64,000 nucleotides of DNA, taken from contig JADCEN010000015.1 in NCBI GenBank assembly GCA_020250175.1, forward strand, positions 1 to 64,000, written 5' to 3'. The stretch's first letter is position 1, and each line of letters opens with the position of its first letter. The position numbers were made by a program, and so were the translations under genes. The DNA comes from Rhodobacter sp. GTDB lineage: Bacteria; Pseudomonadota; Alphaproteobacteria; Rhodobacterales; Rhodobacteraceae. This document shows positions 1-64,000 of this stretch, one piece after another. The notes beneath the pieces were generated by a model. The model did not search any database. It was not told the origin of the DNA and worked only from the letters and a program-made list of their open reading frames with translations.

Positions 1-189
1 CCGCGCCTCGGGGTTGTTCGGGACCCAGATCATTCCTTCGGACAAAGCAGTCGCGCCGCCGATCCAGGCGTCAGCCTCGACGACACAAACACGGTGCCCC
101 CGGTCCAGTGCCGTCAACGCGGCCATCAAACCGGCTGCGCCGGAGCCGATGACGACCAGATCAAAGGTTTGGATGGCTGTATCTTTCAT
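1..189 (-). CDS. FAD-dependent oxidoreductase, N-terminal part (runs off the left edge)
   Basis: Only the first 63 codons are in the window. The start is the ATG whose complement lies at 187-189. The peptide opens with a Rossmann dinucleotide-binding motif, VVIGSGAAGL at about residues 11-20, followed by VVEADAWIGGAT, which is typical of the fumarate reductase / 3-ketosteroid dehydrogenase flavoprotein group. In that family this segment binds the ADP part of FAD. The same layout (GSGAxG, then E-x-x-x-x-x-GG-T-x-x-S-x-G) recurs in the two complete flavoproteins at 9993-11699 and 44007-45701, so this is probably a third paralogue. The substrate cannot be told from this fragment. Confidence 0.8.
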   Translation of the reverse strand, partial: MKDTAIQTFDLVVIGSGAAGLMAALTALDRGHRVCVVEADAWIGGATALSEGMIWVPNNPEAR

Positions 190-355
190 GAATCGACGAA
201 ACCATCCACCCCATGAGTCGTCAATACGTATTTATGTTGTCGACTAGCTATGTCTTCAGTTGTCAGGAAGCGCTCCAAGTTCGATTATGCCCCTGCCAAC
301 CGAACGAAGGGAAAGTCCTCTGGCAACGATGACAGTTTATTAGTCTGGCACTTGG

Positions 356-730
356 ATGATGCCGGAAACCGCTTGGAGTCTGGCCCCACATCTTATCCGG
401 TCCATTGATCGGCCGGACTTCTGTGCAAGCGTCGCCAATACAATCCGCACTCAGATCGGCACGCGCGCCGTCTCGGCCTATGTCCTCAGCCACGACCGCC
501 CACCCGAGATGCGCCTTCAGTCGATTCCCGCCCTTGAGCTGGAACGGCGGGTGCTGCCGCTCAATGCCTTTCAGGACTGGGCCTATGCCTATGATCCCTT
601 CTACCGGCACATCGTGCTGTCATCACAGCATGGGACTTTCACCCTATCCGAAGTCCTGACCGACGATGCCAAGACAGATATCTTTCAGCGCGAATTCTAT
701 CAGAAGGTTGAGGGGATGGACAAAACATAG
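356..730 (+). pseudogene. LuxR-type regulator, N-terminal sensor half only (truncated)
   Basis: The 124 residues look like the N-terminal ligand/autoinducer-type domain of a LuxR-family regulator. They show the usual spacing of an aromatic/YDPFY segment (about residues 79-83), then a segment ending in FxREFYQKV. Complete members are about 230-270 residues and end in a helix-turn-helix, which is missing here. The frame closes at a TAG within a few bases of a transposase tail on the other strand, so I infer that an insertion or deletion removed the DNA-binding half. I see no strong Shine-Dalgarno sequence before the ATG pair at 356. It could still be made as a short orphan sensor domain, but a broken gene is more likely. 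Confidence 0.5.
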
Positions 731-733
731 GGG

Positions 734-985
734 TTATGCGGCACGTTTGCTGATCTTGACTTTCAGGCGGACATCGAGGACTGCGGCTCTGGTGATGGCA
801 ACTCTGTAAGCACCTTTGGGCGACCACCTCATCCTTCTACGCTTCACCATGCGGGCATTGGCAATGTCATCAACTGAACCTTCAGCGCGAGATGACGAAA
901 TCGACAGCCCACTACGATAGCGGCGGCCATAGTCCACGAGGGATTCCATGTCGTTCGCGAGGTCAGTGTGAGGAGGGGCGGGCAT
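734..985 (-). pseudogene. Transposase C-terminal fragment (probably ISKra4-like)
   Basis: An 83-residue frame whose second half carries a run typical of the C-terminal end of a transposase group common in alphaproteobacteria: YGRRYRSG, SSSRAEGSVDDIAN, then KRRRMRWSPKGAYRV and a closing AVLD segment. The rest of a normal 400-residue protein is absent. I recall this tail from proteins annotated as ISKra4-family, but the family assignment is from memory. A fragment that looks like the N-terminal part of the same kind of transposase lies at 14283-14576 in the opposite orientation, so an element may have been split or two copies decayed. Confidence 0.55.
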
Positions 986-1029
986 CGCTTTGAACTTTCT
1001 CCTAGTTCCCAGCCCTATCGAAGAAGCGA

Positions 1030-2697
1030 CTACCGAAAATCCTTCGTGGAAACGCGTCGAAAAACTTCATGACCATTTACGAATGTTGCCAGACACCGAA
1101 CTTCGTGAAGGTTTCGGACAGGGATCTCAAATGGATTGCGGTCCAGTACGATAAAGTCGGCCAGATATCCGTGCGCCAGCCTGCCCAACCGATCCGACTG
1201 CCCAAGAACCCTGGCGGGCCAGAGCGTGAAAAGGTCAATCGCCTCGTGCAGCGTGATGGCCTGTGATCGGCCGAATGAGCCGCTGCTGCCACCCGGGGCC
1301 TCGCGCGTCAGAAGCGTTTCGATCGCGGGCCAGGGGTTCACATCGTCAACCACAGGCCAGTCCGAACCCGCAATCACCATGGCGCCATCGTCGATGATCT
1401 GGCGGAAAGGCCAGATCCTTTCGATCCGCGCCGCGCCCACGGCCCGAGTGATATCATCGTTGATTGGACAGGGGCCCCAAAGATAGGGGGACAGTTCGAA
1501 GACGGCACCAAGGTCGCGGGCGCGCCCGATGTCTTGGCCGTCGACAAAGGTCGAATGGCCGATTTCGTGGCGCCGACCCCCTGGTCCGTTCGCCGTCCTG
1601 GCCGCCGCGATGGCGTCAAGTCCCATCCGCACGGCCCGGTCGCCAACAGCGTGGTATTTCACCAGAAGCCCGGCCGCGTCAAAGCGTGTCACCGCGCGGG
1701 CCAAAGTCTCGGGGTCTTGCAGAAGCAGGCCGAAACGCGCCGCTTCGTCGTCGCGGCCTTCCATCACTTCTTCATATGGCTCCAGCATAGCTGCCGTGTG
1801 ACCATCGGTCGGCACGCCGTCGAGGTGGATCTTTATGCAGTCGAGGTCCAGCAGCGGATGGGCATACTCATGCCGCCTGGCGATAATGTTCTCGGCTGCG
1901 GGGTCGTCCGGTTCCCAAACCAGGAAGATTCGCGTGCGCTGGTGCAACTCCCCCGCCGCAATCACGTCCCGATAGACCCGCAACTCGGCCTCGGCGCCGG
2001 CGATCATCCCGATCGAAGCCTCGGTGCAAGAGGTTATGCCAAAGGACAGCAAGTCTTCATGGGCGGCCTTCAGAGCACGGCACATCGCTTCATGCGTCGG
2101 TTTCGGCTGATGCGTCTGGACCAGTTCGATGGCCCTCTCCCGCAGCACTCCCGAAAGACTGCCGTCAGCGCGACGTTCGATGATGCCTTGCGGTGGATCG
2201 GGCGTCTCTGGCGTCAGCCCAGCAATCTTCAGCGCGGCGGTGTTGGCCAGGGCCGAATGTCCGCTGGTGTCGTTCAGAAGGGCCGGAACATCCCCGGTCA
2301 GTGCATCAAGCTCGGCCCGGTCTGGCACATGGCCCAAAGTTCCGGCATCCCACTGCCCGCCCGTAATCCAGCCGCCTGGCGGGCGGCTTGCCATCGCCTC
2401 TCTCACCGCGGCCCGGAAAACCGCCATATCGGACCCCTGCGGGATTCGGCATTCCGTCTTTCTCAGGCCAGCCAGCAGCGGATGCAGATGCGTGTCGTTG
2501 AGACCCGGCAGGACCGTGGCCCCAGACAGACGCAGCAGTTGGGTCGAAGGCCCGCTTAGGGCTTCGATCTCGGCGGCCGTGCCCAGTGCGTAGATGCGCC
2601 CGTTACGACAGGCGAAGGCTTCTGCCCAATCGGCGCTGCCGCCGTGGCCCAGCCACACTCGCGCTTGGGTCACGATCAGGTCAGGTGCGTCCGTCAT
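1030..2697 (-). CDS. Amidohydrolase family protein (YtcJ-like)
   Basis: 555 residues, the usual size for YtcJ-like metal-dependent amidohydrolases of the D-aminoacylase / N-substituted formamide deformylase group. Expected metal-site motifs appear in order: DTHLHP (HxH), KIHLDG with the bridging-lysine position, KYHAVGD, HEIGH and the late aspartate in AGSDWPV. These enzymes hydrolyse amide or formamide C-N bonds in the cytoplasm. I see no signal peptide. It is the last gene of a minus-strand operon after the SDR at 2700-3461 (gap of 2 bases) and a polyamine-type ABC transporter, so its substrate is probably the imported compound or a product of it. The exact substrate is unknown. Confidence 0.85.
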   Translation of the reverse strand: MTDAPDLIVTQARVWLGHGGSADWAEAFACRNGRIYALGTAAEIEALSGPSTQLLRLSGATVLPGLNDTHLHPLLAGLRKTECRIPQGSDMAVFRAAVREAMASRPPGGWITGGQWDAGTLGHVPDRAELDALTGDVPALLNDTSGHSALANTAALKIAGLTPETPDPPQGIIERRADGSLSGVLRERAIELVQTHQPKPTHEAMCRALKAAHEDLLSFGITSCTEASIGMIAGAEAELRVYRDVIAAGELHQRTRIFLVWEPDDPAAENIIARRHEYAHPLLDLDCIKIHLDGVPTDGHTAAMLEPYEEVMEGRDDEAARFGLLLQDPETLARAVTRFDAAGLLVKYHAVGDRAVRMGLDAIAAARTANGPGGRRHEIGHSTFVDGQDIGRARDLGAVFELSPYLWGPCPINDDITRAVGAARIERIWPFRQIIDDGAMVIAGSDWPVVDDVNPWPAIETLLTREAPGGSSGSFGRSQAITLHEAIDLFTLWPARVLGQSDRLGRLAHGYLADFIVLDRNPFEIPVRNLHEVRCLATFVNGHEVFRRVSTKDFR

Positions 2698-2699
2698 GT

Positions 2700-3461
2700 T
2701 CAGTTCGCCAGATAGCCGCCATCGACCGCGATCGTGCAGCCCGTCACATAGGCAGAAAGGTCCGAAGCCAGGAAGACCGCCGCACCGACCAGATCCTGAG
2801 GGCGACCAAACCGGGCCATCGGGATCCGCGATAGCAATCTTTCGCGCCGAACCGGTTCTGACCGCGAGGGGATGGTCATGTCGGTCTCAATCACGCCTGG
2901 GGCGATTGCATTGACCCGGATTCCCTCGGGAGCAAGTTCACAGGCAAGCGCCTTGCTCAGCATCTGCGCCCCTGCCTTCGATGTCGAATAGCCAATCGAT
3001 CCGGGTGAGGCATTGAAACCGGCGATCGAGGTTATGTTGATCACTGTTCCGCGACTGCGCCGCAGACCGTCGAGCCAAGCCAGTGTCGTATTGCGGATGC
3101 CTTCTAGGTTGATGCGGATTGCCCTGTCCCAATGTTCGTCGCGGTCTGCTGCGTCGAAGGCATGGCGCGGTCTGACGCCGGCATTGTTGACAAGGATGTC
3201 CAAATCACCGTGCAGGGCTGCAAAGATCTCGGCCGCTTCGCGGCAAGCCTCGCGGTTGCCCACATCCAGAGTAATCGAGGCGCAGTCCCGGCCTTCGGAC
3301 CGCATACATGCAAGCTGATCTGCCAGGGCGCTTGCGTCGACATCGACAAGAACCACCTTCGCCCCATGATCGGATAGGCCCCGGGCCAGGGCCGCCCCGT
3401 TGCCGCGTGCCGCGCCAGTCACAAGGGCGCATTTCGATAGAAGTAGATCCGTCTTGTTCAT
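2700..3461 (-). CDS. SDR family NAD(P)-dependent oxidoreductase
   Basis: 253 residues, typical of a classical short-chain dehydrogenase. The nucleotide-binding motif TGAARGNG is near residue 16, NNAGV follows in the middle, and the catalytic set is present as a serine in ITSIAG and Y-S-T-S-K. The C-terminal VDGGYLAN end is also typical. It would oxidise or reduce an alcohol/ketone pair. It lies between the permease gene at 3486 and the amidohydrolase at 1030 in one operon, which points to a peripheral step in degrading the transported compound. FabG-like fatty acid synthesis is less likely in this context. Confidence 0.85.
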   Translation of the reverse strand: MNKTDLLLSKCALVTGAARGNGAALARGLSDHGAKVVLVDVDASALADQLACMRSEGRDCASITLDVGNREACREAAEIFAALHGDLDILVNNAGVRPRHAFDAADRDEHWDRAIRINLEGIRNTTLAWLDGLRRSRGTVINITSIAGFNASPGSIGYSTSKAGAQMLSKALACELAPEGIRVNAIAPGVIETDMTIPSRSEPVRRERLLSRIPMARFGRPQDLVGAAVFLASDLSAYVTGCTIAVDGGYLAN

Positions 3462-3485
3462 GATCTGCCCGGAGCCTGAAATGGG

Positions 3486-4289
3486 TCACCGACGCACGGC
3501 GGATTGAAGCATGCGCCGCCGTCGACGTTGAAGGGTCTGCATCAGAAGAAAGAGCATGGTCGAGAAGACCATCATGATGGTCGCAACTGCTGTAAGCTCG
3601 GGCGAGATGGTTTCCCGCAGGCCGGAATACATCTCGCGCGGCAGAGTACGCTGGTCCGGGCCAGCGACGAAAAGCGCGATCACCACGTCATCGAACGAGG
3701 CGGCAAAGGCAAAAAGGGCACCCGAGGCCATTGCAGACGAGATCGACGGTAGGGTTACGCGCCAAAAGGCAGTCAGGGGCCGCGCCCCGCAGGCCGCGGC
3801 TGCGCGCCCCAGGTTGTCGTCCAGTTGCTCGATGGCCGTCAGGACGGGGATGACCACGAAAGGCACGGCGACGACGATATGGGCAAGGATCATGCCGGCC
3901 ATCGTGTTGGTCAGCTGCAGGGGCGCAAGGAAGAGGTAAAGCGCGACGGCGACCAGCACAATCGGGACGATCATCGGCGACAGGATTAGTACACGAACCG
4001 CCGACGCGACCCACCCCTTGCGCCGTGCCAGGCCAAAGGACGCCAGAGTCCCCAGCACGACCGAGACGACGGTCGCCGCGACGCCAATAATCAGCGAGTT
4101 TGCGAAGGCCACATACCATTTTGGAGAGGTCAGGACACTCTCGTACCAGCGCAGCGACAGGCCCGGCAAAGGATAGCTGAGGATGCTGTTCGAGGAAAAG
4201 GACAACGGTATGACGGCCAGAATCGGAGCGATCAGAAAGACCAAAACCGCTGTGCAGATCAGTCGGAACAGGAGGCGCCAGAGATTCAT
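3486..4289 (-). CDS. ABC transporter permease, PotC-like
   Basis: 267 residues with about six hydrophobic segments and the ABC permease EAA-type loop (AAAACGARPLTAFWRVTLP), which contacts the ATPase. The opening WRLLFRLICTAVLVFLIAPI and the segment around YPLPGLSLRWYE are typical of the PotC half of spermidine/putrescine-type importers. It starts 3 bases after the PotB-like gene and would pair with it in the inner membrane. A paralogue of similar length and wording is at 40867-41655. Specificity is set mainly by the binding protein, so 'polyamine' is a family label, not a proven substrate. Confidence 0.88.
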   Translation of the reverse strand: MNLWRLLFRLICTAVLVFLIAPILAVIPLSFSSNSILSYPLPGLSLRWYESVLTSPKWYVAFANSLIIGVAATVVSVVLGTLASFGLARRKGWVASAVRVLILSPMIVPIVLVAVALYLFLAPLQLTNTMAGMILAHIVVAVPFVVIPVLTAIEQLDDNLGRAAAACGARPLTAFWRVTLPSISSAMASGALFAFAASFDDVVIALFVAGPDQRTLPREMYSGLRETISPELTAVATIMMVFSTMLFLLMQTLQRRRRRMLQSAVRR

Positions 4290-4292
4290 GGC

Positions 4293-5471
4293 CTACCCCA
4301 ACGAAATCGCGCGGCCGCCCGACAGCCGTTGCGCCAGAAGGTAAAGGGCCGCCGTCACCACCAGAAGGATCAGCCCCAGCGCCGACGCAAGGCCCCAGTT
4401 GCCGGTTCCCGTCGTATAGTTGGCCACGAAGGCGGACAGCATCTGGTCGGCCGGTCCGCCGACAAGCGCAGGGGTCACATAGTAGCCAACGGACAGGATG
4501 AAGACCATGATGCAGCCGGCAGCGATCCCGGGCACCGCCAGCGGCAGATAGACCCGGAAGAAGGCCGTCAGGGGCCTGGCACCCAAGCTGGCGGCTGCGC
4601 GCATGTATCCCGGCGGAATGGCTTTCAGCGTGCTGTAAAGCGGCAGGATCATGAACGGCAGCAGCACATGTGTCATGGCAATGACCACGCCCATCCGATT
4701 GAAGATCATGGCCAGCGGCTCGGAGATCAGCCCCAACGACAGAAGCGCCGAGTTGATGATACCTTCTTTCTGCAGCAGCACGATCCAGGCGGTCGTGCGA
4801 ACCAGAAGCGAGGTCCAGAACGGCAGCATCACGAGGATCAGGATGGCATCGGCGACCTTCTCGCTGCTTGTCGCCAGAAGCACGGCGACAGGAAAGCCAA
4901 GTACAAGGCAGGCTCCCATGACCAGGGCCGAGATCTGCAAGGTTCGCAGAAGAACCGCGATATAGAGCCGGCTCTCTTCTGGGACCGCGACGATCTTGCC
5001 ATCCGGTGCCTTCTGCAGGTCGAAGGCTGCCAGCAGGTAATGATCCGAAACGGCTGCACCGGCGCGTTTCATCACCGCGAAGAATTCGGGAGAGGTCAGG
5101 ATCGGATCGACCGACCGGAAGAAGGCTTCGTCAAAGGTCACCGCAGGGTCGGATTTGCGGACCTGGCGCGCGGCTTTCGTTAGTGCGGAACGTGAGCCGG
5201 CTAGCTCATAATTGATCCGGCGCGCGGCATTGGCCATCGTGCCGCTGTCTGCAGCCTCCACCATGTCCCTGGCCATGGCGGAATAGACGGCCTCGGGCAC
5301 TGGCTGGCCCAGGGTCCAGCCAGCCAGTACTTCGAGCGTCTCGGGCAATGCGCGGGGTACTTCGGCCTCGCGCACCGCATAGGACAGAAACCAGGCCATG
5401 GGTAGAACGAAGAAGACCAGCAGAAAGCCCGTCAGGGGCAGCAGCAGGACTGTCTTGCGTGAGCGTGCCAT
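4293..5471 (-). CDS. ABC transporter permease, PotB-like with long periplasmic insert
   Basis: 392 residues from the ATG at 5471 (MARSRKTV). A longer frame to 5504 exists but would overlap the binding-protein gene and add a polar tail before the first membrane segment. TM1 is at about residues 8-30 and the next hydrophobic span begins at about 168. Between them is a soluble insert of about 130 residues, rich in charged and helical segments, that ordinary PotB proteins (near 280-300 residues) lack. The EAA loop reads AAASLGARPLTAFFRVYLP near the C-terminal half. The paralogue at 41662-42843 (393 residues) has the same insert, so it is a shared subfamily trait. Confidence 0.87.
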   Translation of the reverse strand: MARSRKTVLLLPLTGFLLVFFVLPMAWFLSYAVREAEVPRALPETLEVLAGWTLGQPVPEAVYSAMARDMVEAADSGTMANAARRINYELAGSRSALTKAARQVRKSDPAVTFDEAFFRSVDPILTSPEFFAVMKRAGAAVSDHYLLAAFDLQKAPDGKIVAVPEESRLYIAVLLRTLQISALVMGACLVLGFPVAVLLATSSEKVADAILILVMLPFWTSLLVRTTAWIVLLQKEGIINSALLSLGLISEPLAMIFNRMGVVIAMTHVLLPFMILPLYSTLKAIPPGYMRAAASLGARPLTAFFRVYLPLAVPGIAAGCIMVFILSVGYYVTPALVGGPADQMLSAFVANYTTGTGNWGLASALGLILLVVTAALYLLAQRLSGGRAISLG

Positions 5472-5485
5472 GACCGGATTCCGTC

Positions 5486-6541
5486 TCAGTTCGTGCCGGC
5501 CCAAGCCGCCCAGCGTTCACTGAGATCGTCGAAATTGTCGATCCAGAACTCCGGGTCATCTGGAATTGCCACTTCGAAGTTCGCCGGATTGGACGGCAGG
5601 TCCGCCATATACTTGGCGTCGATCGAAGCCACTGAATCCTTGTTGGTAGGGCCCGAACGGTTCAGCGGCACGATCGCCGCCTGTGCGTCGCCACGCGTAG
5701 CGAATTCGATCAGCTTCAGGCTTTCTTCCATCAAGGGCGTGCCCTTCATGATGATCCAGCTGTCCATCGTGTATATGGAGTCCTTCCACACGATGCCGAA
5801 GTTGGTGCCGTCGTTCTCGTTCGAGGCAGTGATACGAGAGTTGAAGGTCGTGCTCATTACCACGTCGCCGGCCGCCAGCATCTGGGTCGGCTGGGCGCCG
5901 GACTTCCAGAACAAGAGATCACTCTTGATCGAGTCGAACTTCGCGAAGGCGCGATCGACGCCTTCGGGTGTCGACAGGACCTCGTACAGCTGATCCTCGG
6001 GCACGCCATCGGCCAGCAGGGCGATTTCAAGATTCCACTTGGGCCCATTGCGGACCGAACGTTTGCCGGGGAATTTCGCCGTGTCGAAGAAGTCCGCCCA
6101 ACTTTCGGGCTTCGGCCCTTCCTTGGATGCGTCATAGGCCAGGACCACGTTGTAGATCACCGCGCCGACCCCGCATTCATGCGTGGTGCCCGGCAGGAAA
6201 CGGTCCGCCCCGCCGACCTTGGCAAGATCTATCTTCTCGAACAGCCCTTCTTCGCAGCCGATGGCGAGTTCCTCTGCCTCGACCTGGACGACATCCCAGG
6301 TGTTGTTGCCGCTGGTGATGCGGGTACGAAGATTGCCGATGCCGCCTTCCCAGTATTCATCGACCAGTGCGATGCCGGTTTCGGCGCTGAAGGGAGCAAA
6401 CATGAACTTCCTTTGTGCATCCTGGTACTCGCCGCCCCAGGATACGACGGTCAGGTCCCTTGCCATCGCGCCGGACGGCAGGGCAATTGCCGCGACTGAC
6501 AGCGCAACTGCGCTTGCGGCCATCCACTTGTTTCTTGTCAT
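5486..6541 (-). CDS. Periplasmic substrate-binding protein, PotD-like
   Basis: 351 residues from the ATG at 6541, which is preceded by a strong AGGAGAG; an upstream ATG at 6565 overlaps the ATPase gene and is less likely. A clear signal peptide (MTRNKWMAASAVAL... ending SGAMA-RD) directs it to the periplasm, and the mature part starts DLTVVSWGGEYQ, the opening typical of polyamine/iron-type extracellular solute-binding proteins (PotD/AfuA group). It should capture the substrate for the permeases at 4293 and 3486. It ends in SERWAAWAGTN, almost the same as the paralogue at 42859-43905 (AERWAAWTGTN), so the two systems share recent ancestry. Confidence 0.88.
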   Translation of the reverse strand: MTRNKWMAASAVALSVAAIALPSGAMARDLTVVSWGGEYQDAQRKFMFAPFSAETGIALVDEYWEGGIGNLRTRITSGNNTWDVVQVEAEELAIGCEEGLFEKIDLAKVGGADRFLPGTTHECGVGAVIYNVVLAYDASKEGPKPESWADFFDTAKFPGKRSVRNGPKWNLEIALLADGVPEDQLYEVLSTPEGVDRAFAKFDSIKSDLLFWKSGAQPTQMLAAGDVVMSTTFNSRITASNENDGTNFGIVWKDSIYTMDSWIIMKGTPLMEESLKLIEFATRGDAQAAIVPLNRSGPTNKDSVASIDAKYMADLPSNPANFEVAIPDDPEFWIDNFDDLSERWAAWAGTN

Positions 6542-6561
6542 TCTTCTCTCCTGTTGGTTGG

Positions 6562-7671
6562 TCATTCGCCTGGTTCAAGCACCCAGGCATCCTTCTGGTC
6601 GAAACGGATCGAGACGGTGCTGCCGATCTGCATTCCATCCGGCACTTGTCCGGGAAGGCATTTTGCCATCCAGCTGCCGGCCTGTGGCATCAGGTCTGGC
6701 ACAAGCTGGATGCGCCAGTGATCCCCCTGATGGATCAGGTCGGCGACCGTCGCGGAAAGGGAATTTGCCGCATCTCGGCCCCCGGGCCCGGCCCCGAACT
6801 GCAGAGCCTCGGGCCGGATGCAAAGAATGCCCGGACCACCCTGTGACAGAGTGCCAGGATGGGCTCGCCCGCGCAGGTCCCTGCCGCCCACACGCAGAAC
6901 GGCCGACAGCCCGTCGCCGGCAAGCTGCGTCACCGTGCCATCGGCCCGGTTGTTGTCGCCGATGAAGCGCGCAACAAAGGCATTCCGCGGGGCATCATAC
7001 AGGGCCGAGGGTTTGTCCAACTGAACGACCCGCCCGTGATTGAACAAGGTCACCCGGTCGGAAAGAGTCATGGCTTCGGACTGGTCATGCGTCACAAAGA
7101 CCATGGTCAAGCCCAACTCGCGGTGAAGCCTGCGGATTTCCAGCTGAAGCTCTTCGCGCAGGTTCTTGTCCAGAGCCGAAAGCGGCTCGTCCATCAGCAC
7201 AAGCCTGGGCTCGAAGACCAGGGCGCGCGCCAAGGCAACGCGCTGCTGCTCGCCGCCCGAAAGCTGCGACGGGCGCCGGTCGGCATGGCGGGCCAGCCGA
7301 ACCTTTTCAAGGGCCGCCGTCACCCTCTGGCGAAGCTCGGCCTTGGGGAGCTTTCGCATTTCCAGCGGGAAGGCCACGTTCTGGGCCACTGTCATATGAG
7401 GGAACAGCGAATAGCCCTGAAAGACGACCCCCATGTTGCGGGCATAGGCAGGCAAGGTCTCGATGCGCTGGCCATCCAAAGCGATCGTGCCCGAGGTCGG
7501 CTGTTCGAAACCTGCCAGCATCATCAGCGTCGTGGTCTTGCCCGACCCCGAAGGGCCAAGCAGCGTCATGAACTCGCCGGCCTCGATGCCAAGGTCCAAG
7601 TTCTCGACCGCGACGACCGGATTGGCCGCACCATAGACCTTGCGGATCGAGCTGAAGGTAATGAAGCTCAT
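6562..7671 (-). CDS. ABC transporter ATP-binding protein, PotA-like
   Basis: 369 residues. Walker A GPSGSGKTTT is near residue 39, the signature LSGGEQQRVALARAL near 136, Walker B LVLMDEPLSALD follows, and the H-loop is in FVTHDQSEAM. The C-terminal 130 residues form the TOBE-like regulatory domain seen in PotA/FbpC proteins. It would power the importer encoded downstream and sits at the inner membrane. The start has AAGGGA 8-9 bases upstream. It follows the aminotransferase gene by 17 bases, so the two are probably co-transcribed. The paralogue is at 45724-46830. Confidence 0.9.
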   Translation of the reverse strand: MSFITFSSIRKVYGAANPVVAVENLDLGIEAGEFMTLLGPSGSGKTTTLMMLAGFEQPTSGTIALDGQRIETLPAYARNMGVVFQGYSLFPHMTVAQNVAFPLEMRKLPKAELRQRVTAALEKVRLARHADRRPSQLSGGEQQRVALARALVFEPRLVLMDEPLSALDKNLREELQLEIRRLHRELGLTMVFVTHDQSEAMTLSDRVTLFNHGRVVQLDKPSALYDAPRNAFVARFIGDNNRADGTVTQLAGDGLSAVLRVGGRDLRGRAHPGTLSQGGPGILCIRPEALQFGAGPGGRDAANSLSATVADLIHQGDHWRIQLVPDLMPQAGSWMAKCLPGQVPDGMQIGSTVSIRFDQKDAWVLEPGE

Positions 7672-7688
7672 CGCGCCATCCCTTCGCC

Positions 7689-9065
7689 TTATCCCTGGGC
7701 CCGCAGCCAGGCCCAGATTTCGTCAAGCGCCTGGCGGGTCAGCGCAAGAATTTGATCCACCTCGGCCTCGGTGGTGATCAGCGGCGGCGAGAAGGCGATG
7801 ATGTCTCCGGGGATGTTCCGCAGGATCAATCCGCGATCCATCGCGCTACGCAGGACGCGCGCGCCGATACCGCGCGCGGGGTCGAAGGGCTTGCGCGCCG
7901 CCTTGTCCTCGGCCAGTTCCAGCGCCCCGATCATGCCGATGCCGCGCGCTTCACCGACTAGCGGATGGTCACCAAGCGCCCTGAGCCCGGCTTGAAGATG
8001 TGCCCCGACGCGCCTGGCATTGTCGATGACCCCATCTTCCCGATATATCCGGAGTGTCTCGAGCGCGACGGCGGCGGAAACCGGGTGGCCGGAGTAGGTA
8101 TAGCCGTGGCCGAAATACCCCATCCGGTCGCTGCCCTCAGCCAGGGTCGCGCAGATTTCTTCTGACAGGTAGAGCGCCGAGATCGGCGCATAGGCCGCCG
8201 AAAGCATTTTGGCCACTGTGATGATGTCGGGCTTCAGGCCGAAGATTTGGGTCCCGAACGGTTCTCCCAGTCGAACAAAGCCTGAGATCACCTCGTCGGC
8301 GATGAACAGGATGTCATTGGCCTTGAGAACATCCTGAATGCGGGGATAGTAGTCCGCAGGCGGGATCAGCACGCCGCCCCCGCCTGTCACGGGCTCGGCG
8401 ATGAAGGCTGCAATCGTATCCGCTCCCTCCTGCGCGATCAGGTCGCGGAGTTCAGCGACCAGTCGGTCCGTGAAGGCCGCCTCGCTCTCGCCCGGCCGGG
8501 CACCGCCATAGTAATGCGGCGCAGAGACACGCAGAACGCCGCCGATCGGCAAGTCGAAGATCGCTTTCCCGCTTTCCAGCCCCGACAGGGCCGAGGCAAC
8601 GGCTGTCGTCCCGTGATAGCCGCGATCGCGGGCGATGAACTTCTTCTTCCCGGGCTTGCCACGCAGGTTGTTGACGTAATGGACGATCTTCCAGGCTGCA
8701 TCGTTCGATTCAGAGCCCGAGTTCGCGAACAGGACGCGGCCCATAGGAACCGGCGCCCAGGCCATCATCTCGGCGGCAAGCTCTCCCACGATGGCGGGGG
8801 CACGGTTGTTGAAGGAATGGTAGTAGGGCAGTTCCTTCATCTGGCGATAGGCGGCCTCGGCCAGACGATGTTCCGAAAAGCCCAGCCCCGCGCACCACAG
8901 GCCCGACATGGCCTCGATATAGGCCTTGCCGCCTTCATCAAAGACGCGGATCCCCTCGCCGCGTGTGATGATCAGGGGACCTTCGGCCTCGATCATGCGC
9001 ATGTTCGAATAGGGATGCAGGTGATGGGCGGCATCCAACTCGTTGGCGCGGCTGCGATTCTTCAC
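7689..9065 (-). CDS. Class III (omega) aminotransferase, PLP-dependent
   Basis: 458 residues starting at GTG 9065, with GGAAGG upstream. Family features are the N-terminal HLHPYSN, the [10 protein letters not shown] phosphate-binding segment, [20 protein letters not shown] for the ring-contacting aspartate, and the presumed Schiff-base lysine in [12 protein letters not shown]. Such enzymes move an amino group from amines such as putrescine, beta-alanine or taurine, usually to pyruvate. It opens the operon that continues into the polyamine-type ABC transporter, and an aldehyde dehydrogenase is encoded divergently. Transamination of an imported amine to an aldehyde and then an acid is therefore a reasonable inference. 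The substrate is not determined. Confidence 0.88.
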
Positions 9066-9390
9066 GTTTTGTCCTTCCCACCGTCAGCCTCGTCCTGCCT
9101 TCGGTCCAGCCCCTCCGGCCGGCTTTCAAGCGGGTCATAGGCGGAGCGGGATCGTCAGAGTATCATCGGCTGTCCCGAGAGATATTCGTGTGGGGGGTGA
9201 TTCCATAACGAATTTAAGTGATGCCTTGGGTGTCGGTAATTTCATGTCAACCGACCCATCGCCTGTCGAAATGCGACAGGCGAGGCCGGAAGAAAACTCG
9301 TTACGCCGCCCCCTCGGCCTCGCGCTATCGTCATGCCGGCCAAGGTTGCCTCGCCGAAAGGCCGCCGAACCGAAGTCGAGGAGCCGCGAG
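9066..9390 (+). promoter_or_regulatory. Divergent intergenic region between the aminotransferase operon and the EthD operon
   Basis: About 325 bases with no convincing gene. A plus-strand frame does extend through it from 9043, but its composition and lack of family similarity before the GTG at 9391 argue against translation. It must hold both divergent promoters. The stretch at about 9200-9245 is locally AT-richer, and an inverted repeat sits at 9261-9281. The LysR gene at 13247, at the end of the plus-strand set, is the nearest candidate regulator. Confidence 0.55.
9261..9281. repeat. Inverted repeat, possible operator
   Basis: Arms GCCTGTCG and CGACAGGC are perfect complements of 8 bases with a 5-base spacer (AAATG). 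The repeat lies in the divergent control region, about 110 bases before the EthD start. It has no T-tract, so an operator is more likely than a terminator. Confidence 0.5.
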
Positions 9391-9996
9391 GTGTCATGCC
9401 TGATCTTCCTGTGCGATGATGAGGCCGCAGTGCTGGCTGGCAGCAGGGTGGCGCGGCTTTGCGATGCCCTGTCCTATGCCGTACTGAACCGCGTGCAGGA
9501 TCGCTGCGTCCGGATGCCGATACCCTCTCGCCCGCTGCATGTGGCCGCCCTGCTGCAGATCTGGTCCCTAGATCACCGCGCGCGAGAGGTGATTGGTGCC
9601 GCAGGCGAGCTTGGGCTGGAGCGCTACTACGAGGTCGAACGACAGATACTCTTGCCACCCGCTGCTCTGCCGGGGGCGATCAAGCGCATGTCCTTGCTGG
9701 AACGCGCCACCGGCCTTGACCCCAGACAGTTCCGCGAAATCTGGAGAGAGTCACATGGCCCTCGCGTCGCCCGCCGCGCCGACGCTCTGCTTGGTTACTG
9801 CCAGAACCATGTGCTTGCCCGCAGCCCCGGCGCCCCGCCTTGCGACGGCTTGACCGAGCTATGGTTCCCGGATGTGGAGACGATGGAAGCTGTCCTGCCC
9901 TCAGCCCCCTCCGAGCCTGAAGCGCTGACGGCGCTGGCAGGCTCCTTCATCGGTCGGATCTCCACTCTGTTGCTGACAGAGGTGCGTCTCAAGTGA
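9391..9996 (+). CDS. EthD domain-containing protein
   Basis: 201 residues from GTG 9391, chosen because AGGAG lies 8-13 bases upstream and the protein only gains family-like sequence from here. The C-terminal half has the EthD/dimeric alpha-beta barrel signature (FREIWRESHGPRVAR, then LTELWFPDVETMEA). The N-terminal half looks like a second, more divergent copy of the same fold. EthD proteins include small decarboxylases and helper proteins next to oxidative operons, and many have no known reaction. The stop overlaps the next start (GTGA), so translation is coupled to the FAD oxidoreductase. I infer a joint role on the same intermediate. Confidence 0.72.
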   Translation: MSCLIFLCDDEAAVLAGSRVARLCDALSYAVLNRVQDRCVRMPIPSRPLHVAALLQIWSLDHRAREVIGAAGELGLERYYEVERQILLPPAALPGAIKRMSLLERATGLDPRQFREIWRESHGPRVARRADALLGYCQNHVLARSPGAPPCDGLTELWFPDVETMEAVLPSAPSEPEALTALAGSFIGRISTLLLTEVRLK

Positions 9997-11699
9997 GTGA
10001 GTATGCCGAGACTTGCGATGTCCTTGTCATCGGTTCGGGCGCGGCCGGGCTTTCGGCGGCGATCTCGGCACGTCTTTCGGGTGCCTCGGTCATCGTGGTC
10101 GAGAAGTCCGAGGTTTTCGGCGGCACCACGGCCCGATCGGGCGGCTGGTGCTGGATCCCGCTTTCCGGCCAGGCCCGGTCAGCGGGAATCGATGACAGCG
10201 AGGAAGATGTCCTGACCTACCTGCGCCACGAAATAGGTGCGACGCTGGATGAAACCAAGGCCCGGGCCTTTCTGAAGGCTGGCCCCGAGATGCTTGCTCT
10301 TTACGAAAGGCGGACCAGCCTTCGGTTGGACCTAGGCACCGCGTTTCCCGATTACCATCCCGAGGCTCCGGGCGGCAGGACAGGTGGCCGGGCGCTGTCC
10401 ACCCCACCCTTCGACGCACGCGATCTTGGTCCGCTCCTGCCCTGGCTCGCCCCCCCGCTGCGCGCCCTGATGCTGGCGGGAATGAGCATTGGCTCGGGTA
10501 CGGAACTGCGACACTTCTTCCGCGCCAGCCGCTCCCCGCGTTCGGCCCTTTTCGTATTGCGCCGCATGCTCGCACATGGCTTCGATGTACTGCGCTTCGG
10601 GCGAGGTATGCGCCTAGTCAATGGCAATGCCCTTGCTGCCCGCCTGGGCAAGAGCGCGACAGACCTCGGGGCGGCGCTCTGGCTCTCCTCGCCAGTGACG
10701 CAACTGCTGGTCCACCAAGATTGCGTGGCAGGGGCCGTGGTCCTTCGCCAAGATACCATAGCACGCATCCGGGCGCGTAAGGGAGTCATACTGGCCACGG
10801 GCGGATTTCCACATGATCTGGCGCGCCGCACCTCTCTTTATCTGCATGCGGCCAGCGAGAAAGATCATCTGTCGCTCGCGCCGCAAGGCATTCAGGGCGA
10901 TGGCTTACGTCTGGCCCACACGGTCGGCGCGGCCGTCGGAACAGGCTTGTCACAGAACGCCGCATGGACACCGCTTTCGCATGGGCACTGGACGGATGGA
11001 ACGTCCGTTGCCTATCCGCATTTCGTCGACCGCGGCAAACCCGGGATCATCGCGGTGGCCGGGCCGGGGCGGCGCTTCGTGAACGAAGCATCCTCTTACC
11101 ACGACTTCGTGTCGGCGTGGCTTGACCTGCGCGAGGGGGACAGGCTGCCTACTGCCTGGTTCATCGCCGATGCACGTGCCATCGGCCGCTACGGCCTGGG
11201 CCTGGCCCGACCTTTTCCTTTTCCTAGGCGACATTGGCTCAAGAGCGGATATCTGCTTTGCGCGAAAACTCCACAGGAGCTCGCTGCCAAGGCCGGGCTT
11301 GATGCCGCGACACTGGCCGAAACCATCCGCCGCTTCAACCAAGCGGCGGCAGTTGGCACGGACCCCGACTTCGGTCGCGGCAGCTCTGCCTACAATCGAT
11401 TTCAAGGCGACCCGGACCATCGACCGAACCCCTCCCTGGCCCCTCTGGACCGTCCCCCCTTTTATGCAGTCCGGATTCGCCCGGGCGATATCGGAACTTT
11501 CGAGGGCATCCTGACCGACACCCATGCAAGGGTGTTGAATGAGATTGGCCAGACGATCCCGGGGCTCTACGCCGCAGGCAATGACATGCGTTCGCTGATG
11601 GGGGGCTACTACCCCGGGGCAGGCATTACCCTTGGGCCAGCCCTTGTTTTCGGCTTCATCGCCGGACGGGATGCCGCAACTCGTAACGTGATGGAGTGA
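9993..11699 (+). CDS. FAD-dependent oxidoreductase (fumarate reductase / 3-ketosteroid dehydrogenase type)
   Basis: 568 residues starting at GTG 9993. The FAD-binding motif VIGSGAAGLSAA is near residue 11, followed by VVEKSEVFGGTTARSGG. The C-terminal GLYAAGNDMRSLMGGYYPGAGITLGPALVFG is the second FAD contact typical of this flavoprotein superfamily. Members catalyse desaturation, or reduction of activated C=C bonds. There is no signal peptide or haem-binding CxxCH. It overlaps the EthD gene by 4 bases and is followed after 3 bases by an aldehyde dehydrogenase. A close architectural match is at 44007-45701, also next to a polyamine-type transporter, so the flavoprotein and transporter seem to travel together. 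Confidence 0.85.
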   Translation: MSEYAETCDVLVIGSGAAGLSAAISARLSGASVIVVEKSEVFGGTTARSGGWCWIPLSGQARSAGIDDSEEDVLTYLRHEIGATLDETKARAFLKAGPEMLALYERRTSLRLDLGTAFPDYHPEAPGGRTGGRALSTPPFDARDLGPLLPWLAPPLRALMLAGMSIGSGTELRHFFRASRSPRSALFVLRRMLAHGFDVLRFGRGMRLVNGNALAARLGKSATDLGAALWLSSPVTQLLVHQDCVAGAVVLRQDTIARIRARKGVILATGGFPHDLARRTSLYLHAASEKDHLSLAPQGIQGDGLRLAHTVGAAVGTGLSQNAAWTPLSHGHWTDGTSVAYPHFVDRGKPGIIAVAGPGRRFVNEASSYHDFVSAWLDLREGDRLPTAWFIADARAIGRYGLGLARPFPFPRRHWLKSGYLLCAKTPQELAAKAGLDAATLAETIRRFNQAAAVGTDPDFGRGSSAYNRFQGDPDHRPNPSLAPLDRPPFYAVRIRPGDIGTFEGILTDTHARVLNEIGQTIPGLYAAGNDMRSLMGGYYPGAGITLGPALVFGFIAGRDAATRNVME

Positions 11700-11702
11700 A
11701 CC

Positions 11703-13193
11703 ATGACCAGTCTGCCCCGCTTTCTGATGTTCGTCGACAACGAGTTCACTCCTGCGGTTTCGGGCCGCTGGTTTTCGTCCTTCGATCCGGCTCGTGGGGT
11801 GCCCTGGGCCGAGGTTGCGGCAGGTGGGCCCGAGGATGTGGACCGCGCCGTCCAATCTGCCGACCGGGCCTTCCGCAGTGCGGACTGGGCGCGGCTGTCG
11901 GCTTCGGACCGCGGGGTGCTGCTGAACCGGCTTGCCGAACTGATCGCCACCCATTCCGGCGAGCTTGCAGCCGCCGAGACCCGCGACAACGGCAAACTGC
12001 TGGCCGAAATGCGTGGGCAGATGGCCTATATGCCGCGCTGGTATCGCTACTTCGCCGGGCTGGCCGACAAGATCGAGGGCGCGGTCCTGCCCGCCGATAA
12101 GCCCGACATGTTCGCCTATACCCGGCTTGAACCACTGGGCGTCGTCGCCGCAATCGTGCCCTGGAATTCTCCCCTCCTCCTGACGGCCTGGAAACTCGCC
12201 CCGGCGCTGGCCGCAGGCAATACGGTCGTCATCAAGCCCTCGGAATTCACCTCGACCTCCATAACTCCCTTCCTGGACCTGGTGCGGCAGGCAGGCTTTC
12301 CCCCGGGGGTCGTCAATGCCGTCACCGGAACAGGGGCCGAGGTCGGCGCAGCGCTGGTCGAACATCCCCTCGTGCGCGCAGTTGCCTTTACCGGGGGCGA
12401 GGCGGCGGGAATGGCCATCGGCGCCACAGCCGGGCGGCGATTGATCCCCATGACCCTGGAACTAGGCGGCAAGAGCGCCAACATCGTCTTTCCCGACGCA
12501 GATATCGGTCGTGCAGTCAACGGCATCGTCGGTGGCATCTTCGCGGCCACTGGCCAGACCTGTGTCGCAGGGTCGCGGCTTCTTGTACACAGGTCAGTTG
12601 CGGCCGAAGTCCTGGACCGAGTCACGGAACTGGCGCGCTCGGCCCGTATCGGCGACCCGATGGATCTTGACACCCAAGTCGGACCCATCACGACAGAAGC
12701 CCAGATGCAAAGGATCCTAGGACATATCGAGGAGGCAAAGTCTGCAGGGGCCAGAGTTCTCTTGGGCGGCGGTCGCGCCTCGGGCGGTATTTGCGACAGC
12801 GGTTGGTTCGTTCTGCCCACGATCTTCGGCGATGTCACTCCGGACATGCGCCTGGTGCGGCAAGAGGTCTTCGGGCCGGTGCTGGCCGTCCTGCCCTTTG
12901 ACACCGAAGACGAAGCGCTGTCCCTGGCCAACGCAACCGATTACGGCCTTGCCGCCGGGGTATGGACCAACGACCTGAACCGCGCTCATCGTTTGGCTGC
13001 TGGGCTGCAGGCGGGGTCGGTCTGGGTGAACACCTACCGTACCTCAGGACCCATGGCGCCGTTCGGAGGCTACAAGAACTCGGGCCTAGGCCGGGAAGGC
13101 GGGCAGCTGGCCGTCCTGCACTTCCTTCAGCAAAAGGCCGTCTGGGTCGACATGGGGGCCGCCGGGCCGCCCCCCTTCACCATGAAGCTGTGA
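11703..13193 (+). CDS. NAD(P)-dependent aldehyde dehydrogenase
   Basis: 496 residues, the usual size. The catalytic glutamate is in LELGGKSAN (about residue 257), the nucleophile cysteine in GQTCVAGSR (about 291), the NAD-binding and oxyanion asparagine segment in VPWNSP, and the C-terminal GGYKNSGLGREGG is typical. It oxidises an aldehyde to its acid in the cytoplasm. Lying third in the EthD / FAD oxidoreductase set and opposite an aminotransferase operon, it is well placed to oxidise the aldehyde left by transamination. Other ALDH paralogues are at 55342 and 59066. The specific substrate is not readable from sequence. Confidence 0.88.
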   Translation: MTSLPRFLMFVDNEFTPAVSGRWFSSFDPARGVPWAEVAAGGPEDVDRAVQSADRAFRSADWARLSASDRGVLLNRLAELIATHSGELAAAETRDNGKLLAEMRGQMAYMPRWYRYFAGLADKIEGAVLPADKPDMFAYTRLEPLGVVAAIVPWNSPLLLTAWKLAPALAAGNTVVIKPSEFTSTSITPFLDLVRQAGFPPGVVNAVTGTGAEVGAALVEHPLVRAVAFTGGEAAGMAIGATAGRRLIPMTLELGGKSANIVFPDADIGRAVNGIVGGIFAATGQTCVAGSRLLVHRSVAAEVLDRVTELARSARIGDPMDLDTQVGPITTEAQMQRILGHIEEAKSAGARVLLGGGRASGGICDSGWFVLPTIFGDVTPDMRLVRQEVFGPVLAVLPFDTEDEALSLANATDYGLAAGVWTNDLNRAHRLAAGLQAGSVWVNTYRTSGPMAPFGGYKNSGLGREGGQLAVLHFLQQKAVWVDMGAAGPPPFTMKL

Positions 13194-13246
13194 CCTTGGC
13201 CGGTGCCCCCGCCCCCACTATCATGCGGGCGAAGGGAGAGCATACC

Positions 13247-14137
13247 ATGACCCTGAAGCAGCTTGAAGCCTTCTACTGGTCGGCGATCCTTGGCAGTTTC
13301 GCGCTTGCCGCCGAGCGGCTTTTCATGACGCAATCTGCCCTCTCCAAGCGGATCCAGGAACTGGAACTGGAAATCGGCGTGCCTCTCTTCGACCGCAGCG
13401 GCCCCCGCGCCCGCATCACGGACGCTGGCGAGAACATCCTGTCGCGGGCCGAACAGTTGCTTTCGCTGCGCGACGAAATCGTCGTTGCGGCCCGCGGTCC
13501 TTCGGGTTTGCGCGGTACGTGCCGCTTCGGCGTCAGCGAACTGATGGCGATGCGCTACCTGCCCAGCATCGTGGCAGCCATCCGGCGCGATTACCCCGAA
13601 GTTATTCTTGAACCGCGCGTGGCGGTGACCAAGGAACTCCTGGAGGACGTCGAGAAGGGCGAGACAGAGTTCGCCATTGCTCCGGGCCGCTCACTCGACC
13701 CGGCGGTCATAAGCGAGCAGATCTGCGAGGTTCCTTTGCTGTGGGTCGCCTCGCCCGGCCTGTTTCACGAAGACCGGCCCGTCACCGCCGAGGAACTGCA
13801 GCATCATCCAATCATCTCCATGTCGGAGAAGGCCGGAAGCACCATGCAGCTTCTGGACCTGAGCGCACGTCGCGGTCTGCGCTTTCGTCGTGTTCTGACA
13901 ACCAACAGTCCCGAAGCGGTCGCAGTGGCGACAATCGCCGGTCTTGGCGTTGCGCTTTTGGGCGGCCCTTTCGTCGAAAGGTATCTCACTGAAGGCAAAT
14001 TGGTTCGCCTTGCGGTCGAGGACCGGCTGCAAGTACCTGACCTTGCTTATTGCATTCACTGGAGGGCCGAAAACAGTCGGGTCCTCGCGCGAAAGCTGCG
14101 CGAAATTTCGCGCGACATATGTCTTGCCGGACGCTGA
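13247..14137 (+). CDS. LysR family transcriptional regulator
   Basis: 296 residues from ATG 13247, with GGAGAG upstream; a longer frame from 12962 overlaps the ALDH gene and can be dismissed. The N-terminal winged helix-turn-helix reads MTLKQLEAFYWSAILGSFA then QSALSKRIQELE, and a LysR effector-binding domain follows (about residues 90-290). LysR proteins usually activate neighbouring catabolic genes when bound to a pathway intermediate. It lies 53 bases after the ALDH gene on the same strand, so it may be co-transcribed with its targets. The inverted repeat at 9261-9281 is one place it might act. Confidence 0.88.
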   Translation: MTLKQLEAFYWSAILGSFALAAERLFMTQSALSKRIQELELEIGVPLFDRSGPRARITDAGENILSRAEQLLSLRDEIVVAARGPSGLRGTCRFGVSELMAMRYLPSIVAAIRRDYPEVILEPRVAVTKELLEDVEKGETEFAIAPGRSLDPAVISEQICEVPLLWVASPGLFHEDRPVTAEELQHHPIISMSEKAGSTMQLLDLSARRGLRFRRVLTTNSPEAVAVATIAGLGVALLGGPFVERYLTEGKLVRLAVEDRLQVPDLAYCIHWRAENSRVLARKLREISRDICLAGR

Positions 14138-14282
14138 AGCGGCGTGGTCGAGATCACCTGATGGTACTATGCGCGAAAGACCGCTTTCCGCCTTTTCCGC
14201 CCGCTAACTTTGTCTGCTGAACGGTCTTCACAAGAAAACGATCTCCACCACCCTGCGGCGCCCTCTTCGCCACGCAAGCTGC
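14138..14282. other. Non-coding stretch after LysR
   Basis: No convincing gene, RNA or T-tailed terminator. It leads into the transposase fragment at 14283 and may include worn remains of the same element. Confidence 0.4.
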
Positions 14283-14576
14283 ACGACGACCTGTGCCTCG
14301 GTTCGTGCTATCCATGACTATCGCACGCTCGTTCTCGACACGCTCTTTGGGCGACTTCGTGTCAAAGCCGCGCGCTTGCGTCGCTGCCCCTGCGATGCGA
14401 GGTCAGCAACGATGCCGAACGGGCCGATTTCTCCGCTGGCCATCTTCTTTCCAGACCGGGCCACTCCGGAGCTGCAGCGGCTTCATGCGGATCTCGGATC
14501 CCGACATTCCTTTCGCGAAGCTGCGCGGCTGACCGCCGATCTCGACGGGCTCCTGGTCTCGGTTCCTGCCCCGTGA
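14283..14576 (+). pseudogene. Transposase N-terminal/central fragment (ISKra4-like)
   Basis: The frame through 14313 reads HDYRTLVLDTLFGRLRVKAAR, then a CPC motif, then SPLAIFFPDRATPELQRL and a helical segment. This order (first beta-rich segment, Cys-x-Cys, S-P-L..RxTPEL) is what I know from the N-terminal third of ISKra4-like transposases. The frame stops at 14576 without a catalytic core and has no proper start. It is a remnant. The C-terminal fragment of the same kind of protein is at 734-985 on the other strand, so the transporter/aminotransferase block is bracketed by pieces of the element. Confidence 0.5.
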
Positions 14577-14612
14577 CGTGACGGCCGGGACGCCGCCCGG
14601 CGCCCGGCCCCC

Positions 14613-14807
14613 TCACACTGCCGAAGGATCGCGGGCGAGAAGCATCGCCTCGGCCAACACGGCCTCATCCCCGATATGGTTCATCAGGATCAGGATCAGC
14701 CGCGCGTTCAGCGCGTGGCTCTCCGCCTCGCTCAATCCCTCATGAGTGGCGATCAGGCGGGCATAGCTTTCATCCGGCCTCGTCAGGTTTGGGGTCGTGA
14801 TCAGCAC
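14613..14807 (-). CDS. DUF2783 domain-containing protein
   Basis: 64 residues from GTG 14807, which has AAGGAG just upstream overlapping the end of the FAD monooxygenase gene; a longer frame to 14888 lies inside that gene. The peptide (LITTPNLTRPDESYARLIATHEGL...) matches the small DUF2783 family as I remember it, which is regularly found directly after class A flavin monooxygenases like the one here. No catalytic residues are evident. It is mostly helical and has no membrane segment. I infer a helper or stabilising partner of the monooxygenase. The function is unknown. Confidence 0.75.
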   Translation of the reverse strand: MLITTPNLTRPDESYARLIATHEGLSEAESHALNARLILILMNHIGDEAVLAEAMLLARDPSAV

Positions 14808-14811
14808 CGCC

Positions 14812-16428
14812 TCACTCCTTTCCGATGGCGCGCGCAAGCGCCGCCGCCACCGCCGCCTCATCCAGATGATCCCAGCGCGCCGCGACATGCTGGTCGGGCC
14901 GGATCAGATAGACAGCCCGCTCCGCACCGCCCAAGTAACGCGCCCCCAATTCCGGCGTGGGAGCAAGTGACAGCCCCTCCAGCGCCACCCCATGACCGGC
15001 CATGGCCTTTGGCACCTCCAACCCGATCCCCATCAGGGTAAAGCCGCGCCCTAAACGGGACAAAAGCCAGCCCCTGTCAAGCGGCGCATCCGGGCAGGGC
15101 GACCCTGGTCGCGTTCGCGCGGGCATAGCCGGATGATCCGCCCCGTTCAGCACCGACCCGTCATAGGTGCAGGGCATTGACAGCCGCCCCGAATTCACCA
15201 CTGTCCGCGCAAAAGGCAGGCTCCCGGCCAAGGCCAGCACCGCATTGCGGAACATCTTCGAAACGGGCGTTTTTGGCGTAATGAAATCCGTGGCCCGCGT
15301 GGAATTCAGGATGTTCTCCTCTGCCCCATGCACCCGCTCGGCATCATAACTGTCGAGCAGGCGCTCAGGCGCTACACCCTCCACCACCAGCGCCAGCTTC
15401 CACGCCAGATTGTCGACGTCCTGCACGCCCGAATTCGCACCCCGTGCGCCGAACGGCGAAACCAGATGAGCACTATCCCCCGCGAACAGCACGCGCCCAT
15501 GGCGGAACCGCTCCATCCGGCGGCACTGGAAGGTGTAGATCGAACACCAGTCGAGTTCGTAGTCCACATCCGGCCCCAGCATCGCATCAACGCGGGCGCG
15601 GATGCGGGCGGGTTCCAGTTCCTTTGCGCGGTCGATGTTCCAGCCCAGCTGAAAATCGATGCGCCAGATATCGTCGGGCTGCTTGTGCAACAGCGCCGAG
15701 TCGCCAGATTTGAAATGCGGCTCGAACCAGAACCAGCGTTCGGTCGGGAAATCAGCCTTCATCTTAACATCGGCGATCAGAAAGTTGTCCTCGAACACGC
15801 GCCCATCAAAGCCGAGGCCCAGCATGTTGCGAAGTGGGCTGCGCGCGCCGTCGCAGGCGATCAGCCACTCGGCTTCGACCTTGTAGGGTCCGTCCGGCGT
15901 CATCACGTCCAGCGCCACATGGTCTGCGGCAGGGGTCACCGCATCGACGCGGTTCTTGCCGCGCAACTCGATCGGCGCGCCTTCGGCCTGTGCCGCCACG
16001 ATGGCGTCATGCAGGAATTTCTCGAACCATGGCTGTTGCAGGTTGATGAAGGCGGGAAAGGCATGGCCGCCTTCGGGCAACAGGTTGAATTCGTAAAGCA
16101 GACGGTCGTCGTGGAACACTTTGCCAAGGTTCCACTGCACGCCCTTGGCCAGCATAGGCTTCGCCGCGCCCAGGCGGTCGCAGATTTCAAGCGTGCGTTT
16201 GGCAAAGCACAGGGCACGGCTGCCCAGCCCCGCGCCTTCGTGATCATCCAGAAGAACCACCGGCACACCGCGACGCCCGAGGTCAAGCGCGGTCGCAAGG
16301 CCGATCGGGCCGCCACCGACCACGACAGCCTTGTGGCGGACGGGCGTGGTCGCGTCCTGATCCGGTGATTTGGCGTAGGGATACAAGCGGAACGCGAGCG
16401 TGTAGCGTTCCGGAATATCATGCTTCAT
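14812..16428 (-). CDS. FAD-dependent aromatic monooxygenase (class A flavoprotein)
   Basis: 538 residues from ATG 16428 (MKHDIPER), preceded by GGGAGG. It has the FAD-binding VVVGGGPIGLATAL near residue 35, the CDGARSPLR motif in the middle, and GRVLFAGDSAHLVSPFGARGANSG, the second FAD motif of hydroxybenzoate-hydroxylase-like enzymes. These use NAD(P)H and oxygen to hydroxylate a phenolic ring. The operon continues from homogentisate dioxygenase, fumarylacetoacetase and an MBL-fold protein. An attractive inference is that it makes a ring-cleavage substrate such as homogentisate from 3-hydroxyphenylacetate or a related acid. That substrate is not proven by sequence. Confidence 0.83.
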   Translation of the reverse strand: MKHDIPERYTLAFRLYPYAKSPDQDATTPVRHKAVVVGGGPIGLATALDLGRRGVPVVLLDDHEGAGLGSRALCFAKRTLEICDRLGAAKPMLAKGVQWNLGKVFHDDRLLYEFNLLPEGGHAFPAFINLQQPWFEKFLHDAIVAAQAEGAPIELRGKNRVDAVTPAADHVALDVMTPDGPYKVEAEWLIACDGARSPLRNMLGLGFDGRVFEDNFLIADVKMKADFPTERWFWFEPHFKSGDSALLHKQPDDIWRIDFQLGWNIDRAKELEPARIRARVDAMLGPDVDYELDWCSIYTFQCRRMERFRHGRVLFAGDSAHLVSPFGARGANSGVQDVDNLAWKLALVVEGVAPERLLDSYDAERVHGAEENILNSTRATDFITPKTPVSKMFRNAVLALAGSLPFARTVVNSGRLSMPCTYDGSVLNGADHPAMPARTRPGSPCPDAPLDRGWLLSRLGRGFTLMGIGLEVPKAMAGHGVALEGLSLAPTPELGARYLGGAERAVYLIRPDQHVAARWDHLDEAAVAAALARAIGKE

Positions 16429-16451
16429 TTGAGCCTCCCGGTTCCTTTCGT

Positions 16452-17402
16452 TCAACCCTGCAAGGCCGCCCACATGTCCAGATCGCGCTGTGCGGTCCAG
16501 ATGCGGGGATGGTGGATGCCGCGCGCCTCGTCATGGGCACGGGCGACGTTGAAGGGCAGGCAATGCTCGTAGATTGCATAGTCCTTGAACTTCGGGTCGC
16601 ATTCAGCCCGGCAGGCATCCCATGCCTCTTTCAAGGTGCCGTTGCGGGCGGCGACGCGCGCGACGGGCCTGTAGGTGCTTTCGACAAAGTCCTTGGTCCG
16701 GTCGAGTGCCGCATTGACCGCATCGCGCCCCAGGACGGCATCGCCACGACCTGGAGCAATCGCGTCTAGGTCGTAGTCCCGGATCGCCTCCAGCGTTGCG
16801 CCCCACTCAGCGAAATGGCCGTCGCCGCAATAGCAGGCCGAATGCGCCTCCACGATATCGCCGGTGAACATCACGTTCGCGTCCGGCACTTGCACCACCG
16901 CATCCCCCGCCGTATGCGCGCGGCCCAATTGGCAGATATCCACCCGCCGCTTGCCCATCCAGATCGTCATCCTGCCGTTGAAGGTGGTCGTGGGCCATGT
17001 CAGGCCCGGAATGCTCTCATGCCCTTGAAACAGGCGCGGAAAGCGCTGGAACTCGCTGTCCCAATCCTCCTGCCCCCGCTCGGCCACCATGTTTCGCGCG
17101 GCCTCGGACATGATCACCTGTCCCGCGCCGAAGGCCGAGGCACCCAGTACCCGCACCGCGTGGTAATGCGTCAGCACCACATGGGAAATCGGCTTGTCCG
17201 TCACCTCCCGGATGCAGTCGATCACCTTCTGCGCAAGGCGCGGCGTCGCCTGTGCCTCGACCACCATCACGGAGTCATCCCCGATGATAACGCCCGAATT
17301 TGGGTCACCCTCGGCGGTAAAGGCATAGAGCCCTTCCCCGATCTCGGTGAAGCTGATGGTCTTTTCCGCCAGATCGCCCTGCGAGGCGAAAGCCTTAGCC
17401 AT
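16452..17402 (-). CDS. MBL-fold metallo-hydrolase with altered metal motif
   Basis: 316 residues from ATG 17402, with AGGAACAGG upstream. The fold is recognisable: a beta-rich N-terminus, LTHYHAVRVLGA (His79 and His81), GRAHTAGDAVV and FTGDIVE. The first motif should be HxHxDH, but here reads H-Y-H-A-V-R, so the aspartate and histidine of metal site 2 are missing, while the later HTxGD and TGD are kept. I believe close relatives in this operon type have the same wording, so this is probably a family trait. It sits between fumarylacetoacetase and the FAD monooxygenase. A ring-opening or lactone hydrolase role is possible. Confidence 0.75.
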   Translation of the reverse strand: MAKAFASQGDLAEKTISFTEIGEGLYAFTAEGDPNSGVIIGDDSVMVVEAQATPRLAQKVIDCIREVTDKPISHVVLTHYHAVRVLGASAFGAGQVIMSEAARNMVAERGQEDWDSEFQRFPRLFQGHESIPGLTWPTTTFNGRMTIWMGKRRVDICQLGRAHTAGDAVVQVPDANVMFTGDIVEAHSACYCGDGHFAEWGATLEAIRDYDLDAIAPGRGDAVLGRDAVNAALDRTKDFVESTYRPVARVAARNGTLKEAWDACRAECDPKFKDYAIYEHCLPFNVARAHDEARGIHHPRIWTAQRDLDMWAALQG

Positions 17403-17413
17403 GGTCCTGTTCC

Positions 17414-18673
17414 TTATCGTGCGTAAGGGTCGGCATGCGCTGGCGTCACCTTGCCTACGCAATCGCCGAAGCCGATGATGTAGCCCTCACCCTTGCACCA
17501 CCCGCGCAAGGTGAGTGTGTCGTGATCCTCGATGAAGCTCCGCGCTCCGCCGGCGATGGCGATCGGTTCCTTCCCACCCCAGGACAGTTCAAGAAGGCTG
17601 CCCCGGCTATCCTTTGTGGGCCCCGAAATCGTCCCCGATCCCAAGAGATCGCCGGTCGTCATCGGGCAGCCGCTCGTCGTGTGATGGGCCAGTTGCTGCG
17701 CGGCGGAGTAGTACATCTCACGGTAATTCGTCCGCGCGATCACAGTCTCGGCCCCGCCCTCGGGGCGCAGGCCCACTTCCAGCGCGATGTCGTAAAGCAT
17801 CGGGCCGGGTTCCTGCAGATGTGGCAAAAGCGGCACCTCTCGCGGCGGGGTCGCCGTGCGGAACGGCTCTAACGCCGCCTTCATCACGACCCAAGGAGAA
17901 ATCGTCGTCGCGGTCGCCTTGGCCTGGAACGGCCCCAGCGGCTGATACTCCCAAGCTTGAATGTCCCGCGCCGACCAGTCGTTCAGCAGCACATAGCCGA
18001 AGATCATCGCATCGGCTTCGGCCACCGTCACCGGTCCATCCGACGGCATACCAACCACCGCACCCATCTCCAGCTCAATGTCGAAACGTCGCGACGGCTG
18101 GAAGGACGGCACCGCATGATCCGGCCCCTTCACCTGCCCCCAGGGCCTGCGCACCTCCGTCCCCGACACGACCACCGAAGAGGCCCGCCCGTTATAGCCG
18201 ATGGGAATATGCAGCCAGTTCGGCGGCAGCGCATTCTCCGCCCCCCGGAACATCGTGCCCACATTGGTGGCATGATGCCGCCCCGCATAGAAATCCGTGT
18301 ATTCCGCCACGAGGAACGGCAGATGCAACTCCACCTCGGCCAGCGGCACCAGAAACGGCTCAACCCCAGCCTGATCCGCCGAACCTTCGGCCAGCAGCGC
18401 GGTCAACCGCCCGCGCAGGTCGGCCCAGACGGCGGGCCCCGCGCCCATCACCTCGTTCCAGAAGGGCACGTCGAGCAGCGGGCCCCCGGCGAGGGAAAGC
18501 AGCCCCTCTTCCTCGAGTCCCGTCACGTCGAGGACATAGTCCCCAATGGCCACACCGCAGCGCAACTCCTCGTCCCCGACCGAGAACACCCCACAGGGTA
18601 GGTTGTTCAGGGGAAAGGGGCAGTCTGCCGCATTGGCGCTTTTCACCCAGGACCGTATCAATCCGCTGTTCAT
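17414..18673 (-). CDS. fahA: Fumarylacetoacetase
   Basis: 419 residues, the normal length. The N-terminal SH3-like domain is followed by the FAH catalytic domain with EYTDFYAGRHHATNVG, a metal-binding FDIELEMGAVVG, NDWSARDIQAWEYQPLGPF and GSGTISGP. It splits fumarylacetoacetate into fumarate and acetoacetate, the last step of tyrosine/phenylalanine catabolism. It follows hmgA by 50 bases and is 11 bases before the MBL-fold gene in one minus-strand operon. The maleylacetoacetate isomerase that feeds it is encoded divergently at 20206. Confidence 0.95.
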   Translation of the reverse strand: MNSGLIRSWVKSANAADCPFPLNNLPCGVFSVGDEELRCGVAIGDYVLDVTGLEEEGLLSLAGGPLLDVPFWNEVMGAGPAVWADLRGRLTALLAEGSADQAGVEPFLVPLAEVELHLPFLVAEYTDFYAGRHHATNVGTMFRGAENALPPNWLHIPIGYNGRASSVVVSGTEVRRPWGQVKGPDHAVPSFQPSRRFDIELEMGAVVGMPSDGPVTVAEADAMIFGYVLLNDWSARDIQAWEYQPLGPFQAKATATTISPWVVMKAALEPFRTATPPREVPLLPHLQEPGPMLYDIALEVGLRPEGGAETVIARTNYREMYYSAAQQLAHHTTSGCPMTTGDLLGSGTISGPTKDSRGSLLELSWGGKEPIAIAGGARSFIEDHDTLTLRGWCKGEGYIIGFGDCVGKVTPAHADPYAR

Positions 18674-18723
18674 TTTCTGTCTCTGAATGTCCCCGGGGGG
18701 CGGAAGGCTGGCCCCCGCTTATC

Positions 18724-20079
18724 TCACTTCACATCCGGCGTGCCGTCGAACTTCTTGTCGAGGCTGTCCCAGCAGTCGATGTAGTCATCCTGCAATGGGG
18801 CCGATTTCGCCGCCCATTCTGTCAGGTGCTGGGGAAAGCGCGTCTCGAACATGAAGCTCATGGTCTCGTCCAGCTTCTCGGGCTTCAGCTCGCCATTCGA
18901 CGCGCCCTCGAAAGCGTTGCGGTCCGGCCCGTGCGGCAGCATGCAGTTGTGAAGGCTCATGCCGCCGGGGACGAAGCCCTTGGGCTTGGCGTCGTAGATG
19001 CCGTAGATGTTCCCCATCAGTTCGGACATGACGTTCTTGTGGTACCACGGCGGACGGAAGGAATGCTCGGCCACCAGCCAGCGTTCGCGGAACAGCACGA
19101 AGTCGATGTTGGCCGTCCCCTCTAGACCCGACGGCGCGGTCAGCACGGTAAAGATCGACGGGTCGGGATGGTCGAACAGGATTGCGCCGACAGGGCTGTA
19201 GGTCCGTAGGTCATACTTCCACGGCGCGTAGTTTCCATGCCATGCGACCACGTCCAGCGGGCTGTGCCCGATCCGCGTGCGATGGAACTGCCCACACCAT
19301 TTCATCACGACCGAGGACGGCGCGTCCCGATCCTCGAAGGCCGCGACGGGCGTCTTGAAATCCCGCGGATTCGCCATGCAGTTCGCCCCGATCGGCCCGC
19401 GATTCGGCAGGGTGAAGGGCACGCCGTAGTTCTCGCAGACGAAGCCGCGCGCGGGGCCTTCCAGCACCTCCACCCGATAGACTAACCCGCGCGGCAGGAT
19501 GGCAATTTCCTTGGGTTCAAGGTCGATGATCCCCAGTTCGGTGCAGAAGCGCAGACGGCCTTCCTGCGGGACGACCAGCACCTCGCCATCCGCCGAGTAG
19601 AAATACTCGTCCTGCATCGACTTTGTGACGAGGTAGATATGCGAGGCCATCCCGGTCTGTGTGTTCACATCCCCCGCCGTGGTGACAGTCCGCATACCCG
19701 TGATCCAGGTCAGGTCTACGGACGCGTGCGGGATCGGGTCCCAGCGGTATTGGCCTAGAGAAATCACATCCGGCAGCACATGCGGCGCGGATTTCCACAG
19801 CGGAACATCGATTTTCTCGAACCGCGTCGTGTGCTTAACGCTCGGCCGGATCCGGTAACACCAAGTCCGCTCGGGGTGCGGCTTGGTGAAGGCCGAGCCT
19901 GAAAGCTGTTCAGCATAAAGCCCATAGGCGCATTTCTGCGGGCTGTTCTGCCCCTGCGGCAGCGCGCCCGGCAAAGCCTCGGTTTCAAAGTCGTTGCCGA
20001 AGCCCGGCATATAGCCCTCATGCGGGCCAAGGTTCCTGACCGCGCGGATCATGCCTGCGGGAAGTGTGTGGCTGGTCAT
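18724..20079 (-). CDS. hmgA: Homogentisate 1,2-dioxygenase
   Basis: 451 residues from ATG 20079 (MTSHTLPAG), with AGGAGG 7 bases upstream; a further 26 codons in frame lack support. The N-terminal [22 protein letters not shown] is the hallmark of this enzyme. The C-terminal iron site is visible in [14 protein letters not shown] (His and Glu) and [12 protein letters not shown] (His). It opens the ring of homogentisate to maleylacetoacetate with Fe(II) and oxygen. It is the first gene of the minus-strand operon and shares a 126-base control region with maiA. Confidence 0.96.
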
Positions 20080-20140
20080 TGGGTCCTCCTGCGATGGCTC
20101 GGCCTGGAAGTCGGGGCCAAAAGTTCGAGTCGCAGTAATA

Positions 20141-20154
20141 GTTGCACTCGCAAC
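20141..20154. promoter_or_regulatory. Short inverted repeat in the hmgA/maiA control region
   Basis: GTTGC-ACTC-GCAAC forms a perfect 5-base-arm inverted repeat in the 126-base divergent region (20080-20205). It could be an operator for the MarR protein encoded at 20894 or for another local regulator. Arms this short arise by chance, so support is weak. Confidence 0.35.
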
Positions 20155-20205
20155 CAAGTCAAGCTAAACCTCAATCCGCGCCGCCCCTTTGCGAAAGGCT
20201 GATCC

Positions 20206-20844
20206 ATGTCGGACAAGATCGTGCTTCACGACTATTGGCGGTCCTCCTCCTCCTATCGCGTCAGGATCGCGCTGAACCATCTGGGGCTTCCCTATGAGGC
20301 GCGTCCAGTCGACCTGTTGGCGGGTGAACAGCGATCAGGCGAGCACCTGGCCGCGAACCCCCAAGGCCTTGTTCCGGTACTGGAAATCGACGGACTGCGC
20401 CTGACCCAATCCCTTGCGATCATCGAATACCTCGATGAGACGCGGAACGCGGGATTCCTTCCCGCCGCTCCCGCCGCCAAGGCGCGGGCCCGCGTCCTTG
20501 CCGAGGCCATCGCGATGGAAATCCAGCCGGTCTGCAACCTGCGAGTCGCCCGCCATGCCGTCAGCCTTGGGGGCTCGGCAACGATTGAGGGCTGGATGGC
20601 TCATTTCATCGCGCTTGGCCTGCAAGGCTTAGAGGGGCTTATCTCGAACGGACCGGAAACCGCCTTCTGCCACGGCGACAAGCCGGGGATTGCCGACTTC
20701 TGCCTCGTCCCGCAGGTCTACAGCGCCCGCCGCTGGGGCGTCGATCTTGCCGCCTTCCCGCGACTTTCCGCCATTTCGGCCCGGGCAGAAGCGCTCCCCG
20801 CCGTTGTCGCAGCCCATCCCGACCGCGTCAGACCGCAGGGGTGA
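20206..20844 (+). CDS. maiA: Maleylacetoacetate isomerase
   Basis: 212 residues, GST zeta class. The glutathione-site motif near the N-terminus reads YWRSSSSYRVRIAL, with the SSCS-like serine cluster characteristic of this isomerase. NPQGLVPVL and LTQSLAIIEYLDE follow. The C-terminal helical domain ends around PGIADFCLVPQVYSARRWGVDL. It isomerises maleylacetoacetate to fumarylacetoacetate with glutathione as cofactor, linking hmgA and fahA, which are transcribed away from it. The start has GAAAGG upstream. A MarR gene follows after 49 bases on the same strand. Confidence 0.94.
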   Translation: MSDKIVLHDYWRSSSSYRVRIALNHLGLPYEARPVDLLAGEQRSGEHLAANPQGLVPVLEIDGLRLTQSLAIIEYLDETRNAGFLPAAPAAKARARVLAEAIAMEIQPVCNLRVARHAVSLGGSATIEGWMAHFIALGLQGLEGLISNGPETAFCHGDKPGIADFCLVPQVYSARRWGVDLAAFPRLSAISARAEALPAVVAAHPDRVRPQG

Positions 20845-20893
20845 CAGCGGGCACTGCCTGTGGCAGGGTCCGCCCGCACCAAGGACCGACGCC

Positions 20894-21352
20894 ATGGCCG
20901 TACCCGCCGATTTCGATCTGGAAAGCTTCCTGCCGTACCTGCTCAATCAGGCGGCCGAGGCCACGTCAAAATCCTTTCAGGCCAGCTACAAGGCCACCTA
21001 TGGCATGACGCGCACGCAATGGCGCGTGCTGGCCAATCTGGGCAAGTTCGGCTCCATGACCGCGCGCGACATCTGCGCCATCAGCCACATCGAGAAGACC
21101 AAGGTCAGCCGTGCAGTCTCGGCGCTGGAAGAAGATCTCCTCCTCTCCCGCGCCGTCAGCCCGCAAGACCGCCGAGCGGAAATCCTGTCCCTCACGGACC
21201 GAGGGCGCGAGGTCTTCGCCGACCTCGGTCAAAAGGCAATCGAGTACGACCTCGCCCTCCGCGCCCAGATCGGGCCCGAGATCGCGGCGCAACTGGACGA
21301 ACTCCTGCGCAGCATCATTGCCGAGAGCGGCACGGACGGCGACGAGGACTAG
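20894..21352 (+). CDS. MarR family transcriptional regulator
   Basis: 152 residues from ATG 20894; a longer frame from 20690 overlaps maiA and shows no family similarity. The winged helix lies at about residues 45-105, with MTARDICAISHIEKTKVSRAVSALE as the recognition region and SPQDRRAEILSLTDRG as the wing. MarR proteins usually repress catabolic genes and release DNA on binding an aromatic acid. The gene sits between maiA and hpd and ends inside hpd (4-base tail-to-tail overlap). Control of the homogentisate genes is therefore the natural inference. Confidence 0.88.
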   Translation: MAVPADFDLESFLPYLLNQAAEATSKSFQASYKATYGMTRTQWRVLANLGKFGSMTARDICAISHIEKTKVSRAVSALEEDLLLSRAVSPQDRRAEILSLTDRGREVFADLGQKAIEYDLALRAQIGPEIAAQLDELLRSIIAESGTDGDED

Positions 21353-22446
21353 GACGCTGTCAACACGCCACGGTCGATCTGGTCCTGTTCGATGCTTTCG
21401 AACAGAGCGCGGAAGTTGCCCTCGCCGAAGCCATCGTCGCCCTTCCTCTGGATGAATTCGAAGAAGATCGGGCCGATCACCGTTTTCGAAAAGATCTGGA
21501 GCAGGATGCGGGTTTCGCGCCCATCCACTACGCCCTCACCATCGATCAGGATGCCGTGCTTGGCCAGTTTCTCCAAGGGTTCTTCGTGGCCTGCGACGCG
21601 AGTCTTGGACAGAGTGTAATATGCCATTGGCGGTTTGGGCATGAATTTCAGCCCGCGTTCTGCGATGGCGTCGGTTGAGGTGTAGATGTCGTCGCTGCCC
21701 ACGGCGATGTGCTGGATGCCTTCGCCGTTGTAGCGCTTCAGGTACTCAACAATCTGACCCGTCTCGCCGCGATCCTCATTGATCGGGATGCGGATGCGCC
21801 CGCATGGCGAGGTCAGCGCGCGGCTGTAAAGGCCAGTGTACTTCCCCTCGATGTCGAAGAACCGGATCTGCCGGAAATTGAACAGGCGGCTGTAGAAGTC
21901 AAACCACTTGTCCATGTTGCCCTTGAAAACATTGTGGGTCAGGTGGTCGAGGTAATAGAAGCCAACCCCTGCAGGCTTCGGGGAAGTTATGAAATCGAAG
22001 TCCTTCGCATAGGGGTTTGCGCCTGCACCGTAGCAATCGGTGAAGTAGATCAGCGACCCGCCGATTCCTGTAATTGCGGGCCAGTCCAGTGTCTTGTCCG
22101 AGCCTGTGTAGGGTTCTGCCCCGTTCTTCACAGCATGGTCGAAAACGTGTTGCGCGTTCACGACGCGCCAGCCCATAGCGGGAGCGCACGGTCCATGTTC
22201 TTCGACGAAGCGGCGGGCATGGCTGTTAGGTTCGTCGGTCAGGATGTAGGTGATGTTCCCCTGTTGCCAAAGCTCGACTGACTTCGTCTTGTGGCGGGCG
22301 GTCAGGGTGAAACCCATGCGGGAGAACAGGGCGCGGGCCTCTTCGGGCTGCGGATGGGCGAACTCCACGAATTCAAAGCCATCTGTCCCGGCGGGGTTAG
22401 CGTCACTGATCGAAGCGCGCGGGGCGTCATGCGGGAACGGTCCCAT
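21349..22446 (-). CDS. hpd: 4-hydroxyphenylpyruvate dioxygenase
   Basis: 365 residues in two vicinal-oxygen-chelate domains. The C-terminal domain holds the iron ligands in LDHLTHNV (His), GIQHIAVGS (His) and FFEFIQRKGDDGFGEGNF (Glu), the last also being the family signature end. It converts 4-hydroxyphenylpyruvate to homogentisate, which HmgA then cleaves. The 3' end overlaps the convergent marR gene by 4 bases. It is transcribed from a 132-base region shared with the divergent lrp-type gene, whose product may control it. Confidence 0.95.
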   Translation of the reverse strand: MGPFPHDAPRASISDANPAGTDGFEFVEFAHPQPEEARALFSRMGFTLTARHKTKSVELWQQGNITYILTDEPNSHARRFVEEHGPCAPAMGWRVVNAQHVFDHAVKNGAEPYTGSDKTLDWPAITGIGGSLIYFTDCYGAGANPYAKDFDFITSPKPAGVGFYYLDHLTHNVFKGNMDKWFDFYSRLFNFRQIRFFDIEGKYTGLYSRALTSPCGRIRIPINEDRGETGQIVEYLKRYNGEGIQHIAVGSDDIYTSTDAIAERGLKFMPKPPMAYYTLSKTRVAGHEEPLEKLAKHGILIDGEGVVDGRETRILLQIFSKTVIGPIFFEFIQRKGDDGFGEGNFRALFESIEQDQIDRGVLTAS

Positions 22447-22508
22447 CCTTGTCTCCCTTCAAAGGAATGTGGTCGAGTCAACACTCCCACGAAACTGTCG
22501 CCAGTGGC

Positions 22509-22555
22509 GCGCAGTTTTTCGGCTTTTTTGTAGTTATTCTGCGCGTATACTGCGC
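22509..22555. promoter_or_regulatory. Repeated GCGCAG/CTGCGC boxes between hpd and lrp
   Basis: GCGCAG at 22509-22514 is complemented by CTGCGC at 22539-22544 and again at 22550-22555, the last two 11 bases apart, close to one DNA turn, with a T-rich stretch between. Lrp/AsnC proteins bind such phased, partly symmetrical sites, and the gene for one starts 24 bases downstream. I infer autoregulation and control of hpd. Confidence 0.45.
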
Positions 22556-22578
22556 TCAGCTAATAGATCACGCGAGGA

Positions 22579-23040
22579 ATGCGCACTTTGGATTCGACCG
22601 ACACGCGCTTGCTGACCGAAATCCAGCGCCGCGCTGATATCACTGCCCAGGAACTGGGCGAGATCCTGAACCTGTCACCAAGCCAGGTCGCCCGCCGCCG
22701 TTCTAGGCTGGAAGCTGAGGGCGTGATCGCAGGCTACCGCGCGCGCCTTGATCCCGGCAGTCTGGGGCTGACGGTGCAGGCCTTCGTGCAGGTCCAGATG
22801 GTCGCGCACAACGCCGACAACGCCGCGAACTTCGTCCGCCTTGTGGTCACTCTGCCCGAGGTAGTGGGCTGCTGGACCTTGACCGGCGAAGCAGACTATT
22901 TGCTTCGCGTCTGGGTGACCGACTTGCCGGCCCTCAACTATTTGATCCACCACCGCCTGCTCCCGCACCCTGCGGTCGCGCGTGTGCAAAGTCAGATTGT
23001 GATGGATCAGCCGAAAGCCGATTCGGGGCTGCCACTTTGA
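22579..23040 (+). CDS. Lrp/AsnC family transcriptional regulator
   Basis: 153 residues, the normal length. The N-terminal helix-turn-helix reads DITAQELGEILNLSPSQVARRRSRLE. The linker with the usual arginine/lysine pattern leads into an RAM (amino acid-binding) domain, with PEVVGCWTLTGEADYLLRV as its signature strand. It starts at ATG 22579 with GAGGA upstream. Lrp-type proteins sense amino acids. Beside hpd, a tyrosine or phenylalanine effector is a sensible guess. The phased boxes at 22509-22555 lie in its promoter. Confidence 0.9.
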   Translation: MRTLDSTDTRLLTEIQRRADITAQELGEILNLSPSQVARRRSRLEAEGVIAGYRARLDPGSLGLTVQAFVQVQMVAHNADNAANFVRLVVTLPEVVGCWTLTGEADYLLRVWVTDLPALNYLIHHRLLPHPAVARVQSQIVMDQPKADSGLPL

Positions 23041-23069
23041 TCTCGCGCAGAGAGCCGGCTTGAAGCTAG

Positions 23070-24023
23070 CTAGGCGGGCACAGGATCAAAACAGGCGACC
23101 GAATGTTGCCCAAGCGCGGGTGCCAGTACCGGCTTTTCTGTCCGGCAGCGATCTGACGCACGTGGGCAACGACCCGCAAAGGCGCAACCGGGCGGCAGGT
23201 TGAACGGTGAGGGGATTTCCCCTTCCAGGGCCACCAGATCCTTGCGGCGCCTCGGGTCAGGGGCGAATGTCGAGTCCATCAGGGTGGCGGTATAGGGGTG
23301 CAGGGACGCCGACTTGGGGTCATGCAGTTCTTCCACCACCGAGCCAAGGTACATAACCACCACGCGACTGCAGAAGTACCGCACGAGCCCAAGGTCGTGG
23401 CTGATGAAGATGTAGGTCAGGCCCATGGAGGTCTGCAGGTCTTGCAATAGCGAGATGATCTGCGCCTGGATGGACACATCCAACGACGCAGTCGGCTCAT
23501 CAAGGATCAGCAGGTCTGGGGACAGGGCCAGCGCGCGAGCAATCCCGACTCTCTGGCGTTGGCCGCCCGACAATTGATGTGGGTAGCTCTGGGCCATTGC
23601 GCGCGACAGGCCCACCTGATCCAGAAGTGCCTCGATCCGCCCCTTCGGCTCTGCGGTTCCCTGCACCACAAAGGCCTCGGCCAGGCAGTCAGCCACGGTG
23701 TAGCGGGGGTCGAGGCTGGAATAGGGGTCCTGGAAGACCATAGCCATGTTCGCACGCGCCTTCTGCAGCGCGCGGTGGGAAAGATGCGTGATGTCCGTGC
23801 CGTCATGCAGCACACGGCCAGAGGTCGGCTCGACAAGGCGAAGGATAAGACGGGCGAGGGTGGATTTCCCACAACCGGATTCGCCGACGATACCGACGAC
23901 ATCCCTCCTCCGGACTGATAGCGAGACGTCGCGGACCGCCGTCATCTGGCGGGGTTTTCGGAAAGCCCCGGCAGGCCGGGTGAAGACTTTGGTCAGGTTT
24001 TCCAACCGCAGGATCTCGGTCAC
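23070..24023 (-). CDS. Dipeptide/oligopeptide ABC transporter ATP-binding protein (DppF/OppF-like)
   Basis: 317 residues. Walker A GESGCGKSTLA, Q-loop MVFQDPYSSLDPRYTV, signature LSGGQRQRVGIARAL, Walker B LLILDEPTASLD and FISHDLG are all in place. The C-terminal oligopeptide-transporter extension with the iron-sulphur-like cysteine pattern ends near GCAFAGRCPRASDRC. It pairs with the second ATPase at 24020, overlapping it by 4 bases (ATGA). It is the last gene of a five-gene Dpp-type operon headed by the binding protein at 26774. Confidence 0.92.
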   Translation of the reverse strand: MTEILRLENLTKVFTRPAGAFRKPRQMTAVRDVSLSVRRRDVVGIVGESGCGKSTLARLILRLVEPTSGRVLHDGTDITHLSHRALQKARANMAMVFQDPYSSLDPRYTVADCLAEAFVVQGTAEPKGRIEALLDQVGLSRAMAQSYPHQLSGGQRQRVGIARALALSPDLLILDEPTASLDVSIQAQIISLLQDLQTSMGLTYIFISHDLGLVRYFCSRVVVMYLGSVVEELHDPKSASLHPYTATLMDSTFAPDPRRRKDLVALEGEIPSPFNLPPGCAFAGRCPRASDRCRTEKPVLAPALGQHSVACFDPVPA

Positions 24024-24979
24024 GGGCGGGTTCCCTCCAGCGGATTATGGCAGGCAAGCGCGCTCTGTTTGTCTGTCACCACGAGAGGGGGAACGACCTT
24101 TTCACAGATCTCGGTCTTGCGGGGGCACCGTGGGTGGAAACGGCATCCTGCCGGATAGCCAGCGACCGACGGGACGGAGCCGGGAATGCCTTTCAGCGCC
24201 CCAAGCGGCATGTCGTCGCGCGGAACGCTTGCCATCAGGGCGGTGGTGTATGGGTGGCGCGGCGCCTCAAACAGCGCGGCGGTACTGCTCTTCTCCGCGA
24301 CGCGGCCGGCGTAAAGTACGGTCACCAGATCGCAGGCTTGCGCCACGACGCCCATGTCATGCGTGATGAGCAAAAGGCCCAGGCCCCTTTCCCGCACAAG
24401 CGAGGTCAGGATGTGAATGATCTGGGCCTGGACGGTAACATCGAGCGCGGTCGTTGGTTCGTCCGCCACGATCAGGTCAGGCTCGCCCGCCAGAGCCATG
24501 GCGATGACAATACGTTGCTTCATCCCGCCCGAAAGCTGGTGGGGATAGGATTGGACGACCGTCTCGGCCGAGGAAATCCGCAATTGGGTCAAGATCTGGA
24601 TCGTGCGTTCGCGTGCGGCTTTGCGATCAAGGCCCAGGTGCATCATCGCTACTTCGTCGACCTGGCCGCCAATGTGGCGGACCGGGTCAAGGGCGGTCAT
24701 CGGGTTCTGGGTGATGAAGGCGATTCGGCGTCCGCGCAGTTTGCGCAATTCCGCCTCGGGGCGCTGGAGGGAATGGCCGTCGAAGGCCAGGGTCCCGCCG
24801 GTGATGCGACCGCCGATCAGGGGCAGAAGACCCATGATCGCCATGGCCGTCAGCGACTTTCCCGACCCGCTTTCACCGACCAGCCCGTGGATCTGACCCC
24901 GGTCCAGCGCGAAACTGACCCCGTCCAGCGGCGTGACCTTGCCGATGGAAACGCGCAGATCCTGAACCTCCAGCAGCAT
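24020..24979 (-). CDS. Dipeptide/oligopeptide ABC transporter ATP-binding protein (DppD/OppD-like)
   Basis: 319 residues from ATG 24979, where stop and start share TGATG with the upstream permease; the longer frame to 25093 lies inside that permease. It has Walker [15 protein letters not shown], signature [15 protein letters not shown], Walker [13 protein letters not shown] and ITHDMG. The C-terminal cysteine-containing extension reads [15 protein letters not shown]. It is one of two different ATPases that drive the importer, as usual for Dpp/Opp systems. Confidence 0.92.
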
Positions 24980-25827
24980 CAGGCGTCCCTCAGCTTGGTT
25001 CGGATGTCGAGCGCGGCGATGAGGGCATCGCCGAACAGATTGATGGCGATCACCGTCATGGTCAGGGCAAGGCCCGGTAGCAGGATGATCCAAGGCGCCG
25101 TGAAGAGCTGGGCGGCACCCGAAGACATCATGGCACCCCAGCTGGGCGTCGGCGGTTGCGCCCCAAGGCCGAAGAAACCCAACGTCGCCTCCAGGATGAT
25201 CGCGTCCCCCGTGGCGAGCATCGCGGCAACCAGCACGGGTGCCAGGGCATTGGGGATCAGGTGCCGGAACAACAGATGCTTGTGGCTGGCCCCAAGGCTG
25301 CGGGCAGCCTCGATATAGGTTTCAGACTTCAGAGACAGGATCTGTGCCCGGGTCAGACGGGTGAACTGGGCCAGATAGGCCACCGCGATTGCAACCATGG
25401 TGCCCGTTGTCCCCGGCCCAATGATGGCCACGAGGATCAGGGCGATCAGTATTTCCGGGAAGGACCAGGTGAGGTCGACCACCGTTGTCACGACCCGGTC
25501 GAACCAGCCCCCGAAATAGGCTGCAGCCGCACCGAGGGTCAGCCCTGCCATCAGCGACAGGCCGATCGAAACGGTGGACACGGTCAGGGAGGTCCGCGCG
25601 CCGTAGAGGATGCGCGTCAACAGGTCTCGGCCGAACTCGTCGGTGCCCATCCAATGCGCCGCATCGGGGGGCATCTTGGCATTGGCGAGGTTCTGGACAT
25701 CGTAGTCATAGGGCGTCAGCACGGGTGCAAGGACGGCAACAGCGATCAGGAACACCAGCCAACTGCCGGCAACGAACCCCATGGGCCGACCAAACGCGCC
25801 GCGCAGGGGGGCGAGCCATCTCATCAT
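24979..25827 (-). CDS. Dipeptide-type ABC transporter permease (DppC-like)
   Basis: 282 residues with about six membrane spans. The DppC hallmark HWMGTDEFGRDLLTRILYGARTSL lies at about residues 55-80, and the EAA loop AARSLGASHKHLLFRHLIPNAL follows. It starts 4 bases inside the DppB-like gene (ATGA overlap) and would form the inner-membrane channel with it. The whole set is preceded by an RpiR regulator, so expression is probably tuned to the imported peptide or N-acyl amino acid. Confidence 0.92.
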   Translation of the reverse strand: MMRWLAPLRGAFGRPMGFVAGSWLVFLIAVAVLAPVLTPYDYDVQNLANAKMPPDAAHWMGTDEFGRDLLTRILYGARTSLTVSTVSIGLSLMAGLTLGAAAAYFGGWFDRVVTTVVDLTWSFPEILIALILVAIIGPGTTGTMVAIAVAYLAQFTRLTRAQILSLKSETYIEAARSLGASHKHLLFRHLIPNALAPVLVAAMLATGDAIILEATLGFFGLGAQPPTPSWGAMMSSGAAQLFTAPWIILLPGLALTMTVIAINLFGDALIAALDIRTKLRDA

Positions 25828-26750
25828 GTCAGGCTCGCCCGCGCCCGGGGGTCCATCAGCGCCTGAAGCACGTCACCCAGGAAGGTGCCCAGAATGACGG
25901 CCGTCGATAGCATCAAGAGACAGGCCTGCACCACAGGGTAGTCGTGCTGCATGATGCCCCTGATTAGAAGCGTGCCAATGCCCGGGCGGGCAAAGACAAC
26001 CTCGACCGTGATGGCACCGCCGAGGACGAAGCCGATCCTGAGAGCGAGGATCGTGACGACCGGGATGAGGGCATGGTGCAACACGCGCAAGAGCTGAATG
26101 CGCATGGGATGCATGCCCTTGGCGTGAAGGAGCATGACGAAATCCTTCCGCTGGGTTTCCACCATGGCCACACGCGTGATGCGTGCCACAAGGGCCGTGC
26201 CGCCGAGGCCGATGGTCAGGACCGGCAGGACGAGGCTACTGACCCCGCGCGCCCCGGAAACGGGAAGCCAGCCAAGCCAGACGGAAAAGACCAGCATCAG
26301 CAAGAGCCCCAGCCAGAAGCTGGGCAAGGTGGATCCGAACAGGACGCCGGTCATGATCGCCCGGTCTGGCCAGCGATCCCGGAAGAGCGCGGCGGTGACA
26401 CCAAGCGTCACGCCGACAATAGTGTAGAATATGAAGGCGCTTGCCCCGAGCGCGATGGAATGTGGAAGCGCATCGGCCAATAGGTCGGCCACCGGGCGAC
26501 GCATGATGATGGCCGTCCCAAGGTCCCCTTGCAGGACACCCCAGATCCAGATGCCGTACTGAACGACCAGCGGCTTGTCCAAGCCATAGCGCTCGGTGAG
26601 GATCTGGCGCTGCTCGGGTGGCGAACCGACCGTCAAAAGGCTATCGACCGGATCGCCAGGAACAAGGTGGATCAGCAGGAAAGCGACGATCGACGCCGCA
26701 AAGAACACGGGGATCAGAAGAAGACTTCTCTTTATGATAAAGCCAAGCAT
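25824..26750 (-). CDS. Dipeptide-type ABC transporter permease (DppB-like)
   Basis: 308 residues. The N-terminal FIIKRSLLLIPVFFAASIVAF, LIHLVPGDPVDSLL and LTERYGLDKPLVVQY are standard for DppB/GsiC proteins, and the EAA region reads LHAKGMHPMRIQLLRVLHHAL. About six hydrophobic spans place it in the inner membrane, paired with the DppC-like protein. It follows the binding-protein gene by 23 bases. Confidence 0.92.
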   Translation of the reverse strand: MLGFIIKRSLLLIPVFFAASIVAFLLIHLVPGDPVDSLLTVGSPPEQRQILTERYGLDKPLVVQYGIWIWGVLQGDLGTAIIMRRPVADLLADALPHSIALGASAFIFYTIVGVTLGVTAALFRDRWPDRAIMTGVLFGSTLPSFWLGLLLMLVFSVWLGWLPVSGARGVSSLVLPVLTIGLGGTALVARITRVAMVETQRKDFVMLLHAKGMHPMRIQLLRVLHHALIPVVTILALRIGFVLGGAITVEVVFARPGIGTLLIRGIMQHDYPVVQACLLMLSTAVILGTFLGDVLQALMDPRARASLT

Positions 26751-26773
26751 CTCCTGATCCCCGCTGCCGTTTG

Positions 26774-28348
26774 TCAGTTCGCCAGCTTCAGGTCCATGAT
26801 CGCGGCACGCTGGAAGACCGGGGAATTGATGGTCTCGGGCATGATCACCCGATCAGCGTTATAGGCGACATTGCCCACCGGTTCGTAGATCGGCGCGAAG
26901 GGGAACTGCGACAGGATGTATTCGTGATAGGCGATGAAGTTCTTCGTGAACTCTTCGCCGGTCTTCGACCCTGTCATCGCAGTCGTGCGCAGTTCTTCGG
27001 CCTTCGGATCATTCCACATCGAGATGTTCGGATAGCCGGGGCGATCGCCGCCGAAGAACCAGTCCAGAATGGTGGCGTTGTCATAGAAGTAGGACCGCAC
27101 GGCAGCCTGATGGGTACCGGCCTTGTACTGGTCGCGGATGGTCGCGCTGTCGAAGGTCAGGATATCGGCTGCGAAGCCTGCATCTTTCAGCTGCGCCTGG
27201 ATGACTTCGGTCACGCGGCGGAAGTTCGAATCCGATTGCGTCCAGAGTGTGATCTCCAACGACTGGCCATCCTTGGCCCGGATGCCGTCGGCGCCTGCTA
27301 CCCAACCCGCTTCGTCCAGAAGGGTCTTGGCCTTGTCGAGATCGAACTTGATGCGGAACTGATCGGCCACCTTCTCTTCCGGCAAGGATGCGATCATGAA
27401 GGTCGACGGGATATTGCCAGCCCCGCCGAAGAGATTGTCCTTGATGGCCTGCTGGTTCACAGCCAGAGCCGCAGCCTGACGCACGCGGATATCATCGAAG
27501 GGGGCGGCAGTGACATTCATGACCAGGTACCAGATTTCCGAGTCAGGCATTGTCATGAGCTTGATGTTCGGCAGGCTGGCCGCTTCGGACAGAAACTCTT
27601 GCGGAACGCCCAGAAGCATGTCGACGCCGCCGGTCTGCAGTTCAAGGAACGAGGTCGAGGCCTCGCCGATCTCGCGCAGGCGGATGCGTTCGATATTGGC
27701 CGGGCCGGTGTTGGTCGCGTTCTTGGCACCCCAGGCGTAATCGTCGTTGCGGACGAGAACGGTTTCCTGCCCGACCGCAAAGCTTTCCAGCTTGTAGGGC
27801 CCCGTGCCCACGGCTTCGGTCAAGCCGTAGTTCTCGCCATCGGCTTTCCGGGCGCCGGGCTCCATGACACCGCCAAAGGGGGTGGACAGGTTGTAAAGCA
27901 GGTTCGGGTCCGGGCGCGTCATGTCCAGACGAAGGGTGTAGTCGCCGACTACGACAACTTCCTTGACGGCGCCCAGATAGTAATCAAAGTCCGTTCCTTT
28001 GAACATCGCCAGCCAGTCGGCCACCGCTTGGGCGTTGAAATCAACGCCGTTGTGGAACTTGACGCCCTTCTTAAGATGGAAGGTCCACTGCATCCCATCT
28101 GGCGCCTCTTCCCAGCTTTCCGCGAGGGCGGGCACGTAGCCGTGATTGGCGTCCTGTTCGATCAGGGTGTCGTAGATCAGGGTGCCGGCCACGTTCGAGT
28201 TGATGGCCTTGAGCATGTCATAGGTTGAAACGCCCACTTCGGAGCCCCTAAGCGCCGCGACAAGCTCGTCGGCAATGGCGGGCGAAGAGAAGCAGAGAAG
28301 AGCGCCCAGCCCCAGTCCCGCCCACAGGTGTCGGTGATGTTTCGTCAT
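26774..28348 (-). CDS. Dipeptide-type substrate-binding protein (DppA-like)
   Basis: 524 residues from ATG 28348, preceded by GAGAAGGA; a longer frame to 28711 lies inside the regulator gene. A signal peptide (MTKHHRHLWAGLGLGALL..SPAIA-DE) sends it to the periplasm. Family segments include YDTLIEQDANHGYVPALAESWE and FHLKKGVKFHNG. It selects the ligand, which in this neighbourhood (deacylases, racemase, M81 peptidase) could be short peptides or N-acylated, possibly D-, amino acids. Stop and start overlap with the upstream rpiR-type gene (TAATG), so regulator and transporter are one transcript. Confidence 0.9.
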   Translation of the reverse strand: MTKHHRHLWAGLGLGALLCFSSPAIADELVAALRGSEVGVSTYDMLKAINSNVAGTLIYDTLIEQDANHGYVPALAESWEEAPDGMQWTFHLKKGVKFHNGVDFNAQAVADWLAMFKGTDFDYYLGAVKEVVVVGDYTLRLDMTRPDPNLLYNLSTPFGGVMEPGARKADGENYGLTEAVGTGPYKLESFAVGQETVLVRNDDYAWGAKNATNTGPANIERIRLREIGEASTSFLELQTGGVDMLLGVPQEFLSEAASLPNIKLMTMPDSEIWYLVMNVTAAPFDDIRVRQAAALAVNQQAIKDNLFGGAGNIPSTFMIASLPEEKVADQFRIKFDLDKAKTLLDEAGWVAGADGIRAKDGQSLEITLWTQSDSNFRRVTEVIQAQLKDAGFAADILTFDSATIRDQYKAGTHQAAVRSYFYDNATILDWFFGGDRPGYPNISMWNDPKAEELRTTAMTGSKTGEEFTKNFIAYHEYILSQFPFAPIYEPVGNVAYNADRVIMPETINSPVFQRAAIMDLKLAN

Positions 28349-29280
28349 TATTCCTTCTCCCCTGTTGAAGTTGTGTTCTTGGATTTCTTTTTCTGGTTTC
28401 GACTGGGCCCGGTGTGGCCCACAAACTTGCCGTAATAGTCGGACACTTCGGCCATGCGGGTTTCCACTTCGGGCCCAAGCACGGTGAAGATGGCGTTCAG
28501 CATCAACCCAAGCAGGCTGACCATCGGCGTGGTCGCGTCCCAGAAGTGATTGAGATCGCTGGGCACGGCGAAAACCTCGGTTGCAACCTCGCGCCCCCAA
28601 TCGCAGTAGGTGTCGGTGACGAGGACGATAGGCATGCCCCGCGCCTTGGCGGATTGCGCAAGCTCCAGCGTCAGACGGGAATAGCGGCGACCATCCAAGA
28701 GGACGAGACAAGCCTCGTTCGGGTTGGCGGTCAGGACATCGGCAAAATGCCCGTCGGCCGAGGAAGCAAGTCGCACGCCCGGGCGCAGGTAGACCAGACT
28801 ATCTACAAAGTAATGGGCAAAGCCACGTTCAGCCTGAAAGCCAGCAACGTAAACCTCCCTGCGCGTGGCGAGCAGGTTGACGGCCCGCACAAAGCCGGCG
28901 GAAGCGGCCAGTTCATGCACGGTCAGGATGGCCGACATTTCCTTTTCCAGCGCCAGGCTCACCTCGACCGTGCCCCGACGCGAGCGTTCCTTGAACTCGC
29001 GCAACCGATCACTGGGAAGCCAGGCATGGGTGCCAATATCGGCCTGAAGCCGGGCCTTCAGCTCCTTGAAGTGCTTCAACCCGAGGGCGCGGCAGTAGCG
29101 TCCCAAGGTGGTCTCCGACACGCCGATCTTGCGCGCAGCCGAAGCTGCTGTCTCGAAGGGCAAGCTGGAGAGGTTTTCCATCATGTAGGTGGAAATCGCA
29201 CGCTCCGCGGGGGTAGCGCTCTCCCGGCTTTGTTCCAGCACTTGCCGAAGAGCCACGATAGGGGCTGATTCGTCCGCCAT
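28348..29280 (-). CDS. MurR/RpiR family transcriptional regulator
   Basis: 310 residues. An N-terminal HTH_6 domain (about residues 20-80: SLPFETAASAARKIGVSETTLGRYCRALG) is followed by a SIS sugar-isomerase fold near 130-260, with YVAGFQAERG and LLDGRRYSRL. RpiR proteins sense phosphorylated sugars or other small ligands; here the neighbours suggest an amino acid derivative. AAAGGGA precedes the ATG at 29280. A paralogue with the same unusual GFQAERG and DGRRYSRL wording is at 34183-35097, so the two probably control the two halves of this locus. A large inverted repeat sits upstream at 29313-29357. Confidence 0.9.
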   Translation of the reverse strand: MADESAPIVALRQVLEQSRESATPAERAISTYMMENLSSLPFETAASAARKIGVSETTLGRYCRALGLKHFKELKARLQADIGTHAWLPSDRLREFKERSRRGTVEVSLALEKEMSAILTVHELAASAGFVRAVNLLATRREVYVAGFQAERGFAHYFVDSLVYLRPGVRLASSADGHFADVLTANPNEACLVLLDGRRYSRLTLELAQSAKARGMPIVLVTDTYCDWGREVATEVFAVPSDLNHFWDATTPMVSLLGLMLNAIFTVLGPEVETRMAEVSDYYGKFVGHTGPSRNQKKKSKNTTSTGEKE

Positions 29281-29312
29281 TTAGATCCCTTTGCGACGTT
29301 ACAGGCTCAGAG

Positions 29313-29357
29313 TGGAGCTTTTCTGTCTTTGAGTCAATTCTTGCCAGAAAAACTCCA
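29313..29357. promoter_or_regulatory. 13-base inverted repeat upstream of the RpiR gene
   Basis: Left arm TGGAGCTTTTCTG (29313-29325) and right arm CAGAAAAACTCCA (29345-29357) are complementary except at one position, with 19 bases between. The repeat lies 33-77 bases before the regulator's ATG, in the region shared with the divergent HDAC-like gene. Size and place fit an operator for a dimeric or tetrameric RpiR protein. There is no adjacent T-tract as in a terminator. Confidence 0.55.
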
Positions 29358-29498
29358 TATTGCTATCAAGGGCTCGGGATCAAAAACTGCCCATGACATT
29401 TCGGCCATCGGTACCTGCTAGACGGGCGCGCCTGAAGGACTGGGAAACCGGGGCGGCACGTCCAGCGAGCTGACGCCGGCTTGGAACAGGAGAGAAAG

Positions 29499-30608
29499 AT
29501 GACGACAGCGTTCTACCATGACGAACGATGCCTGTGGCATTCCTGGGGGGAAGCCGTTCTGACCCTGCCGGTCGGCGGCTATGTTCAGCCGCCAGCGGGG
29601 ACCAGCCATCTGGAGAATCCTGAGACCAAACGCCGGTTCAAGAACCTGCTGGAGGTATCCGGCCTTTGGGACCATCTGGATGTGCGCAAGGCGGAACCGG
29701 TCACACTTGATGACATTCTGCGCGTCCATACCAAGGACTATGTCGATCTTTTCCGCGAAACCTCGGCCAGTGGCATGGCAGCACCTGGCAAGACATCCTT
29801 GATGGTGCGTCACAGTTTCGAGGCGGCCTCGCTTTCGGCCGGGCTGGTCAAGCGGGCGGTTGCTGATGTGCTGTCAGGTGGCATTCGCAACGCCTATGCC
29901 CTAGCAAGGCCGCCCGGACATCATGCCGAGCCAGGGGAAGGCATGGGCCTGTGCCTCCTCGCAAATATCGCGATCTCGCTGGAGGCTGCGCGCGCCGAGC
30001 ACGGACGCCTGCGGGTCGCGGTTTTCGACTGGGATGTTCACCACGGCAATGGGACCGAGACGATCTATTATGATCGGGATGACACCCTGACGATCTCGAT
30101 CCATCAGGCGGCAAACTATCCGGTAGACCGCGGGAAGGCCGAAGATCGGGGTCGGGGCGCAGGAGCGGGGTTCAACATCAATATCCCCCTCCTACCCGGC
30201 GGAGGCCATCAAAGCTACCTTGATGCCTTCGAACGAATTGTTGCTCCGGCGATGCGGCGTTTTGCGCCTGACCTGATCGTTGTCGCTTGCGGCTATGACG
30301 CCAACGGGCTGGATCCGATGGGACGGATGTTGGCCACATCGGACACGTTCCGCGCTCTGGCCGAAGGCACACTGGCCCTAGCCGAAGAGCTCTGCGACGG
30401 ACGCCTCCTCTGCGCGCATGAGGGAGGCTATTCGGAAGCCATGGTGCCGTTCTGCGGTCTGGCTGTCGTGGAAACCCTATTGGGGCGTCGGACCGATGTC
30501 GTCGATCCGGTGGCTGACAACCAGATGCTGCAGCAGCCCCCTGCCCCGTTCATCGACCTGCAGCGGGCAATGATCGACGCCCAGGCGCGGGATCTGGGCT
30601 TGGGCTAA
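29499..30608 (+). CDS. Class II histone deacetylase-like / acetylpolyamine amidohydrolase family protein
   Basis: 369 residues from ATG 29499 (MTTAFYHDE), with GGAGAG 5-10 bases upstream. The zinc-dependent deacetylase core is intact: RPPGHHAEPGEGMG (charge-relay histidines), DWDVHHGNGTE (metal Asp/His), and ACGYDANGLDPMG (second metal Asp). Bacterial relatives deacetylate acetylpolyamines or other N-acetylated small molecules. It is divergent from the rpiR/dpp operon and convergent with an SDR (3 bases between stops). In this setting an N-acyl amino acid or acyl-amine substrate is plausible. Confidence 0.87.
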   Translation: MTTAFYHDERCLWHSWGEAVLTLPVGGYVQPPAGTSHLENPETKRRFKNLLEVSGLWDHLDVRKAEPVTLDDILRVHTKDYVDLFRETSASGMAAPGKTSLMVRHSFEAASLSAGLVKRAVADVLSGGIRNAYALARPPGHHAEPGEGMGLCLLANIAISLEAARAEHGRLRVAVFDWDVHHGNGTETIYYDRDDTLTISIHQAANYPVDRGKAEDRGRGAGAGFNINIPLLPGGGHQSYLDAFERIVAPAMRRFAPDLIVVACGYDANGLDPMGRMLATSDTFRALAEGTLALAEELCDGRLLCAHEGGYSEAMVPFCGLAVVETLLGRRTDVVDPVADNQMLQQPPAPFIDLQRAMIDAQARDLGLG

Positions 30609-30611
30609 GGG

Positions 30612-31385
30612 TCAGAACGTCCCCGGATAGCCCCCGCCGTCCATCAGGATGTTCTGCCCGGTGACATAGCCGGCATGGTCGCTGCAGAGGAACGCGCAAA
30701 GGGCACCAAGCTCTTCGGGCCTGCCCATGCGGCCCGAAACCTCTTGTGCCTGCCAGAGGGCGACCTGCTCTTCAAAGCTGATGTCCTTGGCCGCGTGGCG
30801 GGCCTGTTCCAGAATGCGATCTGTCGCGAAAGTGCCGGGCAAAAGGTTGTTGATCGTCACATTGGCACGCGAGACCTCACGGGCAAGGCCAGCGACAAAA
30901 CCGGTCAGACCACTGCGGGCTGCGTTGGACAGGCAAAGCTCGGCGATCGGTGCCTTCACCGCGACCGATGTGATGTTCACGATCCGCCCATGTCGCCGCT
31001 CGATCATCGGGTCGATCACTGCCTTGATAAGGTCAATGGCCGACAGCATGTTCCCCTCAATCGCGCGCATCCAGTCGCTGCGATCAAAGTCCCGGAAATT
31101 GCCGAAGGGCGGACCGCCGCAGTTGGTGACAAGAATGTCGGGGTGGGGGATCGGCTGCAGCAGCAGGGCGCGCCCGTCTTCGGTCGCCACATCGGCCACA
31201 ACTGGGATAACGCGCCCTTTCGCAACGGCAGAGATCTCCTTGACCGCCGCGGCGACAGTCTCGGGATTCCGGCCGTTGATAACAACGTCCGCTCCCTCTG
31301 CTGCAAGGGCCGCCGCACAGGCCTTGCCGAGCCCCTTGCTTGAGGCACAGACCACCGCCGTCCTGCCTTTCAAACCCAAATCCAT
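30612..31385 (-). CDS. SDR family oxidoreductase lacking the usual YxxxK
   Basis: 257 residues of classical SDR length. The cofactor motif is CASSKGLGKA near residue 14, and NCGGPP replaces the common NNAG. The catalytic region reads NITSVAVKAPIAELCLSNAARSGL: where a Tyr-x-x-x-Lys pair is expected there is Leu-Ser-Asn-Ala-Ala-Arg. I recall a branch of bacterial SDRs with this LSN-x-x-R wording, so it is probably inherited rather than damaged. The reaction is uncertain. It is the last gene of a minus-strand set after the DapE-like deacylase (4-base gap). Confidence 0.8.
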   Translation of the reverse strand: MDLGLKGRTAVVCASSKGLGKACAAALAAEGADVVINGRNPETVAAAVKEISAVAKGRVIPVVADVATEDGRALLLQPIPHPDILVTNCGGPPFGNFRDFDRSDWMRAIEGNMLSAIDLIKAVIDPMIERRHGRIVNITSVAVKAPIAELCLSNAARSGLTGFVAGLAREVSRANVTINNLLPGTFATDRILEQARHAAKDISFEEQVALWQAQEVSGRMGRPEELGALCAFLCSDHAGYVTGQNILMDGGGYPGTF

Positions 31386-31389
31386 GTCT

Positions 31390-32583
31390 TTACCCCCTGC
31401 CCGTCATAGCTTTCGCGCCCCCGGCCGGGGCAGCCTTTGCGAGATAGTCGCGAAGGATCCGCCCATAAATCGCCTTCAAACCCACGATCTGTGCCACTTC
31501 GATCCGCTCATCAACCTGATGCATGGTCTTTCCGACAAGTCCAAACTCGACCACGGGGCAATGGCCGCGAACAAAGCGCGCGTCCGACGTGCCTCCGGTC
31601 GTTGAAAGCTCGGGCATGAGACCTGTCTCGGCCTTGATGGCAGCTGCGACAAGCTCGACAAGGGGGCCGGGTTGGGTGACGAAACTCTCCCCCCATACGT
31701 CCAGCGCGATCTCGAAACTGATGCCGGTCTCTGCGGTCATCCGTGCCGCTTCGCTTCTCAGCCAGGCATCGAGGCTGGCCGATGAATGGGCGTCGTTATA
31801 TCGAATGTTGACCTTGGCCACCGCCCGGGCGGGGATCACGTTGTCGGCCGTGTTGCCGGTGTCGATCGTGGTGATTGCCAGAGTCGTAGGGTCGAAATGC
31901 GCGGTTCCTTTGTCCAGTTCATGGCTGGCCAGCCCGTCCAGAAGCCGGACCAGCGCAGTCAACGGGTTCTTCGCGCGGTGAGGATAGGCGGAATGGCCCT
32001 GAACACCCGTAGCTGTGATCCGTGCCATCAGGGCCCCACGCCGGCCGATCTTGATCATGTCACCCAAGCGCTCGGGGCAGGTCGGCTCGCCCACAAGGCA
32101 GACATCCATCCGCTCGCCCGTGGCCTCCATCCAGTCAAGGATGGCGCGCGTACCATCGGCGCCGATGCCTTCTTCGTCGCCAGTGATAGTCAGGATGATC
32201 GCCGCGTCACTGGGGCTGGCTTGTTGCGCGAAGTCCACCGCCGCCGCGACAAAGGCAGCAACGCCTGTCTTCATGTCTGTCGCCCCGCGGCCCCAAAGTT
32301 GCCCGTCGACGATCTGCCCACCGAACGGGTCATGTGTCCATGCCGCTGCATCGCCCACCGGCACCACATCGGTATGACCATTGAACCCGAAGGTGCGCAG
32401 GGCACCTTTTGGTCCCCAACGAGCGAAGAGGTTGGCGATACCGTTGCGGTCAACCCGGTGGCATTCAAAGCCGCCAGAAGTCAGGAGTGCCTCAAGAAGT
32501 TGCAGTGCCTCGCCTTCGGCTGGCGTTACGGTGGGGCAGCGGATCAGCCGCGCTGAAAGGTCGACCGGATCAATCTGGGTCAT
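31390..32583 (-). CDS. M20 family N-acyl-amino acid deacylase (ArgE/DapE-like)
   Basis: 397 residues. It has the binuclear-zinc M20 pattern: [10 protein letters not shown] (first His, Asp), [10 protein letters not shown] (bridging Asp), [10 protein letters not shown] (general-base Glu pair) and a late His in GKTMHQVDE. The lid domain is in the middle. Closest in feel to succinyl-diaminopimelate desuccinylase / acetylornithine deacetylase. With no lysine-synthesis genes near, and an N-acylamino acid racemase and GNAT acyltransferase in the same locus, I infer that it removes the acyl (perhaps succinyl) group from N-acyl-L-amino acids. Overlaps the M81 gene by 4 bases. Confidence 0.85.
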
Positions 32584-34103
32584 GTCTCGCCCCCTGAGTA
32601 AACTGTTTCCGGGTCAAGCGGCCAGACGGGCCGACGAACCTTGCGATAGGGCTTTCGCGTCAAATCGGGGGTGGCCAATGCACCGCTGTCGCAGACAATA
32701 ACCTTGCCTGCGATCGGTTCGAAGGCCGCGCGGAAGTGCTGCATGCTCTTTAGCGCCAGTACCGATTTTTCCAAAGGCATGATGCCGAACGCCGCCAGTT
32801 GCTGCCGGTCCAGCAACTGTTCGGGCTCGGTCACCACGAGAATATCGATCCCGTCGACCCGAAGCACCGCCGTCGTTCCGTAGGTCCGCTGAAGCCCGCC
32901 CAACATCGGACCATCGCCGCGAAAGGCGCCGTCCGACAGCTTCATGATCTGTCCCGACAGCCGAAGCGGCCCGCCGCCGAAGCCTGGATCGTTCTTGCCG
33001 CCCAAATCGACGGTCACAACCTCGCCCTCGCGATGGCGGTGCAACTCCTCGGCAAGTGCGGGGTCAACCATCGGGGCGAAGGCGGCGTTGGTCACTCCGG
33101 CATCCAGAAGTGCGTGTAGAAGATTGGTCGCATCGCCATAAGCCCCTGCGCCGGGATTGTCGGCATAATCGGCAATGACCAGCGGGCCCCGGCCCGGATC
33201 AAAGTCCCTGGCGATGTGTGCGGCCTCTTCGACGGTCAGGTAATCATTACCGCTGATGTGCCGGGCCTCCCAGATGGCGCGGGCATGGGCATCGGCAATT
33301 TCCGCCGCGCGCACCTCGGCCCCTGGTATCGCGCGGTCGAAGGTGACAAGCACGCTTGGCCCGGCCTCGCGGATGTCAGCCTCGGCGAAGCCTGCGTTGA
33401 GGGAAACAGAAAGGATGCCAAGCTCTGTCTCCTCTGTGCGGGCGCGGTCATATGCGGCCACCATCGGCCCCGTGTCCGAACGGCCCGAGGTCGCCTCCTC
33501 AAGCATCGGCGGCGCGCTGCGCAGGGTGGATGGACGTGTCTGGCCCGCCATGGTCGTATGAAGCAGGTGTGCGGCCCGGTACCCGGCAAGGCGAATGTCG
33601 ACATGCGGATAGGTCTTGTAGCTGACCCAGATCTGGGCAAGTTCCACCATCGCCTGCGTGGCATTGGCGTGCAGATCCAGCGTCACGGCAATTGGCAGGT
33701 CGGGGCCGACGATTTCGCGCAAGCGACGCAAGAGCTCTCCCTCGCCGTCTTCGCAGAACTCGACCACCTGTGCGCCATGAAGGCCAAGCAGGATGCCGTC
33801 CAACTGGCCCTTCTGCGCCCGCGCCGCGTCGCAGATGATCCCCGCAATATGCTCGAAGGCCTCGCGTGAGACCGGGCCCGCCGGGGCTGCGGTAGCGGAA
33901 ACCGTGTGAATCAAGATCCAGCCAAGCTCTTCCGCCGCCGCAAGGTATCCGGCAAGTTCGGTATTGTCGGCCGAACCGCGCAGGTCAATCGCTGCACTTC
34001 CCAGCGCAAGCGTGTCGGCCCGGAAGTCGCGCAGTTCTGTCAGTCCCTTCTTGAACGTGTTGTTTTCGGTGAAGAATTCGGCGGATAGGACGGTGAAGGG
34101 CAT
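32580..34103 (-). CDS. M81 family metallopeptidase (microcystinase C / MlrC-like)
   Basis: 507 residues, normal for MlrC-like proteins. The N-terminal DUF1485 part holds LLGLHGAQV and the metal site [12 protein letters not shown] followed by YKTYPHVD. The C-terminal MlrC part contains [13 protein letters not shown] and [14 protein letters not shown]. The founding member hydrolyses linear microcystin peptides. Most relatives sit beside Dpp-type transporters and racemases and probably cleave short or D-residue-containing peptides. No signal peptide, so it acts on imported substrate. It starts 79 bases downstream of the second RpiR gene on the same strand. Confidence 0.88.
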
Positions 34104-34182
34104 GGCGGTCTTTCAGGATACGGCGGGAGGGGGCGTCATGGCGCGGGCGGGATGCAAGAACCTTTCAGGTGTTTTCTCGCCC

Positions 34183-35097
34183 TTAGGCACTTGCGCGCTC
34201 GTCCTTCCCGACATGGCCGATGAACTGGTCGTAAAGTGTGCTGACGCTTTCCATGCGGGCCTCGACTTCTGCGGCGCCAAGGACCTTGAAGACACCGTTG
34301 GCAAGAAGGCCGATCAGGCTGCTCATGGCCGATGTCGCATCCCAGAAATGGTTCAGGTCCGTCTGCACGGTCAGGATCTCAGAGACTTTCCCGCGTGCCC
34401 AACTGCAATAGGGGTCCGAGATCAGCGTCACCGGGATTCCGCGTGCCTCGGCGGCGAAGGCAAGGTCCCGCGTCAGACGCGAATAGCGCCGTCCATCGAA
34501 AACGACGAGGCAGGTCTTTGACGGGTCCGACAGCAGGATTTCGGCAAAATGCCCCCCCGCAACATCCACCTGAAACACGCCGGGCCGCAGATATTGCAGG
34601 CTGTTTGCCAAACTCGCGCCATGCCCGCGCTCGGCCTGAAACCCGGCAACGAAGACCTTCGGACAATGGGCAAGGCGCTGCACGACACGGTCAAACTCTG
34701 CGGTGACAGCCAGGGCATAAACCGCCGTAAGGGCAGCGATTTCCTTTTCCAGCGCGATGGACAGTTGCCGGTTGCCCATCAGGCTGCGCTGATGAAATTC
34801 TTGCAGCTTGTCGCCGATCAGCCAGGCAGGTTCGCCCGAACCGGATCTAAGGCTCGCCTTCAGGTCCTTGATGTCGTCATAGCCGAGCGCCCGACAAAAC
34901 CGACTTATGGACGCCGCGCTGACCCCAGCCTTTTCAGCCAAGCTTGCGCCCGTCTCGAAGGGAAGGTCACCCAGATTGGCCAGAAGATGATCCGCGATGC
35001 GCCGTTCAACCTTGCTTGCAGAATTCGCACAGGCAGTCAGCCGGGCGATCAGCTCAGCAGAACGGTCGTCAGGCTTTTCGCTGACCAGTTCAGGCAA
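34183..35097 (-). CDS. MurR/RpiR family transcriptional regulator (second)
   Basis: 304 residues if translation begins at TTG 35097, which has AAAGGGAG seven bases upstream and gives an N-terminus similar in length to the paralogue at 28348. An ATG at 35148 in frame would add 17 residues but lies next to an operator-like palindrome and has no clear ribosome site. The HTH reads LPFETGASLAEKAGVSAASISRFCRALG and the SIS domain includes FVAGFQAERG and VFDGRRYSRL. It heads the M81/deacylase/SDR set and is divergent from the racemase/GNAT pair, so it probably controls both. Confidence 0.82.
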   Translation of the reverse strand: MPELVSEKPDDRSAELIARLTACANSASKVERRIADHLLANLGDLPFETGASLAEKAGVSAASISRFCRALGYDDIKDLKASLRSGSGEPAWLIGDKLQEFHQRSLMGNRQLSIALEKEIAALTAVYALAVTAEFDRVVQRLAHCPKVFVAGFQAERGHGASLANSLQYLRPGVFQVDVAGGHFAEILLSDPSKTCLVVFDGRRYSRLTRDLAFAAEARGIPVTLISDPYCSWARGKVSEILTVQTDLNHFWDATSAMSSLIGLLANGVFKVLGAAEVEARMESVSTLYDQFIGHVGKDERASA

Positions 35098-35099
35098 AA

Positions 35100-35128
35100 T
35101 GGCACTCCCTTTGGAAAGAAAAGTGCCA
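35100..35128. repeat. Inverted repeat enclosing the ribosome site of the second RpiR gene
   Basis: TGGCACT (35100-35106) and AGTGCCA (35122-35128) are perfect 7-base complements with 15 bases between. On the minus strand the Shine-Dalgarno AAAGGGAG for the TTG start falls in the loop and at the stem edge. It could be an operator or an RNA hairpin that limits translation. Which applies depends on the true start. Confidence 0.45.
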
Positions 35129-35150
35129 GACAGCGCACATCGGGTCAATA

Positions 35151-35168
35151 TTGAAAGGAAGCTTTCAA
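35151..35168. promoter_or_regulatory. Palindromic operator candidate between rpiR-type gene and racemase gene
   Basis: TTGAAAG-GAAG-CTTTCAA is a perfect 7-base-arm palindrome in the 122-base divergent region, 52 bases before the racemase start and 54 bases before the TTG start of the regulator. TTGAAA/TTTCAA half sites suit RpiR-type winged helices. I infer that this is the binding site for the adjacent regulator. Confidence 0.55.
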
Positions 35169-35219
35169 ACTGCTAGCCTGCACCTGAACGCCAAGCTGAA
35201 TGCCTTGCAGGAGGGACCA

Positions 35220-36347
35220 ATGCCACAGCACCAGACCTACGCGCCCCTGCGCATCGACGGCGCCGAAATGCGCCTTGTCAGCCTGCCCCTGGTGACGCCC
35301 TTCACCATCGCCACCGGCACGATGCACGACAAGACCTTCCCGCTGCTGATCCTCAAGGCTGATGGCTTGGAGGGCTATGGCGAGGGGGTCATGGACCCCC
35401 TGCCCGACTATCTGGACGAATCTATCACGGGCAGCATGGACTTTGTCCGCACGGTCCTTTTGCCCCAGGTCATCGGCAAGAGCTTTGCCAACCCGGCCGA
35501 GCTTGAAGCGCTTTTCGCCCCTTGGCGCGGGTTCTACATGGCTAAGGCCATGGTCGAGATGGCCTTTTGGGACCTGTGGGCCAAGTCGCTGTCCTTGCCA
35601 CTGAAAGCGCTGCTGGGCGGCACGAACGACGCGATCGAGGTCGGCGTCTCGTTGGGGATCACCTCGGTCGAGGAGACGGTGAAGCGCGCCGTCGCGCATC
35701 AGGAATTGGGCTACAAACGCATCAAACTCAAGATCAAGCCGGGGCATGATGTGGCTGTCCTCGCCGCCGTGCGCAAGGCGCTGCCCAAGTCGCATCTGAC
35801 GGTGGATGCCAACACTTCCTATTCTCTGTCCGACACCGGAATCTTCCGGGCGCTGGATGACTTCGACCTGGACTATATCGAACAGCCGCTGGCCTGGGAC
35901 GATATCCACGACCATGCAAAACTTCAGTCGCGCATCACGACGCCTCTGTGCCTCGATGAAAGCATTCGTTCGGCCGCCGATGCCCGCAAGGCCCTGGAAG
36001 GCGATGCGGCAAGAGTCATCAACATCAAGGTGGGGCGGGTGGGCGGCCATTTGGAGGCCAAGCGCATCCACGACCTGTGCGCCGCCTTCGGCGTGCCCGT
36101 CTGGTGCGGCGGCATGCTAGAGGGGGGGATCGGCCGCGCCCACAACATCCACCTCTCGACACAGCCCAACTTTCGCAAGCCGGGCGATACCTCCAGCTCC
36201 AGCCTCTACTTCACCAAGGACATCATCAACGAAGCCCTGACGGCCGAAGACGGCCTGATGCCGATTCCGCCTGGCTCGGGGATCGGCGTGACGCTGGACT
36301 GGGATTTTCTTGCCAAGGTTTCCTCGGGCATTGAGACGTTTTCGTAA
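35220..36347 (+). CDS. Enolase-superfamily N-acylamino acid racemase / o-succinylbenzoate synthase-like
   Basis: 375 residues from ATG 35220, with CAGGAGGG upstream. Active-site residues of the muconate-lactonising subgroup are all present: the acid/base pair Lys169-x-Lys171 in KRIKLKIKPG, metal ligands Asp196 (VDAN), Glu221 (IEQP) and Asp246 (CLDES), and the opposite-face Lys270 (NIKVGR). No other menaquinone gene is in the window, so N-succinyl/N-acylamino acid racemase activity is more likely than menC function. It overlaps the GNAT gene (TAATG). With that enzyme and an N-acyl-L-amino acid deacylase it would convert D- to L-amino acids. Confidence 0.85.
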   Translation: MPQHQTYAPLRIDGAEMRLVSLPLVTPFTIATGTMHDKTFPLLILKADGLEGYGEGVMDPLPDYLDESITGSMDFVRTVLLPQVIGKSFANPAELEALFAPWRGFYMAKAMVEMAFWDLWAKSLSLPLKALLGGTNDAIEVGVSLGITSVEETVKRAVAHQELGYKRIKLKIKPGHDVAVLAAVRKALPKSHLTVDANTSYSLSDTGIFRALDDFDLDYIEQPLAWDDIHDHAKLQSRITTPLCLDESIRSAADARKALEGDAARVINIKVGRVGGHLEAKRIHDLCAAFGVPVWCGGMLEGGIGRAHNIHLSTQPNFRKPGDTSSSSLYFTKDIINEALTAEDGLMPIPPGSGIGVTLDWDFLAKVSSGIETFS

Positions 36348-37078
36348 TGAGCCAGACTTTGCCGCAACCCGAAATCCGCGACCTCAACGGCATGGCCGAA
36401 TTCCGGCAGGCCGAGACTCTACAGAACGACGTCTGGGGCAAGGAGGATACCGCCGACCCGGCCGATCTGATGATGGTGATCCAGGCGGAAGGCGGGCTTT
36501 GCGCCGGTGCGTTTCTGGAGGGTCGGCTGATCGGCTATGTCTTTGGCTTTCCGAGCAAGGATTCGGGCGTGCAACATTCCCATCGCCTTGCGGTTCATCC
36601 CGACGCGCGCGGGTTGCACCTGGGCTCGCGACTGAAGTGGTATCAGCGCGACTGGTGTCTTGCGCGCGGCATCGACCTTGTGCGCTGGACCTTCGACCCT
36701 TTGCGCGGTCTGAACGCCAGCCTCAACCTTGGCACGCTCCGCGCCATCGTCCGCACCTATTACACCGACTATTACGGCGACATGAAGGGTATCAATGCTG
36801 GGCCCCCCTCAGACCGATTGCTGGCGGAATGGCGGCTGCGCAGCGATGCGGTCAGCGCGCAGGCGAGTGGCTTGCCAGCCAAGGCGCACGGCATGGTCTC
36901 ACAGCGGTTGAAGCTGGCCGAGGGATCTGACGAGTTGATCTCGAACGATCCCTCGCGCGCGCTGGCGGAACGGATGCGACTGCGGCAGGCGATCACCGGC
37001 GCAATGGCCGAGGGCCAAGCGATCATCGGATTTGACCGGAGCGCGCGGGAATACTTGATCGGACGCCTGGAGACGTAG
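36347..37078 (+). CDS. GNAT family N-acyltransferase (COG3375-like)
   Basis: 243 residues. The acyl-CoA-binding region reads HRLAVHPDARGLHLGSRLKWYQRDW, a version of the GNAT Q/RxxGxG/A loop. WTFDPLRGLNASLNLGTLRAIVRTYYTDYYGDM is the stretch I know from predicted acetyltransferases found next to MenC/NSAR-type enzymes. It starts on the last base of the racemase stop, so the two are translationally coupled. The known precedent is a succinyl-CoA:D-amino acid succinyltransferase working with N-succinylamino acid racemase in Geobacillus. I infer the same here; the acyl donor is not shown by sequence. Confidence 0.8.
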   Translation: MSQTLPQPEIRDLNGMAEFRQAETLQNDVWGKEDTADPADLMMVIQAEGGLCAGAFLEGRLIGYVFGFPSKDSGVQHSHRLAVHPDARGLHLGSRLKWYQRDWCLARGIDLVRWTFDPLRGLNASLNLGTLRAIVRTYYTDYYGDMKGINAGPPSDRLLAEWRLRSDAVSAQASGLPAKAHGMVSQRLKLAEGSDELISNDPSRALAERMRLRQAITGAMAEGQAIIGFDRSAREYLIGRLET

Positions 37079-37107
37079 GAAGTCCCTGTCTTTGCAGAGG
37101 GATTTCC
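37078..37107 (+). terminator. Stem-loop after the GNAT gene (terminator-like, weak U-tract)
   Basis: Arms GGAAGTCCCT and AGGGATTTCC (37078-37087 and 37098-37107) pair along 10 positions with one G-T wobble around a loop that can pair further (CTG/CAG). It starts at the last base of the stop codon. There is no run of Ts after it, so it may protect the 3' end, or it may terminate in another way. Confidence 0.45.
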
Positions 37108-37338
37108 AACTAGGCGTGCCCCGATGACAACCACGCCTGGCTGTATCCAACAGAGGTCACTCGGGGTGATGCGCTATGGCCAATCCGCCAAAACGCGGTC
37201 GCCAAACCCTTCCCGCCGCCAGTCTGCGCCCCTTCGCGTCGGGATGAGAGAGCCCGACGAAAGGCTCGCGTTGTGTCTTCGTGGCCGCCATTAGATCTTG
37301 ACTCGCCAACTTTCCGGAAATTACACTTTCAATAATAA

Positions 37339-37350
37339 ATTACTCATAAC
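37339..37350. promoter_or_regulatory. GTWA-N4-TWAY palindrome upstream of the DAO/GcvT gene
   Basis: ATTACTCATAAC (reverse complement GTTATGAGTAAT) lies 20 bases before the ATG at 37370 and is followed by CGTAAAA. It is one of four similar sites in this part of the window (others at 43932, 46960 and 51492). The region from about 37310 is AT-rich and also holds TTTCCGGAAA at 37311-37320. IclR encoded at 47052 is the likely binder. Confidence 0.5.
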
Positions 37351-37369
37351 GTAAAATGGAGACACGGAG

Positions 37370-39847
37370 ATGTCCGAAGTGCCCACCCAGAGCGATGCCT
37401 CGGGGAACCTCGAATCTGCGGCAGTGGTCATCGTCGGGGGTGGGGTGGCCGGCTGCTCGGTCGCCTATCACCTGGCAAAACTTGGCGTTCAGGATGTCGT
37501 GCTTCTTGAACGGCGCCAACTAACCTGTGGCACGACCTGGCACGCTGCGGGGATCGTCACCGAGGCGCGCGCGTCTTACAACATGACCCAACTCGCGCGG
37601 TACTCAAGCGAACTCTACGGTCGCCTTGAAGCCGAAACGGGTTTGGCGACCGGGCTCAAGCGCAACGGTTGCATTCGCGTCGCCAAGACCGCCGACCGCC
37701 TGCACGAATTCAAACGCGGCCTCTCGATGGCCCGGAACTTCGGGATCGAGGGCTACGCAGTAAGTCCCGCCGAAATACGCGAGAGGTGGCCGCACCTCGA
37801 GGTGGAAGACGTCGTCGGTGGGACCTGGTATCCGAATGACGGGCAGATCAATCCTGTGGATGTCACGCTGGCCATGGCCGCGGGCGCAAGGCGCGGCGGC
37901 GTTCGCATCCTCGAGAATGTCAAAGTCCAGAATATTCTGGTTGAGAACGCGCGCGCTGTCGGTGTCCAACTCGCCGACCGGGTCATTCGCGCTGGAAAGG
38001 TCGTGATTGCAGGCGGAATGTGGTCGCGTGACTTGGCGCGCACGGCCGGCGCGTCCCTGCCCCTGCATGCGGCCGAACATTTCTATATGGTGACCGAACC
38101 GATCGCCGAGTTGAAACGCAACCTGCCGGTGGCGCTCGTGCCGGAAGAATACGCCTACTACAAGGAAGATGCGGGAAAGATCCTGATGGGATGTTTCGAG
38201 CCGGTCGCCAAACCCTGGGGTCATCAGGGCATTCCGGAGAACTTCTGTTTTGACTCGCTGCCCGAAGACCTCGAGCATTTCGAACCGGTCCTCGATGCGG
38301 CAACGCGCCGCGTTCCCCTTCTGAAGACCGCGGGGATCCAGCTGTTCTTCAACGGGCCGGAAAGCTTTACCCCTGACGACCGATATCTGCTGGGCGAGAC
38401 GCCTGAGGTGCAGGGCCTTTACTGCATCTGCGGGTTCAATTCTGTCGGCATTCTGTCGTCTGGCGGCGCGGGGCGGCTCTTGGCGAGCTGGATCAAGGAC
38501 GGACATTCGCCAATGGATGTGGCAGATGTCGATATCCGACGGATGCAACCCTTCCAGTCGACGAAACAGTATCTTTTCGACCGCACCAAAGAAACGCTTG
38601 GCCTTTTGTTTCAGATGCACTGGCCGTCACGCCAGTATGACACGGCGCGCGGCGCGCGGCGCAGCCCCTTCCACGATCGCCTTCTTGCCGCCGGGGCGAT
38701 CATGACCGAAGGCGCCGGACACGAAAGGCCCGGCCTTTTCCGGCGCAAGGGCGTGATGGAGCCGCTGGACTTCTCTTACGAGCGGCCAAGCTGGTTTTCG
38801 GCGGTGGGTCAAGAATGCCGGCACACCGCGGAAGCCGTCAGCATTTTCGACCAATCCGGCTTTGCCAAGTTCACCGTCGAGGGGCGGGATGCCTGCAAGG
38901 TGCTTGGCCAGATCAGCGCCGGTGAGCTGGACGTGGAACCGGGGCGCATTGTCTATACCCAATGGCTAAACGAGCGCGGGGGGATCGAGGCCGATGTTAC
39001 AGTCACGCGGCTTGGCGCCGACCGGTTCATGGTCGTGACCGGCCCTGCATCGCATACGCGCGACCTTGCCTGGTTGCGGCGGCATGTTCCAGAGGACGCG
39101 CACGCCCATGTGGCCGACGCCAGCGCCGGTCTGGCCATGCTGGCCCTCATGGGCCCCGACTCCCGAGACCTGCTGACGCGCCTGTCCGGAGAGGATCTGT
39201 CAAACGAGGCCTTCCCCTTTGGCAGCGCCCGCGAGATCGAGATCGGATACGCACGGGTTCTTGCGCAACGCCTTACCTATGTGGGCGAACTCGGCTGGGA
39301 ACTCTATGTGCCCGCCGACTTTGCCCAGCACGTATTCGACCGCATCGTCGAGGCGGGCGGCGACAGGTTGCGCCATGCTGGCTATTTTGCGCTGAATTCC
39401 CTGCGCATGGAGAAGGGATACCGCCACTGGGGCCACGACATCGGCGAAGAGGATACGCCGATGGCGGCGGGCCTAGGCTTTGCGGTGGCCTGGAACAAGC
39501 CCGGTGGCTTCCTCGGCCGCGATGCGCTTCTGCGCGCAAAGGCCGAGGGCAAACCGCGCCGCAGGATGGTGCAGATCCGACTTGAGGGCGGTGACAGCGC
39601 TCCTCTCCTGCATCACAATGAGCCAATCGTGCATGACGGGCGAATGATTGGCTCGGTCACCACCGGCGCGTTCGGACATCGTGTCGGGGCATCGCTGGCC
39701 CTTGGCATGATCCGCTCCGAGGACGGCGTGGACGCGGACTTCCTGTCCAAAGGCCGCTTCGAGGTCGAGATCGCCTGCGAACGCTTTCCGGCGGAACTGC
39801 GTCTGGGTGCCTGGTACGACCCGAAGCAGGCGCGCGTGAGGGCATGA
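37370..39847 (+). CDS. DAO/GcvT-fusion dehydrogenase (dimethylglycine/sarcosine dehydrogenase-like)
   Basis: 825 residues with two modules. The N-terminal DAO flavoprotein module (about 17-385) has [19 protein letters not shown] and CGTTWHAAG, in which His58 matches the histidine that carries covalent FAD in dimethylglycine oxidase. The C-terminal GcvT-like, folate-binding module (about 430-820) includes [10 protein letters not shown] and [12 protein letters not shown]. Such enzymes remove N-methyl groups from glycine derivatives and pass the one-carbon unit to tetrahydrofolate. It stands alone on the plus strand, with a GTWA-N4-TWAY site in its promoter shared with the transporter operons nearby. 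The exact N-methyl substrate is open. Confidence 0.87.
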
Positions 39848-39966
39848 AATCGCGACGGGTCAGAGCCCGAGTCACCGGGCTGCTGGCCCAATCATTGCGC
39901 GGCGGTATGGCGGTTGTACGCGGGGCGCGGCAGCATCTGATCGGTCGAGTGGGCGTCTGTTGGCAG

Positions 39967-40854
39967 TCACGCCTTGCCTGATGCCTTTTCAAACAGGACA
40001 AGCCCGGCCACGACCACGCCGACGCCCAGCCATTGCCACCCTTGAAGCCGCTCGCCCAGCACCGCCACGGCAATCATGACGCCGAGCAGCGGCTCGAGAT
40101 TGCTGATCATCGTGGCTCTGACTGGCGAGATATGGCGGAAGGCTGCGAAAAAGGCCAAGAGCCCGGCCGCAGAGCCGAGGCCGGCAAGGGCAAGGCCGAT
40201 CCATCCCGAAGTGGACTCGGGAATGGACCATTCGCCAAGCCCCGTGGCCAGGGCAGAAAAGACCACCGAGGTGACAAGGCTCGAATAGACCATCACCCGG
40301 ATCGAGCTTGCCCCTTTCTGCGCCTCGACAGCAAACAGGATCAGACCGCAGACGGCTACCGAAGCCAGCACGGCGAGCGCAATTCCAACCGGGTCCAAAA
40401 CTGCCAGTTCGGGGCCAAGCGCCAGGGTCAGACCAAACAGAACCGCTATGGCAATACCGATCTTGCGGCCGTTCAACCGCTCGGTCCCACGCAGATGGGC
40501 GACCAACGCTAGAAGCAAAGGGTGTGTAAAGTAGATCAGGACGGCGAGGCTGACCGGAATGTAGGCGACCGAACCGATGTAGCCGTAGGCCATGAACAGA
40601 TAGGCGATGCCCGCAAGAAGGCAGGCCATCAGGGCCTCGCGGCCAATGGCGAAACGTTGGCCCGTGGCAAGCATCGCCAGAGACAGGACCGCGACCGCAA
40701 TCAAGCCGCGGGCGCTGAGCACTGTCAGTGTCGTCGCGCCCGCTTCAAGGGCCAGTTTTGCCGCCGTCGGCACTACAGCAGTCAGGATTGCAGACAAGAC
40801 GACGAGGAGTATCCCGGTGGCTTGCCGGGACGACGAACCGGTTTCGGCTGGCAT
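39967..40854 (-). CDS. DMT family (EamA) transporter
   Basis: 295 residues with about ten hydrophobic spans arranged as two EamA repeats (about 10-145 and 155-290). The second repeat ends GVMIAVAVLGERLQGWQWLGVGVVVAGL, the usual signature. Such inner-membrane proteins export amino acids or other metabolites. It follows the PotC-like permease gene by 12 bases at the end of the operon, so it may release a by-product or excess substrate of the imported compound. A weak hairpin (AGCCCG/CGGGCT at 39864-39881) lies between its stop and that of the convergent DAO/GcvT gene. Confidence 0.88.
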   Translation of the reverse strand: MPAETGSSSRQATGILLVVLSAILTAVVPTAAKLALEAGATTLTVLSARGLIAVAVLSLAMLATGQRFAIGREALMACLLAGIAYLFMAYGYIGSVAYIPVSLAVLIYFTHPLLLALVAHLRGTERLNGRKIGIAIAVLFGLTLALGPELAVLDPVGIALAVLASVAVCGLILFAVEAQKGASSIRVMVYSSLVTSVVFSALATGLGEWSIPESTSGWIGLALAGLGSAAGLLAFFAAFRHISPVRATMISNLEPLLGVMIAVAVLGERLQGWQWLGVGVVVAGLVLFEKASGKA

Positions 40855-40866
40855 TATGGGGGTTCC

Positions 40867-41655
40867 TTACTTCTGCTGCGCCCGGGCACGGCGTTGCAGG
40901 CGCTGCATCAGGATGAACAAGGAGGTCGAAAAAAGGATCATCAATGTCGCGACAGCCGTGTAGGCCGGCGTCATCGGGCTTCGCATCGCTGTGAACAACT
41001 CCTTCGGCAGCGTGCGCTGGTCCGGGCCAGCTAGGAACAGCGCAACGACCACATCGTCGAAGGACGTGGCAAAGGCGAAAAGCGCTCCTGAAGCCATTGC
41101 TGGCATGATGATGGGCAGGGTGACCGACAGGAACGCAAATCGCGGCGTCGCACCGCAAGCCGCTGCTGCGCGCGAGAGATTTGGGTCAAGCAATTCCAGC
41201 GCCGTCAGAACAGGCAACACGACAAAGGGCACCGCGATGATCGTATGTCCAAGAACCAATCCAAGATAGCTGTTGGTCAGGCCAAGCGGCGCCATGAAGA
41301 AGTAGGAGCTGACCGCAATCAGGATCACAGGAACGATCATCGGCGCGATGAAGAGCATCTTGATCGCGCCAGCCCAGCCTGATTGCGACCGGGCGAGCCC
41401 CAAGGCTGAAAGCGTTCCCAGCGCCACTGACAGGACCGTGGCCAGTACACCGACAAACAGGGAGTTCGCGATGGCCTTTATCCACTTATCGCCAAACAGC
41501 ACTTCTTCGTACCATTGCAGCGAAAAGCCCGGCAGCGGGTAACTCACCAGATTGCCGCTTGAGAAGGAGAGCGGAATGACAACCAGAATCGGGGCAATCA
41601 GATAGACCAAAATGGCCGCGCAGAACGTCCAGTAGAGGAGTTTCCAAAGGGACAT
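40867..41655 (-). CDS. ABC transporter permease, PotC-like (second set)
   Basis: 262 residues, six predicted spans. The opening MSLWKLLYWTFCAAILVYLIAPILVV, the YPLPGFSLQWYEEV segment and the EAA loop AAAACGATPRFAFLSVTLPII closely mirror the protein at 3486-4289. It starts 6 bases after the PotB-like gene. It would form the second half of the channel for the binding protein at 42859. Its operon order (D, B, C) is the same as in the first set, except that the ATPase gene lies further upstream, with a flavoprotein gene between. Confidence 0.88.
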   Translation of the reverse strand: MSLWKLLYWTFCAAILVYLIAPILVVIPLSFSSGNLVSYPLPGFSLQWYEEVLFGDKWIKAIANSLFVGVLATVLSVALGTLSALGLARSQSGWAGAIKMLFIAPMIVPVILIAVSSYFFMAPLGLTNSYLGLVLGHTIIAVPFVVLPVLTALELLDPNLSRAAAACGATPRFAFLSVTLPIIMPAMASGALFAFATSFDDVVVALFLAGPDQRTLPKELFTAMRSPMTPAYTAVATLMILFSTSLFILMQRLQRRARAQQK

Positions 41656-41661
41656 GCGACG

Positions 41662-42843
41662 TCACCCTGCAAGTTGAGTGCGGCCGCCCGAAAGTCGTTG
41701 GGCAATCGCATAAAGGACCAGTGTGAGGATCAGCATGATCAGGCCCAGCGTCGCGGCCATGCCCCAGTTTCCTGTGTCGGTCGTATAGTTCGCGACGAAG
41801 AAGGACAGCATCTGATCCGAGGCCCCACCCACAAGAGCAGGCGTGATGTAGTAGCCAAGGGCCTGAATGAAGACCATGAGGCCGCCGGCGACCAGGCCCG
41901 GCGCAGCGAGCGGAAGATAGACCCAGAAGAAGCGCGTGATTGGTCCGGCCCCCAGGCTGGCCGCCGCTTTCATGTACAGAGGCGGAATGCCCTTGAGCAC
42001 ACCATAGAGCGGCAGGATCATGAAGGGCAGCAGGACATGCGTCATCGAGATCAGCACGCCTGTCCGGTTGTAGATGAGGTCTAAGGGCTCCGCGAGAAAG
42101 CCTAGATCAATCAGCGTCTTGTTGATCAGGCCCTCGCGCTGCAAAAGGACGACCCAGCCTGCTGTGCGCACCAGAAGCGAGGTCCAGAAGGGCAAGAGTA
42201 CCAGCACGATCAGCCAATCGGCGGTCTTTTCGCTTACCGAAGTCAGCAGATGCGCGAGGGGAAATCCAAGCAGGATGCAGCCTAGTGTGACAGAACCGCT
42301 GATGAGCAGGGTTCGGAACAGGACATCAATGTAGATGCGATACTCTTCGGGTGCCCACCCAATGTCGCCGTTGAAGCCGCGCTGGAGGTCAAGGGCCGAC
42401 AGAAGGTAGAATCCCGACACCGGCCCGCGCGCCCGCTGGACGACCGCGAAGAATTCCGGACTGGCGAGGTTGGGATCAAGCTCGGCAAAGAAGGCGCTGT
42501 CGAACCGCGTCCCTTCCGGCGCTGCGCCGACCTTCTTGGAAGCGCGCATGATGGTGGTACGCAGGCCCGGAATCTCATAGTTCAGCCGACGTGCAGCGTG
42601 GGCGAGTGTCCCGTTTTCACGGGCAATCACAAGGTCGCTGGCGAACTCAGTGAAAACTGCAGGAGGCAACGGGGCACCATAGTGCCAACCCTCAAGCGCC
42701 TCGATGGTTCGGGGCAGTGCGCGAGGCACTTCGACCTCGCGCACCGACTTTGACAGCAGGCCCGCCATCGGACCTGCAAAGAACACCAGAAGAAAGGCCG
42801 CCAATGGTGCCAAGAGCAACAACCGATGACGGACCTTCTGCAT
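41662..42843 (-). CDS. ABC transporter permease, PotB-like with long insert (second set)
   Basis: 393 residues, almost the same length as the paralogue at 4293-5471. TM1 is near residues 8-30. A soluble periplasmic insert of about 130 residues follows and shares motifs with the first copy: VREVEVPRALPRTIEALEGW, AARRLNYEIPG and FDSAFFAELDP.LASPEFFAV. The remaining five spans and the EAA loop (AAASLGAGPITRFFWVYLPLA) then follow. The insert is therefore conserved between the two systems and may contact the binding protein or ligand. The gap to the binding-protein gene is 15 bases. Confidence 0.88.
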   Translation of the reverse strand: MQKVRHRLLLLAPLAAFLLVFFAGPMAGLLSKSVREVEVPRALPRTIEALEGWHYGAPLPPAVFTEFASDLVIARENGTLAHAARRLNYEIPGLRTTIMRASKKVGAAPEGTRFDSAFFAELDPNLASPEFFAVVQRARGPVSGFYLLSALDLQRGFNGDIGWAPEEYRIYIDVLFRTLLISGSVTLGCILLGFPLAHLLTSVSEKTADWLIVLVLLPFWTSLLVRTAGWVVLLQREGLINKTLIDLGFLAEPLDLIYNRTGVLISMTHVLLPFMILPLYGVLKGIPPLYMKAAASLGAGPITRFFWVYLPLAAPGLVAGGLMVFIQALGYYITPALVGGASDQMLSFFVANYTTDTGNWGMAATLGLIMLILTLVLYAIAQRLSGGRTQLAG

Positions 42844-42858
42844 GGCGGGTCTCCCTGC

Positions 42859-43905
42859 TCAGTTCGTACCGGTCCAGGCCGCCCAACGTTCGGCCAGCTT
42901 GTCACCGTTGTCGTTCCAGAACGTCGCGTCCTCATGGAAGACGACCGCCAGGTTTTCAGGAGCCGTCGGCAACTGGCTGACCAGGGCCGCATCAATCAGG
43001 GCGTCGGCCCCGACCGCCGTGGTCCCGTAGGGCGAATATGGCACCATCAGGGCCTGGTTTTCGGGGCGGCCCATGAACTCGATCAATTTCAGGGCTTCGT
43101 CCCTGTTCGCCGATCCCTTCATGATGACCCAGCTGTCCATCGTGTACGGCGAATCCTTCCAGACCACCTTGAAGTTCTTGCCATCGTTCCTGTTGGCGTT
43201 GAAGATCCGCCCGTTATAGGCGGCGGCCATCACCACGTCGCCAGCGGCCAGCATCTCGATGGGCTGCCCCCCGCTCTTCCAGAACACGAGATCGGCCTTG
43301 ATCGTGTCCAGCTTGGCAAAGGCGCGATCCACGCCCTCGGGCGTTTTCAGAAGGTCATAGACCTGATCCGCAGGGACCCCATCGGCCAGAAGGGCGATCT
43401 CCAGGCTCCATTTCGCGTTGTTGCGAAGCGCGCGCTTGCCGGGGAATTTGGTCGTATCGAAGAAGTCCGCCCAATCCTTCGGTCCTTCGGCAAGCTTGTC
43501 GCCGTCATAAGCCAGCATAATGTTCCAGACCAGGGCACCGACCCCACAAGTGCTGACCGCGCCCGGGATGTAGCGTTCGACCCCGCCGATCGCTGCCGGA
43601 TCGATCTCTTCAAAAAGGCCCTCGTCGCACCCGGCCGCAACTTCGGGCGCCTCGGTCAGGACGATATCCCAGGTGTTGCTGCCGCCTTCGATCTTGGTGC
43701 GCAACACCCCTATGCCGCCGTCCCAGGTTTCCTCGTTGATCGTGATGCCGTTCGCCTCGGCAAAGGGTGCCCAGTAGACGGCATGCAGTCCTTCCTGGTG
43801 CGGACCGCCCCAGCCGACGACCGTCAGGTCATTGGCTGCGGCAGCCTGTCCAAGGCAAGCGACGGCAAAGATGCCCATCGCCATTGTCTTTGCAGTGTTC
43901 TTCAT
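42859..43905 (-). CDS. Periplasmic substrate-binding protein, PotD-like (second set)
   Basis: 348 residues with a signal peptide (MKNTAKTMAMGIFAVACLGQAAA-AND) and mature start DLTVVGWGGPHQEG. It shares with the protein at 5486-6541 the stretch VDRAFAKLDTIKADLVFWKSG, the MSTTF/MAAAY-N-R-I segment, and the C-terminal ERWAAWTGTN. It should deliver the substrate to the permeases at 41662 and 40867. It is first in its operon, with a GTWA-N4-TWAY palindrome 27-38 bases upstream. The ligand is probably related to that of the first set but need not be a polyamine. Confidence 0.88.
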   Translation of the reverse strand: MKNTAKTMAMGIFAVACLGQAAAANDLTVVGWGGPHQEGLHAVYWAPFAEANGITINEETWDGGIGVLRTKIEGGSNTWDIVLTEAPEVAAGCDEGLFEEIDPAAIGGVERYIPGAVSTCGVGALVWNIMLAYDGDKLAEGPKDWADFFDTTKFPGKRALRNNAKWSLEIALLADGVPADQVYDLLKTPEGVDRAFAKLDTIKADLVFWKSGGQPIEMLAAGDVVMAAAYNGRIFNANRNDGKNFKVVWKDSPYTMDSWVIMKGSANRDEALKLIEFMGRPENQALMVPYSPYGTTAVGADALIDAALVSQLPTAPENLAVVFHEDATFWNDNGDKLAERWAAWTGTN

Positions 43906-43931
43906 TTGACTTCCTCCCTTTTGCTCTATTC

Positions 43932-43943
43932 ATAACAAGTTAC
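43932..43943. promoter_or_regulatory. GTWA-N4-TWAY palindrome upstream of the second PotDBC operon
   Basis: ATAACAAGTTAC (reverse complement GTAACTTGTTAT) lies 27-38 bases before the binding-protein start, between it and the end of the upstream flavoprotein gene. The arrangement matches the sites at 37339, 46960 and 51492. Confidence 0.55.
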
Positions 43944-44006
43944 ACCGAATGGACACTCACGCTCCGAACCTCCGACAAGACCTTGCCCGTCGCATATCCG
44001 GATCGC

Positions 44007-45701
44007 TCAGTTGCCCACAGAGATGTGCCGTGCGGCCAGATGGCCGAAAACCAGGGCCGGACCCAGTGTGATGCCCGCCCCCGGATAGGTCCCGCCCATG
44101 AAGCTGGCGGCGTCGTTGCCCACGACATAGAGCCCCGCGACCGGCTGGCCGGAGGTATCGAGCGCGCGGGCGTGGGCATCCGTGCGCATGCCGATGAAGG
44201 TTCCGATGTCACCAGGTACCAGTCGAACGGCATAGAATGGCCCCCGATCAATAGGGGCGACACAGGGGTTCGGGCTGCGCCCGATACTGCCATTGAAGCG
44301 CTGATAAGGGTCCGTGCCCTTGCCGAACTCGGGATCCTCGCCCAAGGCGGCTCCCTTGTTCAGGCGCGAAACGGTCTGGCTCAGGCCCTTTGCGTCAATG
44401 CCGCAGAGCGCCGCCAGTTCGGTCAGTGTATCGGCCCGCTTGATGTATCCCGACGCGATATGGGGCCCGAGGCGACCCGGTCGGGGTGGTGCGGCGCCCA
44501 GGCCATAGGCCCTGATCCCAGCCGAGTCGCAGATGACATGGCAATGGACATCCGGATCATCCCGGCAGGCCTCGACCATGGCCGGCACGAAATCGTGGTA
44601 GGACATGGCCTCGTTGATGAACCGCCGACCGCGCTTGTCGACCGCGATATACCCCGCCTTGCCGCGGTCGATGAAGTGCGGAAAGGGGATCGTCGTCCCA
44701 TCCGGCTGCGGAACCAGAGAGACAGGCACCCAGGCCGCTGGCTGTGCCTGCCCTTCGACGACGGCGACGTTCAGGGACCGGCCAAGCCGGATGCCGTCAC
44801 CGGTGTTGTCGGCAGGTGCCACAGTCCGGTGGTTCTTGCCCGCCGCCACATGGTCATAAAGCCGGGCCCTGAGTTCGTCATTTGCCGGAAAGCCGCCGCA
44901 GGCCAGAACAACCGCCTTGCGGGCGCGGATCGTCCGGCGACCTTCTGGCCCCTCGACCACCGCGCCCGTGACACGCCCCGTTTCCGTCATCAGCTCCACC
45001 ACCGGCGTCTTCAGCATCAGCTTCACGCCGCGTTCAAAAGCCGAGCGGGCCAACATGGCGACAAGTGCGTTGCCGTTCGACAGCCGGGTGCCGCGACTGT
45101 AGCTTACACGGTCCTTCGCATAGCGCAGGAACAGCTTGGTCACGTGCTGGGCCGACGACAGCTTCTTGGTCATCGTGAAGAACTGCGGCAGGTCCTCGCG
45201 CCCCACCATCATTCCCCCCAGGATCGTTGTCGTCTTCAGCGGCGGGCGGAGTTTGTCGAACCATTTCCCCAAGGTACGGCCATCGAAAGGTCGAGGTCCA
45301 AGCGACCGCCCGCCTTTCGAGGCGCCGGGCTGACCAGGGTGGTAATCGCTCCATGCCGGCGACAGCATGTAGGAGACATGGCTGTTGGCCTCGAACCAAT
45401 CCAATATGCTGGCCGCATTGTCGGCAAAGGCTTCGGCCTTGTCGCGGTCCAGGCGGTTTCCGGCTTCGGCCTGCAGGTAGGAAAGGACACCCTCGCGGCT
45501 ATCGGAAATCCCGGCTTCTCGCGCTTGGCGGCTTCCGGGAATCCAGATGACCCCCGCCGAGAAACAGGTCGTGCCGCCAAAGACATCGGCCTTTTCGACC
45601 ATGATCACATCGAGGCCATCAATGGCTGCGGTCAGTGCCGCCGCGAAGCCCGACGCGCCGGAGCCCGCGACCAGCACATCACATTCCAGACCCATCGGCA
45701 T
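44007..45701 (-). CDS. FAD-dependent oxidoreductase (fumarate reductase / 3-ketosteroid dehydrogenase type)
   Basis: 564 residues. The FAD motif VLVAGSGASGFAAALTA is near residue 9, then VEKADVFGGTTCFSAGVIWIPGS. The C-terminal GLYVVGNDAASFMGGTYPGAGITLGPALVFG matches the flavoprotein at 9993-11699 almost word for word. It is expected to desaturate or reduce its substrate with bound FAD in the cytoplasm; no haem or membrane segment is seen. It lies between the ATPase gene (22-base gap) and the PotDBC genes, so the enzyme is embedded in a transport operon. The pairing of this flavoprotein type with a PotABCD set in both loci suggests a shared, unidentified substrate class. Confidence 0.85.
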   Translation of the reverse strand: MPMGLECDVLVAGSGASGFAAALTAAIDGLDVIMVEKADVFGGTTCFSAGVIWIPGSRQAREAGISDSREGVLSYLQAEAGNRLDRDKAEAFADNAASILDWFEANSHVSYMLSPAWSDYHPGQPGASKGGRSLGPRPFDGRTLGKWFDKLRPPLKTTTILGGMMVGREDLPQFFTMTKKLSSAQHVTKLFLRYAKDRVSYSRGTRLSNGNALVAMLARSAFERGVKLMLKTPVVELMTETGRVTGAVVEGPEGRRTIRARKAVVLACGGFPANDELRARLYDHVAAGKNHRTVAPADNTGDGIRLGRSLNVAVVEGQAQPAAWVPVSLVPQPDGTTIPFPHFIDRGKAGYIAVDKRGRRFINEAMSYHDFVPAMVEACRDDPDVHCHVICDSAGIRAYGLGAAPPRPGRLGPHIASGYIKRADTLTELAALCGIDAKGLSQTVSRLNKGAALGEDPEFGKGTDPYQRFNGSIGRSPNPCVAPIDRGPFYAVRLVPGDIGTFIGMRTDAHARALDTSGQPVAGLYVVGNDAASFMGGTYPGAGITLGPALVFGHLAARHISVGN

Positions 45702-45723
45702 CGCGGCTCCTTGCTTTCGTACT

Positions 45724-46830
45724 TCAAAAGATCCAGGCGTCTTCGGGGCGGAAGCGCAGGACGACTGGCTGTCCGACGGTCAGCCCCGCAGGCACCGACC
45801 CAACATTGACTTTGACGGTCCAGTTCTCTGCCCGAAGCCCGCCGTCTTCATCGGAAAGCGCCGCGACAAGCCGCCAGTGGTCACCCTGCTGAATGATGTC
45901 GACCAGCCGTGCGCCGATCTGGTTTCCGGTCTCCAGTTGGCCAGCATCGAGAGCGACTTTCAGGCACTCGGGGCGTACGCACAGAACTTGGGAAGGCCCA
46001 TTTGTGCTGTGGCCTGCCCGACGGCCACGTAAGGTAAGGCCGTTGGCCAAGCGGATTTCCATCTGCCCTGCCGGGGCAACCGGGTCAGGACCGGACTTTC
46101 CCTCAACCTTGTTGTTGTCACCCAGAAAGCCGGCCACGAAGGTATTGCAGGGCGCATCGTACAATTGCTGCGGCGGCCCGATCTGTTCGATCCTGCCGTG
46201 GTTGAAGACCGCTACCCGATCAGACATCACCATCGCTTCGGACTGGTCATGGGTCACGAAGGCCATGGTCACGCCCAGTTCCCGATGCAGACGCCGGATT
46301 TCCAGCTGCATTTCCTCGCGCAGTTTCTTGTCCAACGCCGAGAGAGGCTCATCCAACAGGACCAGGCGCGGCTCGAACACCAGCGCACGCGCCAAGGCGA
46401 CCCGCTGTTGCTGACCGCCGGACAGTTGGTGCGGCATCCGCTCGGCGAACGGCGCAAGCCGGACTTTTTCCAGAGCGCTGGTGACGCGTGTTGCGGTCTC
46501 GCTTCGCGAAAGACGGCGGACCTTCAGGGGGAAGGCGACATTTTCGGCAACTGTCAGATGCGGGAACAGCGCGTGGCTTTGAAAGACCACACCCATGTTC
46601 CGGCGGTGTGCGGGCAGTGTCTCAATGGGGACGCCATCAAATCGGATTGTCCCCGCGCTCGGCCGTTCGAAGCCTGCCAGCATCATAAGGGAAGTGGTCT
46701 TCCCCGACCCGGACGGCCCGAGCAGCGTCAGGAACTCACCTGCTTCTATACCAAGGTTCAGGTTGTCTACCGCGACGACGGTCTTCCCGGCGTAGTGCTT
46801 TGAGACATTTTCGAACTGGATCAGAGACAT
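45724..46830 (-). CDS. ABC transporter ATP-binding protein, PotA-like (second set)
   Basis: 368 residues from ATG 46830 (MSLIQFENVSKHYAG); the frame to 47193 runs through the regulatory region and into the IclR gene. Walker A GPSGSGKTTS, signature LSGGQQQRVALARAL, Walker B LVLLDEPLSALD and FVTHDQSEAM are intact, and a TOBE-like C-terminal domain follows. It should energise the permeases at 41662 and 40867 although the flavoprotein gene is in between. It is divergent from the IclR gene, with a GTWA-N4-TWAY palindrome between them. Confidence 0.9.
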   Translation of the reverse strand: MSLIQFENVSKHYAGKTVVAVDNLNLGIEAGEFLTLLGPSGSGKTTSLMMLAGFERPSAGTIRFDGVPIETLPAHRRNMGVVFQSHALFPHLTVAENVAFPLKVRRLSRSETATRVTSALEKVRLAPFAERMPHQLSGGQQQRVALARALVFEPRLVLLDEPLSALDKKLREEMQLEIRRLHRELGVTMAFVTHDQSEAMVMSDRVAVFNHGRIEQIGPPQQLYDAPCNTFVAGFLGDNNKVEGKSGPDPVAPAGQMEIRLANGLTLRGRRAGHSTNGPSQVLCVRPECLKVALDAGQLETGNQIGARLVDIIQQGDHWRLVAALSDEDGGLRAENWTVKVNVGSVPAGLTVGQPVVLRFRPEDAWIF

Positions 46831-46959
46831 GCGCGTTACTTCACCCCTCAGGCCATAGCATGCGACGGCGGCGACGCGCTTACAGAACGTGCCAGAGAGA
46901 GGGTCATTGACAGCAAGATCCTCGATCCTTGCGCAAACTTGGCTGACTTTACTTTTAGC

Positions 46960-46971
46960 GTAACTAATTAC
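46960..46971. promoter_or_regulatory. GTWA-N4-TWAY palindrome between PotA-like and IclR genes
   Basis: GTAACTAATTAC, extended to CGTAACTAATTACG, lies in the 221-base divergent region. A further GCGTAA half site lies at 46981-46986. It is the most symmetric of the four sites and sits directly upstream of the regulator gene, which fits autoregulation by the IclR protein. Confidence 0.6.
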
Positions 46972-47051
46972 GATAATGTAGCGTAAGGTGCAGGCAACCG
47001 CCTTGTCAATGGCTCCTGAATGCCAGAAAAGAGTGTAGGGAGGCTGGGAAG

Positions 47052-47852
47052 ATGGATACTCGGGCAGAAGAAAGACAGCAGGGTAGCGTTCAGTCGGTCG
47101 AAGTGGCAGGAGAGGTTCTCCGGGCACTGGTTGCGGCGAACGGCCCCATGCGCCTGTCCGACATTGCGCAGGCCTCGGCAATGCATCCGGCAAAGGCGCA
47201 CCGCTATCTCGTCAGCCTGACCCGGATCGGGCTTACCTCTCAGGATTCCTCTACTGGTCTCTACGACCTTGGGCCAATGGCGCTGCAGATGGCGCTCAAA
47301 GGCTTCATCCGCTTTGACATTCTGCGACTGTCCGTCGACTGCATCGAGCAGCTGGGCCGCGAAATCGGCGAGACCGTCGCGCTGGTCATTTGGGGTGAGG
47401 CCGGCCCGAAGTTCATCCGGATGGCAGAAGCGCGTCATGGGCAGGCCAGCACGGTGCCCATCACCCATATCTGCCCGCTCACCTGGTCGGCGACCGGTCT
47501 CTTGTTCAGCACCTACGAAGACCCAGCTCGCACTTCGGCGCTTATCCGGCGCGAAATCGAACAGAGCCAGTTGGTCAACAGGGCCAATGCACCTCAAAGC
47601 ATGGCCGATCTTGAGAAGTTGACTGCGTCGATCCGTTCGAATGGCGTTTCGACAATCGAAAACGGGGGCAACAGTGGCAATGCGGCCATCAGCGCCCCGG
47701 TGTTTGATGCCTCGGGCAAGTTCATCATGGGGATCAGCGTCTTCGCCAAGGCTGGCCGGATTGATACGAGCCTTGACGGCAATCTCGTCCGCAAGATCAC
47801 CAGCGCAACGCGCAGGCTGTCGGATGCCCTGGCCGGACGAAAGAGCTTCTGA
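47052..47852 (+). CDS. IclR family transcriptional regulator
   Basis: 266 residues. The N-terminal winged HTH (about 15-75) has GPMRLSDIAQASAMHPAKAHRYLVSLTRIGL. The C-terminal effector-binding GAF-like domain (about 90-260) includes GETVALVIWGEAGPKFIRM and GNAAISAPVFDASGKFIMGISV. IclR proteins usually act as dimers on short palindromes and respond to a catabolic intermediate. It is divergent from the PotA-like gene and convergent with the M20 amidohydrolase (5-base gap). The four palindromes at 37339, 43932, 46960 and 51492 make it the candidate master regulator of this locus. Confidence 0.9.
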   Translation: MDTRAEERQQGSVQSVEVAGEVLRALVAANGPMRLSDIAQASAMHPAKAHRYLVSLTRIGLTSQDSSTGLYDLGPMALQMALKGFIRFDILRLSVDCIEQLGREIGETVALVIWGEAGPKFIRMAEARHGQASTVPITHICPLTWSATGLLFSTYEDPARTSALIRREIEQSQLVNRANAPQSMADLEKLTASIRSNGVSTIENGGNSGNAAISAPVFDASGKFIMGISVFAKAGRIDTSLDGNLVRKITSATRRLSDALAGRKSF

Positions 47853-47857
47853 AGGCG

Positions 47858-49018
47858 TCAGGCCGGCAGCATGTGCTCGACCAGGTGGCACCAGAACGCC
47901 GCCGCCCTTGGGATCAGTGCATCGTTGAAGTCATAGCGCGGATCGTGAAGCGCCCGGCTGTCGCCGTTCCCGATTGTAAGGAAGCAGCCCTTGGTCACGG
48001 CAAGCATCGAGGAGAAGTCCTCGGAGAACATGTAGGGTCCCGGCAGGTCGACCGTCTCGGGTGCCTGCCCCATCCCGGCAGCCACGCCGCGCACGGCGGC
48101 GGCTAGGGCCGGGTCGTTGTCGCAGGGCGGATAGATGATGTCGTCCTCGAAGGTGACCTCTGCCGTGCAGCCAAAGCTTTCGGCCTGCTGACAGGCGACG
48201 GCAACCACACGCTCACGCAAAAGCGCGGTGGCCTCGGCCGTGACGGTGCGCAGCCCGATGGGAAGATCGACGAAAGGAGGAATGATGGTGGCCGTCCCGC
48301 TGCCATGCATCCCGCCCACCGTCAGCACCCCGGCGTCGATAGAATTGAGGTTGCGCGAGATGATCGTCTGCAGCGCCATGATGATCGACGCCGCGGCAAC
48401 CACCGGGTCTGTCGCCAGATGCGGCATGGCTCCATGCCCGCCCTTCCCCGTGACCCGTATCCGTCCGATGTCGATCCGCGCCGTGATCGGGCCGGGACGG
48501 GTCTTGATCTGGCCCAGTTCCAGGCCCGGCAGGTTGTGGAAGGCGAAGACGGCCTCGACAGCGAACCTTTCGAACAGCCCGTCCTGAACCATGTGCCAGG
48601 CGCCGCCCGACCCTTCCTCGGCGGGCTGGAAGATCAGGTGAATTGTGCCGTCGAATTTTCCCTGCAGCGCTAGGCTTTCTGCTGCGGCCAGAAGGCAGGT
48701 CGTATGGCCGTCATGCCCGCAGGCATGCATTCGGTCGGGGAAGGTCGAGGCCCAGGGCAGCTCGGTCATTTCCTTGATTGGCAGGGCATCCATATCGGCT
48801 CGGATCGCAATGGCTCGGTTGCCCTTGCCCCGCTTCAAGCTGCCCACCACCCCGGTCTTCGCAATACCGGTTGTGACCTCGTAGCCGAACCGTGCTAGTT
48901 CCAGCGCCACGAAGGCGCTGGTGCGGTGTTCGGCGAACTCAAGCTCGGGGTGCTGATGCAGATCGCGCCGGATGGCGGTGAACCGGGGATGGTTGGCATT
49001 CAGCCAGTCGTCATGCAT
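47858..49018 (-). CDS. M20 family amidohydrolase (hippurate/aminoacylase-like)
   Basis: 386 residues. The M20D metal and catalytic pattern is present: MHACGHDGHTTCLLAAA, FQPAEEGSGGAWHMV, and FHNLPGLELGQIKTRPG with the histidine. The lid domain is in the middle and MFSEDFSSML near the C-terminus. Family members hydrolyse N-acyl or N-aroyl amino acids (hippurate, acetyl-amino acids, indole-acetyl conjugates). It is the last gene of the DapB-like/PhzF/RidA operon, following RidA by 12 bases. I infer release of an amino acid from an N-acylated or amide-linked imported compound. Confidence 0.88.
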   Translation of the reverse strand: MHDDWLNANHPRFTAIRRDLHQHPELEFAEHRTSAFVALELARFGYEVTTGIAKTGVVGSLKRGKGNRAIAIRADMDALPIKEMTELPWASTFPDRMHACGHDGHTTCLLAAAESLALQGKFDGTIHLIFQPAEEGSGGAWHMVQDGLFERFAVEAVFAFHNLPGLELGQIKTRPGPITARIDIGRIRVTGKGGHGAMPHLATDPVVAAASIIMALQTIISRNLNSIDAGVLTVGGMHGSGTATIIPPFVDLPIGLRTVTAEATALLRERVVAVACQQAESFGCTAEVTFEDDIIYPPCDNDPALAAAVRGVAAGMGQAPETVDLPGPYMFSEDFSSMLAVTKGCFLTIGNGDSRALHDPRYDFNDALIPRAAAFWCHLVEHMLPA

Positions 49019-49030
49019 GGCAACGCCGCC

Positions 49031-49492
49031 TCAAGGCCTGACCGCAAAGATCGCCGTGACTTCGACCGTGATCCCATCGGGAAGCGATCCCATCCCCACA
49101 GCAGCCCGCGCATGACGCCCGCTTTCGCCAAAAAGCTGGACCATCAGGTCCGAAAAGCCGTTCATCACCTTGGGGTGCTGTTTGAAATCGGGCACAGCGT
49201 TCACCATGCCATGCACGGACAGAAGCCGCTCGACCCGATCGAGCGAGCCCAGGATTTGCCGAACCGAAGAAAGCATGGCCAGGCCGGTCAGACGTGCGTG
49301 CTGATAGGCCTCTTCGACCGTGACATCCCGTCCCACCACCCCGGTGGCAGAGGTTTGCAGGTCAATCAACGGGCCTTCGCCGGACATGTAGAGCAGCCCG
49401 TTGTGCAACACGCCGGGCACAAAATTGCCGATTGGCCCCGGCACTTCAGGCAGGGCAATACCCAGTTCCTTCAATCTGGCTTCCGCGCTCAT
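49031..49492 (-). CDS. RidA family protein
   Basis: 153 residues from ATG 49492 (MSAEARLKELG), with GCAGGA upstream; eight more residues are open in frame but lack support. The YjgF/RidA fold is indicated by GLLYMSGEGP, VRQILGSLDRV and a conserved arginine in SGRHARAAVGMGSLP. The protein is of the longer 150-residue RidA subgroup that neighbours amino acid or aromatic catabolic genes. RidA deaminates reactive enamines and imines, which flavin- or PLP-type oxidation of amino compounds would release. It lies between the PhzF and M20 genes. Confidence 0.87.
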   Translation of the reverse strand: MSAEARLKELGIALPEVPGPIGNFVPGVLHNGLLYMSGEGPLIDLQTSATGVVGRDVTVEEAYQHARLTGLAMLSSVRQILGSLDRVERLLSVHGMVNAVPDFKQHPKVMNGFSDLMVQLFGESGRHARAAVGMGSLPDGITVEVTAIFAVRP

Positions 49493-49519
49493 TCCTGCCC
49501 CCTTTCCGCAAATCATCCC

Positions 49520-50428
49520 CTACAGGGACAACTTCCCTTCCAACACCCGAACCGCACATCCCGCGACCCGCACCGCAACAAGTTCGCCGTCCCGAACATC
49601 CGCTTCCATATCGATGTCGGAAGGCCGACCCATCTCATGGCCTTGCTCCAGCCGGAAAGCATGGGTGCCCTCTTTAAGGCCAAGCGTCCGGAAAAGCTGC
49701 GACGCGAAAAGCGCCGCCGCCGAACCCGTCGCGGGATCTTCGGTGCCCTCGCCCGAAGGATTGAACATCCGGGTGCGATAGTCGGTGGCCGGGTCCAGTC
49801 CGCCCTTGGCATAAAGATAGCCGCCGACCGTCCCAAACGCGTTCAAGATATTGGTCCAATGCGGTTCCTGCGGCCGCGCCCGGGCCAAAGCCTCGGGCGA
49901 GGCGATGGGAACATAGAAGAACCTCGGTCCGCCTTCGTGCAGACCCAAAGGGACTCCGCCTGGACAAATGTCCGATGGGGAAAGGCCCAGAGCTCTGGCC
50001 ACGTCCTGCACCGTAGGCAACTCTGCCGGTACGGAATACGGGACAACCGGCGCGGTGAACTGGGCCCAGGTCGCGCCACCCGTGTTGCGTACCGTCACCC
50101 GGACCAGCCCGGCGACCTCTTCCAGAAGGATCTCGGTTTCGAATGGTCTACCCTGACCATGCATCATTTCGGCCAGAAGGATCGCACAGCCGACCGTGGG
50201 ATGCCCGGCGAAGGGTATCTCATCCGTGGGAAAGAAAATCCGAACGCTGGCGGTATGCGCCGGGTCCTTTGGCTTTCGGACGAAGATCGTCTCGGCGAGG
50301 TTGAACTCGCGCGCGACGGTTTGCATCTCTTCGGTCGAGAGCGCGTCAGCCCCCAGCACGACGCCGAGGGGGTTCCCGCCAAAACGGCGCTCCGTGAAGA
50401 CGTCAAGCGTATGGAACTTCAACTCCAT
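49520..50428 (-). CDS. PhzF family isomerase/epimerase
   Basis: 302 residues from ATG 50428 ([11 protein letters not shown]), with GGAAGG upstream; a longer frame to 50497 overlaps the DapB-like gene. Two mirrored half-domains of the diaminopimelate epimerase fold are visible, with [15 protein letters not shown] and the catalytic glutamate in FNLAETIFV, then [16 protein letters not shown] and [13 protein letters not shown]. PhzF-like proteins isomerise or epimerise small acids; no phenazine genes are present. Its place between a DapB-like dehydrogenase and RidA suggests work on an amino acid-derived intermediate. Confidence 0.87.
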
Positions 50429-50444
50429 TCCGGCCTTCCGGTGA

Positions 50445-51449
50445 TTAGCGATCACCAAGATACTTTCCGACTTCGCCGCCAAAGGCAAAGGCCCCAACGG
50501 TTGAACGTAGCACGATGCCGGGCCTGGACTGAAGAAGGGCGGGGATATGGTTCACCAGCACATTGGCCACCGGGCGGGTGCCGTAGAGCGCAGGCTTGAT
50601 CATCATGTGGGTCGGAACCTCGGCCTCGATGTCGAACTTGTCATAGGTTTCCCAACCCTCGTCGATGCAGACGTGAATCTCCATCTCGATCCGCTGAACA
50701 CCCTTCTCCCAGCCGCGCGCAATCGTCCGGATGCCGGTCGTCGTGCCCTCCTGGCCATAGAATTGCGCTTCATCCTTGGTGACCTTGTCGATCGTCCAGC
50801 CGAAGTAATGGCCGAGACGCTCGAACGACCCTTCGAAGCCAACATGCCCGACGATAACCCCGTCCTTGACCCCTTGGGCATAGGCTTCCTTGGTGACGCC
50901 CATTCCGAAGTGTTTAGCAACGACACTGCCCATATAGGCTCGGAAGTCCCCGTGCCGACAGTACTTGATGCTCTGCACACCGCGGCTTCCCGCACTCAGC
51001 AGCAGGGGGATATCGATATCGACATAGGTCGGCCAAAGGCCGGTGCCTAGGACCGCAACACCGTGCTTCCGGGCAAGATCATCCAGAAGCCTTGTGGACT
51101 CAGGATCATAGGTCGCGGGGCTCGACATTTCTTCCGCAGCGGTGATCACGTTGATCCCTGCAGCCAGCGGCTTCTTCAGCTGTTGATAGGTGTCCTCCAC
51201 ATGGGTCGTCGTCGTGTGGATAAGAACATCGGCCTTGGTCGATGCAAACAGCGCGTCCTCGTCATTTGAGATGAGGATGCCCAGATCGCGACCCAACCCG
51301 ACAACATCTCCCAAGTCTCGTCCGGCAACTGGCCCCTTGTCCAATGCTCCGACGATCTTCAACCCCGTTTTCGTGGACAGGGCTTTGACGACTTCTTTGC
51401 CAACCGAACCGATACCGAAAATGATGACGCGCGTATCTTGCATGGCCAT
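50445..51449 (-). CDS. DapB-like NAD(P)H-dependent dehydrogenase (2,4-diaminopentanoate dehydrogenase-like)
   Basis: 334 residues. The N-terminal Rossmann domain has VIIFGIGSVGKEVVKAL. The middle carries VLIHTTTTHVEDTYQQLKKPLAAG and NVITAAEEMSSP, in the style of dihydrodipicolinate reductase-related proteins, but it is about 70 residues longer than DapB. That size and wording fit the 2,4-diaminopentanoate dehydrogenase / amine dehydrogenase group, which removes an amino group from diamino acids with NAD(P). It is the first gene of its operon, behind two palindromes at 51479-51503. The substrate is not identified. Confidence 0.8.
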   Translation of the reverse strand: MAMQDTRVIIFGIGSVGKEVVKALSTKTGLKIVGALDKGPVAGRDLGDVVGLGRDLGILISNDEDALFASTKADVLIHTTTTHVEDTYQQLKKPLAAGINVITAAEEMSSPATYDPESTRLLDDLARKHGVAVLGTGLWPTYVDIDIPLLLSAGSRGVQSIKYCRHGDFRAYMGSVVAKHFGMGVTKEAYAQGVKDGVIVGHVGFEGSFERLGHYFGWTIDKVTKDEAQFYGQEGTTTGIRTIARGWEKGVQRIEMEIHVCIDEGWETYDKFDIEAEVPTHMMIKPALYGTRPVANVLVNHIPALLQSRPGIVLRSTVGAFAFGGEVGKYLGDR

Positions 51450-51478
51450 GGTCCCTTTCCTGACGTGACGGCTATAGC

Positions 51479-51503
51479 TTTTACGTAAAACGTAATCTAT
51501 TAC
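51479..51503. promoter_or_regulatory. Two adjacent palindromes upstream of the DapB-like gene
   Basis: TTTTACGTAAAA (51479-51490) is a perfect 12-base palindrome. GTAATCTATTAC (51492-51503) follows one base later and matches the GTWA-N4-TWAY sites at 37339, 43932 and 46960. They lie 30-54 bases before the ATG at 51449. A doubled site here would suggest two dimers or overlapping regulators. Confidence 0.58.
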
Positions 51504-51615
51504 ATTTTATGGAAGTTATCGGTTGGCTGGCCACCTGTCAACGCTGGGCTAGTATCTCTTGCGTCCGGGAACTCGTTAAAGACAAATCTCCGTATCCCTT
51601 ACGCCAGTCTGGGCG

Positions 51616-51882
51616 TCAGGCAGCGAGAAGGCCGCGCCACTCGGCGAGAGTGGCGGCGCGGGTAAGCTTTTAGGTGTCGCGGTCCTGAAGATGGCGTTCC
51701 GTCGGAAAGTGGTTGTGGACCGAGGCATGGACTGATGCGAACTTCTGCAATGTTCGCATCCGCCGGAACCGCAACATCGCGCGCTCCCGTCGTCGGAAAG
51801 GCAAGTGCGAGTTCTCGGCCCTGTTGTTGAGCCTGCGGCCCATCTCCCGGTCATCACCGCGGCCAAGGTCCTTCAGCGGCCT
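51616..51882 (-). pseudogene. IS6-family transposase remnant with an internal stop
   Basis: The minus-strand frame reads PLKDLGRGDDREMGRRLNNR, then AENSHLPFRRRERAMLRFRR, then a segment including KFASVHASVHNHF. This is the C-terminal third of IS6/IS26-type transposases and includes the last catalytic glutamate region. A TAA (51670-51672) stands where relatives have a tyrosine codon, followed by KLTRAATLAEWRGLLAA and the true stop. The catalytic N-terminal part is missing. It is dead, lying between the DapB-like operon and hpaI, and marks an old rearrangement point. Confidence 0.75.
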
Positions 51883-51926
51883 CGCCCGGCTTCCGGGATC
51901 ACCCTCGGGGGCACAGCGCAGCGCCG

Positions 51927-52700
51927 TTAAGTCCGTTTCTTGACCGAACCAGCAAGAGCTCTCAAGGCATTGGCAAACAGCACCACATCTATGCCCACAC
52001 CCAGAAACAGCGCACCGGCGGCGTTGCAGTCGGCCGCAAAGGCGGCATCGGTGGTCAGGACGCCCGCGATGCGGCCTGCCGCCGCGATCCGGCGCAGCGC
52101 TGACAGCACGGCCTCCCGCACCTCGGGGTGGGCGGGGTTGCCTGGGTGGCCCATGTCGCAGGCCAGGTCCGACGGGCCGATGAACACGCCGTCCACCCCC
52201 TCGACCGCAAGGATCGCATCCAGCGCGGCCAGCCCTGCACGGGATTCGACCTGCAGGATCAGGCAGATCTGGGCATTGGCCGTGGTCAGGTAATCCGGCA
52301 GCCCGCCAAAGCGCGAGGCCCGGGCCAGCGCCGATCCGACGCCTCGGAACCCCTCGGGCGGATAGCGGGTGGCGCGCAGCGCCCGCGCGGCCTGCTCGGC
52401 GCTTTCGACCATCGGGATCAGCAGGGTCTGCGCGCCGATGTCGAGGGCCTGCTTGATGGCGGCAGGGTTGTCGTCGGGCAGGCGGATCACCGGGCTAGGT
52501 CCGCGCCCCTCGATCACCGCCAGTTGGGCCGAGAGCGAGCGAATGTCGTTGGGCGCATGTTCGCCGTCGATCAGAAGCCAGTCAAACCCGGCGGTCGCGG
52601 CGATTTCCGCGGGATAGGGGTCGGCGAGGCCCAGCCAGATGCCGTATTGCGGCAGGCCGGCCTGAAGATGCTGTTTCAGAAGGTTGATCGGGGCGGGCAT
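51927..52700 (-). CDS. hpaI: 4-hydroxy-2-oxoheptanedioate aldolase
   Basis: 257 residues, a class II HpcH/HpaI aldolase. It shows GIWLGLADPYPAEIAATAGFDWLLIDGEHAPND with the catalytic-region histidine, LILQVESRAGLAALD with the metal glutamate, and FIGPSDLACDMGHPGNPAHPEV with the metal aspartate. It splits 4-hydroxy-2-oxoheptanedioate into pyruvate and succinate semialdehyde, the last step of homoprotocatechuate breakdown. It is the last gene of the hpaFEDGHI operon, 9 bases after hpaH, and its end is 44 bases from the IS6 remnant. Confidence 0.93.
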   Translation of the reverse strand: MPAPINLLKQHLQAGLPQYGIWLGLADPYPAEIAATAGFDWLLIDGEHAPNDIRSLSAQLAVIEGRGPSPVIRLPDDNPAAIKQALDIGAQTLLIPMVESAEQAARALRATRYPPEGFRGVGSALARASRFGGLPDYLTTANAQICLILQVESRAGLAALDAILAVEGVDGVFIGPSDLACDMGHPGNPAHPEVREAVLSALRRIAAAGRIAGVLTTDAAFAADCNAAGALFLGVGIDVVLFANALRALAGSVKKRT

Positions 52701-52709
52701 CGGGGCACC

Positions 52710-53507
52710 TCAGAAATTCAGGGAAACCTGGCCGAAAGGCCCGAAATCGGCGCTGAAACGACTTCCGGGCGGGGCCTCGATCGGGCGGATGAAGCTGCCC
52801 GACAGCAAGACTTCGCCTGCCGCGATGCCCTGGCCATAACGGGCCAGGCGGTGCACCAGCCACAGGATGCCCGTCACCGGATCGTTCAGCACGCCCGCGC
52901 CTAGGCCCGTTTCCTCGACCACCCCATCGCGCGTAACAATTGCCCCGATCCAGCGCAGATCGAAGGAATCCACAGTATGGCGCTGCGCGCCCAGCACGAT
53001 CCCGGCATTGGCGGCATTGTCGGCGACGGTGTCAAAGATGCGGCGGGGCTGGCCGGTGGCGGGGTCGGCGCGCAGGATGCGGGTATCCAGGATCTCCAGC
53101 GCCGGGGCGACATGGGCGGTCGCCGCAAGCACGTCGTCGCGCGTCACCTGCGCGCCGGACAGAGGGGCCCGCAGGACAAAGGCAATCTCGGCCTCGATCC
53201 GGGGCTGGATGAAGCGGCCGGGCGGGATCGTGGCCCCGTCGGGGAACAGCATGTCGTCCAAGATCACGCCCGAATCCGGTGTGTCGATGGCCAGCGCCTG
53301 CTGCATGGCGCGGCTGGTAAGGCCGATCTTCCAGCCGATGACCCGCGCCCCCGCCGCCTGCTTTCGTGCCACCAACGCCGCCTGCACGGCATAGGCGTCG
53401 TCCAGCGTGATGCCCGGATATTGCAGGGACAGAAGGCCACACTGGCGGCGCGTGACCTCGGCCTGAAACAGCGCATCGGCGGCGGCGGCGATCTGGTCGG
53501 GGGTCAT
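52710..53507 (-). CDS. hpaH: 2-oxo-hept-4-ene-1,7-dioate hydratase
   Basis: 265 residues, normal for HpaH/MhpD-type hydratases. The FAH-like fold is shown by VIGWKIGLTSRAMQQALAIDTPDSGVILDDML, by the metal-binding RIEAEIAFVL, and by VADNAANAGIVLG. It adds water to the enol-diene acid made by HpaG, using Mg(II). It overlaps hpaG by 4 bases (ATGA), and hpaI follows. Confidence 0.93.
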   Translation of the reverse strand: MTPDQIAAAADALFQAEVTRRQCGLLSLQYPGITLDDAYAVQAALVARKQAAGARVIGWKIGLTSRAMQQALAIDTPDSGVILDDMLFPDGATIPPGRFIQPRIEAEIAFVLRAPLSGAQVTRDDVLAATAHVAPALEILDTRILRADPATGQPRRIFDTVADNAANAGIVLGAQRHTVDSFDLRWIGAIVTRDGVVEETGLGAGVLNDPVTGILWLVHRLARYGQGIAAGEVLLSGSFIRPIEAPPGSRFSADFGPFGQVSLNF

Positions 53508-54361
53508 TCGTCTGCCACCCCGTTGCGCAGGGTGCCGATGCCTTCGGCACTGACCTCGACCACGTCGCCGGGGTTCAGCCAGAGCGGCGGGTCGAACCGC
53601 GCGCCTGCGCCGGTGGGCGTGCCGGTCACGATGATGTCGCCGGGGACAAGGGTGGTGAAGGTCGAGATATAGGCGATCTGGCGGGCCACCGGAAACAGCA
53701 TCCGCCCGGTGCGGTCGGACTGGCGAATCGCGCCGTTGACGCGGGTTTCCAGCGCCACGTCAAGGATCTGGCCTGGATCGGTGAAGGGCACGAGCCACGG
53801 CCCCATCGCGCCCGAGCGGTCCCAGTTCTTGCCTTGGGTGACGTTGAACTTCGCGTGGCGCACCCAGTCGCGGATGGTGCCTTCGTTGCACAGGGTCAGC
53901 GCGGCGATGTGGTCCAATGCGTCCGCCTCGGCGATGCGGCGGCCACCCCGGCCGATGACGACCGCAATCTCGCCTTCGTAATCGAGTTGCGGGCTTTCCG
54001 GCGGGCGGATCAGTGGCTGGTCATGGCCGGTGAAGCTGCGTGCAAAACGCGGGAATAGCGACATGTTCGGCGGCGCCTCTTGCCCATCCTTGTATTCGGC
54101 ATTGCGGTCGGGAAAGTTCACCCCCACGCAGATGATCTTCTCGGCGTCGGGAACAGGAATGTCCCAGCGGATGTCTCTGAAGGGGTGGGTTAGCGCCAGT
54201 CTGTCTGCCAACTCGGTGACCAATTTCCATCCGCCGCCGGAAATCACCGAACGCAACGTCGGCCACTGCGGAAAGGCGTCAGAGAGGGCAATCATCCCGG
54301 TGTCGGCTACGGCACCCCACAGCTGGCGCCCGTCGGCGGTGAAGGTTGCCAGCCGCATCAT
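53504..54361 (-). CDS. hpaG: FAH-family isomerase/decarboxylase of homoprotocatechuate degradation
   Basis: 285 residues from ATG 54361, which overlaps the end of hpaD (ATGA); a second ATG directly follows, and longer frames lie inside hpaD. A single FAH catalytic domain shows ICVGVNFPDRNAEYKDGQ, the metal-binding LDYEGEIAVVIGRGG, and VPGDIIVTGTPTGAGARFDPP. E. coli HpaG is a fusion of two such domains (about 430 residues) performing both decarboxylation and isomerisation. Here only one domain is present, so it either does both steps or the decarboxylase is elsewhere. Confidence 0.87.
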   Translation of the reverse strand: MMRLATFTADGRQLWGAVADTGMIALSDAFPQWPTLRSVISGGGWKLVTELADRLALTHPFRDIRWDIPVPDAEKIICVGVNFPDRNAEYKDGQEAPPNMSLFPRFARSFTGHDQPLIRPPESPQLDYEGEIAVVIGRGGRRIAEADALDHIAALTLCNEGTIRDWVRHAKFNVTQGKNWDRSGAMGPWLVPFTDPGQILDVALETRVNGAIRQSDRTGRMLFPVARQIAYISTFTTLVPGDIIVTGTPTGAGARFDPPLWLNPGDVVEVSAEGIGTLRNGVADE

Positions 54362-55338
54362 GGCGCGATGATCGGCGTGGCCTTCAGGTCGCTGTCGGCA
54401 GTCGCGGTGCCGTCGAACAGGGACCCGAGTTCGAACCAGCTTCGGGGGGCAGGTGCACCCCATAGGGTCTGTCGCTGCGGGTCCTTCAGATCCCACTTGA
54501 TCGGCTCCTGATCCGGATCGCAGGTCTGGTAGTCGCTGCAGTAGATCTCGGTCCGGTGGCCGTCCTTGTCGCGGATATAAAGAAAGAAGGCGTTCGAGAT
54601 GCCGTGCCGCCCGGGCCCGCGCTCGATGTTCTCGAGATACCCCGTGGTCGACATCAGGTCGAGCAGGTCGATGATGTTTAGGGGCGTCGGCACCCAAAAG
54701 GCGGTGTGATGCAGGCGCGGGCCGGTGCCGTTAGTGAAGGCGATGTCATGCACCCCGCCCTTGCGGTGCATCCATGCGGCCCAGGTGCGCCCGGTTTCCT
54801 CGTCGGCGGTGTACTCGGTGACGCGGAACCCCATGTCGCCGTAGAAGGCGACGGCCTGATCGACATTCGACGAGAACAGGTTGAAATGGTCGATCCGCAG
54901 GGGTTTGACCCCGCGGTAGAGCTTGTACTGCTGATGGATCGGCGGCAGGCGGTCCATCTGCGCATAGAACTCCAGCGGTACGCCCCAGGGGTCACGGGTT
55001 GCCAGCACCCGGCCCATGAAGGGGCGTTCGGTCCAGACTGACGGCAATCCGCGCGCGGTGAACCAGTGCGCCGCGCGGTCAAGGTCTTCCTCGGACCAGA
55101 CCTTGAAGCCCAGAACGCTGACCGACCCTTCGCCCGCCTGACGCAGGATCATGCAGTGATGCCCGCGTTCCTCCACCGCGCGCAGATAGATGGCATCTGG
55201 CTCCTCATGGGTGACCTGAAGCCCCAGCGTGTCGACGTAGTAGGCCCGGCTCCAGGCTAGGTCGGTGACCTTCATCTCGACATGGCTGAGCCGGACGATG
55301 TTGAAGGGCGGGTTCAGGTTCGGGGCGGGGATTGTCAT
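54358..55338 (-). CDS. hpaD: 3,4-dihydroxyphenylacetate 2,3-dioxygenase (homoprotocatechuate 2,3-dioxygenase)
   Basis: 326 residues of the vicinal-oxygen-chelate extradiol type, not the LigB-type HpaD of E. coli. Iron ligands appear as His in LRIDHFNLFSSN, His in GPRLHHTAFW and Glu in HRTEIYCSDYQT. The C-terminal WGAPAPRSWFELGSLFDG is the lid segment of this family. It opens the ring of homoprotocatechuate next to the hydroxyls to give 5-carboxymethyl-2-hydroxymuconate semialdehyde, which hpaE (3 bases upstream) then oxidises. Confidence is high from operon and motifs. Confidence 0.93.
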   Translation of the reverse strand: MTIPAPNLNPPFNIVRLSHVEMKVTDLAWSRAYYVDTLGLQVTHEEPDAIYLRAVEERGHHCMILRQAGEGSVSVLGFKVWSEEDLDRAAHWFTARGLPSVWTERPFMGRVLATRDPWGVPLEFYAQMDRLPPIHQQYKLYRGVKPLRIDHFNLFSSNVDQAVAFYGDMGFRVTEYTADEETGRTWAAWMHRKGGVHDIAFTNGTGPRLHHTAFWVPTPLNIIDLLDLMSTTGYLENIERGPGRHGISNAFFLYIRDKDGHRTEIYCSDYQTCDPDQEPIKWDLKDPQRQTLWGAPAPRSWFELGSLFDGTATADSDLKATPIIAP

Positions 55339-55341
55339 GGT

Positions 55342-56847
55342 TCAGGCTCCCAGTCGCTGGATCTTGTGCTGGCCGGTGGCGAAGGAGGTGTTCTTCGTTT
55401 CCATGTAGAAATCGAAGGACCAGTCGCCGCCATCGCGCCCGATGCCCGAGGATTTCACACCGCCGAACGGTGTGGGCAGGTGGCGGACGTTTTCGCTGTT
55501 CACCCAGATCATGCCAGCCTCAAGCCGTTCCGAGAACCGCAGGGCACGGGTCAGGTCCTGCGTCCAAAGGTATCCGGTCAGGCCGTAGGCCACGCCATTG
55601 GCGATGCGCAGCGCCTCGGCCTCATCCGCGAAGGTGATCGAGGTTAGGAAGGGGCCGAATACCTCTTCCTGCGAGATCCGCATATCTGAACGGGCGTTCG
55701 TGAACAACGTGGGGCGGATGAACCAGCCTTCGCCGCCCACCCGCAAGCCGCCTGCGGCAAGGGTGGCACCATCGGCGCGGCCGATCTCGACGTAAGAGGT
55801 GACCTTGTCGAAATGCGTGCGATGGATCAGGGGGCCGACCTCGGTGGCCGGGTCGAGGGGATGCCCGACCCTGATGGCGTTCACCCGGTCGACCAGGCGC
55901 GCGTGGAACTTATCCGCGATGCTGTCCTGCACCAGCAGGCGAGAGGACGAGGTGCAGCGCTCGCCGTTCAGCGAGTAGATCATGAAGATCACCGCATCCA
56001 GCGCCCGGTCCAGATCGGCATCGTCGAACACAATGACCGGGTTCTTGCCACCAAGCTCGAAGTGGACCCGCTTCAGCGTGTCTGCGCCCTGTTTCATGAT
56101 CATGGACCCGGTGCGGGTTTCACCGACAAAGGCGATGGCCTTGATGTCGGGATGTTCGGTCAGCGCACGGCCCGCGCCCTCGCCCACACCGTTCACGAGG
56201 TTCAGAACGCCCGGTGGCAACCCCGCCTCATTGCAGATCTCGGCCAGGAGGCGCGCGGACAACGGCGAGAACTCGGCAGGCTTGTGCACGACCGTGCAGC
56301 CTGCGGCCAGTGCAGGCGCGATCTTCCAGGTGGACAGCATGAAAGGTGTGTTCCACGGCGTGATAACGCCGACCGGGCCGATGGGATGGCGAATTGTCAC
56401 GTTCCAGTGCGTCGGCGTTGGCAGACTTTGGCCATCGCGCGCAGCCGGCGCCTGATCGGCAAAGTAGCGGAAGTTCTCGGCCCCGCGCAGGGCAGCCTTG
56501 GACATGAAACGCCACGCCTGACCTGTATCCCAGCACTCGCAAAGCGCGATCTCTTCGGCCCGCGCCTCGATCCCATCGGCGATGCAATGCAGAAGCGCCT
56601 TGCGCTGATCCCCGGGCATCGCCGCCCAGGCAGGAAAGGCGGCCTTCGCGGCTTTCGCGGCACGGTCGATGCTGGCCGCGTCGCCCAGGGCCACATGAGC
56701 GATCAGCGTTTCATCCACCGGAGAGCGGGTTTCGAACGTGGCATCCCCTGCCACATCCTGCCCGTCAATCAGATTGAGGATGCCGCCCGACCGGAACCGC
56801 GCAAGGTGGGTGTCCAGCTTGGCCAGATGGGTGGCAAGGTCGGTCAT
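55342..56847 (-). CDS. hpaE: 5-carboxymethyl-2-hydroxymuconate semialdehyde dehydrogenase
   Basis: 501 residues, ALDH superfamily. The catalytic glutamate is in FELGGKNPVIVF and the nucleophilic cysteine in NGERCTSSSRLLVQ. VGVITPWNTPFMLSTWKIAPAL and the C-terminal PTPFGGVKSSGIGRDGGDWSFDFYMETKN are the wording typical of HpaE/HpcC rather than general aldehyde dehydrogenases. It oxidises the ring-cleavage semialdehyde with NAD. It overlaps hpaF by 4 bases and precedes hpaD by 3. Confidence 0.93.
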   Translation of the reverse strand: MTDLATHLAKLDTHLARFRSGGILNLIDGQDVAGDATFETRSPVDETLIAHVALGDAASIDRAAKAAKAAFPAWAAMPGDQRKALLHCIADGIEARAEEIALCECWDTGQAWRFMSKAALRGAENFRYFADQAPAARDGQSLPTPTHWNVTIRHPIGPVGVITPWNTPFMLSTWKIAPALAAGCTVVHKPAEFSPLSARLLAEICNEAGLPPGVLNLVNGVGEGAGRALTEHPDIKAIAFVGETRTGSMIMKQGADTLKRVHFELGGKNPVIVFDDADLDRALDAVIFMIYSLNGERCTSSSRLLVQDSIADKFHARLVDRVNAIRVGHPLDPATEVGPLIHRTHFDKVTSYVEIGRADGATLAAGGLRVGGEGWFIRPTLFTNARSDMRISQEEVFGPFLTSITFADEAEALRIANGVAYGLTGYLWTQDLTRALRFSERLEAGMIWVNSENVRHLPTPFGGVKSSGIGRDGGDWSFDFYMETKNTSFATGQHKIQRLGA

Positions 56848-57233
56848 GCGGTCTCTCCCAGATAGCGGCGGATCGAGGATGTCTTGGGGCTGAGGTCTGG
56901 GTCGATGTCGCGCATCTCGAAGCTGAGCATCAGTGACGAGCTGGCCAGTGCATCGGCACAGAAGGCCTCGGCGGCGGCAAAGACATGGGCGGTGGCCCGC
57001 GCCTTGTCTTCGGGCGACCGCCCGGCCCGTAGGCGCAGCGAGATGTCGATAAAGGCATGGTCGGGGTTGCCGTCGGCGATGACCACATGGCCGCAGGCCG
57101 TGGCACGCACGCGGATGCCGGCCAGCGGCAGCACCCCGGTTTCAACGGCGGCATCGCGCAGCGCCCGGCACAGGGCCGCGATATCCAGCCGCACCTCAAG
57201 GTTGGGCGAATAGTCGATGTGGATGTGTGGCAT
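56844..57233 (-). CDS. hpaF: 5-carboxymethyl-2-hydroxymuconate delta-isomerase
   Basis: 129 residues, the usual size. Pro2 directly after the initiator methionine (MPHIHIDYSPNLE) is the catalytic base of this tautomerase-type isomerase, and HAFIDISLRLRAGRSPEDKARA and LSFEMRDIDPDLSPKTSSIRRYL are family-like. It moves the double bond of 5-carboxymethyl-2-hydroxymuconate before decarboxylation. It heads the operon, with GGAGG upstream of the ATG at 57233, and faces the hpaR gene across a 116-base region. Confidence 0.92.
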   Translation of the reverse strand: MPHIHIDYSPNLEVRLDIAALCRALRDAAVETGVLPLAGIRVRATACGHVVIADGNPDHAFIDISLRLRAGRSPEDKARATAHVFAAAEAFCADALASSSLMLSFEMRDIDPDLSPKTSSIRRYLGETA

Positions 57234-57260
57234 CGGCCCCTCCTCCGATATACTTGCTTT

Positions 57261-57274
57261 GTTAAATATTAAAC
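57261..57274. promoter_or_regulatory. AT-rich palindrome in the hpaF/hpaR control region
   Basis: GTTAAATATTAAAC matches its own reverse complement at 12 of 14 positions and lies 28-41 bases before the hpaF start, in the only AT-rich stretch of the region. HpaR-type MarR repressors bind sites of this size, so this is the likely HpaR operator. Confidence 0.5.
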
Positions 57275-57349
57275 TTGCTCTGTCAACTATTTTCGGACTG
57301 CTGACGGGTCACCCGTTGAGGCGCGATCCGAAACCGGCGATAGTCAGCC

Positions 57350-57811
57350 ATGCCCGAGCCTGCCCCCCAACTGCGCCAGACCCGAAGGTCGCTTCCCATC
57401 GCCCTCTTGCGTGCGCGCGAGCAGGTGATGGGGCCGATCCGCGACATGCTGGCGCAATCAGGGGTCAGCGAACAGAAGTGGCGGGTGCTGCGGGTTGTGC
57501 AGGAAAAGGGCCCACTGGAACTGAGCCAGATCGCCGAGGAGGCCTGCCTGCTGCTGTCATCCCTGACCCGGATGATCGGGCCGATGGTGGCCGAAGGACT
57601 GATCACCCGCACGACGCCGCCCGAAGACCGCCGCAAGACCGTTGTCGCCATCTCCCCGCAGGGCGAGGCGCTGATCCGCGCCCATGCGGCGGACAGCGCC
57701 GCCATCTTTGCCCGTATGGAGGCCGAGTTCGGCGAGGCCCGGCTGGAACAGCTGCTGGACCTTTTGGAGGCATTGCAGCGGCTTGATCTGCGAGGATCAA
57801 GGCAGGGATGA
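57350..57811 (+). CDS. hpaR: MarR-type repressor of the homoprotocatechuate operon
   Basis: 153 residues, normal for HpaR. The winged helix (about 40-105) has ELSQIAEEACLLLSSLTRMIGPMVAEGLI and the wing PEDRRKTVVAISPQG. The SLPIALLRAREQVMGPIRDML start is typical of HpaR proteins. HpaR represses the operon until bound by 4-hydroxyphenylacetate or homoprotocatechuate. It is divergent from hpaF, convergent with the Tm-1-like gene (7 bases between stops), and faces the palindrome at 57261. No hydroxylase genes (hpaBC) are in the window. Confidence 0.9.
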   Translation: MPEPAPQLRQTRRSLPIALLRAREQVMGPIRDMLAQSGVSEQKWRVLRVVQEKGPLELSQIAEEACLLLSSLTRMIGPMVAEGLITRTTPPEDRRKTVVAISPQGEALIRAHAADSAAIFARMEAEFGEARLEQLLDLLEALQRLDLRGSRQG

Positions 57812-57818
57812 TCCGGCT

Positions 57819-59057
57819 TCACACCGAAGGCTTCGGCAGCGTGCCATCCGCAATCCAGCCATCGACCACCGACAGCGCCGCCGCGGCAAAGGCCGGGTCA
57901 TTGATGTGGCAGTCAAGCGCCACCAGCCTGACATTGGGCGGACAGGACGCCTGCATCTGGTCGCAGAAGGCGGCAAGACCCTCGGGGTCGCAGAGCGGCC
58001 CGCCGGGAAGGTCCCAGCAATGACCGCCGTGGGTCGGCAGCAGGAACACCACCGGCCCGGTTGCGGTGGCAAGCTTGCGACAGACCTCGCGCGCGACCGC
58101 GCGGCGTTGGTCGGGCGTTTGCAGCACGGTCGTCAGAAGCCGGTTGTGGGCATGGGCCGGGGTATCGGCAAACAGGGCCGGCAGGGGTTGCCAGCCCACA
58201 AGGTCAACCAGATCAAGGCAGCCGATCGACACGATCTGCGGTATGCCCCGAAGGCCCCCGTTGGTCAGCCGGTCATCGCCCGCGCTGATGGCCGAGCCGA
58301 ACAGATGGTTGGCCACCTCTTGCGGTGACAGGTCCAGCACGGCGGCAAAGGCGCCCTGCGCGGCAAGGCTTTCCAGCGCCCGCCCGCCCATGCCGGTGCC
58401 ATGAAACACCGCAACCTCGAACCCCCGCGCCTCAAGCGCGGGTTTCAGCGCGACCATGTAGGTCACGACCTTGGAGTTGAAGCCGGACATGGCAATGATC
58501 GGGTGCGCGCCATCGGGCAGGACGGCGGCCCGGGCGGCGCCAAGCACGGCCCCCGCCGCCTGCGACAGCGTCGCCTTGCAGACCGAATTCAGCCCGTAAA
58601 GACCCCCGGCCCAGAGGATCATCTGGATATCCGCCGCCACCCGTCCCGGCGGGATCAGCGGCGAGAAGCTAATCGTCGAGACCACATACTTCGGCACACC
58701 TAATGGCAGGGCTGCGCAGACATCCAGCGCAAGATCAGTACCCATCGAGCCACCCAGCACGATCACCCCGTCAAACGCCCCCTCGCCGTGCAGCCGTGCG
58801 GCCAGCGTCGCGGCACCCCGCGCCATCACCTGCATTGCGGTGTTCTCGTCGCCCGAGGCGATGACCGCCGCGATCGAAGGCCCCGTCGCGCCAGCGACCT
58901 GATGCTTGGAGATGTCGGTCGGCGCCTTGGGATCGCCCAGCACCGAAACATCCATGGTCAAAACCTCGCCCCCCTGCGCGCGGATCACCTGCGCGAGGTA
59001 GGTCAGTTCATCATCCTTCGTGTCATAGGTGCCGACGACCAGAATGCGGTTGCCCAT
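57819..59057 (-). CDS. Tm-1-like ATP-binding (UPF0261) family protein
   Basis: 412 residues from ATG 59057 (MGNRILVVGTYDTKDDEL), with AGGGGGG upstream; eight more codons are open in frame. The N-terminal domain shows GTYDTKDDELTYL, GVIVLGGSMGTDLALDV and KYVVSTISFSPLIPP, the wording of the Tm-1 resistance-protein family. The C-terminal domain contains FHGTGMGGRALESLA and CFLLP/HGGHCWDLPGGPL-like segments. The family binds ATP; bacterial members have no agreed reaction and often lie with TIM-barrel partners, not seen here. Its ATG is 9 bases after the ALDH gene, in the tct operon. Function unknown. Confidence 0.85.
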   Translation of the reverse strand: MGNRILVVGTYDTKDDELTYLAQVIRAQGGEVLTMDVSVLGDPKAPTDISKHQVAGATGPSIAAVIASGDENTAMQVMARGAATLAARLHGEGAFDGVIVLGGSMGTDLALDVCAALPLGVPKYVVSTISFSPLIPPGRVAADIQMILWAGGLYGLNSVCKATLSQAAGAVLGAARAAVLPDGAHPIIAMSGFNSKVVTYMVALKPALEARGFEVAVFHGTGMGGRALESLAAQGAFAAVLDLSPQEVANHLFGSAISAGDDRLTNGGLRGIPQIVSIGCLDLVDLVGWQPLPALFADTPAHAHNRLLTTVLQTPDQRRAVAREVCRKLATATGPVVFLLPTHGGHCWDLPGGPLCDPEGLAAFCDQMQASCPPNVRLVALDCHINDPAFAAAALSVVDGWIADGTLPKPSV

Positions 59058-59065
59058 GTGCCCCC

Positions 59066-60553
59066 CTAAAGCTGGATCCATGCGGTCTTGAGGTCGGTGT
59101 ATTTCTCAAGCGCGTGGAGCGACTTGTCATGCCCATTGCCCGATTGCTTGACACCACCCAGCGGAACCGTCCCGTCCGCCCCGCCATAGGTGTTCACATG
59201 CACCACCCCCGCTTTGACCCCCCGGACCATGCGATGCGCGCGGGACAGGTTCGCCGTCCAGACCCCGGCAGCCAGCCCGTAATCCGTGGCATTGGCCAGA
59301 CGGATCGCCTCGGCCTCGCTGTCAAAGGCTGTCACGGCCAGAACCGGGCCGAACACCTCGTGCCGGAACAGCCGATGCGTTTCGGCCACGCGCGTCACGA
59401 CCGTCGGCGCCATGTAGGTGCCGCCGGTCTCAGCCAGGATGCGGGTGCCGCCGGTCACGACCTCGGCCCCTTCGCGCTGCGCGTCGGCGACAAAGCCCAG
59501 ATTGCCCTCAAGCTGGCGTTCAGAGTTCACGGCGCCGATCTGTGTGGTCAGCAAAAGGGGGTTGCCGACCACCATCTTGCGGGTGGCTGCCGTCAGTTCG
59601 GCCACGAATTCATCGTGGAGCGAGGCCTCGACCAACAGCCGCGCCCCCGCGACACAGACCTGCCCTGCGTTGCGAAAGATCGCCCCCGCCGCGGCCTTTG
59701 CCGCGGCCGACAGGTCGGGCGCATCGGCAAAGACGATGTTGGGCGATTTGCCGCCCAGTTCCAGATAGCAGCGCTTGAGGTTCGACTGTGCGCTGGCCTC
59801 GAGCAAGCGCCGGCCCGTTGCCCCCGATCCGGTAAAGACCAGCACATCGACATCCATTGACAGCGCCAAGGCCGCGCCCGTAACCTGCCCCGGCCCGGTC
59901 ACCACGTTGAACACGCCCGGCGGCACGCCGGCCTCCAGCGCCAGTGCGGCCAGTCGCAGCAGCGTCAGCGAGGCTGTCTCAGCCGGTTTCAGCACCACCG
60001 AATTGCCCATGGCAAGGGCGGGCGCGATCTTCCAGGCACCGATCATCAGCGGGAAATTCCACGGCACGATGGCCGCTACCACGCCAACCGGTTCGCGGTG
60101 CACCAACGCCAGCACGGTCTCGGATGTGGGGGCAATCTCGCCATAAATCTTGTCGAGCGCCTCGGCATAGTAACGAAAGGTGGCGGCGGCGCTGCCAGGC
60201 TCGGCCTTCAGCGCCATGCCGATTTCGGTGCCGTTGTCGCGCACGCCCAGAACGGCCAGTTCCAGCGCATGCTCTTCGATCAGGTCGGCCAGCCGGTGCA
60301 GCACCCGCTTGCGCTCGGCCGGGCTGCGGCGCGACCAGCGGCCATCGTCAAAGGCCGCGCGGGCACTGGCGGTGGCCCGCGCCACATCACCGGCGCCGGC
60401 GGTGGCAAGCGTGGTGATCTGCCGCCCGTCGATCGGCGACAGGACCGGCAAGGGGACCTCTTGCCCATCGGTCCATTGCCCGTCGATCAGCAGACGGGCG
60501 GGACCCTGCGGCTGGGTGGCCAGACGGTCGATGGTGGGTTGGTCAGGTGTCAT
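59066..60553 (-). CDS. NAD(P)-dependent aldehyde dehydrogenase
   Basis: 495 residues. The catalytic glutamate is in CYLELGGKSPNIVF, the nucleophile cysteine in NAGQVCVAGARLLV, and VVAAIVPWNFPLMIGAWK and the C-terminal GGVKQSGNGHDKSLHALEKYTDLKTAWI are standard. That last segment is common in betaine/gamma-amino-aldehyde-type ALDHs. It overlaps the end of tctA by 11 bases, so it belongs to the transporter operon. It may oxidise an aldehyde from the transported compound. Succinate semialdehyde, the product of HpaI nearby, is another possible substrate. Confidence 0.87.
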   Translation of the reverse strand: MTPDQPTIDRLATQPQGPARLLIDGQWTDGQEVPLPVLSPIDGRQITTLATAGAGDVARATASARAAFDDGRWSRRSPAERKRVLHRLADLIEEHALELAVLGVRDNGTEIGMALKAEPGSAAATFRYYAEALDKIYGEIAPTSETVLALVHREPVGVVAAIVPWNFPLMIGAWKIAPALAMGNSVVLKPAETASLTLLRLAALALEAGVPPGVFNVVTGPGQVTGAALALSMDVDVLVFTGSGATGRRLLEASAQSNLKRCYLELGGKSPNIVFADAPDLSAAAKAAAGAIFRNAGQVCVAGARLLVEASLHDEFVAELTAATRKMVVGNPLLLTTQIGAVNSERQLEGNLGFVADAQREGAEVVTGGTRILAETGGTYMAPTVVTRVAETHRLFRHEVFGPVLAVTAFDSEAEAIRLANATDYGLAAGVWTANLSRAHRMVRGVKAGVVHVNTYGGADGTVPLGGVKQSGNGHDKSLHALEKYTDLKTAWIQL

Positions 60554-62045
60554 TGATCTGCCAGTCCTGCCGGGGTTTGCGGCCTTTCAGCCAGCCGCGA
60601 AGGGTGAAGAAGATCAGGATCGCCAACGCCGCCACGATGATGCCGGAGATCGGGCGGGTGACGAAGATCGTGAGGTCGCCGTTGGCGCCGCCCAAGGCCT
60701 GCCGCATCCGGTTTTCCACGATGGGCCCCATGACCACGCCCAGAAGGATGGGCGTCAACGGCCAGCGGTGGCTGCGCAGGATGTAGCCCAGCACGGCAAA
60801 GACCATCGCAATGCCGACATCGGAAAAGCGGTAGCCCGAGGCATAGGTGCCGATCAGCGACAGCGTCAGGATCGCCACGCCTAAGAAGCGCTTGTTGATC
60901 AGCGCGGCCTTGGCGATGGTGTTCGTGGCAACCAGCAGGAACAGGATGATGACCACGTTCATGAAGAGCAGCGTCCAGTAGAGGCCTGCCACGAATTCCG
61001 GCCGTGTCACGAAAAGATCGGGGCCGGGGATGACGTTATGCACAAGGAACACCGCCAGCATCATCGCCGTCAGCTCCTCTCCCGGGATACCAAGGGCCAG
61101 CATGGGGATCAGCGCGGCGGGGGGGACGGCGTTGTTCGTGGCCTCGGACACGATGATGCCTTCGGGCGCGCCCTTGCCGAACATGTGCCCCTCTTTCGAA
61201 AAGCGTTTCGCCACGACGTAAGACACCTGCTGCGCCAGAAATTCCCCGACGCCTGGCAGGATGCCGCAGAAGATACCGAAGAAGGATGATCCGTAAAGCG
61301 TGCGCTTATAGCGAAAGACCTCCATGAACCCCTGGAAGAAATGCCCTTTCAACTGCACGACCGGATGCACCGTGCTGCGGGATGTCAGCTGGATCAGGGC
61401 TTCTGACATGGCGAAAAGGCCGATCACCATGGGGACCAGCGGGATGCCGTTCAGGAACGTCAGGAAGCCGAAGGTGTAGCGCTGAGTGGAATAGGCGGTC
61501 TCGATGCCGATGGTCGCAAGGAACAGGCCAAAGGCAAGGGCCGCCGTCGCCTCAACCCGGCGGCCACCGTGTCCGATGATGACAAGGACGAGGGCGGCGA
61601 TGGCGACCATGGCAAACTCGGCGCTGCCGAAGTTCTTGGCCACGGTGGCAAGCGGCAGGGTCAGGACCATCAGGGCCAGCACCGCCAGCACGCCGCCGAC
61701 GAAGCTGCTGGAATAGGCAAGGGACATGGCGCGGCGCGCCTCGCCCCGGTCGACGAATGGTTTCGCCTCCAGCGCGGTCAGCACGGCGACGGGGCTGCCG
61801 GGAGTGTTAATCATCACCGCTGGGATGGCGCTGCCATAGGCCGCGCCACAATAGACCCCCAGAAGCAGCGTCATGCCGTTCAGCGGGTCCATCGAGAAGG
61901 TAGTGGGCAGCAGGATCGAGATGGTGACCGCCGCTCCCGCGCCGGGAATAGCCCCCACGACAACGCCAAGGATGGCGCCGATGCACATGGTGAAGAACAC
62001 CACCGGGTCGGCAAGCTGTTGAAGGCCAAGCCAGAGAAACTCCAT
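60543..62045 (-). CDS. tctA: Tripartite tricarboxylate transporter large permease, TctA
   Basis: 500 residues with about twelve hydrophobic spans. Family motifs are VVGAIPGAGAAVTISILLP near the N-terminus and LLLGVYCGAAYGSAIPAVMINTPGSP, plus the repeated GILPGVGEFLAQ and ALGIPGEELTAMM in the second half. It is the inner-membrane channel of a TctABC secondary importer for carboxylic acids. It follows TctB by 10 bases. The gene symbol states the family role; the acid carried is unknown. Confidence 0.92.
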   Translation of the reverse strand: MEFLWLGLQQLADPVVFFTMCIGAILGVVVGAIPGAGAAVTISILLPTTFSMDPLNGMTLLLGVYCGAAYGSAIPAVMINTPGSPVAVLTALEAKPFVDRGEARRAMSLAYSSSFVGGVLAVLALMVLTLPLATVAKNFGSAEFAMVAIAALVLVIIGHGGRRVEATAALAFGLFLATIGIETAYSTQRYTFGFLTFLNGIPLVPMVIGLFAMSEALIQLTSRSTVHPVVQLKGHFFQGFMEVFRYKRTLYGSSFFGIFCGILPGVGEFLAQQVSYVVAKRFSKEGHMFGKGAPEGIIVSEATNNAVPPAALIPMLALGIPGEELTAMMLAVFLVHNVIPGPDLFVTRPEFVAGLYWTLLFMNVVIILFLLVATNTIAKAALINKRFLGVAILTLSLIGTYASGYRFSDVGIAMVFAVLGYILRSHRWPLTPILLGVVMGPIVENRMRQALGGANGDLTIFVTRPISGIIVAALAILIFFTLRGWLKGRKPRQDWQINDT

Positions 62046-62055
62046 CTTCTGCCTT

Positions 62056-62604
62056 TCAAAACCAGCGGATCAGGGGGGTCTGCAGCGCCTCGGGGAACAG
62101 ACGGTAAAGTTCGGGCACAGGCATCCAAACGCCAAGGCCGATGCGGAAGACGCCGACCATAAAAAGCGACAGGCCGATGCCTGCAAGGATCCAGCGCGGC
62201 GCGGTCAGCCCGACGCGCCACAGAAGGAAGAGGATGAACACGAGGGTCGAGGGGAAGTAGCCGGCGTGCTGGATCGAATAGATGTAGACCCCGTAGTAGG
62301 CCAGGAACTCCAGCGGGCGCAGCCAGGCGACAAGGGCGGCCCGGCCTTCCACCTTTTCGGCATCGGTGGGGGGAGTGCGGCGCAGGTCGGCCAGGTCGCG
62401 CCACAGGGTCACAAGGTTGGCCACCGCCAGCAGGCCCAGCGCTATGCCCGGCATCAGCCAGGGTTGCGTCCACCAGCCGCCCTTTGCACTCGCCCGTGTT
62501 GCCAGTCCGATCACCGCCAAGAGGCCCGAGGATATGGCAGCGAACAGGATCGTCAGGGCAAGGCCTTCCAGCCGGTTGGCCGGGCTCTCTGGTTCTGCCG
62601 ACAT
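62056..62604 (-). CDS. tctB: Tripartite tricarboxylate transporter small subunit, TctB
   Basis: 182 residues with four hydrophobic spans, a short acidic N-terminus (MSAEPESPANRLE) and the usual cytoplasmic loop between the second and third spans. Small TctB subunits are weakly conserved, so the assignment rests mainly on size, topology and position between tctC and tctA. Confidence 0.87.
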   Translation of the reverse strand: MSAEPESPANRLEGLALTILFAAISSGLLAVIGLATRASAKGGWWTQPWLMPGIALGLLAVANLVTLWRDLADLRRTPPTDAEKVEGRAALVAWLRPLEFLAYYGVYIYSIQHAGYFPSTLVFILFLLWRVGLTAPRWILAGIGLSLFMVGVFRIGLGVWMPVPELYRLFPEALQTPLIRWF

Positions 62605-62657
62605 CGCGTCCCCCGAAAAAGGGGCGGGGCCGCGCAGGGCCCCGCCGGTGGATCAGG

Positions 62658-63605
62658 TCACTCTGTCACGCCCAGCTTTTCGCGCAGGGCGGCAAGGTCC
62701 TTCATGTCCTTGGCTACCTGGGCGGTCGCGGCCTCCTGGTCCATCCAGTAGACCAGCGCGCCGGTGGTGGTGGCAATCTCCTGCGCGGCAGGCGAGGCTA
62801 CCACTTCCTTGGCGATAGCGGCGATCTTGTCCTTTACCTCTTGCGGGGTGCCCTTCGGCACGAAGAGCCCGTTCCAGAGCGAGGCCCCGGCGAGGGCCGG
62901 CACCTGTTCACCCAGGGTCGCCGCGTCGGGGGTGATGGCCGTGCGTTCGCCTGTGATGGTGGCCAGCACCTTGATGTCGTCAAGGCAGGCCAACACTAGC
63001 TGCGCCGTGGTGTTGATGACATCGGCATCGCCATTGGCCAGCGTGCTGCAATCCACCGCGTCAAAGGCCGCCTCGGCGCTGAAGGTGCCACCAAGCTCGG
63101 ACATGCCGAAGAAGGTCATCATCGTCGGCTCGATCCCATAGCCGAAATGGCCAAGGCGCACCGGGTTGGCCTTCGAATACTCGGCCAGTTCGGCCATGTT
63201 GGAATAGGGCGCGTCCTTGGATGCCGCGATCAGGAAGGGGTAGGTCAAGAAGATGCCCACGGGCTCCAGCGCGTCCGCCGCGATCTGGGCGTCCGCTCCC
63301 ATGGTCTTGACCGTGGGAATGCCCACCGTGAAGGACCCGATCGTATAGCCATCGGGGGCCGCCGTTGCCACCGCAACCCCACCCACCACGCCGCCGCCGC
63401 CGGGCTGGTTCACCACCGCCGCCGGCGCGCCAGTCTGCTTCTGGAGTTCCTCGGCGATCATGCGGGTCAGCACATCTTCAAGGTCGCCGGGCGGCCAGGG
63501 CACGATGAAGGTGACGGGCCGTTCGGGGTATTCGGCCAGCGCCGCGCCGGACATTGCCGCAAGCGAGGCCGCCAGCACGGCGCCCAGGGTCAGGGTTTTC
63601 AGCAT
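62658..63605 (-). CDS. tctC: Tripartite tricarboxylate transporter substrate-binding protein, TctC
   Basis: 315 residues from ATG 63605, with GGAGAGGAAG upstream; nine more codons upstream are less likely. The signal peptide (MLKTLTLGAVLAASLAAMSGAALA-EY) is followed by YPERPVTFIVPWPPGDLED, the hallmark start of Bug/TctC proteins, and GGGVVGGVAVATAAPDGYTIG. It captures an organic acid in the periplasm for TctAB. It is first in its operon and divergent from an IclR gene, with an inverted repeat between. Confidence 0.92.
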   Translation of the reverse strand: MLKTLTLGAVLAASLAAMSGAALAEYPERPVTFIVPWPPGDLEDVLTRMIAEELQKQTGAPAAVVNQPGGGGVVGGVAVATAAPDGYTIGSFTVGIPTVKTMGADAQIAADALEPVGIFLTYPFLIAASKDAPYSNMAELAEYSKANPVRLGHFGYGIEPTMMTFFGMSELGGTFSAEAAFDAVDCSTLANGDADVINTTAQLVLACLDDIKVLATITGERTAITPDAATLGEQVPALAGASLWNGLFVPKGTPQEVKDKIAAIAKEVVASPAAQEIATTTGALVYWMDQEAATAQVAKDMKDLAALREKLGVTE

Positions 63606-63634
63606 CTTCCTCTCCACTGTTGATCGGTTCATTA

Positions 63635-63653
63635 TTTGAACCGTTGGTTTAAA
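63635..63653. promoter_or_regulatory. Inverted repeat in the tctC/IclR control region
   Basis: TTTGAACC-GTT-GGTTTAAA has 8-base arms with one mismatch, 30-48 bases before the tctC start. It is the size and type of site bound by IclR proteins, and an IclR gene starts 95 bases to the right. Confidence 0.55.
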
Positions 63654-63747
63654 AACAGATTGACAGGGCAGGCCCTAGTCTGTCAACAAAAATGAAACGG
63701 CGCGCAGGCGCCCATATCTGGGGGTGCCGCCGGGGGCGGTGCATGGC

Positions 63748-64000
63748 ATGGGAACGGTTGGCAAGGCGCTTGATCTGCTTGATCTTTTCACCCATCAGCA
63801 GCCGCAGATGGGGCTTTCGGCCCTGGCCCGCGCCGCCGGGCTGAACAAGGCCACCTGCCACCGCCTGCTGACCGAGATGGAATCGCGCGGGCTGGTCGAA
63901 CAGGCGGGCCCCGCGCGGGAATACCGCCTGGGGCCCGCCGTCCTGCGCCTGGCCGCCCTGCGCGAATCCGCCGTGCCCACCCGCGATGCCGCGATGCCCG
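63748..64000 (+). CDS. IclR family transcriptional regulator, N-terminal part (runs off the right edge)
   Basis: 84 codons are present from ATG 63748; an in-frame GTG at 63739 is an alternative start. The visible part is the winged helix-turn-helix: MGTVGKALDLLDLFTHQQPQM, then GLSALARAAGLNKATCHRLLTEMESRGLVEQ and the start of the linker (YRLGPAVLRLAAL). It is divergent from tctCBA and probably controls that operon through the repeat at 63635-63653. The effector domain is outside the window. Confidence 0.87.
   Translation, partial: MGTVGKALDLLDLFTHQQPQMGLSALARAAGLNKATCHRLLTEMESRGLVEQAGPAREYRLGPAVLRLAALRESAVPTRDAAMP

Follow-up and report, generated by a model that had tools for sequence, protein, structure and literature searches.

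What ties together the scattered operons of a Rhodobacter gene cluster, and does the single IclR-type regulator gene inside it control them? The cluster (Table 1) lies in a 64,000-nucleotide stretch of DNA, here called the window. A first-pass annotation had proposed that four of its promoter regions share the palindrome GTWA-N4-TWAY and form a single IclR regulon. The four 12-mers that it quoted are all present at their coordinates, as is TTTTACGTAAAA at 51479-51490. The analysis below considers whether these sites are more than accidents of composition, what form they take, and which protein is likely to read them.

Table 1. Genes, operators and -35-like hexamers of the cluster (window positions).
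Feature	Position	Strand	Remarks
DAO/GcvT fusion dehydrogenase	37370..39847	+	dimethylglycine-dehydrogenase-like, probable N-demethylase
EamA-type transporter	39967..40854	-	
ABC transporter permease	40867..41655	-	PotC position by gene order
ABC transporter permease, PotB-like	41662..42843	-	
Substrate-binding protein (PotD-like)	42859..43905	-	polyamine/GABA/opine type
FAD-dependent dehydrogenase	44007..45701	-	ketosteroid-1-dehydrogenase-like (PRK06134 type)
PotA-like ABC transporter ATPase	45724..46830	-	
IclR-family regulator	47052..47852	+	putative repressor
M20 amidohydrolase	47858..49018	-	
RidA/YjgF family protein	49031..49516	-	
PhzF family isomerase	49520..50497	-	
DapB/Ord-like dehydrogenase	50445..51449	-	relative of native amine dehydrogenases
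Operator S1	37321..37354	-	15/16 consensus letters, tied first in window; before DAO/GcvT dehydrogenase gene
Operator S2	43921..43954	-	12/16, tied third in window; before PotD-like gene of transporter operon
Operator S3	46949..46982	+	12/16, tied third in window; between divergent PotA-like and IclR genes
Operator S4	51481..51514	+	15/16, tied first in window; before DapB/Ord-like operon
-35-like TTGACT	37298..37303	+	upstream of S1
-35-like TTGTCG	43973..43978	-	upstream of S2; 4/6, weak
-35-like TTGACA	47004..47009	-	upstream of S3, PotA side; stretch identical in L005
-35-like TTGACA	51536..51541	-	upstream of S4

Occurrence of the palindrome in the window and the genome

A pattern scan of both strands of the window finds GTWA-N4-TWAY at six places (eight strand matches), starting at 37332, 37339, 43932, 46960, 51485 and 51492. 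All six lie inside the four intergenic regions that the first-pass annotation had named, and the common motif that it claimed for these promoters is thus confirmed. Shuffles of the whole window lead one to expect 0.76 strand matches, and none of 100 shuffles held as many as the eight observed. The four promoters are AT-richer than the window, and the motif is itself AT-rich. Dinucleotide shuffles within the four regions averaged 0.074 places, and in 2000 of them neither six places nor a hit in all four regions was ever reached. Shuffled 71-nt AT-rich neighbourhoods averaged 0.20 places (0/2000 reaching the observed count), and none of 24 other 71-nt stretches with an AT fraction of at least 0.5 holds a place.

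Across the 3.89 Mb genome there are 21 places, six of which fall within the 14 kb of the gene cluster, and the stricter GTAAYNNRTTAC occurs at two places in the whole genome, both of them in the cluster. Genome-wide the motif is not over-represented, reversed-pattern controls being commoner. The signal is clustering in the gene cluster, not a genome-wide excess.

A tandem operator and its conservation

When aligned with the sites of IclR homologues, all four sites read TTAC-N7-GTAA-N4-TTAC-N7-GTAA over 34 bp, each operator being two tandem palindromes (TTAC-N7-GTAA) with centres 19 nt apart. The GTWA-N4-TWAY 12-mer is the junction between the two flanking palindromes. The palindrome initially taken for the shared site is therefore present at the four regions, but it is only the middle of the operator, where two dimer sites meet, even if the junction GTAA-N4-TTAC is a good palindrome in its own right. 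The site before the DAO/GcvT gene had been placed at 37339-37350, whereas the register matching the other sites is 37332-37343. The operator was at first taken for a dyad of 30 bp whose outer repeats were ACGTAA; the information profile then led to the 34-bp tandem form. Scored against the four-box pattern, S1-S4 are the best four of 63,967 window positions (15, 12, 12 and 15 of 16 box letters for S1 to S4, respectively; next 10), S2 and S3 being weaker than S1 and S4. Of 108 box spacings compared across ten regions, 7/4 scores highest (124; next 110; mean 95, s.d. 5.3).

The matrix scan suggested by the first-pass annotation bears out the common architecture: leave-one-out matrices of 14 and 30 bp rank every held-out site first in the window, and at 22 bp the fourth site drops to third rank. 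A width-30 motif learned from five homologues without the window ranks S4 first, S1 second, S2 14th and S3 18th within it; at other widths the agreement of this de novo search is partial or off-register. On the 3.9 Mb genome, S4 is the only place that the homologue-only model finds at E ≤ 10, with S1, S2 and S3 all missing from the matches at that threshold. The corresponding genome scan with model R1 returns the four sites only, a circular result because S1-S4 trained R1.

Conservation was followed before the IclR gene only, in six clade homologues whose IclRs are 39-89% identical. In all six, the best match of the whole locus to a 30-bp matrix of the window sites falls in the spacer that precedes the IclR gene, as against none of eight outgroup IclRs (scores in the spacer run from 15.9 to 20.0 in the clade and from -6.9 to 12.8 in the outgroups), and this comparative genomics supports the proposal of a single IclR regulon. 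For the six members, the shuffles that did as well numbered 0, 0, 0, 2, 1 and 6 out of 500, and a repeat run gave 1, 0, 0, 0, 2 and 1. Shorter matrices weaken this test: the corresponding counts out of 500 are 0, 4, 30, 36, 18 and 160 at 14 bp, where L027 is fourth, and 0, 0, 8, 29, 7 and 26 at 22 bp. In an 11-row tree that includes four of the outgroups, the IclRs with the site group together (100/99 support), and the operator accompanies this clade across several genera, in which the neighbour genes largely differ.

The expected conservation in relatives holds for S3, which is retained, though not letter for letter, in L005, the relative with 89% identity, and for the operator preceding the IclR gene in five remoter homologues, but it is weak in L025. 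The latter fits the four-box pattern at 9/16 (rank 3 with 34 ties), and its best site takes different registers in the 30-bp matrix scan and the homologue-only motif analysis. An R1 scan of the near relative's draft genome finds only its S3. Orthologues of the S1 and S2 regions, sought there by DNA, were not found; the ten DNA matches all look like paralogues, none exceeding 96% over 27 bases or 69% over 341.

Seventeen plasmid records matched the IclR, the best three (H1-H3) becoming clade members, and a search within a second order yielded a single genome. Four outgroups (H4, H5, H9, H14), those in the tree, were fetched for context before motif scoring; H6, H12, H13 and H17 were added later and complete the eight that were scored. 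The outgroups are imperfect controls. Five of the eight have short spacers (55-107 nt) with an upstream gene in the same direction, in L055 and L056 the spacer match is second in the locus and is equalled by 26 and 24 of 500 shuffles, respectively, and two of the eight loci reach box scores of 11-12 by chance elsewhere.

Predicted repression and the alternatives to it

The protein encoded at 47052-47852 matches PF09339 (winged HTH, 5.4e-12) and PF01614 (effector domain, 6.1e-14), both above cut-off, and its genome contains no further match at E ≤ 1e-40 or at E ≤ 1e-30. It very probably acts as a local repressor that controls a single gene set for uptake and catabolism via the four 34-bp operators. 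The sites, their common architecture and their tie to the IclR clade are computed. All four operators lie 23-27 bp downstream of the start of a -35-like hexamer, and from this position we infer repression over -10/+1. IclR would bind each operator, presumably as a pair of dimers, thereby covering -10/+1 just downstream of the hexamer; it would also regulate its own gene, and a pathway compound acting as inducer would lift the repression. Its predicted targets are the ABC transporter (PotA-, PotB- and PotD-like proteins and a second permease), the DAO/GcvT N-demethylase, the ketosteroid-dehydrogenase-like FAD enzyme and the Ord-PhzF-RidA-M20 operon. As a set, these genes probably serve the use of a small N-methylated amine.

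Both activators and repressors are known among IclR proteins, and the same regulon could be run by an activator, or by a protein that activates some promoters and represses itself, a reading that appears fairly unlikely. It draws on a promoter-like match, TTTACT-N18-GATAAT, which lies over S3 on the IclR side, so that S3 may work differently on its two sides. The operators of the four catabolic promoters, however, lie over -10/+1, which is not the normal place for an activator, with the reservation that the S2 hexamer is weak. It is very unlikely that the sites belong to a regulator encoded elsewhere, with the IclR gene merely one of its targets: short AT-rich palindromes are used by further regulators too and IclR binding is a prediction, but the operator tracks the IclR clade in several genera, is not locus-best before the eight outgroup IclRs, and has the geometry that the accessible part of PMC8222616 gives for IclR operators. 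Chance, or a composition effect of AT-rich promoters, is a negligible prospect, since neither the local shuffles nor the other AT-rich stretches reproduce the motif and the homologues agree independently, even though the AT-richness of motif and promoters and the lack of genome-wide over-representation would suit it.

A bolder version of local repression by IclR, unlikely as it stands, would treat TTAC-GTAA-TTAC-GTAA as a continuous lattice, in which dimers arranged in another way could occupy the junction dyad, so that the regulator would switch between two states on the operator. In this version the regulon would also define a new route of breakdown for an N-methylated cyclic amine, to date complete in a single genome and partial in one close relative. 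With local repression itself, scattered and singly uninformative operons would become one co-regulated gene set, the main handle for finding the substrate, and a testable operator is now available for an IclR clade of several alphaproteobacterial genera.

The pathway and its relation to known systems

The pathway is probably one of uptake and N-demethylation of a small amine. The DAO/GcvT enzyme is 60.4% identical to a Sphingobium plasmid enzyme (L051) with etf, purU and folD directly downstream, and 62.8% identical to a Shinella plasmid enzyme (L052) with these genes within about 9 kb, while a third homologue (L050, 64% identical) has other neighbour genes. Genes 47% identical to the FAD dehydrogenase gene adjoin the IclR homologues of three plasmid loci (L025-L027). 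Around plasmid homologues of the N-demethylase and the FAD enzyme the neighbourhoods are mixed and do not settle the substrate. Homarine was considered as a substrate and dropped, no title on homarine catabolic genes having turned up in a literature search with few subscription journals in its scope. By sequence, the DapB/Ord-like dehydrogenase falls in the same superfamily as 2,4-diaminopentanoate dehydrogenase (Ord), scoring 213 bits, below the 400-bit cut-off of the NCBIfam equivalog. Its gene is rare: of the 394 family and 385 class genomes that were sampled, none but its own passed the thresholds. Through the purU/folD neighbours of L051 and L052, the DAO/GcvT enzyme resembles gamma-N-methylaminobutyrate oxidase (MABO) of nicotine catabolism, whose gene on pAO1 shares one operon with folD and purU according to the accessible part of PMC6214936; in contrast, neither folD nor purU is among the 19 scanned proteins of the present locus and its flanks.

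The regulator shares its domains with BhcR, PcaR/PcaU/PobR and KdgR, whose models match it, and it also matches the solved chain 5y6i, named KdgR. Its scores fall far under the curated NCBIfam cut-offs (88.5/350, 56.9/284.75 and 53.6/275 bits, respectively), and it is therefore filed under none of them. A literature search, with subscription journals mostly outside its scope, found no title describing this regulon.

The operators themselves can be compared with those of Suvorova and Gelfand 2021, in the accessible part of which (PMC8222616) IclR regulators have tandem palindromes with centres 18-22 nt apart, a range that includes the 19 nt of the window sites. Group 1 operators consist there of two opposite boxes, GKTYC or WTTYC, 7-8 nt apart, and the N7 of TTAC-N7-GTAA corresponds to the spacing of WTTYC-RYWWWRY-GRAAW. 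Sites near gene starts and a small local regulon are likewise common to both, and an orthologous group with the same motif may be present in the supplementary tables of that article. The window boxes keep TT-C but mostly have A at the third base (TTAC/GTAA), where group 1 has Y, and their junction GTAA-N4-TTAC is itself palindromic, unlike group 1 as that part of the article presents it. The two-part switch at the four promoters is of a known type.

Clustering of the motif in the window

The first-pass annotation had read GTWA-N4-TWAY, a 12-mer present in four promoter regions, as the palindrome of a probable single IclR regulon, and as a computational case this claim holds up well: judged from sequence, the four operators (S1 to S4) very probably form one local IclR regulon. 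The four quoted 12-mers lie at the coordinates assigned to them, although at the DAO/GcvT promoter that register was misplaced, as it is 37332-37343 that agrees with the other sites. All six places of the motif in the window fall in the four named intergenic regions, with eight strand matches versus 0.76 expected, a number reached in none of 100 whole-window shuffles. Because the promoters are AT-rich, the shuffling was repeated within the four regions and within their 71-nt AT-rich cores; in either case 0 of 2000 shuffles gave six places, and none covered all four regions. The genome (3.89 Mb) has 21 places, six of them within these 14 kb, and GTAAYNNRTTAC occurs at two places genome-wide, both in the locus. 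Neither is over-represented genome-wide, as reversed-pattern controls are commoner for GTWA-N4-TWAY (106 and 113 versus 14 and 18) and for GTAAYNNRTTAC (3 versus 2 per strand). The special feature of the motif is its clustering.

The matrix scan of the window that had been proposed was performed by leave-one-out, with matrices built from three sites and the fourth scored against window positions outside the training neighbourhoods. Matrices of 14 and 30 bp place every held-out site first; with those of 22 bp, S4 drops to third and the other three keep first rank.

Features of the locus, with -35-like hexamers on the gene strand; distances run from the hexamer start down to the operator and from the operator centre to the start codon
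Feature	Position	Strand	-35-like hexamer	To 30-bp core (bp)	To 34-bp operator (bp)	Centre to start codon	16-letter score
S1, before DAO/GcvT gene	37321-37354	-	TTGACT	25	23	32	15
S2, before PotD-like gene	43921-43954	-	TTGTCG	26	24	32	12
S3, between PotA-like and IclR genes	46949-46982	+	TTGACA (PotA side)	29	27	135 (PotA side), 86 (IclR side)	12
S4, before DapB/Ord-like operon	51481-51514	+	TTGACA	29	27	48	15
IclR gene	47052-47852	+					
DAO/GcvT gene	37370-39847	+					
FAD enzyme gene	44007-45701	-					
Ord-like gene	50445-51449	-					
RpiR-type regulator	34183-35148						
Transposase remnant	51673-51849	-					

Operator architecture and promoter layout

An information profile of ten sites has TTAC conserved at positions 14-17 from the centre, besides GTAA at 3-6, and the operator, as read from these sequences, is TTAC-N7-GTAA-N4-TTAC-N7-GTAA. 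On the basis of this profile, the palindrome first described is real, yet it is the junction between two dimer sites and not the operator itself. The two palindromes of the operator lie 19 nt apart; Suvorova and Gelfand (PMC8222616) give WTTYC-RYWWWRY-GRAAW for group 1 IclR motifs, with tandem sites 18-22 nt apart. The four sites are the top four of 63,967 window positions for the 16-letter pattern, and no other position scores above 10. In six clade homologues of the IclR gene (L005, L004, L024, L025, L026 and L027) it scores 11, 13, 11, 9, 14 and 12, as the single best locus position in five; L025 is weak, at rank 3 with 34 ties. In the outgroup spacers the score stays at 6-10, but two of the eight outgroup loci reach 12 and 11 at other positions, and a score of 11-12 therefore proves little by itself. 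The 7/4 spacing was the best of 108 tried (124 versus 110 for the next; mean 95, sd 5.3), but since the pattern was chosen after inspection of the same ten sites, this result and the 16-letter scores are partly descriptive. The 30-bp matrix scan of homologues and a motif learned from homologues only are more independent tests.

Hexamers matching at least 5/6 positions in the range 24-30, which was picked after the hits were seen, have P 0.02-0.04 per promoter by shuffling; that of S2 (4/6, P 0.18) is not significant alone, and the IclR side of S3 has no such hexamer in this range (best 3/6). With a -35 box at such a distance, the operator would span about -13 to +25, a repressor position, and IclR would repress these promoters and regulate its own gene.

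Relatives and outgroups

The one scan of genome contigs yielded just one relative, the draft genome of Pseudorhodobacter antarcticus, whose IclR is 89% identical. Its 5.6 kb contig carries ORFs for PotA, IclR, M20, RidA, PhzF and the end of Ord in matching order and strand and of similar length, paired by length and position save for IclR and the aligned PotA end. Conservation of S3 was borne out here, as the PotA/IclR spacer keeps the boxes with letters changed. Remoter IclR homologues (39-48% identity) are found in two genomes (L004, L024) and on three plasmids (L025-L027), of Nitratireductor, Pontibrevibacter and Neorhizobium. Their neighbours are unlike those of the window, except for the FAD enzyme in the three plasmid loci, 47% identical to the window's.

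With the 30-bp matrix of the four window sites, the locus-best match lies in the spacer upstream of IclR in all six clade homologues, and 0, 0, 0, 2, 1 and 6 of 500 shuffles are as good (L005, L004, L024-L027). The 14-bp matrix (0, 4, 30, 36, 18 and 160, same order; L027 only fourth) and the 22-bp matrix (0, 0, 8, 29, 7 and 26) are weaker. Among eight outgroup IclRs (30-35% identity), four of them added as further controls, the spacer is the locus-best match in none (ranks 2, 2, 4, 7, 11, 85, 191 and 545), and scores are -6.9 to 12.8 versus 15.9 to 20.0 in the clade, an imperfect control as five of the eight spacers are 55-107 nt long and preceded by a same-direction gene. Confidence in the regulon is slightly lowered because two added outgroups, L055 and L056, give second-ranked spacer matches (26 and 24 of 500 shuffles scored as high). 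In a tree of 11 rows with four of the eight outgroups, the site-bearing IclRs form one group (100/99 support).

A symmetric width-30 motif learned from five homologue spacers, with the window left out, ranks S4 1, S1 2, S2 14 and S3 18 in the window at the exact register. Other widths agree with the window sites only in part: the best ranks within 10 bp of S1-S4 are 64, 37, 155 and 3 at width 12; 7, 16, 17 and 1 at width 18; 12, 151, 67 and 1 at width 22; and 4, 19, 13 and 1 at width 26, which is off register. Over the whole genome, the homologue-only model reports one place at E<=10, which is S4, and S1-S3 are absent from that report.

Gene content and the putative pathway

The binding protein of the transporter is similar to proteins that bind polyamines, GABA and opines. 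The DAO/GcvT enzyme (825 aa) is dimethylglycine dehydrogenase-like, with plasmid homologues 60-64% identical among the matches listed (15 of 179 records). In two of three plasmid contexts viewed, etf, purU and folD genes lie near the homologue, a context like that described for gamma-N-methylaminobutyrate oxidase (PMC6214936). Matches of the Ord-like enzyme include chains named dihydrodipicolinate reductase and amine dehydrogenase. Samples of 394 family genomes (E<=1e-40) and 385 class genomes (E<=1e-30) each yielded its gene once, in the window's own genome both times, and the plasmid collection has no match to it at E<=1e-20. A reasonable guess at the route would be small-amine uptake, N-methyl removal, deamination and cleavage.

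The FAD enzyme is ketosteroid-1-dehydrogenase-like. On the plasmids of three genera, IclR is divergent from a gene or operon with such an enzyme, an apparent regulator-enzyme module, and two of these three loci also carry an SDR and a TRAP transporter. The pairing is no more than suggestive, since plasmids often carry members of this FAD enzyme family (111 records at E<=1e-100, best 56%).

Directly upstream of the S4 promoter lies an IS6/IS240-type DDE transposase remnant (PF13610, 3.1e-08, profile positions 92-136 of 139), which possibly marks a junction of insertion or trimming of the locus. The RpiR-type regulator near the locus (HTH_6; SIS domain below cut-off) adjoins an M81 metallopeptidase gene.

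The system is not of a new kind: over a putative small-amine pathway, it illustrates well a type of regulation already known.
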